DNA of 33,706 nucleotides, from positions 1-33,706 of the IMG/VR virus record IMGVR_UViG_3300043436_001123. The stretch is one strand, 5' to 3'. A model generated the notes under the pieces. The model was not told where the DNA came from, did no database searches, and saw only the letters and a list, made by a program, of their open reading frames with translations. Of this stretch, positions 1 through 33,706 are shown piece after piece. Position 1 is the stretch's first letter. Each line of letters opens with the position of its first letter. The DNA is from a virus. Made by a program: the position numbers and the translations under genes.

Positions 1-127
1 TGGTACAATTACCATTTCAATCGGCTGTGCTGTGTATGACTTCAACCATGTGAAGTTCATGTCATGTATCATTTGCCTTTTGGCCACATAGGTATTGTTG
101 AAAATCTCGTATGCTTCGCGGATTTCA
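1..127. repeat. 127-bp terminal repeat, left copy (circular join)
   Basis: These 127 bases are identical to 33580-33706. The repeat lies inside the portal reading frame, which continues across the join without a stop or a shift. An exact 127-base overlap is what a de Bruijn assembler with k=127 leaves when it walks round a circle. The simplest reading is therefore a circularly closed or circularly permuted genome of 33,579 bp, not a biological direct terminal repeat. Confidence 0.95.
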
Positions 128-1035
128 TTACGACCGCCTAACTGCCCCTCTGTCTTAATTCCGAATAAAGATGGCGATGTAATTTGATGGCCAGCGAAAA
201 TCTCTTGCTGAACTAAATTATTGATGTTCGTAAAATCTTCCTTCGTTAAAATCGACTGCCCCAGCGGTACAATGTCAGCACTGTTTTCTTTGCTGTTGTT
301 GAACATTATAACCGTGCGGCGGCCATCGGCTCCCGTGAACTTCTTTAAAACCGCCTTTTCAATCTCTTCCTTCGCATCCTCATCCGGTGGGTTGCCGTTG
401 TTCAAATTGATTAACGTGCTACCGACAAAACCTTGATTGGCATTGCCTAAAATGTGGCGGCCTATTTGAACATCGCTTTCAATATAATTTAACGCTTGTT
501 GATAACCAGGAATAGGATAGTAGCTGGCCTGTGGGTTGTATTGTTTGTAAACAAAGATTTGTGTTTCATTCGGCGTTGATGGATCAAACACCGGATATTC
601 GCGCACCTTTTCTTTGTTATCGTTCCAATCCTTTTTTACATACACCTTTGCACCGCATACGCTGATTCTGCAATTCTTAAAAGGGATGTGAAAAACGCTG
701 GCAATTTTGCCTAACTTATTGTAAACGATTTGCAGATAGTAACCCGCATGAATCTCATCGTCAAGGATTGCTTTTTCTGCAATCTCGTTCCACGTTTCGC
801 CCTGCTCGTTTGCCTTTAATTTACCGGCATCGTCAGCAAAACCTTTACCTAAAATATAACCAGCTTTGCCTCGTACAATAGCACCGTGTTTTGGACTTTC
901 ATTGTAAAGGCTCAAAATGTATTCGGGATAGTTATTGAGCAAACCAAACTCCACAAAACCCTTAGTCCTATTTTCTGTGAACTTAGGTTGTTGAGCTTGG
1001 TCAAACTTTAATTCGATAAATTTATATTTGCTCAT
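1..1035 (-). CDS. Portal protein, N-terminal part (continues at 33579)
   Basis: This is codons 1-345 of a 699-aa protein; the rest lies at 33579-32515 across the circular join. The start ATG at 1035 overlaps the TGA of the 122-aa gene as ATGA. The N-terminal half has the features of phage portal proteins: a GLLNNYPEYI motif near the start, mixed alpha/beta segments, and later SIFGIKTEG-like and INNLVQQEIFAGH segments typical of the clip/stem region of Bacteroidota phage portals. A portal forms the dodecameric ring at the capsid vertex through which terminase pumps DNA. It sits downstream of capsid and tail-tube genes and upstream of the head-tail adaptor. No stop codon appears up to position 1, so the frame is intact. 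The family call is from recognition of sequence pattern and context. Confidence 0.85.
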   Translation of the reverse strand, partial: MSKYKFIELKFDQAQQPKFTENRTKGFVEFGLLNNYPEYILSLYNESPKHGAIVRGKAGYILGKGFADDAGKLKANEQGETWNEIAEKAILDDEIHAGYYLQIVYNKLGKIASVFHIPFKNCRISVCGAKVYVKKDWNDNKEKVREYPVFDPSTPNETQIFVYKQYNPQASYYPIPGYQQALNYIESDVQIGRHILGNANQGFVGSTLINLNNGNPPDEDAKEEIEKAVLKKFTGADGRRTVIMFNNSKENSADIVPLGQSILTKEDFTNINNLVQQEIFAGHQITSPSLFGIKTEGQLGGRNEIREAYEIFNNTYVAKRQMIHDMNFTWLKSYTAQPIEMVIVP

Positions 1036-1400
1036 GAGAAAGTTTTAAAAGTATTGTCTTGACCGTCATAAACCGAATCCGCTGCATCCGCCACATCGTT
1101 TAATTGTAAGTAGCCTTCCTCAACCATATTCAACCCCGTTTGGTTTGTGTTCGATGACGATGCCTGTTCAAATATTTGATAACTCCAAAGGCCTGCATCT
1201 TCATCTGCAAAGTATGTGTTAACGGTAATTGTCGAAATATCAAAACGCGCCGTTGTGCTGGTATTGGTTGAAACAAATTTAACTATATTTTCGGTAACAT
1301 TGTTAGTACATACAAAAAGAAAATAAGGGTTTGTCAGCAACGCTAACTCGGTGCCGGTGTAGATGATTTGCTGCGTCTGTCCTTTTTGTAAAGTTAGCAT
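1032..1400 (-). CDS. Conserved 122-aa virion-region protein
   Basis: I do not recognise a named family. It is a 122-aa, beta-rich, Thr/Asn/Ser-rich protein without a signal peptide or membrane segment. It has a LWSYQIFEQ segment followed by VEEGYLQL, a pattern I associate with small structural proteins next to the portal in Bacteroidota phages. It starts at ATG 1400, just after a bidirectional hairpin (1411-1432), and its stop overlaps the portal start as ATGA, so the two are translationally coupled. A role in the neck or as a minor structural protein is inferred from position only. Confidence 0.7.
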   Translation of the reverse strand: MLTLQKGQTQQIIYTGTELALLTNPYFLFVCTNNVTENIVKFVSTNTSTTARFDISTITVNTYFADEDAGLWSYQIFEQASSSNTNQTGLNMVEEGYLQLNDVADAADSVYDGQDNTFKTFS

Positions 1401-1405
1401 AATTT

Positions 1406-1440
1406 AAAAACCCCGACTTACATCGGTCGGGGTTCATTTT
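1406..1440. terminator. Bidirectional hairpin after the tail-tube gene
   Basis: A perfect 7-bp stem, CCCCGAC (1411-1417) with GTCGGGG (1426-1432), encloses an 8-nt loop. On the minus strand it is followed by TTTTT (1410-1406). On the plus strand it is followed by TTCATTTTT. It separates the putative tail-tube gene from the 122-aa gene and portal. It could act as a partial terminator or as a 3'-end stabiliser for the abundant upstream message. Confidence 0.75.
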
Positions 1441-1459
1441 TATTTCTTTGTAAATGCTT

Positions 1460-1999
1460 TTAAGTTCCTGGTGTTTCAAGTGCCGCTGCAACTGCTCCAG
1501 ACACTACAAGGAAGTCCTCACGTTCAACACTTGTAAAGGTTAACAGATAACCATTACGATCTCCTGCCGCTGTTCCAGAACCACCCTCTGAGGTGTCAAG
1601 TAACAAACCAAACTCTTTACCAAACATGCGGTATGTACCATCCATTTCTTTGGTAACAAAAGTTAATCTGTTTTTCGCCAAAGTGGTTACAAGGTTACGA
1701 GTGTTTGCATCTCTTTTGTTCAAAGGCAAAACAACTTGATGCGTGTAAAAGAATGTTCCGTTTTCTTGTGAACCAGTACCGCTGTTGCCAGTGTTTGCTG
1801 TTGCACGTGGAACCTCAATTTTCCAAAATCTTTTGCCGGTTGCTTTGGTCATACCTGTAACGGTGCCAGAAGCATCAACTACACGACTGTTGCCCGATGC
1901 GTCATACAACGCGCTGTTTTCAATAACGTAGATAACCTCAACGCCGCCAACACTATCGCGGCAGTCTATAACGTAACCCGCTGTTAATGCACATGCCAT
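1460..1999 (-). CDS. Putative major tail (tube) protein
   Basis: 179 aa, compact and beta-rich. After a short N-terminus (MACALTAGYVIDCRD) comes a beta domain with FFYTHQVVLPLNKRD near the middle. Then comes a segment reading KEFGLLLDTSEGG and AAGDRNGYLLTFTSVERED. The 'GYxLTFTxxE' ending is a pattern I associate with tail-tube proteins of Bacteroidota siphophages. The gene lies directly downstream of the major capsid gene, with its own hairpin on each side, as expected for a highly expressed structural gene. No sheath gene is visible, so the tail is probably non-contractile. It could alternatively be another abundant virion protein; the assignment is by pattern and position. Confidence 0.6.
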   Translation of the reverse strand: MACALTAGYVIDCRDSVGGVEVIYVIENSALYDASGNSRVVDASGTVTGMTKATGKRFWKIEVPRATANTGNSGTGSQENGTFFYTHQVVLPLNKRDANTRNLVTTLAKNRLTFVTKEMDGTYRMFGKEFGLLLDTSEGGSGTAAGDRNGYLLTFTSVEREDFLVVSGAVAAALETPGT

Positions 2000-2012
2000 A
2001 ATATTAATTTTT

Positions 2013-2041
2013 AAAAAAGGCGGCTATAAAACCGCCTTTTT
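2013..2041. terminator. Bidirectional hairpin after the major capsid gene
   Basis: AAAGGCGG (2016-2023) pairs with CCGCCTTT (2032-2039) around an 8-nt loop. A run of T follows on each strand (minus strand: T run at 2018-2013; plus strand: T run ending at 2041). It lies between the capsid and tail-tube genes, and the tail-tube start codon follows within about 15 nt on the minus strand. Confidence 0.8.
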
Positions 2042-2056
2042 AGTTTATAAATTTAC

Positions 2057-3013
2057 TTAGGATATTGTACCCAAGAACTGTACTACTTCGTTTGTGAATG
2101 CTACGTTTACACCTAACTTCCACTTTGCAACATACTTCACAATTTGCTGATCATCGCTGTACCACATTTTATAGTTGTTCTCTTCGTTCTCGATGTCAAC
2201 TGCCATTACAAGGTTGCTAACGCGTGTAGCGAAAATATCGCCAGTACCATCCAAACCGTGTACCGCTTCCAACTTAATGCCAGTACCAGGGATAGTCAAA
2301 CCACCGTAGTTGCTGTTATCGTTGTAGTTGTAGTGAAACAAGTTAGCCGCTACACCTGCATCAACGTACAAGTCGTAAACATCGTATCCTACCATTACCA
2401 CTACATCAGTCATGCCTTTCAAAGCCGCTGGAATCTTATTCTTTACATTCTGGATAATGCTGATCACGTTTGCTGAAGTAATTGCTGGAGTACCAGACAA
2501 TGCGCCTGTGTTAGCACTAACTGGAGAACCCGCTGCGATTTGCTTAATCAAACCGTTGAACTTGTTAAGGTTCGCGTTAACGCTTCCGGTATCGCCCTGC
2601 CATAATGCAGTTTCATTTTGCGCTGCAATCTTTGCGTTTTTACGCTCTAAGTAAGCCGCTTGAAATTGTGCGTTTGTAAAATCTTCGTAGGTGCTTCCTG
2701 CTCTCAACGCTTGTTGAGTAAAGAAGGCTTCAAGGTCATTGATGCAAAGGTTTTCGTTAACCTTAATCTTACCAACTACAACCTCACGCTGTGTGATTGA
2801 AGTTGTACCAGATGCATCAAATGCACATGATTGGGTTTGGAAAACTGCATCGGTATCGAACAAAGGAATTTTTGCTGAACTTTTAACTTCGCGCAAAACA
2901 ATGCCATCCTGTAGGATCAACTGTTGTGTCTTTGCTCCGAAAACTGCTGACATCAAAAGGGGTTCTATTTGCTCCCTTGTGTATGCGGTTAATGTACTTA
3001 ATGAGAATGCCAT
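2057..3013 (-). CDS. Major capsid protein (HK97-like fold expected)
   Basis: 318 aa. The sequence reads as a Bacteroidota-phage major capsid protein. An alpha-helical N-terminus (LTAYTREQIEPLLMSAVF) is followed by a beta segment (SSAKIPLFDTDAVFQ) and INDLEAFFTQQALRAGS. A central spine helix follows, then VVVMVGYDVYDLYV and a P-domain ending in EENNYKMWYSDDQQIVKYVA with a C-terminal NEVVQFLG strand. The order protease, scaffold-like protein, capsid, tail tube is the usual head-module order. The start ATG (3013) is preceded by the A-rich motif AAGCAAAATAAA rather than a Shine-Dalgarno site, and only 1 nt separates it from the upstream gene. Whether the N-terminus is processed by the upstream protease cannot be seen. 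Confidence 0.85.
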   Translation of the reverse strand: MAFSLSTLTAYTREQIEPLLMSAVFGAKTQQLILQDGIVLREVKSSAKIPLFDTDAVFQTQSCAFDASGTTSITQREVVVGKIKVNENLCINDLEAFFTQQALRAGSTYEDFTNAQFQAAYLERKNAKIAAQNETALWQGDTGSVNANLNKFNGLIKQIAAGSPVSANTGALSGTPAITSANVISIIQNVKNKIPAALKGMTDVVVMVGYDVYDLYVDAGVAANLFHYNYNDNSNYGGLTIPGTGIKLEAVHGLDGTGDIFATRVSNLVMAVDIENEENNYKMWYSDDQQIVKYVAKWKLGVNVAFTNEVVQFLGTIS

Positions 3014-3014
3014 T

Positions 3015-3590
3015 TTATTTTGCTTTTTTGGTAAAAAATACTTTTGTTACGTTTTCAAATAATTCTTTTGGATCTTGTTTTGCAAACTTAGCTGCACCAT
3101 TGCTAGCCGCTGCATCCGCTGTGGCTGTAGGTTGTTCAACTAATAGCTGTGTCAATCCTAAAAGCCCTTCAATCACTGTGTTTGCCTTGTTTAGCTTTGC
3201 TTCATATTCAGCAAATTTGCCTTCGTATGATGCAAACTTTGATTCGTAAGAACTAAACCTTTCGTTTGTGCTTTGCTCAATCTTTGCAAAACGTGATTCT
3301 ATTTCAATGCTCGGATCTTCAACCTCAATTACAGGTTCTGCCGGTGTAATGCTTTCGATAATGCCATTGTCAACAAGTACGATTTTAGTACCGTCAGCAA
3401 GGATGTGCTCGCCTGCTGGTGCTGGCTCTAAACCAATCATTACCATACCGCCTACCTCTAACTTATCAACGGTTACTTCAGTGCCATCCATTAAGGTTGC
3501 ACTGATCATTTCGGTTTTAACTTCGCCCGATGGTGCTGGCTCATCCATTAACGCCAATTTCAACTTTTGTAATATTTCTTTTGCGTTCAT
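3015..3590 (-). CDS. Scaffold-like protein with beta-rich N-terminal domain
   Basis: 191 aa in two parts. Residues about 1-95 are beta-rich and contain TLMDGTEVTVDKLEVGGMV and AEHILADGTKIVLVDNG-like turns, resembling the small decoration or carboxypeptidase-like domains often seen next to phage scaffolds. Residues about 96-155 form a heptad-like coiled coil with three near-repeats of 'SYESKF / SYEGKF / EYEAKL'. A short C-terminus is rich in Lys and Phe, as expected for a scaffold segment that binds capsid protein. The position between protease and capsid genes supports an internal scaffolding role. Its start context shares an 18-nt identical stretch with the gene starting at 10863. Confidence 0.65.
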   Translation of the reverse strand: MNAKEILQKLKLALMDEPAPSGEVKTEMISATLMDGTEVTVDKLEVGGMVMIGLEPAPAGEHILADGTKIVLVDNGIIESITPAEPVIEVEDPSIEIESRFAKIEQSTNERFSSYESKFASYEGKFAEYEAKLNKANTVIEGLLGLTQLLVEQPTATADAAASNGAAKFAKQDPKELFENVTKVFFTKKAK

Positions 3591-3604
3591 AATGTATTGT
3601 ATAT

Positions 3605-4186
3605 TTATTCAGTGATTGGTGTAAATAGTAGTTCAACTATTTTTTTTAGCTTTTGTTCCGCGCTTTCTTTTGGCTTATCGTAATCAAAAAAACCCTCAAC
3701 GCTAAAACCTTTAAGTTTGTTTTCTTTTACGGCCTGCCATGCTTCGTCATTCTCAACATACATCGAACCAAACCAGCTACCATCGGCCGCATCCTCATAT
3801 CCTTTCATTGGCAATATTCCACGCTCGGCATCGGTAATAAACGATTCAAATAAAACTACCCCTTCAAGTTTTAACTGCTCATCGTGCATAACGTTGACGT
3901 TCTTTTGATAGCCACGCTTTGCGTATTTAATAGCAATCTTTTGGATGGTGTCTTTTGAGAATTTTACATAGTGGTTGCCCATTTCATCGTTAGTCCGAAA
4001 TATTAATTTGTCGGCTAACATCAAAGGGCCGCTAATAATGCGGCGATCTTCGCTCTCAATCTTGTATGCTTGGTGCTGGTTAAAGGCAATAAAGTCCTTT
4101 TCGATTGCGGGTAAATCTACCAGCGCAATGTAATCGACTTCGCTATTGTCATCCCTTATCCGTAACTCATAAACTGGAATATCCAT
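3605..4186 (-). CDS. Prohead protease, XkdF / peptidase S78-like
   Basis: 193 aa. The N-terminus (VDYIALVDLPAIEKDFIAF) matches the opening of XkdF-like putative serine proteases, which read 'IALVDxPAIxxxFxAF'. A His lies in NVNVMHDEQ (near residue 100) and a Ser in KGFSVEGFFD (near 163), in the order and spacing expected of the herpes/phage prohead protease catalytic residues. The protein would cleave scaffold and possibly capsid protein during head maturation. It is the first gene of the head block, after a 120-nt gap that follows the tape measure. No Shine-Dalgarno sequence is present; the leader is AT-rich. Confidence 0.8.
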   Translation of the reverse strand: MDIPVYELRIRDDNSEVDYIALVDLPAIEKDFIAFNQHQAYKIESEDRRIISGPLMLADKLIFRTNDEMGNHYVKFSKDTIQKIAIKYAKRGYQKNVNVMHDEQLKLEGVVLFESFITDAERGILPMKGYEDAADGSWFGSMYVENDEAWQAVKENKLKGFSVEGFFDYDKPKESAEQKLKKIVELLFTPITE

Positions 4187-4306
4187 AAAGTAATGTATAT
4201 TTTTTTGTGGTTTGGTTTAAATGGGTTATTTTAGCTTTTTGGTTTAAGTTTAATTTTTAGTAAGCAATCGAACCCCCGCTACGTTTCCACGTTGGCGGGT
4301 TTTTTA
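4187..4306. terminator. 120-nt gap with a hairpin whose T tract faces right
   Basis: CCCGC (4275-4279) pairs with GCGGG (4295-4299), with an inner ACGT/ACGT stem (4281-4284 and 4289-4292), and TTTTTT follows on the plus strand (4300-4305). On the minus strand, the coding strand here, there is no T tract after the hairpin. It is therefore a plus-strand terminator by form, or a 3'-end protector for the tape-measure message. The remaining gap is AT-rich; I see no TANNTTTG promoter on the minus strand. Confidence 0.6.
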
Positions 4307-6148
4307 TCAATTGATTCTGGCCTGACGATTTAATCTTTTAATCTTTTCTTGATTGCCTGTAATATCCGATTCAACTACAAACGCTCTACCAGCGGCGTTT
4401 CCAATCTGGTTAATTTGCCCTTGTTCCAATCTTGTTGTTTCGGCTTGTGGTGCTACGGGAGCGGTAATTGGCGAAGATGGAATATTTGCCCCACCACCGC
4501 CACCTCCACGCCCTGGCACTTTTACGGATGTAATCGCTTTAACGGTTTTTATACCCGTTGCAATTATAGCCGCTACGTTTGCAATTTTAGCAATAGTTCC
4601 GAAAGGTTCGGGTAATGTTGACTTTGCTTTGATTACCTCCGAAGCCCCCAAGTAGGTATTAATCAACGCTTGTGAAACGGCCAACGCTTTGCCGGCTGCG
4701 GTTTCTTTGCCGATAATATCTGATGCAGTTCCGAGCGCATTTGATACTGCTTGTATTGAACCGATGCGCTTTTGATCTGCTTCTAATTGCAAATCTGACA
4801 ATCCTTTTTCTAATGCTATCTGATCGGCTGTTTTTTGTTCTTTATCTTTAATATCCTTGCCCCTTAATTCAATAGATTGAGTAACTCTATTAAGTAGCCG
4901 CGCGTTTGATTCTTCCGTTGTTTTTTCAAGTCCATCTGTTACCTCTTGTCGTTCGGCTTTTACGAAGGCTCTTGTGTCAGCGATTCTTTTTGCGTTAAAC
5001 TCCTCTATTCTTTTGCGTTCATCTTCGAGTGCTTTTGCATCTGCAGCATCTTTAATAGCTTTTAACCTTTTGCGCTCGGCTTCTGCTTGACGGCCTGCTT
5101 CTGCCCGTTTATTGGCTGCTTCTATTTTTTTAGCTTGTTCCGCCGCCGCTGCGTCTTTATCTTCCTTACCCGCTTCCGCTGCCAGTACCGCTTGTTGTTG
5201 TTTTAATTCCCTAAACCGTGCGGCCTCCTCCTCACTTAGTTTGCCTTGTAATGAAAGAACTTGTCTAAGGTTGTTTAATTCATCTTCATACATTTTATTT
5301 TTAACCGCCCGTATTTCTTTTGATGTCGCGCCCTGCGCTTGCATTATTTCAATCTGATTATTTAATGCCTCATTATTCTTTGTGGTTGCTTTTGTTAGCT
5401 TTTCAGTTGTGCGATCCGCTTCGCTTGTCAATCCAATAAAGTCAGTAAAGCCGGTAATTAGCTTACCAAAAAAGTCAGTAATACCTTTCAACGGGCCGAG
5501 TAGTTTTTCAATAACCTTTTTTACTTCATCAAAGTTTTCAATTAATAAACCAATCAATACAACGAGCGCACCAATACCGGTGGCAATGATGGCTCCGCGT
5601 AAACTTTTGAAGCCTTTACTACTTTCATCGACCGACTTAGTAAATAGCTTTTGTGCTGTGGCTGCTATAGCTGTAGCCGCTGCCGATGCTTTTTGAAATA
5701 CGGTAGTTGCTTTAATTACATTGCCCAAATCCCTAAATGACTTCACACCCTCCAAAACACCGTTAAGGCCTTGGCTTAATGCCATTGCACTATTAACTTT
5801 TAACAACGCTTGTTCTACTTCTTTGCTCTCAGTACCGAACAAACCGATGGCGCCCTGTGCTGCACTGAACCCACTTGCTACCGCGCTAATAGATTGGCCA
5901 AACGCTTGGAACTTTCTGTCCCCGTCAAAGGCCGCTACCAATCGACTAGCATCGTCAATCGTACCCTTCAATCCTTCTACGTTCTTAGCCGCGTTTGCAG
6001 CCTCTTGGCTGAACTCCCCAAAGTTTTCTATGGCGTTGGTTAACTCGGTGCGCGCCTCCTTTAATCGGCTTTTAATTGAGCCTACCGATTTCTCCGCATT
6101 CTTACTATCTACTTTGACCTCTACTGCTATTGTTGATGTTTCTGCCAT
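4307..6148 (-). CDS. Tail tape measure protein
   Basis: 613 aa. It has a long helical N-terminal part with VDSKNAEKSVGSIKSRLKE, typical of tape-measure starts. A hydrophobic segment (AIIATGIGALVVLIGLLI, about residues 186-203) and a highly charged coiled coil (about 325-390, rich in Ala, Glu, Lys and Arg) follow. Next is a hydrophobic region with SQALINTYLGASEVIKA, a motif common in tape measures, and a Gly-rich linker (GGGGGGANIP) near the C-terminus. Tape measures set tail length; at about 0.15 nm per residue this would give a tail near 90 nm. The gene follows two tail-tip proteins and precedes the head block, an unusual order. Its start ATG 6148 is 1 nt after the upstream stop. Confidence 0.88.
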   Translation of the reverse strand: MAETSTIAVEVKVDSKNAEKSVGSIKSRLKEARTELTNAIENFGEFSQEAANAAKNVEGLKGTIDDASRLVAAFDGDRKFQAFGQSISAVASGFSAAQGAIGLFGTESKEVEQALLKVNSAMALSQGLNGVLEGVKSFRDLGNVIKATTVFQKASAAATAIAATAQKLFTKSVDESSKGFKSLRGAIIATGIGALVVLIGLLIENFDEVKKVIEKLLGPLKGITDFFGKLITGFTDFIGLTSEADRTTEKLTKATTKNNEALNNQIEIMQAQGATSKEIRAVKNKMYEDELNNLRQVLSLQGKLSEEEAARFRELKQQQAVLAAEAGKEDKDAAAAEQAKKIEAANKRAEAGRQAEAERKRLKAIKDAADAKALEDERKRIEEFNAKRIADTRAFVKAERQEVTDGLEKTTEESNARLLNRVTQSIELRGKDIKDKEQKTADQIALEKGLSDLQLEADQKRIGSIQAVSNALGTASDIIGKETAAGKALAVSQALINTYLGASEVIKAKSTLPEPFGTIAKIANVAAIIATGIKTVKAITSVKVPGRGGGGGGANIPSSPITAPVAPQAETTRLEQGQINQIGNAAGRAFVVESDITGNQEKIKRLNRQARIN

Positions 6149-6149
6149 T

Positions 6150-8246
6150 TTAATATGTTGTGTTTATTACTCTTAAAAGTTCACATTTGGTTAACTCATT
6201 CGCCCCTGCGTCATAGTCCATAACTTTTGACAAACGGTATAAACCGCCGTCAATGTATTTGAATGTTGCAAAGTCCAGATTAAATATGTCCTGTTCATTT
6301 AGTTTAAAAAACGCCGTTAACAATCGGCTGTCCTTATCTGTAATTTCGGCCATGTAACTACTGTAATAAAGATTGAACTGGTTTACGTTTATTGCACCGC
6401 TAACCAGCACAAAGAATAGTTCAATAGGTACACCAAAGTTGATGTCGTTTGTAGGAACATCTGGATCGTCAAAGTGTCCAGCGTAACAATATTCAGTTGT
6501 TGTATGTATATTACCACCCCCGCCTGCATTCTGTATGTGCCAGGTATCAACGCCAGTAATTTTTTTACATTGCAATATCCGTATTACACTATCTACGTTT
6601 TCCTCTAAATCGTTATTGCGTTTAAATATTGTGCTGTAAACTTTATCTTCGCCACCGTAACCAACTAACACAGTGCTGGCAAAAATGATGTCCACTTGTT
6701 CAGTATCTTTTGCAAACTCCAAACCGTTATCAAATATTCTATCCCCGTACCCTTCATTGTAGCGTTTACGATATTGCTCAAGAAAAAAGTCACTATCGTC
6801 TTTGAATTTGAAGTTGTAATAACGCGCGTTTACTTCGCTCATTGGCTTAATGCTTATTTGCTTTTGCCTATCCATCTTTGCGCTCCAATCTTCAATAACA
6901 CCGGTATAAAAATCGGTATAAGGTTTTACGATTAATCTTTTTTCGATAAACTTATCCTCCGTTACATAAAGGTTAAACAACTTTAAAAGGCTAATAAAGA
7001 AATCACGTTGGAATATGTTTTTAGGTATAATATCGTTTATAGTTAAACTATCTCCTAACGTAGCAGCTACAAGTGTGGCAGCGGTTGCTGAAATATTGAA
7101 TAGGCTAATCGTGCTGTTTAAGTTAAACACTTGTGAACTGCTAACCGGTGCATCCGTACAAGCGTAAAGCCTTATAATATCGTTTGTATTTAATGTTGTT
7201 GTAAAATCAAACTCAAAGCTAAATGATTCAGCCGAACCGCTACCGCTGTTTAATATTGTTTGAAAAGACAAATATTGTGCGCTGCCATAGGTGTCAGTAA
7301 TGCTACCGCTTTTAATACCTACAAAGAATGTTTGTGCTGTGTCTGAAGTAGTTGTTCCCGATATTGTCATACGGATGCGAACACTTGTAGAAGTCGCGCC
7401 GATGTATTGAAATTCTCCACTGCTTCCAAAGTCTGTAAAGTTTGCTGTTACGGTTCCCGATACGGGAATAGGCGACTTATCAACGGCGGGATCTATGCCA
7501 TCCCCAAACAGCACGTTTGTAGGGCCACCCGTTGCATTCACAAAATTAGTCGTTGACCTTAGCAACTGCTTTTGATTATGCGGTACAATCAAAGATTTAA
7601 ACCGTGTTGTTTCCTTTAATGGAAACTCTAAGGTATAGCCCGAATTTGTTACAATCTTTTCAAGGTAATCTTTTACAAACAAAGCAGGTCTAAATGTACC
7701 AAACCTCCAATTCTTTTTATTTGTGCTGTAGGTTCCATAATCAATAAGCGGATAAACATAACCGCTTCCAGCCTGTGCATTGTCCCATGATGCCACAATA
7801 TTGGCAATGCTGTATGTGTGGTCGTATGCACTAAAATTCAAATCTTCTAATCGGCTATTGCCTAACTTTGCAATAAAGCCGCCTAACTCCCCAAATACCG
7901 CCGTTTCATATTCCACATTATCGCCATCGTAAAGTATTTCAGTTAATCGAAATATACCTTTTACGATCTGCAAACCGTTTACCTCGATACGACAAGCCGC
8001 CGACTTTGAGGCGTTAAAATTGTAAGCAATGTTTGGCGCGGTATCGGATGTAAAGTTGCTATTGTTAAACTCAAAGATATTACCTAACAAAGCATTGTTT
8101 CGGGTTGTGCCAGGTATAACAATAGTTTTGCTGAATGTAGTGGCCTTGCTGTCTAAGTTTTGGAGGTCATCAACGGCGTAAGTTATTTGCTGACTTAATG
8201 CCTGTGTTAAATCTAACTCGTTATTTTCTATAAATATTCTTGTCAT
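6150..8246 (-). CDS. Large tail-tip / baseplate-like protein
   Basis: 698 aa from ATG 8246. A TTG 12 nt upstream (8258) would give a longer form, but the ATG overlaps the TGA of the small upstream gene as ATGA and is the better start. The protein begins TRIFIENNELDLTQ and continues with VDDLQNLDSKATTFSKTI and IPGTTRNNALLGNIFEF. This is a start I associate with large tail proteins of Bacteroidota siphophages (distal-tail or tail-hub type). The middle is Ser/Thr-rich and beta-rich; the C-terminus ends YIDGGLYRLSKVMDYDAG. There is no signal peptide or enzyme motif. It lies next to the tape measure, as expected for a tail-tip hub component. The exact role is inferred. Confidence 0.65.
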   Translation of the reverse strand: MTRIFIENNELDLTQALSQQITYAVDDLQNLDSKATTFSKTIVIPGTTRNNALLGNIFEFNNSNFTSDTAPNIAYNFNASKSAACRIEVNGLQIVKGIFRLTEILYDGDNVEYETAVFGELGGFIAKLGNSRLEDLNFSAYDHTYSIANIVASWDNAQAGSGYVYPLIDYGTYSTNKKNWRFGTFRPALFVKDYLEKIVTNSGYTLEFPLKETTRFKSLIVPHNQKQLLRSTTNFVNATGGPTNVLFGDGIDPAVDKSPIPVSGTVTANFTDFGSSGEFQYIGATSTSVRIRMTISGTTTSDTAQTFFVGIKSGSITDTYGSAQYLSFQTILNSGSGSAESFSFEFDFTTTLNTNDIIRLYACTDAPVSSSQVFNLNSTISLFNISATAATLVAATLGDSLTINDIIPKNIFQRDFFISLLKLFNLYVTEDKFIEKRLIVKPYTDFYTGVIEDWSAKMDRQKQISIKPMSEVNARYYNFKFKDDSDFFLEQYRKRYNEGYGDRIFDNGLEFAKDTEQVDIIFASTVLVGYGGEDKVYSTIFKRNNDLEENVDSVIRILQCKKITGVDTWHIQNAGGGGNIHTTTEYCYAGHFDDPDVPTNDINFGVPIELFFVLVSGAINVNQFNLYYSSYMAEITDKDSRLLTAFFKLNEQDIFNLDFATFKYIDGGLYRLSKVMDYDAGANELTKCELLRVINTTY

Positions 8247-8368
8247 ATTACTAACCAATTACCTTGTTCATTCATACCTACTAATTCAAAACATTTTAAA
8301 TAACCGCCCTCACTAACTACGATTAACAGCGTACCGGTTTCGTCTACTATTAACCCCATTTCTATCAT
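8243..8368 (-). CDS. 41-aa protein coupled between two tail genes
   Basis: This short frame (starts MIEMGLIVDETGT, ends EQGNWLVI) fills the space between two tail genes exactly. Its ATG at 8368 overlaps the stop of the 385-aa gene as ATGA, and its TGA overlaps the ATG of the 698-aa gene in the same way. Both junctions are the form used for coupled translation throughout this genome, which argues that it is translated. It is beta-prone and has no recognisable motif. Function unknown. Confidence 0.6.
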   Translation of the reverse strand: MIEMGLIVDETGTLLIVVSEGGYLKCFELVGMNEQGNWLVI

Positions 8369-9522
8369 CTTAATTGTCTTTGGCGTGTTTGGTTTATGTC
8401 TATGTCAACTTCAAACGGTCGCAGCCTATTGTTGATGTACTTGCTATATTCGTATGTGTTATTCTTTAATGTTACCGGATAATAGTATCCGTCTTGCTCC
8501 ATGTAAATTTGAGGCGATGTAATTAACTCACTAAGCCATGTAAATTCATTATCTGTCGGTGCATCCATAGTAAGCCGCAAAGACAATACCTCTCTATTTT
8601 CGTAATTTGTTTTTGTTTCATTGTAGACATTGTTAGCATCAAAGTAAGTTACCGATGCAGCCGCTTGTCTGAAGTCGCGCTGTGTAAATGACTTACGTTC
8701 CACATCCGATGTAAGGCGGCTCAATAGGTCAAATGTTGCTGTGTCATACATACCCCACTTATTAAGGAAGTAAAGGTTTGTAGGCGTGTATTTTTGGTTG
8801 CACGATAGTACAACTCTGAATTTATCAAACGTGTTAAAATACACATCGTAATACTTCACAGCATCGGTTATAATATTTCCTAACCTTGCATTTATTGCAG
8901 CGGTTCCGATGTCTAACTGAACATACCCACCGTTTGCGTATGTGCTGCCATCGGTGGTGGTTGCTATGAGTGCATTGCTTTGATTGTAGGTATCTACTTT
9001 AAGCGTGAGCGTTGCATTTGTTTTAAATGGAATCAACAACTTTGCCCCCGTATTGATACGCGCCCCCGTTGGCCGGTTCGTGTAGAACTTGTTTAGCTTA
9101 CTTGTGCTGTCAAATGTTTTGCGTTTAAATGCCGGTGGTGCCCAATTATAGGCGCGCACTTCGCCCGATGCTAAATTACTTGTTGTTATACCGCTTACAT
9201 CCTCGCCAAACCTTATTTGATACAGTTGACTTATTTGCCCCGATGCTGAAGGCTGACAAAGATAAACATCGTCAGCAGCGTTTTCGGGTACAAACCAGGA
9301 ATAAGTAAACCCATTGCGCACAATCGGCCCCGCGTCAAAGTAGCCGTTTAGCGTTGTAGGATCTGGAAACTGTTTTACGCGCACTTGTTGCACCCCGCCA
9401 ACGAATATGTCGAACACGAATTTAAAATCTTGCCCCGCTACGTTTGTGCTGCTTACAACGTGCCACAATGAATCTTGTACCGATGGTTCGCCTGATGGTG
9501 CGAATAATGATGTTATTGCCAT
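8365..9522 (-). CDS. Tail-tip / minor tail protein
   Basis: 385 aa, beta-rich, no signal peptide or membrane segment. It reads as a Bacteroidota-phage minor tail protein: an N-terminal sandwich-like region (FKFVFDIFVGGVQQVRVKQF), then YQIRFGEDV, NKWGMYDTATFDLLSR near residue 275, and a C-terminal region ending PFEVDIDINQTRQRQLR. The 'NKWGxxD' segment recurs in such tail proteins as far as I recall. It starts directly after the TAA of the gp10-like gene (TAAATG) and overlaps the 41-aa gene. The role (distal tail or receptor-binding platform) is inferred from its place before the hub protein and tape measure. Confidence 0.6.
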   Translation of the reverse strand: MAITSLFAPSGEPSVQDSLWHVVSSTNVAGQDFKFVFDIFVGGVQQVRVKQFPDPTTLNGYFDAGPIVRNGFTYSWFVPENAADDVYLCQPSASGQISQLYQIRFGEDVSGITTSNLASGEVRAYNWAPPAFKRKTFDSTSKLNKFYTNRPTGARINTGAKLLIPFKTNATLTLKVDTYNQSNALIATTTDGSTYANGGYVQLDIGTAAINARLGNIITDAVKYYDVYFNTFDKFRVVLSCNQKYTPTNLYFLNKWGMYDTATFDLLSRLTSDVERKSFTQRDFRQAAASVTYFDANNVYNETKTNYENREVLSLRLTMDAPTDNEFTWLSELITSPQIYMEQDGYYYPVTLKNNTYEYSKYINNRLRPFEVDIDINQTRQRQLR

Positions 9523-10152
9523 TTACTTACTTGTGTTTAATCTTTGAATTGTTATTACAATATCCCTGCCCACTGCATCGGCTGCCGTTACCGCAAAATC
9601 TTTGAATACTTTGTTGAACGCGTCATCAAAGTAGTTGGTTGTTTTAATACCGTATGCCTTAATTAGGTAAATCAAAGTATTTATTTTGCTATCCAACGCG
9701 CTCACGCCTTTGCGCTCTAATCCTATTCCTACTGCTTTGTCTTTTCTTACGTTTCTTATCTTTGCCCTACCGCTCAATACATAGTCGCTTATTGATTTGC
9801 GACCTTCTCTATTCATACCAAATGTTTTATATTGGTATGGACTTGTCGGAGCGTTTGCGCTGCTTTTAACACCCTTAACACCCTTATTCGGGAAATCGTA
9901 ATAATTCAGCATTCTAATCGTTAGCGTGTTGCCCTCCTCGTTTACTTCCGGAATTATGCTATCTGCTAATTTGCCTGAGCCAAACATTTCTTTTTGCTTC
10001 ATGCTTTCAGCTAACTCAATAGCAAAGTCGCTACCGTATTGCACTAATATCTTTTGCAACACCGTTAACGGAACTGGCCCTGGCCTATCTTCTCCAAAGG
10101 AGCCCAATTCCGCTAACGCGTCAGATTGTGCTTTGCTTATACTGATACTCAT
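9523..10152 (-). CDS. HK97 gp10-like head-tail / tail completion protein
   Basis: 209 aa. Residues about 55-110 contain GSGKLADSI, a beta segment, YYDFPNKGVKG and a C-terminal YFDDAFNKVF. This is the arrangement of HK97-gp10-like tail-completion proteins: 'tGxLrxSI ... Y..yvE.Gt ... fl.pAf'. Such proteins act at the head-tail joint or in tail assembly. The start (ATG 10152) lies 32 nt inside the -1 frame extension of the upstream gene, so these frames overlap. A weak AAGGG precedes the start. The first 25 residues are unlike the family and may be an extension. Confidence 0.6.
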   Translation of the reverse strand: MSISISKAQSDALAELGSFGEDRPGPVPLTVLQKILVQYGSDFAIELAESMKQKEMFGSGKLADSIIPEVNEEGNTLTIRMLNYYDFPNKGVKGVKSSANAPTSPYQYKTFGMNREGRKSISDYVLSGRAKIRNVRKDKAVGIGLERKGVSALDSKINTLIYLIKAYGIKTTNYFDDAFNKVFKDFAVTAADAVGRDIVITIQRLNTSK

Positions 10153-10863
10153 CGAATGCCCTTTTTGTTTTAATATAATTCAAATCATTTAAGAACTGCA
10201 ACACCGGTAAATCCATTGCCTCGTTTACGCTGATAGCTTCAAACTCCGATACCATTTTGGCATTGTAAATCCATCCAAAGTTTGATGTAAACCCTGTAGG
10301 ATCCGGTTTGCCTCCGCTTCCGGTATCATCTTCGCCGTCATCTCCTGCACTAAATAAGGATGCAAAGCCTTCATTGATTCCGTAAAAACTGCGTAAAAAA
10401 AAACCGCTGCATGGTACGCAGCCGCAAAATCAAGGTGTTTCATGTCATCGGCAATAAGTTCGTGTTGCCATGCCTCCGGCTTTGTTGGCTTTAACCATTT
10501 GTAAGGTGTGGCCATAGATGCCAATATCAAATGCAGATTGCCTATAATGTCCGCGCTGAATGTCGCAACCTCAATATAACGGCCTGCGTTAAACGGTGGG
10601 CGTTTCAAATCATAGTTAAATTTATAGAGCCTACCATTTGCACGGTAAAAATTACGCGGCTTGTCTTTCTCAATATTCTGCATTTTGATGCTGAATGCCT
10701 TAGATACCTTTGTACATACCTTGTTGAACTGTTTAAGGCTCATGGCGTTAATCTGGTCGGTATTGTAACCCGTCATAGCCTTAACGTACTGCACAGCCTT
10801 ATCCTCATCGTTTAAGGCATAGTTACTAATTCTGTAAACCTCTTGAAATTGTGCTACATTCAT
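10121..10863 (-). CDS. Predicted -1 frameshift product (gpGT-like), 247 aa
   Basis: Zero-frame codons GTT TTT TTT TAC (10404-10393) give the heptamer T TTT TTT, a canonical -1 slippery site, at Phe155-Phe156. After a -1 shift the frame is open for 91 more codons to TGA at 10123-10121. The new tail reads LRSFYGINEGFASLF, then an acidic Gly-rich linker (AGDDGEDDTGSGGKPDP), then GFTSNFGWIYNAKMVSEF and LPVLQFLNDLNYIKTK. It looks like a folded domain joined by a linker, not random translation. It overlaps the next gene by 32 nt. I saw no clear downstream pseudoknot. An internal ATG (MVSEF) could also start a separate short product. Confidence 0.6.
10225..10863 (-). CDS. Tail assembly chaperone, unshifted form (gpG-like)
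   Basis: 212 aa in the zero frame. It starts at ATG 10863, 16 nt after the terL stop. The N-terminal two thirds are helical (YRISNYALNDEDKAVQYVKA, KQFNKVCTKVSKAF). A YHAAVFFYAVF segment is encoded by a run of nine T (10403-10395), after which this frame continues for 56 residues, ending MPKWYRSLKLSA. I interpret it as the short product of a frameshift pair of the lambda gpG/gpGT type, on three grounds. The slippery run is in the correct register, both downstream frames look like real protein, and the gene lies upstream of the tape measure. I do not recognise sequence similarity to any named chaperone. Confidence 0.65.
   Translation of the reverse strand: MNVAQFQEVYRISNYALNDEDKAVQYVKAMTGYNTDQINAMSLKQFNKVCTKVSKAFSIKMQNIEKDKPRNFYRANGRLYKFNYDLKRPPFNAGRYIEVATFSADIIGNLHLILASMATPYKWLKPTKPEAWQHELIADDMKHLDFAAAYHAAVFFYAVFTESMKALHPYLVQEMTAKMIPEAEANRILQGLHQTLDGFTMPKWYRSLKLSA
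10395..10403 (-). promoter_or_regulatory. Slippery run for -1 ribosomal frameshift
   Basis: Nine consecutive T on the coding (minus) strand, in the register G GTT TTT TTT TAC, so the tRNAs on TTT TTT can re-pair one base back. The run lies where the unshifted and shifted frames of the putative tail chaperone part company. Confidence 0.65.
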
Positions 10864-10879
10864 AATGTATTGTATAATT

Positions 10880-12049
10880 TTAGATGATATGGTAATGACC
10901 GAAGTGCTTATAATCTATGCGGCATTTGTCAGCAAGGGCCAAAGCTATGACAGTGTCATCGTGAAAGCCATCGGGCGCCGTGTATTTAACGCCTGTGGAT
11001 GTGTAACGATATTCAAATATTTCTAACTCGTCTTGCATAACTCCAGACAATACCGATATTTCGTTTTTGTGGATGCTAGATGCCAAACCCTCCATTAATT
11101 GTTGTTTGCTGCTGCTGCTAAACTTAAACCCTGTCATCTTTTGAAACGACTTTTGGATGTCTTCGACAATGGCATCGCCCACGCCGGTAGAGTCAATCAA
11201 AACGGGTTTGCTTCTGTCTATCGTTAGTATAAAGTCCTTTGTCTGTTTCCAATCTTTTTGGAAGCGTTGGTAATACGAAACATCCCCGTTTTTGTCAAGG
11301 CCAATTATCACAGTCCAATCGACCGACTTTGCCAAATCAATACCGTAATACAATGGCGGTAGTTTGCTTAGTGGCTTAATGCAGGCGCGTATGTTATCGG
11401 AGCCAAACGGGTTAGCCGCATTCTCCATCGGGTTGGCCATGTACTCCTGTTCAAATACAGCGCGTGGCAGTTGCCGCTTTGCATCGTCTATTTCTTTTGG
11501 ATCAATAAACGGGTTATCGTAAGTGCTAAATGAAAAGGCTTCCCAATCAGGTTCGCCGTGCCTCATAAATAACGAGTAAAAGAAATTGCGGCCTTTTGGT
11601 GTGCTTAGGAATATAGCTTTGCCTTTGTAATCGGTCAGCGTTGGCCGTATGGCATTGTTCCACCCATCTTCTAAGTTTGCAATGTAGCTGGCCTCATCAA
11701 CAATAGCAAGATGGAATTTAAGGCCGCGCATATTGTCAAGGCGTTCGCCCGTAAAAAACCGTATTGAACCGCCCGTAATAAAGTTTATTACAAGGTCGGC
11801 CTCGTTCTTTGTTAGTATTTTGGAGGGTAGTTCTTTGATTAACTCTTGAAAAAATACTTTGCCTAATTGATAAGTGGGCGTTATGTATGCAACTTTCTTT
11901 TTTTCGATACCTGCTTCTACAGCCATAGACTGTGAAATCAATGATTTACCAAATCTTCGACCGGCCATCATTACGACAAACCTTGCTTTACAATTAAGTA
12001 TTTCTAATTGTTTTTCGTGTGGGTTTGGTAATTTAACATCAATTATCAT
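10880..12049 (-). CDS. terL: Terminase large subunit
   Basis: 389 aa. The N-terminal ATPase has a Walker A-like GRRFGKS (30-36), a Walker B LAIVDEA (114-120) and a coupling motif FLSTPKG (147-153). The C-terminal RNase H-like nuclease has acidic residues in YYGIDLAKSVDW (near 234), VLIDSTGVGD (near 285) and FHDDTVIALALAD (near 365). It cuts and pumps concatemeric DNA into the prohead through the portal. At 389 aa it is short but complete in motifs. It lies directly after the small terminase gene and before the frameshift gene. Confidence 0.93.
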   Translation of the reverse strand: MIIDVKLPNPHEKQLEILNCKARFVVMMAGRRFGKSLISQSMAVEAGIEKKKVAYITPTYQLGKVFFQELIKELPSKILTKNEADLVINFITGGSIRFFTGERLDNMRGLKFHLAIVDEASYIANLEDGWNNAIRPTLTDYKGKAIFLSTPKGRNFFYSLFMRHGEPDWEAFSFSTYDNPFIDPKEIDDAKRQLPRAVFEQEYMANPMENAANPFGSDNIRACIKPLSKLPPLYYGIDLAKSVDWTVIIGLDKNGDVSYYQRFQKDWKQTKDFILTIDRSKPVLIDSTGVGDAIVEDIQKSFQKMTGFKFSSSSKQQLMEGLASSIHKNEISVLSGVMQDELEIFEYRYTSTGVKYTAPDGFHDDTVIALALADKCRIDYKHFGHYHII

Positions 12050-12077
12050 ACTATTTTATAAATGCAAACTATTTTAT

Positions 12078-12479
12078 TCACTGTTTCGTTATTCTTATTT
12101 CATTTATTTGATGTGAATTATCAGTCTTGTCAATCAAACCTAATAATCTGGCGGTAACATGATGCTGATAAACGCCACACATTGCCCCGCAAAGCTGATC
12201 GTCTTTTGTAATGCTATCAATCAACTTCATTACGTTTACATATTCGTCATACCCGCCGTTTAAATTGTAACGGTAGTGGTCGATGTTGTACGATATTAAA
12301 CCGTTTTGTGCTAACCAGTTATCAAAGCCGTTTTGCGTTAATGGTCTTTCTTTCAATCGTTCAACGCTGTTGCCATCTTTGCCGACAAAGTCATGCACCT
12401 TGTACGGGTTAGCTTTGCACCAGTCTCGGTAATTTTGGAATAACTCCCACATTTTTTCGGGTGTTTCTATATTTTTCAT
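12078..12479 (-). CDS. terS: Terminase small subunit, gp3 DNA-packaging type
   Basis: 133 aa. It matches the pattern of the gp3-type DNA-packaging proteins of Bacteroidota phages: an N-terminal helix (ETPEKMWELFQNYRDWCKAN), a KVHDFVGKDG turn, LKERPLTQNGFDNWL, and a C-terminal AMCGVYQHHVTARLLGLID segment. The small subunit recognises phage DNA and regulates the large subunit. Its ATG (12479) overlaps the stop of the upstream glycosyltransferase as ATGA, and terL follows after 28 nt. No cos or pac site could be identified by eye. Confidence 0.8.
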   Translation of the reverse strand: MKNIETPEKMWELFQNYRDWCKANPYKVHDFVGKDGNSVERLKERPLTQNGFDNWLAQNGLISYNIDHYRYNLNGGYDEYVNVMKLIDSITKDDQLCGAMCGVYQHHVTARLLGLIDKTDNSHQINEIRITKQ

Positions 12480-13045
12480 AGTCTATTTTTATAAATGTTT
12501 TGTCCTTGTTTGTATCTGTGTTTTTCGTTTTCTGCAACCAGTTGCATTTTGTCCCATCCGTATTCATTACCAACTGCATGAAAGCCGATGTGATGACCAA
12601 ACGGCCCTACAACGTAGTAGGTGTTTATTCCAAGCGCGTGGCAGCGTTCGCAGTAATCCAAATCAATCGGGCCGTAAGGGAACATCGATTCATTAAAATA
12701 ACCAACGCGGTCGATGGTGTCTTTTGTCATTAACCAGTTTGAAATAATTAACTGATTGCTTACATGGGTTACGGGTTGTTCTAAAGGCATTGCTACAATA
12801 CCAGCGGCCGGATATGTTTGAATAGCCTCTTGCATCATTTTAAGCCAATTCTGTGGCATCTTTATGTCATTGGCTAAGAAAACCACACTATCGTAGTTTC
12901 CTTCGTTCATGAGGTCAATACCATCGTTTAAGGCGTTGGCAATGCCTTCAGTGTTTACCGCCTTCCAATTCTTACTACCCGCCGCCTCATGTATAAGGTT
13001 GTATGGTCGATTGCCGTAAACTAAGCCGATAATGAGTGTGTTCAT
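12476..13045 (-). CDS. Glycosyltransferase family 2-like
   Basis: 189 aa from ATG 13045 (MNTLIIGLVYGNRPYN). The longer open frame upstream of this ATG overlaps the acyltransferase gene and is not credible; the ATG overlaps that gene's stop as ATGA. The fold reads as GT-A: an N-terminal beta strand, YDSVVFLANDIKMPQNW (about 54-70) where the GT2 'DxD'-like metal site is replaced by NDI, then YFNESMFPYGPIDLDYCERC. The last segment, with its 'DxDYC' motif, is common in GT2 enzymes that act on rhamnose or other surface glycans. The protein is short and lacks a membrane anchor, so it would act in the cytoplasm. Acceptor unknown. Confidence 0.75.
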   Translation of the reverse strand: MNTLIIGLVYGNRPYNLIHEAAGSKNWKAVNTEGIANALNDGIDLMNEGNYDSVVFLANDIKMPQNWLKMMQEAIQTYPAAGIVAMPLEQPVTHVSNQLIISNWLMTKDTIDRVGYFNESMFPYGPIDLDYCERCHALGINTYYVVGPFGHHIGFHAVGNEYGWDKMQLVAENEKHRYKQGQNIYKNRL

Positions 13046-13539
13046 TTTTTTATGTTTTCTCCTAATAATTTTGCAGGGTTGCCAGCGTATTTCATACTCG
13101 GTGCCATAACTAACCCCTTTGTAATTACAGAACCCATACCAATCATGCAACGTGCTGGAATCATTTTGCGCTGATGTATAACAGCGTTTAACCCAATGTT
13201 TGTTTCTTTGCCAATGTTCGCATGGCCGCCAATCTTTGCACCGCAAGAAATGGTTACCCCGTTATGAATAAACGCATCGTGGCCAACGTGCGCGTGTTTC
13301 ATAATGTAAGCGTTCGGCCCAACATAGGTGGTTTGCTCAACACCTGCATCAATCGTAATCAATCCCGTTAGTATTGCCCCGTTACTAATTCGCACGCCCT
13401 TTGTACTTTCTTTACCTTTCCATTCGGCTGGTGCGCCAATTATGCAGTACGGCCCTATCTGCACGTTTTCCTCAATTACAACTCCATCGTAAATTATGGC
13501 GGTCGGATGTATTACCGCTGTTTCATGTATTGCTTTCAT
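13042..13539 (-). CDS. Left-handed beta-helix acyltransferase (hexapeptide repeat)
   Basis: 165 aa from ATG 13539; a TTG two codons upstream is less likely. It is built of hexapeptide repeats of the form [IV]-G-x-x-x-x: HPTAIIYDGVVIEENVQIG, TTYVGPNAYIMKHAHVG, HNGVTISCGAKIGGHANIG and TNIGLNAVIHQ. The ending GSVITKGLVMAPSMKYAGNP is the usual LpxA/maa-family end, with a conserved NPAK. A His in KHAHVGHDAF fits the catalytic His of LpxA-type enzymes. The family transfers acetyl or other acyl groups to sugars. Lying between two glycosyltransferases, it probably decorates a glycan. It overlaps the 94-aa gene upstream by 17 nt. Confidence 0.85.
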   Translation of the reverse strand: MKAIHETAVIHPTAIIYDGVVIEENVQIGPYCIIGAPAEWKGKESTKGVRISNGAILTGLITIDAGVEQTTYVGPNAYIMKHAHVGHDAFIHNGVTISCGAKIGGHANIGKETNIGLNAVIHQRKMIPARCMIGMGSVITKGLVMAPSMKYAGNPAKLLGENIKK

Positions 13540-13807
13540 TTTCAAACCATTTATAAACTGTTATCAATGCCTCAACCAAACAAGCCGGACAAGTTCGGTT
13601 AACGTGAAAATAAGGATCCGCTACAAGATACGCATTAAAGACCGCATCTTGAATGTGCGGATGAAAACCAACTAACTCCTGCGAACGCATAAAAAAATCA
13701 TAAACGTGCTTATGTTCCGATAAGGTTTTCAAATGCGGCTTTACGTCTTGCGTTGATGTCTGCAAAGTTGTATTCTCTAATTGCCCATTCGTAAAGTCTT
13801 TCTCCAT
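13523..13807 (-). CDS. Conserved 94-aa protein of the glycan cluster
   Basis: The frame opens at ATG 13807 (94 aa), but this start would overlap the upstream glycosyltransferase by 98 nt. A TTG within the sequence LKTLSEHKHVYDFF (near 13732) or ATG 13690 would give shorter forms, and the start is uncertain. The core has FHPHIQDAVFNAYLVADP and NRTCPACLVEALITVYKWFE, with a CPAC motif and an amphipathic C-terminal helix. I recall similar short 'DAYxxADPxF...CxxC' proteins in Bacteroidota phages but no function. A metal-binding or redox role for CPAC is only a possibility. Confidence 0.6.
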   Translation of the reverse strand: MEKDFTNGQLENTTLQTSTQDVKPHLKTLSEHKHVYDFFMRSQELVGFHPHIQDAVFNAYLVADPYFHVNRTCPACLVEALITVYKWFENESNT

Positions 13808-14702
13808 AATCTATACACGCTTGTTTGTTATTGATAAGATAATTCATATTTTTATACCAATCCGATTGTTTCTCAACCCACAATACCGGTGCATCGTCAT
13901 TGCTGTACGGTGCTACCTTGCTGCATATTACGGGTAATTTCTTACACGCCGCCTCTAATAGTTTTAAGTTTGACTTACACCCGTGCCATTCGCTTTGCTC
14001 CAAAGGTACAAGCATAATTTCTGCATGAGCGAACATAGCCATGTAGTTTAACGGTGGCAATCCTGGCAGGGGTAGGTTTGATAATGTCAACCCCGCTGTA
14101 AAGTGGCTAAACATACGCCGCCATGTTTCGCTTTCAACATACCCACCCATTACCATCGTGATCTTGTTTGCGTGTGATTGTAGGCGCTTTATCGGGTTTT
14201 TCAATATTGCGATGTCGGGCTCATGGCTTGAACCGCCCGCCCAAAATATACGAGTGCGTTCCGATGGCACTTTGTCCTGTGTAAACTGATGTTCGCCATA
14301 AGGTAAGGCGTTAGGGAATATGTGTACGTTATCATTGAACGGCCTAACCTTTGCAGCAAGTTGTTCATTGGTTACGGTTACCATATCGGCCATGCGGATG
14401 TTGTTTTCAATCCTTGCAGCCATTTGTTGATATGTATGATAATTCGGATGGTTTGCCGGTAACACCCAGTAATCGTCTAAGTCCAAAACTACTTTGCAAT
14501 TTAGCAACTCTTTGAGTGCAGGCCAATCGTTATCGAATACGCTAATACGGTTGTAAAGCAATACATCCCACCCTTCCGATAGTTTCTCCTCTGTGGGTAG
14601 GTTAGTTACGAATGCTTCGACATCGGGCATAAACCCAAGGGGTAATACAACGCGATGGAAACCGCATCCACTATCGGGATATGAAAGGCCGAGTATCTTC
14701 AT
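13710..14702 (-). CDS. Glycosyltransferase, GT-B / family 4-like
   Basis: 330 aa from ATG 14702, which overlaps the upstream stop as ATGA. The N-terminus (KILGLSYPDSGCGFHRVVLP) is a GT-B first strand and glycine-rich loop. VVLDLDDYWVLPANHP follows near residue 80, as in phage and bacterial GT4 proteins. Then come MVTVTNEQLA, NVHIFPNALPY and RIFWAGGSSHEPDI, the donor-domain opening. The C-terminal half has EIMLVPLEQSEWHGCKSNLKL and LLEAACKKLPVICSKVAPY, with the glutamate pattern (LEA...PVI) that contacts the nucleotide sugar. It would transfer a sugar in the cytoplasm. Target unknown: host surface glycan, virion protein or DNA base. Confidence 0.85.
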   Translation of the reverse strand: MKILGLSYPDSGCGFHRVVLPLGFMPDVEAFVTNLPTEEKLSEGWDVLLYNRISVFDNDWPALKELLNCKVVLDLDDYWVLPANHPNYHTYQQMAARIENNIRMADMVTVTNEQLAAKVRPFNDNVHIFPNALPYGEHQFTQDKVPSERTRIFWAGGSSHEPDIAILKNPIKRLQSHANKITMVMGGYVESETWRRMFSHFTAGLTLSNLPLPGLPPLNYMAMFAHAEIMLVPLEQSEWHGCKSNLKLLEAACKKLPVICSKVAPYSNDDAPVLWVEKQSDWYKNMNYLINNKQACIDYGERLYEWAIREYNFADINARRKAAFENLIGT

Positions 14703-14914
14703 AAGCACTCCCGTTTAAGAAAGTTTACAATAAATTGCAACCTACATTCGCATAACCAACCGTCATCATGACTGCATATTTGTTTGTAATCCATGACAGA
14801 CCTTGGATGTGCTTTGTCTTCATAGGTAGTTCTTGCGCTTAACTTTTCAACAAGTTCTCTGATAAAGTGTTCTTCGGGTATTCCGTCAAGGTTTATTAAA
14901 TCTTTTGTTTGCAT
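14699..14914 (-). CDS. Hypothetical 71-aa protein
   Basis: A 71-aa protein, not recognised. It is hydrophilic with an acidic N-terminus (LINLDGIPEEHFIREL) and several Cys and His residues in the C-terminal half (KQICSHDDGWLCECRLQF). These could bind a metal, but the spacing matches no classical finger I know. Its stop overlaps the GT4 start (ATGA), and its own ATG (14914) lies 5 nt from the upstream membrane-protein stop, so it belongs to the same operon. Confidence 0.6.
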   Translation of the reverse strand: MQTKDLINLDGIPEEHFIRELVEKLSARTTYEDKAHPRSVMDYKQICSHDDGWLCECRLQFIVNFLKRECL

Positions 14915-14919
14915 AATAA

Positions 14920-15165
14920 TTATTTTATTTTCCCTCCTAAATAAGCCGCGCCTAATAACGTGGCTATAATTGTGCTACACTCATTGGGCAATATTAGTAA
15001 TAAAATGCACATCCAAAACGCCATACACGTTACACAGTCCAAAGGCTTTAACCTCCGACCAGGTGCATAGTTGTAAAAGCGTTTAATGACTTTGTGAACG
15101 CCTAACACCTCAACAAAGGTAAAGGCAAACAATACCGCCGCAATGATTGTAATGATGTAACTCAT
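14920..15165 (-). CDS. Small membrane protein
   Basis: 81 aa with two hydrophobic segments: IITIIAAVLFAFTFVEVLGV (about 4-23) and FWMCILLLILP with a following TIIATLLGAAYLGG (about 50-78). A short basic cytoplasmic-type loop (KVIKRFYNYAPGRRLKPLDC) with a CVTC pair lies between them. It resembles small two- or three-pass proteins often found in Bacteroidota phages ('LDCxxCxxFW'), whose function I do not know. Its start overlaps the stop of the sigma-like gene (ATGA). A role in glycan flipping or membrane anchoring of the neighbouring enzymes is conjecture. Confidence 0.65.
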   Translation of the reverse strand: MSYIITIIAAVLFAFTFVEVLGVHKVIKRFYNYAPGRRLKPLDCVTCMAFWMCILLLILPNECSTIIATLLGAAYLGGKIK

Positions 15166-15680
15166 TGGTTTTTTATTAATTCTTTTAATTCCTGTTTAAC
15201 CTTAGCCAAAACAAACTGAACGTGATGTTTAGGTATTCCGTAATGCTTAGCCACCTTGTCGCACGATCTAAGTTCAATGTATGAATTAAAAAGCAACGCC
15301 TCGTGATGGTCTGTGATGCTTCCGTTCTGCATCTTGTTTACGATTGCCTTACTTGCAACGTGTACGCTGTCGCTATAATCTACGCCCGTCATTTGGCTAT
15401 AAAGGTAGTTGCTTAGCTTTTGCATGTCTTTCTTTCTAAACTTAGTATAAAACACGCTTGTTGAACTTGTTGCCATGTTCCATACTATCTTAAGCGCAAA
15501 GGCTAACAACTTATCACGATCTTTTAATTCGATTATCTTTTCACAGGGTTGCTGCAGTAATGCCAGTGCCAATTCCTGTCTGAGGTCATCTTGCAAACTC
15601 TCATGGCTGCATTTACCAATCAAAGTGTTTACTTCTTTGCTTAGGTAAATTTGCTCAATATATTGGCGGCAGTCAGTCAT
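15162..15680 (-). CDS. Sigma-factor-like / HTH regulatory protein
   Basis: 172 aa. Residues about 25-75 (LQDDLRQELALALL, ... KLLAFALKIVWNMATSS) resemble the region 2 helices of small sigma-70-like factors ('DLxQExxLxLL'). The C-terminal 50 residues (HHEALLFNSYIELRSCDKVA, then KHYGIPKHHVQFVLAKVKQEL) read as a region 4-like helix-turn-helix. The middle (FYTKFRKK) is basic. The position between early DNA-metabolism genes and late packaging and structural genes fits a middle/late transcription regulator. Similarity is weak by eye and this is a pattern-based call; a plain HTH protein is the main alternative. Confidence 0.5.
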   Translation of the reverse strand: MTDCRQYIEQIYLSKEVNTLIGKCSHESLQDDLRQELALALLQQPCEKIIELKDRDKLLAFALKIVWNMATSSTSVFYTKFRKKDMQKLSNYLYSQMTGVDYSDSVHVASKAIVNKMQNGSITDHHEALLFNSYIELRSCDKVAKHYGIPKHHVQFVLAKVKQELKELIKNQ

Positions 15681-15702
15681 AATGCGTATCGAAACATAAA
15701 TT

Positions 15703-15792
15703 TTACATTGATGCCAATAAAATAATTAAGAACGCTAAGGCTGCAACTGCAACGAATATCCAAGGCATTAACTTTTCTTTTGATGTTTTCAT
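15703..15792 (-). CDS. 29-aa single-pass membrane peptide
   Basis: A short frame from ATG 15792 to TAA 15703 encodes MKTSKEKLMPW followed by one hydrophobic stretch (IFVAVAALAFLIILLASM). It sits in an otherwise empty 124-nt gap. A charged N-terminus plus a single transmembrane helix is a typical phage micro-protein design. There is no Shine-Dalgarno sequence, and function is unknown. The call rests on the clean membrane profile and the exact fit to the gap. Confidence 0.5.
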   Translation of the reverse strand: MKTSKEKLMPWIFVAVAALAFLIILLASM

Positions 15793-15804
15793 ACCCAAAT
15801 GTAA

Positions 15805-16110
15805 CTAATTCTTTTTATCTGCAATGTATTTTTTAACCATTGCTTTGACTTCACTGTGGTACTTCGGTTCTATCTTAAACCCGATGTAAACCTTTTCCGG
15901 CCCTTTAGGCCTGCCAACTGGGCGTTTAAGTGGTTCGGATGCAAAGACAGTACATTCAAAAGTGTGGTATCGGTTTGGGCTATCAACTGAGAAAAACTGA
16001 ATGATGCCTTTATTGTTTCGGTAGTCGAACTCGCCAACATAATCATGATGCTCTGCAAAGTAATCGATAACGTATTTTTCCGCTTCTTGTATTGTGTTAA
16101 AGTTTTTCAT
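15805..16110 (-). CDS. 101-aa protein with AT-hook-like motif
   Basis: 101 aa. An N-terminal alpha/beta region (TIQEAEKYVIDYFAEHHDYV) is followed by a KRPVGRPKGP segment near residues 72-81. This matches the 'GRP' core of AT-hook minor-groove-binding motifs. A basic helix ends the protein. It may bind AT-rich DNA. The gene starts inside the end of the methyltransferase gene (overlap of 14 nt). No named family recognised. Confidence 0.6.
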   Translation of the reverse strand: MKNFNTIQEAEKYVIDYFAEHHDYVGEFDYRNNKGIIQFFSVDSPNRYHTFECTVFASEPLKRPVGRPKGPEKVYIGFKIEPKYHSEVKAMVKKYIADKKN

Positions 16111-17185
16111 TGTAAAGTTTTATTGTTTTAAATATTTGATATGCTACCTGTGGAACGATGGCATTGCCTGCTGCCTTTATGGATTCGTTTCGCCACTTAG
16201 GAAAGGTAATAGAGTCCAGTCGGGTGGAAATCCCATCATCTCCAGAACAAATGGGGGATTGAGTTGGGAAGTTTGACCAGTCTTGAGGTGATGAAACCTC
16301 TTTGTAAGGTTGTCTGATCTGTTTACCTGGCTGTCCGGCATTGTTGAATTCTTGCTGTCGTTCGCTGTTGGTGTCGGTAGCATCTTGTTGAAGTGAGCTT
16401 GTAGACAAGTTCCGCCTTGTTTGAATTGAGTGTTCTGTTGGTGTGATGTTGGTGTTGGGAGCATCCCGTAAAAGTTCATGTGATCTAATATTGAGTTCGG
16501 TCTGTTCTCCCCACAATTTCTGCTCATCATTGTTTCTGCTCCCGATGCTTTCAATGCCTCCACTCTTTCCGGATGCTCTCGCTGTACTGCAGTCGGGGTT
16601 GGTAGTAGTCCTTTCTGCTGTAATTGGTAGAATGCTTTCTCTGTATCGTGGTTGCTCTGTGGGTTTAGCATCCCCCCCCTTTCCCCGAATGAAGCGGTTA
16701 CTGTAGGCAACAAACCAGATCCTATCCCGTCTATGGGGAGCGTTGACGGATACAGCTGGCAGTACATACGGGAATACTTCGTACCCTTGAGCTTCCAAGT
16801 CAGCTTGCACTTCGTTGAATACCAACCCTCCATCCCAATTAACAAGGCCGAAAACATTTTCGCCCACAACCCAAGTTGGTTGAATTTCTCTAATTGCTCT
16901 AAGCATTTCTGGCCAGAGATGGCGCTCATCTGCTTTGCCCTTTCGCTTCCCTGCAAGGCTGTAGGGTTGACAAGGGAATCCACCGGTAACAATGTCGCAT
17001 TGTCCTCGGTAAATAGTGAAGTCTGTTTTAGTAATGTCGCCATGTGGTTGTGCTTTTGGGAAATGATGTTTTAATACTTTTTGACCGAATTCGTTCCACT
17101 CGCACCAGGCAATGGTTTTCCATCCCATCCAACGTGCTGCAAGTGAGAAACCGCCAATACCTTCAAATAGTCCGATGTGATTCAT
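16097..17185 (-). CDS. DNA cytosine C5 methyltransferase
   Basis: 362 aa from ATG 17185 (MNHIGLFEGIGGFSLA); the TTG at 17200 is an unlikely start. Motif I is GLFEGIGGFS (5-14). Motif IV is GGFPCQPYSLAG with catalytic Cys72; motif VI is GENVFGL (108-114); motif VIII is PHRRDRIWFVA (150-160). A long variable/target-recognition region (about 165-320) rich in Asn, Thr and Gln follows, and motif X is GNAIVPQVA near the C-terminus. It methylates cytosine at C5 using S-adenosylmethionine, probably to protect phage DNA from host restriction; no cognate restriction enzyme is present. The variable region is fully covered by another ORF in the +1 frame. Confidence 0.92.
   Translation of the reverse strand: MNHIGLFEGIGGFSLAARWMGWKTIAWCEWNEFGQKVLKHHFPKAQPHGDITKTDFTIYRGQCDIVTGGFPCQPYSLAGKRKGKADERHLWPEMLRAIREIQPTWVVGENVFGLVNWDGGLVFNEVQADLEAQGYEVFPYVLPAVSVNAPHRRDRIWFVAYSNRFIRGKGGDAKPTEQPRYRESILPITAERTTTNPDCSTARASGKSGGIESIGSRNNDEQKLWGEQTELNIRSHELLRDAPNTNITPTEHSIQTRRNLSTSSLQQDATDTNSERQQEFNNAGQPGKQIRQPYKEVSSPQDWSNFPTQSPICSGDDGISTRLDSITFPKWRNESIKAAGNAIVPQVAYQIFKTIKLYNEKL
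16177..17043 (-). CDS. Nested ORF in the +1 frame of the methyltransferase gene (LPTPT-repeat protein)
   Basis: 288 aa, entirely inside the methyltransferase gene and shifted by one base. It starts MATLLKQTSLFTEDNATLLP. It then has KCKLTWKLKGTKYSRMYCQL (about 79-98) and four copies of an L-P-T-[PV]-T motif (about 111-115, 146-150, 194-198 and 221-225). It ends with LNPPFVLEMMGFPPDW (261-276). I recall phage proteins with the same plan (CxLTWK, LLPTPTA repeats, LNPxFVxxMMGFP) annotated near cytosine methyltransferases, so I think it is a genuine second product or the trace of one. The repeats are four DNA units of the form CTNCCNACNCCNAC, which encode Asn-Thr-Asn-like repeats in the methyltransferase frame. 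Translation is not proven. Confidence 0.5.
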   Translation of the reverse strand: MATLLKQTSLFTEDNATLLPVDSLVNPTALQGSERAKQMSAISGQKCLEQLEKFNQLGLWAKMFSALLIGMEGWYSTKCKLTWKLKGTKYSRMYCQLYPSTLPIDGIGSGLLPTVTASFGERGGMLNPQSNHDTEKAFYQLQQKGLLPTPTAVQREHPERVEALKASGAETMMSRNCGENRPNSILDHMNFYGMLPTPTSHQQNTQFKQGGTCLQAHFNKMLPTPTANDSKNSTMPDSQVNRSDNLTKRFHHLKTGQTSQLNPPFVLEMMGFPPDWTLLPFLSGETNP

Positions 17186-17228
17186 AAAACGAATATACAA
17201 TTTTATAGTAAATTAATTAAAAGTATTT

Positions 17229-17759
17229 TTAAAACACCATTCCTTCAAACTTGCCGCCAGGCAAAAAATCACTATTTCCTATTTCTCTTTTATTTGTTTT
17301 AATTTCTTTTCCTTTGTTATGTTTGTTATTTTTTGTTATAACAACATTTGAGTTTGTTATAGCATTGTTATTAGATGCCCATCTGGACTGCATTCCAGCC
17401 TTACCGGCTGTGCTTCTTTTTTCTGAAATTTCTTCCCTTTTTTCAAAGTTTCGCAAAACACGTTTTGAAATAATAAATTCAGAATCTTCTAAAAACAACT
17501 CACAAACTTCAGTTGCATAATTTATAACAAGTTCAATTTTGTTATCGTTTGTTATAAGTTGTTTAGCAAGTGCTATAAAAATGTATTTCTTTTTAGGAAT
17601 TTTATGCTCTGGGTTTGAGTGCAACATTTCAATAATGCGCCAATAAATACCATAACCCTCCGCTCCATATTCTGCAATTAAAGCAGCTATTTTTGGATCG
17701 CTGGTAGGCTCATAATCATGAGCAAAATAGTAAGATTCTTTTGTATTATTTTTATTCAT
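17229..17759 (-). CDS. DUF4373 / Lin1244-like replication-associated protein
   Basis: 176 aa. The N-terminal domain (YYFAHDYEPTSDPKIAALIA, YGAEGYGIYWRIIEMLH) is the signature of the DUF4373 or Lin1244/Lin1753 N-terminal domain. This winged-helix-like fold is found in phage replisome organisers. A SEKRSTAGKAGMQSRWAS segment follows (about 110-127), again typical. The C-terminus is Asn/Lys-rich and disordered, which fits a flexible linker for recruiting the primase-helicase encoded just upstream. The start ATG 17759 lies exactly 8 nt after a strong hairpin (17768-17803). Confidence 0.8.
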   Translation of the reverse strand: MNKNNTKESYYFAHDYEPTSDPKIAALIAEYGAEGYGIYWRIIEMLHSNPEHKIPKKKYIFIALAKQLITNDNKIELVINYATEVCELFLEDSEFIISKRVLRNFEKREEISEKRSTAGKAGMQSRWASNNNAITNSNVVITKNNKHNKGKEIKTNKREIGNSDFLPGGKFEGMVF

Positions 17760-17850
17760 AAAATATAAAAAGGGTCTTGCAAGTAGTGCTGCAAAACCCT
17801 TTTAAATTGTGATAATTAAAACCACTTCTCCCGCACTACCAAGTGAAGTG
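17760..17850 (-). ncRNA. Tandem-hairpin element with complementary loops, copy A
   Basis: On the plus strand, hairpin 1 is AAAAGGGT-C-TTGCA (17768-17781) with TGCAA-A-ACCCTTTT (17790-17803), an 8-bp plus 5-bp stem with an 8-nt loop (17782-17789). Hairpin 2 is CACTTC (17823-17828) with GAAGTG (17845-17850). The loop of hairpin 1 contains GTAGTGC (17783-17789) and that of hairpin 2 contains GCACTAC (17833-17839), perfectly complementary over 7 nt. In the transcript hairpin 2 comes first; hairpin 1 is followed by a T-rich run and then the start codon of the DUF4373 gene. It fits an intrinsic terminator or attenuator with a kissing-loop option. The strand is assumed from gene direction. Confidence 0.55.
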
Positions 17851-17879
17851 ATTATTAATATAAAGATAAATAATATTAT

Positions 17880-19628
17880 TTATATTTCTGTATATTTTCT
17901 GGTTAATAAATCGTATGTAAATGATGTGTAGCCAATGCGGCCATGAAATGAAAACCTAACCTTTTGGCAATAAACGGTAACAATACCTTTGTTCGTATCC
18001 CGATGAATAGATAAACCATTATCAGCCTTATTAAAGAAATGCGCACTGCCTGCAACATCGTAAAGGGTAGCCGGTGGATATTGCCCCGACTGATCCTTTT
18101 GCAACTTTCTCGGATGTGCTACAATGAAAACATGAGTATCTGTTTTTACTGCAAACTCTTTTATTAAAGTTAAGGCCTCACTTATGTATTGTGTTTCTGA
18201 ATAGCCTTGCGGTATCTTATGTTCGATGTAATTCCAAGGATCAATAACAATACCTTTAACGCCTGTTTTCTTTACTACCTCAATAAGTTTTTCAATTATA
18301 CCTTGAATAGTTACATCAACTTGTGCAATGTTTATAAAGCTAAAATAATCATCTGTGAGCAAAATACTTTCTTCAAACTCAGCTTTGTTTATCCGATGGC
18401 TTGAGTCCTTTCTAAAGTTAAATGATTTGCCGATAAACTTTTCCATCAATTTAGTAACGTGAATAGCTGTAGGATTTTCAAATGAGCAAACAGAAAACTT
18501 CCAATTGTGGAATCTTGCAAGTGATGTAATAATGTAATCAATAAATTCACTTTTACCGCTACCAGGTGCGCCAGTTACAATAGTAACCAATCCACCGGCA
18601 AAGGTTAATAGTTCATCAAATTCCCCTATGCCAGCATTGCAGCCTTTTGGATAACCATTCATGTAATAATCTAAAACGGTATCGTAAACATCCTCAACGG
18701 TAATGATGCCATCAATAGGCCAGCGTTTAACTGTTTCTATCATAGTGTGCAGCATTTGCTTGCCATACTTTAAAAGCACATCGTTTGCATCTTTGCAATC
18801 GTTTGGGTATTCTATTTTATAGCAGCGATCACGGCCTAAGCGACGTGATATTTCATCTCTCAAATTGTTTCCTGGTTCATCATTATCAGTAAATAAAATA
18901 ATGCGTTCCTTATCTTCGAAATGATGCCAACAATTATCTAAATACTTTAATTGTTGGGTGCCGGTTCCTGCCCCGTTTGGAACGCTTACAACATTATAAA
19001 TGCCAGCTTCATGCAATGAAAGGCAGTCTATCTCACCTTCGACTATAATGGCTGTAGATTCATCTTTGATGCTGTCTAAGTTATAAAATATCAATTCGGC
19101 ATCTTTTGCCAATTTAAAGTCTTTATCTTTTGCTCTAAATTTAATATTAACTAATTCGTTTTCGTTGTAGTAATTAAAACAAATAGTTGGTACTTCAGTT
19201 TGTGCTTTTGGCATCCATTCAACAGATTCAGTAATATTCATTCTAAGTAATGTATTATTACTTATACCCCTTGTTTCAAAGTATTTTATTGTAGATGCAG
19301 AAAGTTTTTCCAAACGCGGCAAAGGTTTTTGATATTCCTTTTTATTATTTTGTACTTCGATGTTGTACTTTTTAGCTATCAACTTTATTGCAGAAATGTA
19401 ATCTGTATTTTCATGCTCCATTATAAATGCAATAGCATCGCCGGACTTTCCACAGCCAAAACATTTATAAATACCTTTTGCTTTGCTTACTTTAAACGAT
19501 GGTGTTTTTTCTTTATGAAATGGGCAAAGGCCTACCATTTCGGTAGCTTCCTTTTTTAAATTAACATAAGCAGAAATAATATCTACAATGTCGGCTTTAT
19601 GCTTTATTTCTTCGATGTTCGTTATCAT
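17880..19628 (-). CDS. DNA primase-helicase (CHC2-Toprim-RecA-like)
   Basis: 582 aa. A zinc-binding CHC2-type domain comes first, with CPFH (35-38) and CFGCG (56-60). A Toprim domain follows with VEGEID (196-201) and TDNDEPG (247-253), the metal-binding Glu and Asp-x-Asp. The C-terminal DnaB-type helicase has Walker A GAPGSGKS (353-360), a Walker B-like GIVIDPWNY, and VFIVAHPRK. This is the T7 gp4-like single-chain plan: it unwinds DNA and makes primers. No phage DNA polymerase is visible in the window, so the host polymerase is probably recruited. The start ATG 19628 overlaps the HNH gene stop (ATGA). Confidence 0.92.
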   Translation of the reverse strand: MITNIEEIKHKADIVDIISAYVNLKKEATEMVGLCPFHKEKTPSFKVSKAKGIYKCFGCGKSGDAIAFIMEHENTDYISAIKLIAKKYNIEVQNNKKEYQKPLPRLEKLSASTIKYFETRGISNNTLLRMNITESVEWMPKAQTEVPTICFNYYNENELVNIKFRAKDKDFKLAKDAELIFYNLDSIKDESTAIIVEGEIDCLSLHEAGIYNVVSVPNGAGTGTQQLKYLDNCWHHFEDKERIILFTDNDEPGNNLRDEISRRLGRDRCYKIEYPNDCKDANDVLLKYGKQMLHTMIETVKRWPIDGIITVEDVYDTVLDYYMNGYPKGCNAGIGEFDELLTFAGGLVTIVTGAPGSGKSEFIDYIITSLARFHNWKFSVCSFENPTAIHVTKLMEKFIGKSFNFRKDSSHRINKAEFEESILLTDDYFSFINIAQVDVTIQGIIEKLIEVVKKTGVKGIVIDPWNYIEHKIPQGYSETQYISEALTLIKEFAVKTDTHVFIVAHPRKLQKDQSGQYPPATLYDVAGSAHFFNKADNGLSIHRDTNKGIVTVYCQKVRFSFHGRIGYTSFTYDLLTRKYTEI

Positions 19629-20194
19629 AATTTAGGGGATAAAATGTCTAATAAATCGGATATTTCATTTAATAATTTATTGCTTTTTTTAATATTGCAA
19701 GTTTTGCAAAGCAACTGTAAATTTTCAATGTTTGAACCTCCACCTTTTGAATATGGATGTATGTGATCTATTTCAAGTTTTTCCCTTGATCCGCAATAAT
19801 TACAAGTACTTTTAAATCTTAAAAAAACCTCATACTTTGTTTTATTACAAATGTATCTTGATGCTTTTGGTAATTCAACAACCGGAAGTTCTTTGTTATT
19901 TATAAATCTTATAACATCATTTGGAATATTTAAATATTCAGTTACAGGTTCTTGCCATGCAGAAGGCATCCAAAAAAACAAAGTAAATATATTTTTTTTG
20001 TGTTTTGCAACATAACAAATGTTACCGTCCATTGTTATTCTAATTGCACCATTTAAATAAATACGATACTCGTCTATTGTATCATAAATACCTTCATTTG
20101 CAAAAAATTGCCATTTGTTAGAATAAGTGGGAATGTGTCTTTTAAAACCATTTTGTTCAATGTAGTTAATGAACTCATTATTTTGTATTGTCAT
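19625..20194 (-). CDS. HNH endonuclease
   Basis: 189 aa from ATG 20194. An upstream ATG at 20215 lies inside a hairpin and would add MMPIFYF, so it is unlikely. The HNH core is at the C-terminus: CNYCGS (131-136), LEIDHIHPYSKGGG (141-153) and CKTC (163-166). The two Cys-x-x-Cys pairs hold structural zinc and His144 is in the catalytic position. The first 110 residues (YSNKWQFFANEGIYDTIDEY, FFWMPSAWQEP) are not a domain I recognise and may bind DNA. It separates the VRR-NUC nuclease from the primase-helicase and is AT-richer than its neighbours, consistent with a mobile free-standing endonuclease. Its leader carries a tandem-hairpin element. Confidence 0.85.
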   Translation of the reverse strand: MTIQNNEFINYIEQNGFKRHIPTYSNKWQFFANEGIYDTIDEYRIYLNGAIRITMDGNICYVAKHKKNIFTLFFWMPSAWQEPVTEYLNIPNDVIRFINNKELPVVELPKASRYICNKTKYEVFLRFKSTCNYCGSREKLEIDHIHPYSKGGGSNIENLQLLCKTCNIKKSNKLLNEISDLLDILSPKL

Positions 20195-20297
20195 AAAATA
20201 AAAAATGGGCATCAAGTGTAAGGAGTTTACTTGAGCCCATTTAAATAATCAAAAATGAAAATTCAATCTGCTGCTCCTTACTTCAACTGATTGAATT
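20195..20297 (-). ncRNA. Tandem-hairpin element with complementary loops, copy B
   Basis: On the plus strand, hairpin 1 is AAATGGGC-AT-CAAGT (20203-20217) with ACTTG-A-GCCCATTT (20229-20242), an 8-bp plus 5-bp stem with an 11-nt loop. Hairpin 2 is AATTCAATC (20260-20268) with GATTGAATT (20289-20297), 9 bp with a 20-nt loop. Loop 1 holds GTAAGGAG (20218-20225) and loop 2 holds CTCCTTAC (20274-20281), complementary over 8 nt. Hairpin 1 ends 8 nt before the HNH start codon, followed by TTTATTTT. The design is the same as copy A but the stems and loops differ in sequence. In the minus transcript the hairpin-1 loop reads CTCCTTAC, an anti-Shine-Dalgarno-like sequence. Confidence 0.55.
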
Positions 20298-20359
20298 GTT
20301 AAACAAATATACTAAATAATAATTAAATCTTGTGGTTTCTTCAGTAGGGTTTTTCGGAA

Positions 20360-20794
20360 TTAAATTAATGTTTCCAGAAGTTTATCGTAAAATATAAAAA
20401 ATTCTTGTATTGTATGAATAAACTCATACATTCCGCCAGCGTTCCTTTCGCGTTGCTGTTCTGCTAATTGGTAAACTGAAGGTTTGTCTTTGCCCACCTT
20501 TATTTCAATCATTATGGCGCGGCCTTTTATGGTTGCTGAAATATCGGCTGTGCCTTTGCGCGTAGTTGATGTAATGTAACGCCCTGCAACTATTCGGCCT
20601 GCTGTATTTATCCTCGTTGCTCTGTGGCCTTCCCATTCCAAAAACTTGCAGATTGCAGTAGTTAAACCGCCCGACTTTGTAACGCATGGATAAGTAACGC
20701 GCATAGTATTACCACCAGCGGCGTTAAAGTAATCGGGAGCCGTGCGTTTGCACCATTCATGATGCGCTTGCTTGTATCTTACTGTCCAACTCAT
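20360..20794 (-). CDS. VRR-NUC domain nuclease
   Basis: 144 aa. The nuclease core reads GRYITSTTRKGTADISATIK, then GRAIMIEIKVGKDKPSVYQLAEQ with the PD-(D/E)xK triad (Asp in GTADI, Glu-Ile-Lys in IEIKVG). This matches the compact VRR-NUC fold found in phage replication modules, and QRERNAGGMYEFIHT is the conserved C-terminal helix and strand. The N-terminus (YKQAHHEWCKRTAPDYFNAA) is an extension. It may resolve branched DNA or process recombination intermediates; it lies with the SSB-like protein and primase. It is followed by about 60 nt before the tandem-hairpin element. Confidence 0.85.
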   Translation of the reverse strand: MSWTVRYKQAHHEWCKRTAPDYFNAAGGNTMRVTYPCVTKSGGLTTAICKFLEWEGHRATRINTAGRIVAGRYITSTTRKGTADISATIKGRAIMIEIKVGKDKPSVYQLAEQQRERNAGGMYEFIHTIQEFFIFYDKLLETLI

Positions 20795-20807
20795 AAGCGT
20801 AATTTAT

Positions 20808-20830
20808 GCCCCTACCAATTCGATAGGGGC
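20808..20830. terminator. Hairpin between SSB-like and VRR-NUC genes
   Basis: GCCCCTA (20808-20814) pairs with TAGGGGC (20824-20830), a perfect 7-bp stem with a 9-nt loop. No strong T tract follows on the minus strand (ATAAATTACGC), so it may stabilise or partly terminate the message; the next start codon lies 13 nt downstream. Confidence 0.55.
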
Positions 20831-20836
20831 GTTTGA

Positions 20837-21136
20837 TTAGAAAGGTAATCCAGAAAGATCTTCTTTTGTTGCCAGCGTTGGCGCTGCAAATGCCGGTGCC
20901 GTTGTTTCAGCTGGCTTCCAAGTATCAACTGTCATGTAAGGCTTGCCGTCCTTTGACTTTAGCAACTGGATGCGCAGTTGTTTTTCGCCGTTGTACTCGG
21001 TTAAAAGCTGTGGGTTTTCCTTTGCAAAGGTTACCAACTCATTAAGAGTAATAACGCCCGATGCTAAAACGAAATCGGGTTGGTTTGCTTTTGGTTGAAA
21101 TAGCCTAATACCTTTCAACAATGTTTGATCTGCCAT
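20837..21136 (-). CDS. SSB-like single-stranded DNA-binding protein
   Basis: 99 aa. The sequence (RLFQPKANQPDFVLASGVIT, NPQLLTEYNGEKQLRIQLLK, GKPYMTVDTWKP) has the alternating strand pattern of an OB-like fold. After an Ala/Pro/Thr-rich linker the protein ends KEDLSGLPF, similar to the acidic tip with a terminal Pro-Phe that SSB proteins use to recruit partners. I recall similar short proteins in Bacteroidota phage replication modules. It lies at the head of the replication genes with the nuclease and primase-helicase. The family assignment is by pattern, not a strong motif. Confidence 0.6.
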   Translation of the reverse strand: MADQTLLKGIRLFQPKANQPDFVLASGVITLNELVTFAKENPQLLTEYNGEKQLRIQLLKSKDGKPYMTVDTWKPAETTAPAFAAPTLATKEDLSGLPF

Positions 21137-21175
21137 AATTTATACGGATTAACCGGAGCCGTTGCGGTTTAAAGT

Positions 21176-21463
21176 TTATAAACAGTTTTCTGTTAATTTG
21201 TATAAATGATCATGCCATTGATCCCATGTAACACTTGATCCAAGAACGCCTTTATTTGCTTCATCTCCAATTAAATTATATTGCATTTTTTTACAAACTG
21301 CCCAAACATTATGCCAATGAATTTCTTTGTGCTTTGCCTCTTCATTTTTCATTTTAGCATATTCTTGTACTTCTATTAATCCAGGTTCTATTTCTAAAAT
21401 TTGTTCAATAGTTAATTTTGTAGAATCAAAATTTTCAAGTGCTTCAATAGTTGTAAAGTTCAT
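21176..21463 (-). CDS. Hypothetical 95-aa protein, first gene of the leftward operon
   Basis: 95 aa, AT-rich, not recognised. It is mainly helical and acidic (TIEALENFDSTKLTIEQILE), with a Trp/His-rich middle (HKEIHWHNVWAVCKKM) and VTWDQWHDHLYKL at the end. The ATG at 21463 is preceded by AAAACAAAATAAA, the A-rich leader seen in front of other genes. As the first gene after the divergent control region it would be expressed very early. Possible host-takeover or regulatory protein; no motif supports either. Confidence 0.6.
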   Translation of the reverse strand: MNFTTIEALENFDSTKLTIEQILEIEPGLIEVQEYAKMKNEEAKHKEIHWHNVWAVCKKMQYNLIGDEANKGVLGSSVTWDQWHDHLYKLTENCL

Positions 21464-21553
21464 TTTATTTTGTTTTAGTTAGATTGCAATACTACAACTT
21501 TTTATTTATAAAATAAATTTTTTTGTATCAACAAAGATACATAACATTGCAAA
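21464..21553. promoter_or_regulatory. Divergent control region, left half, with operator O1
   Basis: It holds the inverted repeat GTATC-aacaaa-GATAC (21525-21540). On the minus strand TATCTTTG (21539-21532) is a perfect match to the Bacteroidota -7 element TANNTTTG, but no TTTG lies 19 nt upstream of it. On the plus strand TAACATTG (21542-21549) is a one-mismatch -7 element with TTTT 19 nt upstream, only 4 nt before the ATG of the 53-aa gene. The operator overlaps the minus-strand -7 element and lies between the plus-strand elements. The rest of the stretch is an AT-rich leader for the leftward operon. Confidence 0.55.
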
Positions 21554-21715
21554 ATGAAGATACATAAGAACATAACAATAACCGAGGCCGCACAATTAAC
21601 GGGCAAAAGTAATAGCACTATCAAAAGCATTTGCAACGGTAACCGATCAAATACCGTTGGTATATTTAACCATCGCAAGATTGCTGGCGTTTGGTTTTTA
21701 TCAATAAAAATATAA
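21554..21715 (+). CDS. 53-aa helix-turn-helix regulator
   Basis: A short frame from ATG 21554 to TAA 21715. The protein starts MKIHKNITITEAAQLTGKS and continues SNSTIKSICNG, then FNHRKIAGVWFLSI. It has the layout of excisionase/MerR-type HTH proteins: 'ItEAAxLtGks...tIks', then a wing with 'hrkiaGvWfl'. It is flanked by two identical operators (GTATC-N6-GATAC), which suggests that it is the local transcription switch and represses or activates both directions. The predicted plus-strand -7 element ends only 4 nt before the ATG, so the mRNA may be leaderless. Confidence 0.6.
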   Translation: MKIHKNITITEAAQLTGKSNSTIKSICNGNRSNTVGIFNHRKIAGVWFLSIKI

Positions 21716-21776
21716 ATTTGTTTGTATCGAATAAGATACTATCTTTACACTTTATAACAATTTAAAACAAAACAAC
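21716..21776 (+). promoter_or_regulatory. Rightward early promoter with operator O2
   Basis: TTTG (21717-21720) and TATCTTTA (21740-21747) are separated by exactly 19 nt, the Bacteroidota sigma-ABfr spacing (TTTG-N19-TANNTTTG), with one mismatch in the last base. The inverted repeat GTATC-gaataa-GATAC (21724-21739) lies between the two elements, where a bound protein would block RNA polymerase. The leader ends with TTTAAAACAAAACAAC directly before the ATG at 21777. Confidence 0.7.
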
Positions 21777-21968
21777 ATGACAACACAAATTGCAAATTTA
21801 ACCGACAGCTTCACTGAACAACTAATGTTTTTACACAAACAATCTGTAGCCTGCCTTCGCATGATTATGATTGCTGAAGATGAAATCGAACGCAACCGAT
21901 GGGTTTCTGAATACACAGACAATCAAATCGAATTACTTAAACTTCAACAAGTAAACCACGCACTATGA
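21777..21968 (+). CDS. Hypothetical 63-aa early protein
   Basis: 63 aa, helical and hydrophilic (FTEQLMFLHKQSVACLRMIM, then RWVSEYTDNQIELLKLQQ). No motif or membrane segment is recognised; it may form a small helical bundle. It is the first gene after the best promoter in the window and overlaps the next gene by 4 nt (ATGA), so it is probably abundant early after infection. Function unknown. Confidence 0.6.
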   Translation: MTTQIANLTDSFTEQLMFLHKQSVACLRMIMIAEDEIERNRWVSEYTDNQIELLKLQQVNHAL

Positions 21969-22210
21969 TATTACTATTTATTCAAACCAAAGGAGAATTA
22001 CTATTTATTATTTCAGCCGGCTTACTTTATTGGGTAGCCTGGTTGTATTATCAACACGTTGTAAAACCAATTGACGATGAGCAAACTACAGATTATAATG
22101 AAAATGCCAAAGCATCTACGGGCATGGGCAATAGTCCGGCTGTATGTAAAACAACAGTAATTGATGAATGCCCACACTGTAACGGTAGTGGTTATATTTA
22201 CTTAAATTAA
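21965..22210 (+). CDS. 81-aa membrane protein with C-terminal CxxC knuckle
   Basis: The N-terminal 35 residues form a hydrophobic segment (LLFIISAGLLYWVAWLYY). A hydrophilic linker follows, and the end reads ECPHCNGSGYIYLN. A single CPHC-x-GSG unit of this type is half of a DnaJ-like zinc finger, seen at the C-terminus of many Bacteroidota phage micro-proteins. It is probably a single-pass inner-membrane protein with a cytoplasmic tail. It starts within the end of the upstream gene. Function unknown. Confidence 0.6.
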   Translation: MILLFIQTKGELLFIISAGLLYWVAWLYYQHVVKPIDDEQTTDYNENAKASTGMGNSPAVCKTTVIDECPHCNGSGYIYLN

Positions 22211-22220
22211 AACAAAACAA

Positions 22221-22451
22221 ATGGTACAAACAGAAATTACTAATACAGATGAATTGCCAATACTTGGGTTTCCTAAGTTAATGATTTCAAAACATGACAA
22301 CTCTGTAATATTATTTAAAAAACAAGGGTGCGGTACAGTATTAAAAAGTGGTGCTCATTTTAGCCTTATAGGTTATTACTCCGATAATTGGGATATGCAT
22401 TCTTTTAAAGACTTTTACGAGGCCATCACATTACAAAACGAACTGCCATGA
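22221..22451 (+). CDS. Conserved hypothetical 76-aa protein
   Basis: 76 aa. The core (LGFPKLMISKHDNSVILFKK, GCGTVLKSG, IGYYSDNWDMHSFKDFYEAI) looks like a small beta sheet with a terminal helix. I recall 'FPKLM...IVLF...GxGTV...GxYSxxW' proteins in Bacteroidota phages and elements, without a known function. It has its own A-rich leader (ATTAAAACAAAACAA) and overlaps the next gene by 4 nt. Confidence 0.65.
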   Translation: MVQTEITNTDELPILGFPKLMISKHDNSVILFKKQGCGTVLKSGAHFSLIGYYSDNWDMHSFKDFYEAITLQNELP

Positions 22452-22648
22452 ACGAAACAGCATACAACTACTGGATACATCAGCAACTTGAGCCGGAAGA
22501 TATTTTACCGCGCCACAAACACGATGTAAGGCCATACACTGCATCACAACTTGCAAGGGTTTATCAAGATGAAATAATAACCTTGCAACAAGAGGAGGAG
22601 GACAATGCAAAGCAGGATGCGTATCTTGCAAAACATGGAATATTTTAA
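22448..22648 (+). CDS. Hypothetical 66-aa protein
   Basis: 66 aa, hydrophilic. It has YNYWIHQQLEPEDILPRHKH, then an acidic helical end (TLQQEEEDNAKQDAYLAKHG). No family recognised. The ATG overlaps the upstream stop. A longer frame for the next gene would overlap its end, but that gene's own A-rich leader places its start downstream. Confidence 0.6.
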   Translation: MNETAYNYWIHQQLEPEDILPRHKHDVRPYTASQLARVYQDEIITLQQEEEDNAKQDAYLAKHGIF

Positions 22649-22670
22649 TAACAATAAAAAACAAAACAAA

Positions 22671-23342
22671 ATGAAGCAAGAACTATCAACAATCAGCACA
22701 ACCGAAATCATGAACATTGGCAAAGCATTTGCCGAATCGGGAATGTTTCCAGACATTAAATCAGCCGCTCAAGCAGTGGTTAAAATTCAAGCAGGTGCCG
22801 AAATGGGTATCCCACCATTCGCCGCTATGAGTGGCATTCACATTATACAAGGTAAACCTACAATAGGCGCTGGCCTTATGGCTGCCAATGTAAAGGCATC
22901 CAACAAATACGATTACAAAGTGATTGAGCAAACCGAAAAGATTTGCAGCATCGACTTTTATAAGGGCAAAGAAATGCTTGGCAATAGCACTTTTACGATT
23001 GAAGAGGCAAAGAAAGCCGGAACAAAAAACCTCGATAAGTTTCCCAAAAATATGCTATTTGCTCGTGCAATCAGTAACGGCGTTAAATGGTACACTCCAG
23101 ATGTATTTAGCGGCCCTGTGTACACACCTGAGGAGTTCGATGTGGTAACACAAGACATCAACCATACGGACATAAAAGAGGAGGTTACGCACGCTGTAGA
23201 GAAACTACCTTTACTCACTACCGTTGATGAACTAAAGGAGTTTAAAAAGATACTACCCGCCTATATTGTCAAAGATGCTTCGTTTATTGAAGCTGCCACA
23301 TTTCGTTACAATCTTATAATGGCTGAAGCGATAGCCGATTAA
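22671..23342 (+). CDS. RecT-like phage recombination / annealing protein
   Basis: 223 aa from ATG 22671, preceded by AATAAAAAACAAAACAAA. An earlier in-frame ATG (22605) lies within the upstream gene and is rejected. The pattern AAQAVVKIQAGAEMGIPPFA, SGIHIIQGKPTIGAGLMAAN, SNKYDYKVI and KFPKNMLFARAISNGVKWY followed by PVYTPEEF is one I know from a widespread phage family usually labelled RecT-type recombinase. Members are thought to bind ssDNA and promote annealing. No partner exonuclease is adjacent; the VRR-NUC protein is in the other operon. The C-terminal 60 residues are helical and variable. A terminator follows. Confidence 0.65.
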   Translation: MKQELSTISTTEIMNIGKAFAESGMFPDIKSAAQAVVKIQAGAEMGIPPFAAMSGIHIIQGKPTIGAGLMAANVKASNKYDYKVIEQTEKICSIDFYKGKEMLGNSTFTIEEAKKAGTKNLDKFPKNMLFARAISNGVKWYTPDVFSGPVYTPEEFDVVTQDINHTDIKEEVTHAVEKLPLLTTVDELKEFKKILPAYIVKDASFIEAATFRYNLIMAEAIAD

Positions 23343-23365
23343 TCGTGTTTTGTTTTAAATGCCCC

Positions 23366-23396
23366 TGGCAGACGGGTTAAAGTCTGCCATTTTAAA
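23366..23396 (+). terminator. Intrinsic terminator after the RecT-like gene
   Basis: TGGCAGAC (23366-23373) pairs with GTCTGCCA (23382-23389) around an 8-nt loop, followed by TTTTAAAT. It splits the rightward operon in two; genes after it need read-through or their own promoter. Confidence 0.75.
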
Positions 23397-23405
23397 TATT
23401 AAACA

Positions 23406-23819
23406 ATGATAGCAGCAAACGAATTAAGAATAGGTAATTTTATTTATTGGGATGAAAATCAAGTTTTTAAAATATCTGGTATAACAAAAGCTGGATGTAG
23501 GTTTGAGTATGATCATAATCAATTTAGAACACAAGAAAGAATTTACCCAATAAAGATAACGACAGAAATATTAGAGAAGTTTGGTTTTATAATTGAGTAT
23601 GGCAAAGATGTTAAAAAAACATTGGCAACAAGTAGAACTGTTGCTTTAAAAGATGATTTGAAAATTATATTTAATTATAAGTTAGAAATAATATTTTTGG
23701 AAATAAGCGGGTTAGTTTTTAAAAAACATATTCCAGCATCATTTATGCACCAACTACAAAACCTTTACTTCGATTTAACTGCAAATGAATTAATTTATGG
23801 AACTAAAAGAATTTATTAA
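23406..23819 (+). CDS. 'ANELRIGN' conserved phage protein
   Basis: 137 aa. The opening IAANELRIGNFIYWDENQV and the later TTEILEKFGF match a very common family in phages and mobile elements of Bacteroidota ('ANELRIGNxV ... LTxExLxkFGF'). The ending (FMHQLQNLYFDLTANEL) is also typical. The family has no known function, as far as I recall. The copy is AT-richer than its neighbours. It overlaps the next gene by 23 nt. Confidence 0.75.
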   Translation: MIAANELRIGNFIYWDENQVFKISGITKAGCRFEYDHNQFRTQERIYPIKITTEILEKFGFIIEYGKDVKKTLATSRTVALKDDLKIIFNYKLEIIFLEISGLVFKKHIPASFMHQLQNLYFDLTANELIYGTKRIY

Positions 23820-24168
23820 CTTACCCATTAAATACAAAGTATTCGTAGCAGGCCGAGAATCGTACAGCGTTGTAAGCAATAGGGTTGTTGATGAATTAAT
23901 CGCAGCCGTGCTGGAAATGTTTTCATACGAAACAAAGAAGTTGCAAATATTTGCAATGGGTAAGGATGGCAGTAAAACACTTGTACACTCACAGAATGCA
24001 GAAAAAAAAGCAGGCGGCCCCGTTGGTAAGGCAATAAGAGATAGGTACACTAACACGGTTTACACATCTGCAAACCACGCCGCAAAAGAAACTGGATTAA
24101 ATAGGTCTGAAATCTACAAAGAAGTAACATCAATAACCACAAGTAAAACGAGATTCGTTTATGAGTAA
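23797..24168 (+). CDS. 123-aa protein with NUMOD-like C-terminal domain
   Basis: 123 aa. The N-terminal 70 residues are unrecognised (INLPIKYKVFVAGRESYSVV). The C-terminal 45 residues (NTVYTSANHAAKETGLNRSE, then IYKEVTSITTSKTRFVYE) read as the small HTH-like unit found with homing endonucleases (NUMOD1-like: 'vy.SaneAAkxtGlnxsxI'). The next gene is a GIY-YIG nuclease, overlapping by 8 nt, so the two may form a DNA-binding plus nuclease pair. The family call is tentative. Confidence 0.55.
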   Translation: MELKEFINLPIKYKVFVAGRESYSVVSNRVVDELIAAVLEMFSYETKKLQIFAMGKDGSKTLVHSQNAEKKAGGPVGKAIRDRYTNTVYTSANHAAKETGLNRSEIYKEVTSITTSKTRFVYE

Positions 24169-24523
24169 GGAAAAGGAAATTATATCTATTCCAAAACCTA
24201 TTGATTCCCATGAAATATGTTGGGCTGAAATAACTAAAAGAATCAACAAAGTAAAAGGCAGATATTTTGTGTATGTACTAATTAACAAAGAGAATGTTAT
24301 CTATGTAGGTAGGTCTTTTAATTTATATTCTCGGTTATGTTTGCATAAATACCAAAAGCAATTTGATAGCGTTTATTTAGAAGAATATAAAACATACGCA
24401 CAATGCTGTGAAGCTGAGAAATATCTTATTAAACATTATATTCCTATAGAAAATATTTATGTTGGTTATCATAAAAAAATGATTATTAACCCGAACGCAT
24501 ACAAAACAAAACAACATGAGTAA
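24161..24523 (+). CDS. GIY-YIG endonuclease
   Basis: 120 aa. The GIY-YIG core is KGRYFVYVLINKENVIYVGR (about 31-50). It replaces Gly-Ile-Tyr with Phe-Val-Tyr and Tyr-Ile-Gly with Tyr-Val-Gly; Arg and His residues follow in SFNLYSRLCLHKYQ. A glutamate in CCEAEKYLIKHY (near 87) is in the position of the catalytic metal ligand. There is no extra C-terminal domain, so it is a minimal domain. It may be a free-standing homing endonuclease or a nuclease that degrades host DNA. It is the most AT-rich gene of the operon. Confidence 0.75.
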   Translation: MSKEKEIISIPKPIDSHEICWAEITKRINKVKGRYFVYVLINKENVIYVGRSFNLYSRLCLHKYQKQFDSVYLEEYKTYAQCCEAEKYLIKHYIPIENIYVGYHKKMIINPNAYKTKQHE

Positions 24524-24758
24524 CTACAGCAAAGGTGCATTTACGCACCAATCATTAAGAATAGATACAACCACATTAGCAAGGTTGCAAAAGCTAAGAC
24601 AAGACAAAGGAATATACATGGCGCAATTCGCATCTGAAGCCATTAACGCTGCTATTGATAAATACTACGCATTATCTATTAATGAAGTAGAGGCTAAGGA
24701 ATTATGGAAAACAATTTTTAATACCGAACCGCCAGAAGATTTCGGCAAATTAGTGTAG
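24516..24758 (+). CDS. Ribbon-helix-helix-like protein
   Basis: 80 aa. The start FTHQSLRIDTTTLARLQKLR has the beta strand plus helix of ribbon-helix-helix repressors. A second helix follows (MAQFASEAINAAIDKYY). Such dimers bind DNA through the paired strands. The last 20 residues (LWKTIFNTEPPEDFGKLV) are an extension. It could repress its own operon or host genes. The leader CATACAAAACAAAACAAC repeats the A-rich start motif. It ends 1 nt before the stop of the convergent gene on the minus strand. Confidence 0.6.
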   Translation: MSNYSKGAFTHQSLRIDTTTLARLQKLRQDKGIYMAQFASEAINAAIDKYYALSINEVEAKELWKTIFNTEPPEDFGKLV

Positions 24759-24759
24759 G

Positions 24760-24999
24760 CTATTCCTCAAACAATTCGTCATACATTTCGTCTACATAAT
24801 AGCCGATAATTTTAATACACTTTCTTTTGATGGCTTCAACAGTGCGGGTATCTTCCTTAGTCATCGGGTTACTTTCTGCAACGGTATTATAAGCCTCACA
24901 AGCGCAATGAATGTACTCGCTGCGGGTTGTTGTTTCAAATTCAAATTCCTCGATAGGTTCCTCAATAGGCTCATCTTCCGGCGGCGTTATGTTTTCCAT
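24760..24999 (-). CDS. Acidic 79-aa protein at the end of the late operon
   Basis: 79 aa, strongly acidic (TPPEDEPIEEPIEEFEFE at the N-terminus), with a helical C-terminal half (YIHCACEAYNTVAE, then RTVEAIKRKCIKIIGYYVDE). Unrecognised. Acidic small phage proteins may mimic DNA and block host nucleases or regulators, but no motif proves this. It starts 1 nt after the metallophosphoesterase stop. Confidence 0.6.
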   Translation of the reverse strand: MENITPPEDEPIEEPIEEFEFETTTRSEYIHCACEAYNTVAESNPMTKEDTRTVEAIKRKCIKIIGYYVDEMYDELFEE

Positions 25000-25000
25000 G

Positions 25001-25990
25001 TTACATTACTTTTCCATGTCTAATACGCTTGTTTCTCATTTCATAATCTATACCGTTTTCATCTAAATCTACTATGGCCATTCCGTGATTCCATTTGTTG
25101 AGTGGCATATAAGCCGGATGCAATTCCGAAAGGCAGCCGATGCTGTAAGTTGTAGTAATATCGCCGTTCATGTCTGCTTCGCTGTGTTCGCTTGTAGCGT
25201 GATTGTGGCCTTGAAACGCGCTTACTTTGCCCCGAAGGAACAAACCCCTTGCAATGTTTACCGGTGCTGAAATACCGCCTTTATATTCGTGTCCGTGTAT
25301 GCCGTTTAATTTGTTCAACTTCATCACGGTTTTATCGCCGATAATCTCGATACCGTTTGCCCGCGCCTTAATAATGTTTTGAAATTCAAATTCCTTTACC
25401 CCGATTAATTCATGTGCCTTTTGCAATAGAAACCGCTCGTATCTTATTTCATGGTTGCCTAACTTAAAAAATATCTTGCAATCTAATTGCTTTTGCAGCA
25501 CCTCAAATAGTTGTGCAAAGGCATCTAATTCGCCGGCAAAGTTTCTTTTTTTAGGATCTTTATCAAAGCTACTAATTGTATGGCAGTCGATGGTATCGCC
25601 ATTAAGTAGCAATGCGTCTACTTTCTCCTTCTTTAAATATTGTATTGCGGCTGTGAGTGCTGGTATGTTGTGGTATGGAACGTGAATATCCGAAAGGATG
25701 CCTACACGTTTAAAACCTTTGATGTGATACGGTTCGTAAATTGTTTCATCGCTATCTGGTAACTTGTACGGGTTGTAAGGTCGCGGCTCCTCAATTACGA
25801 ATGTGCTACCTTCTACACATTTACGGTGGCGGTCGCCTTGTTTGCCTTCGATGTATCTAAGTGCTGACCTTGCAGCGTCTAAGTTTGCAAAAAGCAAATT
25901 GTTTTCTTTGTACATTATCCGCGCCAGTTTAAGGGTTGGATAGGTAGGATGCTTTTCTCTGAAAGTACGCGCAATGTCGTATTTAGTCAT
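25001..25990 (-). CDS. Metallophosphoesterase with N-terminal HTH-like part
   Basis: 329 aa. The calcineurin-like motifs are all present: D-x-H in GILSDIHVPYH (near 97), GD in LLNGDTID (near 131), GNHE in KLGNHEIRYE (near 178), H in GIHGHEY (near 234) and GHNH in FQGHNHAT (near 260). The two-metal site is therefore complete. The N-terminal 60 residues (YDIARTFREKHPTYPTLKLA) look like a DNA-binding helical part. Such enzymes act on nucleic acids or nucleotides. It sits after the lysis genes, an unusual place for DNA metabolism. Substrate unknown. Confidence 0.85.
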   Translation of the reverse strand: MTKYDIARTFREKHPTYPTLKLARIMYKENNLLFANLDAARSALRYIEGKQGDRHRKCVEGSTFVIEEPRPYNPYKLPDSDETIYEPYHIKGFKRVGILSDIHVPYHNIPALTAAIQYLKKEKVDALLLNGDTIDCHTISSFDKDPKKRNFAGELDAFAQLFEVLQKQLDCKIFFKLGNHEIRYERFLLQKAHELIGVKEFEFQNIIKARANGIEIIGDKTVMKLNKLNGIHGHEYKGGISAPVNIARGLFLRGKVSAFQGHNHATSEHSEADMNGDITTTYSIGCLSELHPAYMPLNKWNHGMAIVDLDENGIDYEMRNKRIRHGKVM

Positions 25991-26010
25991 AAAAGGGTTT
26001 TATTGTATAA

Positions 26011-26379
26011 TTACCAACGCCTTGTTGCTCCAATATCATAATGAACAAATGAAGGATAAAGGCCAATGCCGCCGTTTTTCATCTTGCCTTCTTTAATTAG
26101 CTTTTCAATTACCGCTTTTAATTGTTTTGGCGTTAATGATTTACAAACCAAATCACTGGCCATTGCTTTGAGGTGCATGCTACTTTTTACACCGCCTATT
26201 TTTTTATTCCACGCTGGGGAACGGTAGCCGCTATTTATGGTTAATGATTCGCCTATTTCATCGCGCAATACTTGCAGATTCTTTGCAAGTTCTTTTACGT
26301 TTGGTATTAGGTTTTCCGGTACTTGTGTACCATCATTACACGCAAATTCACTTAGCTGAAAACTTTTTGTTAGTTTCAT
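26011..26379 (-). CDS. Endolysin, peptidase M15 type
   Basis: 122 aa, a single catalytic domain. The zinc ligands are in SSMHLKAMASDL (His and Asp, about 82-93) and FVHYDIG (His near 116), in the M15_3 order 'SxHxxGxAxD ... HxD'. INSGYRSPAWNKKIG is the preceding conserved loop. It cuts peptide cross-links of peptidoglycan at the end of infection. No signal peptide is visible, so a holin is needed for export. The Gly usually before 'xAxD' is Ala-Met here, which still leaves the ligands intact. Confidence 0.88.
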   Translation of the reverse strand: MKLTKSFQLSEFACNDGTQVPENLIPNVKELAKNLQVLRDEIGESLTINSGYRSPAWNKKIGGVKSSMHLKAMASDLVCKSLTPKQLKAVIEKLIKEGKMKNGGIGLYPSFVHYDIGATRRW

Positions 26380-26418
26380 AATATTTTATTTGTCACAATT
26401 ATTTAAATATTTGTGCAA

Positions 26419-26967
26419 TTACAATCCAATCTTTGAGCGCAACAATCTGAACGCAATACCGGCCGCAATAACGCCCCACGTTATTAAACACCATTTACGC
26501 CACTTGTTTTTCGCTTTGCGCTGCTCGTCTGCCTCTGCTTTATATTCGGCTGTTAGCTTTCTTTCAGCAACTATCATGGCTGCGGCCTTTTGTATTTCTG
26601 CATACATAACACGAATTTTTGCGCTATCTTCAATCTTTACTGTGGTGCGAATGGTTACAACCTTTTGAGGTACTTTAACCTTTACGGTCTTTACTACAAC
26701 CGTTTCAAACGAATCAACGGTAGGCGGTGCGCAATCAACCTCAATAAAGTCGTATAAGGTATCCACTGTGGTTACGCTGTCAATCTTTGTGGTTGTGCAG
26801 GGAAAGTCTTTACGAGCCAATTCTGCAACCTTTGTGAGGTCTTTTACTTTTGCTTTGTTGTAAAGCTGTTCCGATGTTTTGCACGATGTGAGCAAGGCAA
26901 TAATTACAACCCATAATACTATTGATGTTGCAAAGGCAAAACCACACCCGTTTAATTTACTTTTCAT
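26419..26967 (-). CDS. Unimolecular spanin (u-spanin) candidate
   Basis: 182 aa. The N-terminus has a hydrophobic stretch (FATSIVLWVVIIALLTSC) that ends in a lipobox (LTSC, Cys29). This marks an outer-membrane lipoprotein. The middle is periplasmic and mixed beta/coiled coil (VKTVKVKVPQKVVTIRTTVK, then AEIQKAAAMIVAERKL). The C-terminus has a transmembrane helix (CLITWGVIAAGIAFRLL, about 158-174) with basic residues. Lipid anchor at one end and inner-membrane helix at the other is the plan of T1-type u-spanins, which fuse the two membranes at lysis. It lies between holin and endolysin. No sequence similarity to T1 gp11 is claimed. Confidence 0.65.
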   Translation of the reverse strand: MKSKLNGCGFAFATSIVLWVVIIALLTSCKTSEQLYNKAKVKDLTKVAELARKDFPCTTTKIDSVTTVDTLYDFIEVDCAPPTVDSFETVVVKTVKVKVPQKVVTIRTTVKIEDSAKIRVMYAEIQKAAAMIVAERKLTAEYKAEADEQRKAKNKWRKWCLITWGVIAAGIAFRLLRSKIGL

Positions 26968-27275
26968 AGTTTATTCTTTTGATCTCCAATAAGTTTCTTT
27001 GTCCAACTTTTAAGCAATATTTCATACAATGATGTTGCAATGAAGTAGCTAAAAAAGTACTTCGCCAATGATGCCTTGTCTGTCAAATCCCCTGCCAATA
27101 ACAAGTAAACGCCACTTGCAACAAACGATACCAAAAGCGTTTTTAAAGCATCGGCAAAGTTTAAATCTTTTAAATACGCGGATTGAAAGTAACCGCTGGC
27201 AATTACCAGTATTACGATAACCCAGTCGATGTTTGCGTTGAACGCATCCCATAAGTAAGGCAGTGTTTGTTCCAT
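26964..27275 (-). CDS. Putative holin
   Basis: 103 aa with three hydrophobic segments: WVIVILVIASGYF (about 18-30), LKTLLVSFVASGVYLLLAG (about 44-62) and KYFFSYFIATSLYEILL (about 72-88). The C-terminus is basic (KKLIGDQKNKL). Length, topology and position next to spanin and endolysin fit a class I holin that opens the inner membrane. It overlaps the spanin gene by 4 nt (ATGA). The neighbouring 60-aa protein could instead be the holin or an antiholin. Confidence 0.65.
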   Translation of the reverse strand: MEQTLPYLWDAFNANIDWVIVILVIASGYFQSAYLKDLNFADALKTLLVSFVASGVYLLLAGDLTDKASLAKYFFSYFIATSLYEILLKSWTKKLIGDQKNKL

Positions 27276-27280
27276 ATTAT

Positions 27281-27463
27281 TTATTTTTTTTTGTTTCTTA
27301 ATGCTGTGACTTTCTCAATTATTGTGAGTATCCCTACAACGATGGCAATACTAAAAGATACTATCGACAAACTAACCTGGATGTTTACGAATACGCTACC
27401 AAAGAAAAAACTGGTTAATGTGAAAAATGGGCCTTTATCTCCGCTTAAATATGAATGCAACAT
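27281..27463 (-). CDS. Small membrane protein, possible second holin/antiholin
   Basis: 60 aa with one long hydrophobic stretch (FFFGSVFVNIQVSLSIVSFS, continuing IAIVVGILTIIEKVTAL) that could be two short helices, and a basic end (RNKKK). It is directly before the holin. Small two-helix proteins of this kind are common in Bacteroidota phage lysis cassettes. Function is inferred from position. Confidence 0.55.
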   Translation of the reverse strand: MLHSYLSGDKGPFFTLTSFFFGSVFVNIQVSLSIVSFSIAIVVGILTIIEKVTALRNKKK

Positions 27464-27478
27464 GACTACCTAATTATT

Positions 27479-27865
27479 TTAAATTATAAATATTTTAAAA
27501 CCTGCACCGGCAAAGAATACTCTACAATAATTTGCATTTATAAATAAACGCCCTTTGTAAATATCCTTTGAAAGTTCGATTGTTCCCATTGGTTGCATTG
27601 TATTAAAGCAAAACCCTATTGATGGTGTTGCTGCATAATCTTTGCCCATGTCAAACTGATAACCCACCGTTCCAAAAACTAAGGTAGGATTGAGTGCGCT
27701 TGTTAAGGGTACGCTGTGACCGATTGTGAACACCTTATTTTTAACGATTACACCGCCTTGTAACGAATACCCTATAGAGTTAAACGATACCCCTACAAAC
27801 GGCTTATTTTGCGCTAAGCAGTTTAAGGATAAAATTAAAATTAATATCGTTGTAATTGCTTTCAT
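27479..27865 (-). CDS. Exported beta-rich protein, possibly outer-membrane
   Basis: 128 aa. A clear signal peptide (MKAITTILILILSLNCLA, cleaved before QNKP) is followed by alternating strands (FVGVSFNSIGYSLQGGVIV, VFGTVGYQFDMG, FAGAGFKIFII). The strands and terminal aromatic/aliphatic end suggest a small beta-barrel or barrel-like protein. It is unusual for a virion protein. It overlaps the 150-aa gene by 4 nt. It may change the cell surface late in infection, or assist the adjacent spike; no direct evidence. Confidence 0.6.
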   Translation of the reverse strand: MKAITTILILILSLNCLAQNKPFVGVSFNSIGYSLQGGVIVKNKVFTIGHSVPLTSALNPTLVFGTVGYQFDMGKDYAATPSIGFCFNTMQPMGTIELSKDIYKGRLFINANYCRVFFAGAGFKIFII

Positions 27866-28314
27866 TTATAAATTAAGTTAAAAGCTATTCTGTTGCTTAT
27901 TCCCGACAATATAACCTTTTTTGCAACTATCTTCCAACGGTCTTTCTTTTTGTATTGCTTCAACTCTCCTGCACTAATTCCCACCGATAACAACATTGCA
28001 CTTCTGTCTATCATTCGTGTTAAATGGTAACCATCTGTGAACGCCACAAAGATTGTTTTGCTACCAAAGAACCTTGCATCTGTATTGCCATTATCGAAAT
28101 CCTTATATTTATTTTTCCATGATGTCTGCACATCCCAAAACGCTTTGCCTTTGCCCCACCGCCAATGCGCAAGGTTTTGATTAACTCCATCGGCTGCACC
28201 ACTTACCGCACCGAGCGCAATAATAGCAACATCATTCTTTGTTATGCTGTACCACTTTTGCGCTGTGGATGGCAATGATAAAACAACTGCAAGAATGATG
28301 AAGGCGGCTTTCAT
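27862..28314 (-). CDS. Exported conserved 150-aa protein
   Basis: 150 aa. The signal peptide is MKAAFIILAVVLSLPSTAQ, cleaved near TA-Q. The mature part has IALGAVSGAADGVNQNLAH, FWDVQTSWKNKYKDF and FVAFTDGYHLTRMIDR. I associate this 'SWxNKY ... TDGYHL' pattern with a family seen in Bacteroidota genomes and phages whose function I do not know. It is not a recognisable peptidase or glycosidase. It sits 1 nt after the tail-spike stop. Confidence 0.6.
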   Translation of the reverse strand: MKAAFIILAVVLSLPSTAQKWYSITKNDVAIIALGAVSGAADGVNQNLAHWRWGKGKAFWDVQTSWKNKYKDFDNGNTDARFFGSKTIFVAFTDGYHLTRMIDRSAMLLSVGISAGELKQYKKKDRWKIVAKKVILSGISNRIAFNLIYK

Positions 28315-28315
28315 A

Positions 28316-31252
28316 CTATAAACTTGTTATCGTTTCCCAAGCCGATGCAGTTCTAACACATAGCTTGTTTAAAGTAGTATCGTAAACCACTAACCCTGCC
28401 GCTGGACTTGCAATGGCATTCTTTTGTGTGGTTGTCATTCTTGGAAATAAAATACCCTTTGTAGTACTTGTAACTTCTAAGGATGCCGATGCAGCGACGT
28501 TAGCAGCACCACCAATATTAACACCGCCAGAACTTATACGCATACGCTCTTGGTCTGCATTATAACCACCTGCATAAAATTTCATAGTATTTGAACCACC
28601 CGAAGCAAGCGCTGCATCACTTATAAAGCCAAGGTTTTGATTTCCTTGCAAAACACCTACATTTTGAAAATGAGATAATGTAAATGCAGAACCATAACTT
28701 CTAAAAGATGCGGTAACAGAATTATTATTAGTAAGATCAAGTGATGCGGAACCGGTACTTGTTCCGTTTGTAATTTGTAGGCCGTCTGTTCCTGCATTAT
28801 TGGCTTGCACTTGTAATCTATAAGTTGGATTTGTTAAACCAATGCCTACCAAACCAGTAGATGTGATTCTCATCCTTTCTTGATTAGCAGCTGAACCACC
28901 TACCCTAAATTGTATTGAATTTGTACCACCACTTGATACCGCTGCACTTGACATAAGAACTAAATTTTTATCTGTTGCAAATGCCCCAGCACTATCTAAT
29001 CCAATTCCTACTGTATTTGAATATTGTCTAATTATTGACTTTATACCCGTACTATTTTTTAAAGATAAATCCGATGCACCACTACTGCTTTTATTAATTA
29101 CTTCAAGTCCTTGAAATGAACTTGAACCAGCAATATTCTGATAAGCTATGTTGTAAGTGGCAAAAACTGAATCTAAATATTGCGGAAAATTATCATAGTA
29201 CTTTCTAAAAACTTGCTTTGATCCATTCATAAAAATTGCATTTGCTGCACCGGTAACATCTGTGCTTGCAACATTATACAAAGAAGTGGCTTTTACTGGC
29301 CTTTGAAAATTAATCTTTGCAGCATTTGTATTTGATATTGAAATATTATACATATCATTTACTGTTGCTTGCGTTGTTACATGATAAGGTATTTGAGTAA
29401 ATCCTAATTGCACTTGTTGCACTCCCGTAATACCGTCTATTGTAACATCGTGTATTCTTAATCCATCCTCACACAACAATAATATGCCAGCTTTAAAAAC
29501 ATTTGGAAATCCATTAGCTGCAAAATCGTTTGTTGTATCTCTTTGTACGTTTTTTATTACAATATCATGTATATTCAAATTTGTTGCATAAGGCTCATAA
29601 ATTTTAGAAAAATTAAGAATATTTATTTCCGGCCCTAGTTTTAAATTTGTTAAGGCAATAATATCATCCCAGGTTTGACCTTTTATATTTTCAATAGTAA
29701 ATTTATTTGTGCCTCTTCTAATGTTTAAACCGTCTTGATTTGGATGTGAACTATCTTGATAAAAACTAACATCCTTTACGCTACCCATTCTGCATCCTTC
29801 AAAAGTCATTGCCCATGAATTTGTATTATGCATCTCAATACCCTTTACTTCTACGTTTGAAACATTGGCAAGTAAAACACCTTGAGATCTCCATCGTTGT
29901 GTTCCAACCCCAGTAGGACTATCACTACCCCAGTTTTCTTTACTGCCTTGTAACACAGCTTTTCCTATCCCGATTATTTTTATATCAACATTACCTCTAT
30001 CAAATATTGCATTTGGGTTTGCTACCGCCTCATTACGAATGATATTTGTTTTACTTCCACTGTCAAGCGTTACAATAGCATTATTTAAAATCAATGTATT
30101 ACCACTGCTCAATAATAAAGTAGAATCAATAATGTAACTACCCGTGAGCGTTACGCCAGTACTTGTGAACCTTGCAAAGTCCAAAGCCTTTTGAATGGGT
30201 ACTGATTTACTACCCGTGAATTGTTCGGGTGTAATTGGTGATGTGTAGGTAATTGTATTTGTGCTTCTTATTTGTAATGCTTTTGCAAAATCTAAACCGT
30301 TATACTTTACATAAACATTTAAAAATCTTGCATTTGCTGCGGTTGTAAAAGTATATGTTTTTAATCCCGTATTGATTAATGTATTGCTTCTAATCTCGCT
30401 GATTGCCGTTAATGTTGTATCATAAGTCCATCCGTAAATAGTTATGTTTCTATAACCATTTGGAACGCTTATTGTAATACTTTCGCCACCTGCAACGTGC
30501 AAGTAATCGGTAATTGCTTTGCTGGTATCTGTTGCAGATATTGCGCCCGTTGATGTACTAATTTGGCTGCTATCTACATACTCGCCTCTGTAGTATATTT
30601 TTTGCTCGGTAACGCTTACACCTAATGATCCACCACCCCCACCGCCTACACTATCCTTTGCAGCGTATCGTGTACCGTTACTAAGTAAAAGTATTGTGCT
30701 GTCGCCGCCAGCGTTTTTGCCGTAGGAGGTAACGGTAACACGAGAGTAAGGTGTGAGCATTGCAGCCGTATCGCTTATATTTAACTTTAAAGCTACCGCC
30801 GCCGTCTTTGCGTAGTTGCTCAACATTGTAGCGGTATCACTTATCCTCAATCTTAAATTCGCTGTATCTGTTAGCTGACCAAATGTAGCTGCATCATTTT
30901 GTGATGTGCCTGCAGATAAATCTTTTATTTGGTTTGCCCCTGCTTCATTTGCTCCGGCTGCCGATTCCAAAACCTGTGTAAGTGTTGGTATTGTACCGCC
31001 GCCCGCTTTTATCCACGCTCTACCATTCCAAACGTACACAGATGAATCGCTTTTGTTAAACCTTATTTGACCAGTATCTTGACCGCCACTAATATTCTTT
31101 AAATTGCCCAAACCTGAGGGAATAGTCAACACTGAATCGAAACGCGCACGGCTAAACTTATAGCCTGGTTGAGCCATGTTTTGATAAATTTGACCAAATG
31201 TTATTTGTGAAATAAGTAATAAAATTATTACTAAGTAGTGGGTGCGTCGCAT
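28316..31252 (-). CDS. Tail spike/fibre with beta-helix domain and N-terminal export signal
   Basis: 978 aa. Residues 1-21 (MRRTHYLVIILLLISQITFG, then Q) look like a signal peptide. Residues 55-85 (GQIRFNKSDSSVYVWNGRAW) and the C-terminal 65 residues (KGILFPRMTTTQKNAIASP) are adhesin-type modules of Bacteroidota tail fibres. A Gly linker (203-208) leads to a parallel beta-helix (about 340-660). NQDGLNIRRG (505-514) is reminiscent of the catalytic region of polygalacturonase-like glycosidases. Two tandem modules ending in QERMRI lie at about 700-800 and 805-905. It probably binds and perhaps cuts a host surface glycan. Its start overlaps the tail-terminator gene by 22 nt. Confidence 0.75.
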   Translation of the reverse strand: MRRTHYLVIILLLISQITFGQIYQNMAQPGYKFSRARFDSVLTIPSGLGNLKNISGGQDTGQIRFNKSDSSVYVWNGRAWIKAGGGTIPTLTQVLESAAGANEAGANQIKDLSAGTSQNDAATFGQLTDTANLRLRISDTATMLSNYAKTAAVALKLNISDTAAMLTPYSRVTVTSYGKNAGGDSTILLLSNGTRYAAKDSVGGGGGGSLGVSVTEQKIYYRGEYVDSSQISTSTGAISATDTSKAITDYLHVAGGESITISVPNGYRNITIYGWTYDTTLTAISEIRSNTLINTGLKTYTFTTAANARFLNVYVKYNGLDFAKALQIRSTNTITYTSPITPEQFTGSKSVPIQKALDFARFTSTGVTLTGSYIIDSTLLLSSGNTLILNNAIVTLDSGSKTNIIRNEAVANPNAIFDRGNVDIKIIGIGKAVLQGSKENWGSDSPTGVGTQRWRSQGVLLANVSNVEVKGIEMHNTNSWAMTFEGCRMGSVKDVSFYQDSSHPNQDGLNIRRGTNKFTIENIKGQTWDDIIALTNLKLGPEINILNFSKIYEPYATNLNIHDIVIKNVQRDTTNDFAANGFPNVFKAGILLLCEDGLRIHDVTIDGITGVQQVQLGFTQIPYHVTTQATVNDMYNISISNTNAAKINFQRPVKATSLYNVASTDVTGAANAIFMNGSKQVFRKYYDNFPQYLDSVFATYNIAYQNIAGSSSFQGLEVINKSSSGASDLSLKNSTGIKSIIRQYSNTVGIGLDSAGAFATDKNLVLMSSAAVSSGGTNSIQFRVGGSAANQERMRITSTGLVGIGLTNPTYRLQVQANNAGTDGLQITNGTSTGSASLDLTNNNSVTASFRSYGSAFTLSHFQNVGVLQGNQNLGFISDAALASGGSNTMKFYAGGYNADQERMRISSGGVNIGGAANVAASASLEVTSTTKGILFPRMTTTQKNAIASPAAGLVVYDTTLNKLCVRTASAWETITSL

Positions 31253-31665
31253 GCTGTAAATGTTGAAAAGGTTTTAAGATTGATGTTAAATGTTACTCCA
31301 GCCAGATAATCTTCGTACTGGTCTGTGGCTACATTATAAGTTATGCTATCGTCTATAATATAAGGATTGTTTCCAACGTGTAAAAGGTTGATAATGTCTG
31401 TGGCAACGCCTAACATATCGCTTACAACATCACTTTCGTATTTGTATTCTTGACCGCTTTTGTCAAGGAACCAAAACACAATGTTGAAATCATTGTCATG
31501 GCCTTTGTTAATTGTTCCCGAATTTACAAAGTAAAAAGCAGCGGGAAACAGTGCATCAGTTGTGCGGTTTAACCACTCCTGCGGTCTTACCATTTTTACC
31601 GTCTGCAACATCCGATGTGATTCCAACACATCCCCTATTGTTTTCTTTACCTCGTTGTATGTCAT
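31231..31665 (-). CDS. Tail terminator-like / neck protein
   Basis: 144 aa. Sequence FNIVFWFLDKSGQEYKYESD, then DMLGVATDIINLLHVG, then YEDYLAGVTFNINLKTFS. An alpha/beta fold with a late 'Y.D.LAGV.F.I.L' strand fits the tail-terminator (gpU-like) proteins seen after the adaptor in Bacteroidota siphophages. It would cap the tail tube and join it to the neck. The role is inferred from pattern and position. It starts 58 nt after the adaptor stop. Confidence 0.6.
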   Translation of the reverse strand: MTYNEVKKTIGDVLESHRMLQTVKMVRPQEWLNRTTDALFPAAFYFVNSGTINKGHDNDFNIVFWFLDKSGQEYKYESDVVSDMLGVATDIINLLHVGNNPYIIDDSITYNVATDQYEDYLAGVTFNINLKTFSTFTACDAPTT

Positions 31666-31723
31666 TGTTTTTCTTTTGAACTGCGAAAATGTACTCTTTT
31701 TTGTACGCGCCTTTTTTCATAAA

Positions 31724-32518
31724 TTATCTGTATAAGAATATAAAGTTTTCGCCACCCACACCAACGACATCGCCCGTAGGTAATGTAACAACACCGCTCA
31801 CAATCTGTATAAAGTCAGGGTTTGATGTTGTTGATGTAGTTACTACTTTGCCTAATCCCGAACGAGTACAAGCCAACACAACGCGCCCAACTAATTGTGG
31901 TATTGTAAACGTGCTTATACCGGCTGCCGCTGTGTAGTATATTGGCAATGCGTTTGCATCGCTGCCACCGTTGCCGTATTGTTTACCATCTTCTGGCTTG
32001 AAGTATCTGCCCAAAAATATTGGCGATGTATAAGCGCGGGTAACTGGAAAGATTACATCAACACCACTACCAGGGTTTAAATAAGTGTAGTGCTTTTGGT
32101 AGTTTTCTTGTAGGTACTTAATCATGCGGGTTGCATAATATTCGCCATGCTTTTTGTAGCGTTCCTCAAGTAGTTCCAAATCCCCTCGGCTTGGCGTGTT
32201 GCTTTCTTCAGCACTCTTTTGTAAGAAACCTTTGCTAAATAATTGGTAACCCATGCCAATAGGTAGCATGGCCATTGTGAACCAAATGATAGTATCAGTA
32301 ACGTAATCGTTTAACAAATCTAATTCATCGGCGTTCAAATTGTTTGCAACGATGCCTTCTTGCAAACGTAAATACAAACCGCTTCCCAAAATAGGCTGCA
32401 CTTGTTGATCTTGCGCTAACTTTATGAACGGCTTTACGGCTGTAAAATCTATGGCCGCCGACATCGGGAGCCGCGCCTTTAAAGTCTTTTCAGTTATGAA
32501 TAATACGTTGTTGCTCAT
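31724..32518 (-). CDS. Head-tail adaptor (DUF6712-like) with C-terminal beta domain
   Basis: 264 aa. The helical N-terminal part (MSNNVLFITEKTLKARLPMS, IKLAQDQQVQPILGSGLYLR) followed by LNDYVTDTIIWFTMAMLPIG matches the adaptor family of Bacteroidota phages (DUF6712, as I recall), functionally like HK97 gp6. After RMIKYLQENYQKHY the C-terminal 110 residues are a separate beta domain (PQLVGRVVLACTRSGLGKVV). It joins portal and tail. It starts inside the end of the portal gene (4-nt overlap). Confidence 0.7.
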   Translation of the reverse strand: MSNNVLFITEKTLKARLPMSAAIDFTAVKPFIKLAQDQQVQPILGSGLYLRLQEGIVANNLNADELDLLNDYVTDTIIWFTMAMLPIGMGYQLFSKGFLQKSAEESNTPSRGDLELLEERYKKHGEYYATRMIKYLQENYQKHYTYLNPGSGVDVIFPVTRAYTSPIFLGRYFKPEDGKQYGNGGSDANALPIYYTAAAGISTFTIPQLVGRVVLACTRSGLGKVVTTSTTSNPDFIQIVSGVVTLPTGDVVGVGGENFIFLYR

Positions 32519-33706
32519 TTCTTTCTTATTACAATGTTAGCTTTCCAAGTGTGTCTGCAAAATGGTCTGTGTTCGCCGTTCGGTAATGTAAACCAACCGC
32601 CGCGTCTATCCCATACAGAATACCCCAAACGCTTGCTTATATTCTCAATATCTACGCGGCTGTATATTTTATTCAATTCTAATAATCGCGCGCAAAATGG
32701 GCGGTTTCTGTCATCTTGTGGCCCTTCGTATGAATAGCGAACTAACACTTGTGTAACGGATGGCTTTTGATCTGTAATCTTTGACAAGGGTTGTACTAAC
32801 TTTCTTTCTATGATTGTGTCCGCGCCCTCTTGCTGTGTTGAAACAGATATTAACCCTGCTTTCTCGATGGCTTTCAATACAGCGTTCACGCTGCGTAATT
32901 CAACGCCCAACACATCCGCTAAAACATCTGGCGTTATACGTTTGTCCTTACTGATTAAGTCCATCACATTCGCCTGTAATTGCGTCAAATCAACTTGTTC
33001 AGCAAAGTACATCGCTTCTGTTGCTGGCTCACTATGCACAACCTCAAATTCATTTACATCACACCCACACGCGGCAAACTCTGCTAACAATATTTCATCT
33101 TCTGTTTGCGAACTGAATTTTAAATCGTCAGTGGTCGGATCATCGTCAAGTCCTAAGTATTGGTTTATTTGGTCATCGGTAAACCCAAACGCTTGTAGCT
33201 GTATTGCAGCTTGTTGCTTAGTTAGTTTACCTTGAGAAAACAAACGCACAATCCTCATAAGTTGCTGTTGTTGGCGGCCGCTTAAATTAACGAGGTTGCT
33301 ATTTAGTTGTGCTTCCGCTTCGGCCGGTGCTGGCATACTTCCAACAACGCCACCAGCTGGCACCAACCCTGCTAAACTTCTTATTTCATCCGCACTCATT
33401 GCCTCAAGTACCTTAGCCGCTACCGCTGGAGAAAGTGCGTTAATATTATCGTTAATTATTTGAGCCGCTGTTTTGGTTGTTTCTTCTGCTTCTTCCCTAC
33501 CCATCAATTCGCGAATCTCATCCTTTGTCAAATTCTGCGAAACAATCGCTTCACTAAACTCAAACCCTAACGGCTCGACTGGTACAATTACCATTTCAAT
33601 CGGCTGTGCTGTGTATGACTTCAACCATGTGAAGTTCATGTCATGTATCATTTGCCTTTTGGCCACATAGGTATTGTTGAAAATCTCGTATGCTTCGCGG
33701 ATTTCA
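32515..33706 (-). CDS. Portal protein, C-terminal part with MuF-like tail
   Basis: This is the continuation of the frame that starts at 1035; codons 346-699 run from 33579 to the stop at 32515. The bases 33580-33706 repeat 1-127. After the wing/stem part (LTKDEIRELMGREEAEETTK) there is a helical region (RQQQQLMRIVRLFSQGKLTK) and a winged-helix-like segment (ITPDVLADVLGVELRSVNAV). The C-terminal 65 residues have DDRNRPFCARLLEL, WDRRGGWFTLPN and HRPFCRHTWKA. These conserved Cys, His and Arg are those of the Mu-F-like minor head domain. The domain is thus fused to the portal, which explains why no separate MuF gene is seen. Confidence 0.8.
   Translation of the reverse strand, partial: EIREAYEIFNNTYVAKRQMIHDMNFTWLKSYTAQPIEMVIVPVEPLGFEFSEAIVSQNLTKDEIRELMGREEAEETTKTAAQIINDNINALSPAVAAKVLEAMSADEIRSLAGLVPAGGVVGSMPAPAEAEAQLNSNLVNLSGRQQQQLMRIVRLFSQGKLTKQQAAIQLQAFGFTDDQINQYLGLDDDPTTDDLKFSSQTEDEILLAEFAACGCDVNEFEVVHSEPATEAMYFAEQVDLTQLQANVMDLISKDKRITPDVLADVLGVELRSVNAVLKAIEKAGLISVSTQQEGADTIIERKLVQPLSKITDQKPSVTQVLVRYSYEGPQDDRNRPFCARLLELNKIYSRVDIENISKRLGYSVWDRRGGWFTLPNGEHRPFCRHTWKANIVIRKK
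33580..33706. repeat. 127-bp terminal repeat, right copy (circular join)
   Basis: Identical to 1-127. It marks the closure point of the circular map and should be counted once. Confidence 0.95.

Follow-up and report, generated by a model that had tools for sequence, protein, structure and literature searches.

A putative RNA leader with complementary tandem hairpin loops before replication and homing-endonuclease genes of Bacteroidota phages

The window analysed here is the whole 33,706-nucleotide stretch of the IMG/VR virus record IMGVR_UViG_3300043436_001123. Its ends (1-127 and 33580-33706) are identical over 127 bp, and the record is probably a complete phage genome, circularly permuted or terminally redundant. 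A preliminary description had pointed to two copies of a tandem-hairpin design between replication-module genes; both proved to be genuine copies of one design, and both lie in the replication module, where the genes near them are mostly on the minus strand. Copy A stands before a minus-strand gene (17229-17759) for a predicted replication initiator or DnaD-like protein (Lin1244_N, PF14297, DUF4373; phrog_2562, replication initiation protein) and copy B before a minus-strand gene (19625-20194) for an HNH endonuclease (PF01844). A primase-helicase gene with CHC2 zinc finger, Toprim and DnaB_C domains (17880-19628, minus strand) is located between the HNH gene and copy A.

Read 5' to 3' on the minus strand, copy A consists of a promoter-like box, hairpin H2, an AT-rich linker, the GC-rich hairpin H1, a U tract and the ATG. 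The -7-like box TATCTTTA (17861-17868), which has one mismatch to TAnnTTTG, is placed just 5' of H2 (AATCACTTC[ACTTGGTAGTGCGGGA]GAAGTGGTT; 17820-17853), whose loop carries the word GTAGTGC at 17833-17839. The linker (17804-17819) was measured at 16 nt, not the approximately 19 nt first described, and is followed by the terminator-like H1 (AAAAGGGTTTTGCA[GCACTACT]TGCAAGACCCTTTT; 17768-17803), with GCACTAC at 17783-17789, and by the U tract TATATTTT (17760-17767), which reaches the ATG. As had been noticed before, the H2 loop word is the exact complement of the H1 loop word over 7 nt; both hairpins are stable and adjacent. The 8+5-bp stem with a bulge that had been described for copy A is indeed a hairpin, but the bulge corresponds to a C.A mismatch found on the plus strand only, and on the coding (minus) strand H1 forms a continuous stem of 14-15 bp with a U.G wobble. 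A search of the window for further targets of GTAGTGC in trans gave 3 matches, with 2.9 expected.

Copy B, likewise on the minus strand, has the same order of parts: the -7-like box TATATTTG (20304-20311), H2 (20260-20297) with the kissing word GTAAGGAG at 20274-20281, H1 (AAATGGGCTCAAGT[AAACTCCTTAC]ACTTGATGCCCATTT; 20203-20242) with the kissing word CTCCTTAC at 20218-20225, and the U tract TTTATTTT (20195-20202), which again reaches the ATG. The two loops are perfectly complementary over 8 nt and a one-nucleotide bulge is present in H1. The distance from H1 to the ATG is 8 nt in each copy, in agreement with the preliminary description.

A scanner for two neighbouring hairpins with complementary loops and a U tract, with a score of 50 as the cut, gave scores of 77 for copy A and 72 for copy B. 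None of 400 dinucleotide-preserving shuffles of the window reached 65, whether or not the U tract was required, and scores of at least 50 arose in these shuffles at 0.03 per genome, which bears out the earlier expectation that a chance match between such loops is rare. Among 331 loci (3.1 Mb), 45 matches scored at least 50, compared with 2 and 1 in two shuffled sets; this catalogue scan demanded a U tract, which is therefore partly a selection criterion there. Shuffled sequence had been proposed as the control that might refute the complementary-loop reading, and it did not do so, such pairs being far rarer in it than observed. For an independent test, minimum-free-energy hairpins before a T tract were picked regardless of loop complementarity, and a loop complement of at least 6 nt was present in 11 of 51, compared with 0.74 expected when H2 and H1 were swapped between loci. 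The remaining hairpins of this set had the appearance of ordinary terminators.

Homologues were gathered by a pattern search with the linker TAAGAACTTATTGCCC only, the loops being disregarded. Their loops read GTCGGAT, GTCGTAT, GTCGTTT, GTTGCAG, ATTGCAG or CCGTACA, each with a perfect partner in H1, and a related element with the loop ATGCGAC also has a perfect H1 partner. The allele counts were 44 for GTCGGAT, approximately 26 each for ATTGCAG and GTTGCAG, and 10 for GTCGTTT. Near-identical homologues display a double compensatory series, from GTCGGAT/ATCCGAC to GTCGTAT/ATACGAC and on to GTCGTTT/AAACGAC; loci L163 and L221 differ from L211 by one compensated loop pair, and near-identical elements carry AGTCCAGC/GCTGGACT or AGTCGAGC/GCTCGACT. 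Cultured phages give the clearest example: among Muminvirus isolates, loops GTGAGACG/CGTCTCAC were found in Flavobacterium phage hattifnatt9-1 and loops GTGGAACG/CGTTCCAC in snusmum9-1, snusmum6-2 and mymlan6-1, whose flanks are near-identical to those of hattifnatt9-1; Cellulophaga phages phi10:1 and phi19:1 have GTACGAC/GTCGTAC, and Tenacibaculum phage JQ has a 10-nt loop match.

A formal count was carried out on five homologues in alignment A6, since the MAFFT alignment A3 misregisters the H1 loops. The structure was paired in 100% of cells, and two of the seven kissing pairs as well as two H1 pairs had changed on both sides, whereas pairing dropped to 28-49% in slid controls with the partner shifted by 1-3 columns. 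The paired compensatory changes in near-identical homologues indicate that pairing between the H2 and H1 loops is almost certainly under selection, and the natural compensated loop pairs already amount to a loop compensation test.

The same design, in unrelated sequence, was found 5' of primase, replication-initiator and homing-endonuclease genes. Its carriers are dozens of IMG/VR phages as well as cultured phages of Flavobacterium, Cellulophaga and Tenacibaculum. The 45 distinct downstream proteins belong mostly to replication-initiation, primosomal or DnaD-like PHROGs, contain primase domains or are HNH, NUMOD4 or GIY-YIG endonucleases. Elements at L108:4639-5344 and L109:1857-2320 are followed by genes of other kinds, for a C-5 cytosine methylase-like and a YspA/SLOG-family protein, which shows that the cassette is not restricted to replication and HNH genes. 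At loci with relatives of the primase the design recurs 5' of the primase gene in unrelated sequence, with loops ATTGCGC/GCGCAAT at L009 (primase 98% identical), GAGGGA/TCCCTC at L010, GAGCAG/CTGCTC at L001, GTAGTGAT/ATCACTAC at L013, GCTGCCAC/GTGGCAGC at L021 and GTCACAG/CTGTGAC at both L014 and L015. Copy B is retained with identical loops at L005, which has a related HNH gene. At the site equivalent to that of copy A, no element was found in L001, L005 and L009, in which the primase and initiator genes overlap directly. The lack of copy A at these loci and the unrelated leader sequences imply gain or loss of the leader, and replacement of its sequence, between close relatives; the element is a widespread, allelic and exchangeable cassette. 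When the window (19625-20311) is compared with L009 and L115, the leader of L009 lies directly 5' of the primase gene, whereas the window and L005 have an intervening HNH gene that is preceded by a leader of its own. This arrangement suggests that a homing endonuclease was inserted, or exchanged, at the leader.

Within the 45 nt that lie 5' of the H2 loop word, 22 of 38 elements contain TAnnTTTG, the -7 motif of Bacteroidota (2.2 expected), copy A having a near match only; a sigma-70 promoter scan gave no excess above shuffles. H1 combines a GC-rich stem with an immediately following U tract, as an intrinsic terminator does, and that of copy A was the top terminator-like site within 15000-22000. 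In relatives, the consensus U tract after H1 is TTTTTTATTTT or similar. The ATG lies 8-12 nt past H1 in approximately 135 of 143 elements (spacings of 8, 9, 10, 11 and 12), and where it is 40-56 nt downstream (L240, L242, phi10:1 and phi19:1) the U tract still adjoins H1. A coding reading of the TTTTTTATTTTATG stretch ('FYFM') was ruled out because the H1-to-ATG spacing is no multiple of 3. Stem oppositions on the coding strand comprised 101 G.U and 3 A.C, and the coding strand gave the better fold in 31 of 33 elements, both figures being partly biased as the scan permits G.U. The promoter position and the sense strand of the RNA are strongly suggested.

Our preferred reading, held with little better than even confidence, is that the element is a compact, attenuator-like RNA leader in which H1 would act conditionally as an intrinsic terminator and also block ribosomes, with the read-through set by pairing of its loop with that of H2. 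Transcription would start at H2 or just 5' of it; H2 would fold first, and its loop could pair with that of H1 while the 3' arm of H1 is still to be transcribed, giving a kissing complex or pseudoknot. H1 and the U tract would form an intrinsic terminator acting in the cell, and H1 may also block ribosomes, since it ends 8-12 nt before the start codon. Co-transcriptional loop pairing could set how frequently H1 folds in time to affect termination. We would guess that H2, by binding the H1 loop, delays the closure of H1 and leads to more read-through, but loop pairing could equally have the opposite sign and stabilise H1. Initiator, primase or endonuclease would thereby be made early, in a tuned burst. 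Since the start codon usually follows H1 closely, only transcripts that extend past H1 allow the gene to be read, and H1 must therefore be conditional if it terminates; against this reading, complete termination at H1 would silence the gene behind it. In a linker-length test on 33 elements, the stretched linker was long enough to span a fully formed kissing complex in 25; it was too short in the other 8, which include the commonest subfamily, and there was no positive correlation; full intramolecular kissing may be strained. Of the interpretation in the preliminary description, the tuning of the downstream gene probably stands, and the terminator-like H1, the promoter box and the exchangeable cassette had gone unnoticed.

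A possible but rather unlikely alternative is that the terminated leader (approximately 95 nt, comprising H2 and H1) acts in trans as a small RNA that kisses nascent leaders of the same allele, exerting copy-number or superinfection control over the replication genes with the loops as incompatibility types. The loop types are allelic and discrete, and the main linker subfamily has approximately one element per genome, before the initiator gene, as judged from about 30 records searched whole, in which two-match records were explained by a terminal repeat (G034) and by a probable chance match (G037). Virulent phages that share the same two Flavobacterium hosts carry two alleles between them, copies sharing one genome differ in their loops (the window, L242 and L100/L101), and the replication-gene setting resembles plasmid replication control (PMC10724649). 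However, compensation in cis needs no action in trans and multi-element genomes are few. A scan of contigs from 84,980 prokaryote species genomes with the 16-nt linker of one subfamily gave 45 matches, of which none showed a recognisable element, and the Flavobacterium carriers in culture were reported as virulent (PMC7077304). Both results speak against a lysogeny-only role and make lysogenic immunity unlikely. That the element is a new class of phage RNA, whose two loops form a self-complementary lock and key by which same-allele leader RNAs recognise each other between molecules and a phage gauges its own genome or transcript number, is a shade more doubtful still; if true, co-infecting phages would be excluded or ignored by loop type, an allelic, RNA-only incompatibility in virulent phages.

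Control of translation or mRNA stability with no terminator involved, in which H1 blocks ribosomes or shields the 5' end and loop pairing tunes the effect, comes close to the preliminary description but appears improbable. The stems are stable (about -19 and -16 kcal/mol), and in the majority of elements H1 is separated from the ATG by 8-12 nt. Even with the ATG 40-56 nt away, however, the U tract stays on H1, as expected of a terminator rather than of a ribosome block. We consider it very improbable that the element works at the DNA level, as single-stranded origin hairpins or as a recombination or homing site that is transcribed incidentally: its position at module borders beside homing endonucleases and replication genes and the lack of copy A at the equivalent site in close relatives would suit such a role, but the promoter box, U tract and ATG spacing are strand-specific, and the coding-strand stems accept G.U and hardly any A.C, in counts that are partly scan-biased. 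An ordinary terminator beside an unrelated hairpin with a chance loop match is refuted by covariation and retains practically no probability given the shuffles and the compensatory loop changes in independent lineages; in its favour, ordinary terminators make up the majority of the hairpins preceding T tracts in the unbiased pattern sample.

Nothing was found at gathering score in Rfam 15, including the C4 antisense RNA (RF01695), the weak matches near copy A being attributable to chance, and a literature search found no paper describing the element, a structured RNA widespread in Bacteroidota phages and lacking an Rfam family. Methods that look for RNAs by sequence could readily overlook it, since entire stems and loops are exchanged with their pairing preserved. 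The preferred attenuator-like leader can be compared with several known systems. Leaders of I-complex plasmids contain stem-loop I, a pseudoknot and the target of RNAI. In these plasmids (IncI, IncB and IncK), kissing loops are used, single loop changes yield compatible types, and a hairpin loop in the leader of the replication initiator pairs with sequence near the start codon (PMC10724649). Loop-to-start-region pairing before a replication initiator gene, as in the repZ-type leader, was also found here; the I-complex loop, however, is bound in addition by an antisense RNA made from the opposite strand and does not pair with the loop of a terminator hairpin, whereas in the phage element both loops are in one sense RNA and covary. 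By analogy, the element would be a structured kissing-loop leader of replication genes that behaves most like the I-complex pseudoknot leaders, and by the tests made it is a member of neither these leaders nor the phi29 pRNA. The latter, a part of the packaging motor, likewise has two mutually complementary loops in one phage RNA, variable in sequence between phages. It lacks the promoter-terminator-ORF layout, whereas the element described here precedes replication or HNH genes, sometimes twice per genome; a phi29-type packaging role was not indicated, the named carriers being siphovirus-type Muminvirus phages with annotated terminase large subunits.

With the C4 antisense RNA of P1 and P7 (RF01695) and the CI RNA of P4, a downstream gene is controlled by mutually complementary segments of a single phage transcript; in P4 the control is by termination in a primase-helicase operon, and the C4 and CI RNAs specify immunity types. 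Both are processed RNAs, and the phages that make them are temperate or satellite phages of Proteobacteria, whereas virulent phages are included here and the partners are two adjacent hairpin loops. For the PeSL cassettes, we know of no report of a second hairpin with a complementary loop. PeSLs are, as cited in PMC4503421, mobile promoter and stem-loop cassettes between exchangeable genes of T4-like phages. For the element described here, a promoter-like box and exchange between gene types were seen; the T4-like promoter and context are absent and the hosts belong to another phylum. Attenuators of the pT181 type have, as cited in PMC10724649, a terminator in the leader of a replication gene; they are driven by a countertranscript, whereas no conserved antisense promoter was noticed for the phage element.

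The element marks possible control of replication genes and homing endonucleases in the carrier phages, and the natural allele pairs in cultured Flavobacterium phages make the mechanism directly testable. The cultured Flavobacterium phage NC_048832 (L242) has two elements with different loops (13303-13391 and 14335-14446), one before a NUMOD4-HNH endonuclease gene and one 5' of the primase gene cluster, and would be a good experimental system. The loop pairs resemble a ready set of orthogonal RNA switches.

Other repeats were observed in the window. Three near-identical 21-nt repeats (AAATATACAATACATTATGAA; 3586-3606, 4182-4202 and 10859-10879) coincide with start codons of minus-strand genes and are possibly a common promoter or translation signal. 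A 49-nt repeat (6127-6175 and 8426-8474) is 71% identical between its copies, one of which lies at the start of the gene at 4307-6148. Repeats of the AAAACAAAACAACATGA type occur at 21760-21780, 22654-22674 and 24499-24519, 5' of plus-strand genes, and this A-rich start context contrasts with the T-rich stretch preceding the genes behind copies A and B. In L014, L127 and L146, H1 has an internal loop with GAGTAG opposite CGAAA, similar to the loop E or sarcin-ricin motif (AGUA/GAA), suggesting a defined three-dimensional fold.

Follow-up and report, generated by a model that had tools for sequence, protein, structure and literature searches.

The Guanidine-II (mini-ykkC) riboswitch consists of two tandem leader hairpins held in loop-loop contact, with short, fixed ACGR loops, and is associated with guanidine-related genes. 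Loop-loop kissing is also part of the control exerted by the pT181 repC attenuators, in which an intrinsic terminator lies in the leader just upstream of the replication-initiator gene and both an antisense RNA and an anti-terminator arm are needed (PMC4878617). The RNAI/RNAII pair of ColE1 and CopA/CopT of R1 use kissing loops carried by different RNAs from opposite strands, and an internal loop just below the kissing loop is a feature of such natural regulators (PMC4878617). Among phages, the T4 gene 32 operator is a single pseudoknot of ~28 nt in a 5′ leader without a terminator, followed by an unstructured, UUAAA/UAAA-rich start region; it is recognized by the single-strand binding protein (SSB) that the gene encodes, and the homing endonuclease gene segG adjoins it (PMC535899). 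The putRNA of phage HK022, a leader RNA of ~70 nt with two stem-loops just downstream of the promoter, suppresses distant terminators by binding RNA polymerase and has been described as V-shaped with an RNA triplex (PMC9378689).

Here we report an apparently undescribed class of structured leader RNAs that head replication operons in a wide range of Bacteroidota phages. It can be classed with leader RNAs that contain a pseudoknot and a terminator, and it probably acts as an RNA switch, not described before, that controls viral replication. To our knowledge, little is known of how replication is regulated in such phages. The window analysed, a viral record of 33,706 nt with promoters of the Bacteroidota type, carries two copies on its minus strand (Table 1). 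The initial annotation had described tandem hairpins with perfectly complementary loops, and these are present as proposed, with GTAAGGAG and CTCCTTAC matching over 8 nt in element 1 and a match of 7 nt in element 2. Its further observations, that a T-rich run fills the 8 nt between the start-proximal hairpin and the start codon and that a second element repeats the plan with other bases, also hold, and across the whole family the shape is kept while the bases change. Read 5′ to 3′, hairpin B of element 1 is AAATGGGC TCAAGT AAA CTCCTTAC ACTTGA T GCCCATTT, and its loop is AAACTCCTTAC.

Table 1. Features of the two leaders in the 33,706-nt window, and loci of one hairpin B subtype in other sequences
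Feature	Position	Strand	Remarks
Element 1, whole	20203-20297	-	tandem hairpins with complementary 8-nt loop stretches
Element 1, -7 promoter box TATATTTG	20304..20311	-	exact TAnnTTTG match; 6 nt upstream of hairpin A
Element 1, hairpin A (5′ hairpin)	20260..20297	-	9-bp stem AATTCAATC/GATTGAATT, 20-nt loop with GTAAGGAG; from fold and scans
Element 1, kissing sequence 1 GTAAGGAG, loop of A	20274..20281	-	perfect complement of 20218-20225
Element 1, AU-rich linker, A to B	20243..20259	-	17 nt
Element 1, hairpin B, terminator-like	20203..20242	-	8 bp AAATGGGC/GCCCATTT plus inner 5-6 bp with one bulge
Element 1, kissing sequence 2 CTCCTTAC, loop of B	20218..20225	-	perfect complement of GTAAGGAG
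Element 1, U-tract TTTATTTT	20195..20202	-	8 nt, hairpin B to ATG
HNH endonuclease (PF01844), first gene of leader 1	19625..20194	-	ATG at 20194; primase-helicase next
DnaG-type primase/DnaB-like helicase, leader-1 operon	17880..19628	-	
Element 2, whole	17768-17853	-	plan as element 1; 7-nt complementary loops
Element 2, -7 box TATCTTTA	17861..17868	-	5/6 consensus positions
Element 2, hairpin A	17820..17853	-	9 bp; 17859-17815 when extended in fold
Element 2, kissing sequence 1 GTAGTGC	17833..17839	-	
Element 2, hairpin B, terminator-like	17768..17803	-	14-15 bp; from fold; listed by consensus terminator scan
Element 2, kissing sequence 2 GCACTAC	17783..17789	-	
Element 2, T-rich run TATATTTT	17760..17767	-	8 nt from stem to ATG at 17759
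Lin1244_N (PF14297) DnaD-like replication initiator, gene of leader 2	17229..17759	-	
GGGGAUGG subtype loci	L007:950-973, L015:2152-2173, L024:1261, L091, L113, L117, L124, L150, L205:7798		

The collection examined comprises 38 elements with 36 different loop pairs; their sources are viral contigs, a single prophage and named phages that infect Flavobacterium, Cellulophaga, Tenacibaculum and Olleya. The common plan is a -7 box, hairpin A, an AU-rich linker, hairpin B, a U-tract and usually a start codon, with 69-141 nt (mostly 80-95) from A to B and kisses of 5-10 nt (mostly 6-8). The start codon lies 5-24 nt after B in 35 of the 38; in JQ, phi10:1 and sniff9-1 it is found ~40 nt beyond B. 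Loop A of one element rarely matches loop B of another: complements reach 6 nt or more in just 3.8% of combinations, and copies within the same phage have no such complement longer than 5 nt.

The Bacteroidota -7 consensus is TAnnTTTG (PMC7366714, PMC9723704), and in Flavobacterium it occupies positions -12 to -5 (PMC9723704), which would place the first nucleotide of the RNA close to the base of hairpin A. Exact matches to the consensus occur upstream of A in 22 of the 38 elements, as compared with 5.6% expected, and none was found on the antisense side of any of the 38. Matches at five or more of the six positions are present in 32 of 38, a level expected by chance in 52% of elements, so that only the exact matches count as evidence. 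The stems hold 93 G.U pairs versus a single A.C mismatch. In 34 of the 38, folding is more favourable for the sense strand, a comparison in which a small bias is possible because the scans used sense-strand energies. Together, the excess of G.U pairs and the sense-strand folding indicate that the structure works as RNA on the gene-sense strand.

Several structural variations were observed within this plan. In one subtype of hairpin B, an invariant internal loop (GGGGAUGG, kiss, CCUGAACC) lies just below a fully paired loop of 6-7 nt and looks like a structural module. This GAUGG/CCUGAAC internal loop may resemble a GNRA-tetraloop receptor, a point on which paper searches gave nothing usable, or else the flexible interior loop of natural kissing regulators. 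Several B hairpins outside the subtype (L008:4901-4976, L213 and L223) carry UGAAC or CGAAAC in the 3′ arm too, hinting at an internal-loop motif in common. A third small hairpin is found within the linker of some elements (L003:4948-4966, L010, L011, L015:625-645, L033 with GTTTAACCACTCGTTAAAC, and L035), where it would even out the effective length of the linker.

Both leaders of the window fold better than shuffled sequences (z -3.4 to -5.5). A joint scan that combines the kiss, two hairpins, the T-run and the -7 box (scores <= -36/-32) finds 0.2-0.4 matches per Mb-strand in shuffled phage DNA, and in the window (0.067 Mb-strand) it finds two, with scores of -38.5 and -36.8. A looser geometric scan that admits G-U pairs in the stems is not discriminating by itself, as shuffles give ~1.5 matches per window. 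Because this loose scan is weak inside the window, the statistical case rests mainly on comparative evidence, and primase relatives indeed show a like anatomy written in different letters. When sites were chosen blind to the kiss, by a hairpin, a T-rich stretch and an ATG, loop complements of at least 7 nt were observed in 11 cases versus 0.54 expected from swapping upstream regions, and a scored form of the test gave 17 observed versus 1.2 expected. Likewise, the kiss-blind DNA motif GGGGATGG N4-12 CCTGAACC has 15 distinct T-tailed matches, 14 of which carry a kiss of at least 6 nt, versus 4.6% after swapping.

Covariation was assessed in nine elements of the motif subtype, using an alignment in which the excised A hairpin is joined to the B loop. 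All 11 pairs considered (the A stem and six kissing pairs) are 100% paired, with 37 double-change cells and double changes in 9 of the 11; no shuffle comes near this result, and slid controls are 26-39% paired. Rows of the alignment were drawn from perfect-kiss matches, but nearly all T-tailed matches have a kiss, and the selection bias is therefore small. A compensated change of C-G to U-A also distinguishes the related phages sniff9-1 and elemoA (GTGAGACG/CGTCTCAC, GTGAGATG/CATCTCAC). The initial annotation had named a lack of compensatory changes in related phages as grounds for giving up the structure, and many such changes were found.

Hairpin B has the attributes of an intrinsic terminator. 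Nearly all of the 38 B hairpins have predicted energies of about -9 to -35 kcal/mol, and a T-rich run follows the stable, GC-rich stem immediately. Two plain terminators of the window phage score 3.98 and 4.29, below the median tail score of 4.97, which 0.4% of random positions reach. Of the two elements in the window, a consensus terminator scan reports only element 2; the 11-nt B loop of element 1 is above the limit of the scan. Adenine at -3, which favours translation in Flavobacterium (PMC6847099), is present in 10 of 35 leader genes versus 22 of 30 other genes of the window. That the U-tract is kept despite its cost to the translation start favours a terminator.

Among the 38 leaders, neither arm of B showed an alternative antiterminator pairing (mean z -0.21 and -0.05 versus shuffled leaders, with z < -2 in 3 and 0 of 38), making a classic two-state attenuator unlikely. 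With neither such a pairing nor an exact box on the antisense side, control by an antisense RNA and a classic anti-terminator are both unsupported. The loop-loop contact is compatible with a closed B and might only stabilize this hairpin.

Other features were noticed elsewhere in the window. Plain intrinsic terminators without a kissing partner lie at 1405-1433 and 2005-2035 on the minus strand, ~10-14 nt upstream of start codons in the late gene region. A strong hairpin pair with complementary GTTGTTGG/CCAACAAC is present at 33240-33368 (minus strand) inside the open reading frame 32515-33666, lacks a T-run or promoter of the leader type, and is probably a coincidence. Where the minus- and plus-strand gene blocks diverge, a region of 500 bp (21463-21965) contains TAnnTTTG-like boxes, and no kissing leader was found there.

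The genes behind the leaders are mostly replication genes, encoding primase-helicases, DnaD-like or Lin1244-like initiators, 750-aa proteins resembling primases, and DUF3127-like SSBs, or an HNH gene followed by a primase or SSB gene; most gene names outside the window come from sequence resemblance or record annotation. Leaders before SSB genes or HNH and SSB pairs are found in L123 and in the sniff/tooticki group. The initial annotation had placed the element in front of the HNH gene; a tie to that gene was rejected because relatives carry the leader directly before a primase or DnaD-like gene with no HNH gene, and the leader belongs to the replication operon. Of the proposal that kissing in the minus-strand transcript gates termination or ribosome binding through an AAGGAG core, the kissing and a link to termination are supported, and the kiss may gate termination. 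Shine-Dalgarno gating is not supported, as the core is specific to element 1 and its relative (L005), and Bacteroidota mRNAs lack Shine-Dalgarno sites (PMC6847099). In JQ, phi10:1 and the sniff group, a protein of 70-78 aa comes first behind the leader. These proteins (L211:36091-36327, L213:10381-10599, L214:14118-14330) have a common C-terminal motif around D.(S/P)TA.(R/K), and the family is a candidate regulator of the leader.

Whole-locus scanning and a test in the replication regions of named phages found the leader in Tenacibaculum phage JQ (with a 10-nt kiss), Olleya phage Harreka_1, Cellulophaga phages phi10:1, phi19:1, phi19:3 and phi13:2, and Flavobacterium phages sniff9-1, tooticki6-1, hattifnatt9-1 and elemoA. 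In these named phages it lies nearly always in the gap preceding the replication genes, and in the sniff group also before the HNH and SSB genes. A Saprospiraceae prophage (L205) has two elements, and a representative in Nekkels_1 has weaker geometry and is doubtful. Within the near clade of related primases (at least 49% identity), the leader was found in ~27 of 34 loci, 23 of them called by script and four (L024, L027, L029 and L030) added by eye, and in the far primase clade in 1 of 24 loci by script call only. The element was not found in the replication regions of RAP44, a Porphyromonas phage, Flavobacterium phage 1/32, a putative faecal phage scaffold (L228) and the Enterococcus control EF62phi, and the joint scan gave no clear case in PJN03.

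A chromosomal element was rejected, since a model of the B-hairpin subtype (R1, whose inner pairing is slightly misregistered) recovered only the known prophage and one weak match (E 0.009) from 395 Bacteroidota genomes; likewise, 30 genomic Lin1244_N loci in Bacteroidota genomes carry no element. Searches with the covariance models of Rfam 15 at gathering thresholds gave no match at or near the elements in the window, in eight viral loci or in eight named-phage loci, where only tRNAs were reported. We found no describing paper in a search of the open literature. These results agree with the initial annotation, which knew of no phage element of this form. Both the family and its design, a tandem pair of hairpins that kiss each other, with a terminator-like second hairpin, at the head of phage replication operons, appear new.

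The sequences show that the RNA is paired, on which strand it lies, where its promoter is placed, that its 3′ end resembles a terminator and which genes follow it. From these findings we infer termination at B in vivo, an effect of the kiss on this termination and the existence of a trans-acting factor. The reading that we favour, at about even confidence, is that of a cis-acting leader RNA of Bacteroidota phage replication operons, in which B would be an intrinsic terminator and the kiss would tune termination or read-through. Host RNA polymerase would start at the TAnnTTTG promoter just before hairpin A, and the first 70-140 nt of RNA (mostly 80-95) would fold into hairpin A, the linker and hairpin B, with the loops pairing over 6-10 bp. 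As B and the U-tract would form an intrinsic terminator directly before the first gene, polymerase would meet a stop signal ahead of the replication genes, and expression of the operon would need read-through past B. Loop A may catch the loop B sequence as B emerges, before this hairpin closes, and so set its termination efficiency, which a phage or host factor recognizing the kissing complex could adjust. With its own loop sequence, each copy in one genome would avoid cross-pairing with the other.

The main rival is an operator like that of T4 gene 32. A phage replication protein, either a single-strand binder or an initiator, would recognize the kissing pseudoknot, spread over the unstructured U/A-rich stretch and cover the start codon. 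The replication-operon context throughout, the leaders before SSB genes, and the HNH genes behind some leaders, recalling segG beside the T4 operator, are all in keeping with such translational autoregulation. We nevertheless consider it unlikely, as the U-tract abuts a GC-rich stem in the style of a terminator, a placement that a protein platform would not need; moreover, most leaders precede primase or DnaD-like genes rather than SSB genes, and the T4 operator is one small pseudoknot rather than two hairpins. The other chief rival besides T4-like autorepression is a passive 5′ structure that stabilizes the mRNA, wherein the kissing complex would shield it from ribonucleases and keep the coding sequence from pairing with the start region. 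The promoter box ends a few nucleotides before A, so the 5′ end should be paired, and the start region is unstructured in folds. However, the conserved U-tract, the poor start context and the prevalence in mainly replication operons would all be left unexplained, and we regard this possibility as quite doubtful.

It is improbable that the element is a small RNA gene in its own right, with promoter, structure and terminator, whose product has host or phage targets in trans and whose place beside the replication genes is incidental. It does resemble a complete transcription unit of ~100 nt with predicted promoter and terminator, but the proximity of the start codon in 35 of the 38 leaves no space for another promoter, and the loops change freely between phages, which a target site in trans would not allow. 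We give very little credence to an element that functions as DNA, such as a replication origin or a single-strand hairpin site. Its inverted repeats beside replication genes would fit this role, whereas the strong asymmetry between the strands (G.U pairs in place of A.C mismatches, and a one-sided T-run and promoter box) and the occurrence of two copies per genome on different operons do not.

A more speculative form of the terminator reading, to which we assign only a slim chance, is a self-referring sensor of copy number. Terminated leaders would accumulate with genome copies and kiss nascent leaders in trans, or dimerize, thereby switching termination of their own operon. Loop A of one molecule would pair with loop B of another, and the differing loops would keep the feedback of the copies separate. 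Such a sensor would need no antisense strand, unlike every plasmid system of this kind that we know of. Cultured carriers (Flavobacterium sniff9-1 and elemoA, Cellulophaga phi10:1 and phi19:3, Tenacibaculum JQ, and Olleya Harreka_1) make the leader class directly testable, and the freely changing, always matching loop pairs constitute natural orthogonal kissing parts.

Among known systems, the tandem hairpins most readily call to mind the Guanidine-II riboswitch, which resembles the leaders in its two hairpins and their loop-loop contact. Unlike its fixed loops, those of the leaders vary freely (36 distinct loop sequences in 38 elements), and no Rfam family matches, so that this and other known riboswitches or RNAs were rejected. 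In HK022 putRNA the two stem-loops lie downstream of an early phage promoter, those of the leaders behind a predicted promoter, and the leaders may also act on termination; in contrast to put, their second stem-loop is itself terminator-like and the loops pair. As in the T4 gene 32 operator, a predicted pseudoknot is followed by an unstructured start region of a phage replication gene, sometimes with an endonuclease gene nearby, but the leaders combine two hairpins with a putative terminator. The GGGGAUGG subtype, with its fully paired loops and the internal loop just below, shares this feature with ColE1 RNAI/RNAII and R1 CopA/CopT, whereas the loops here lie in tandem on one strand. Like the pT181 repC attenuators, the leaders place a predicted terminator between the promoter and a replication gene and include a kissing contact, although the kiss forms within one RNA. 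As neither an anti-terminator nor an antisense promoter was found, the leader departs from the pT181 and CopA/CopT designs, although it resembles both in parts.
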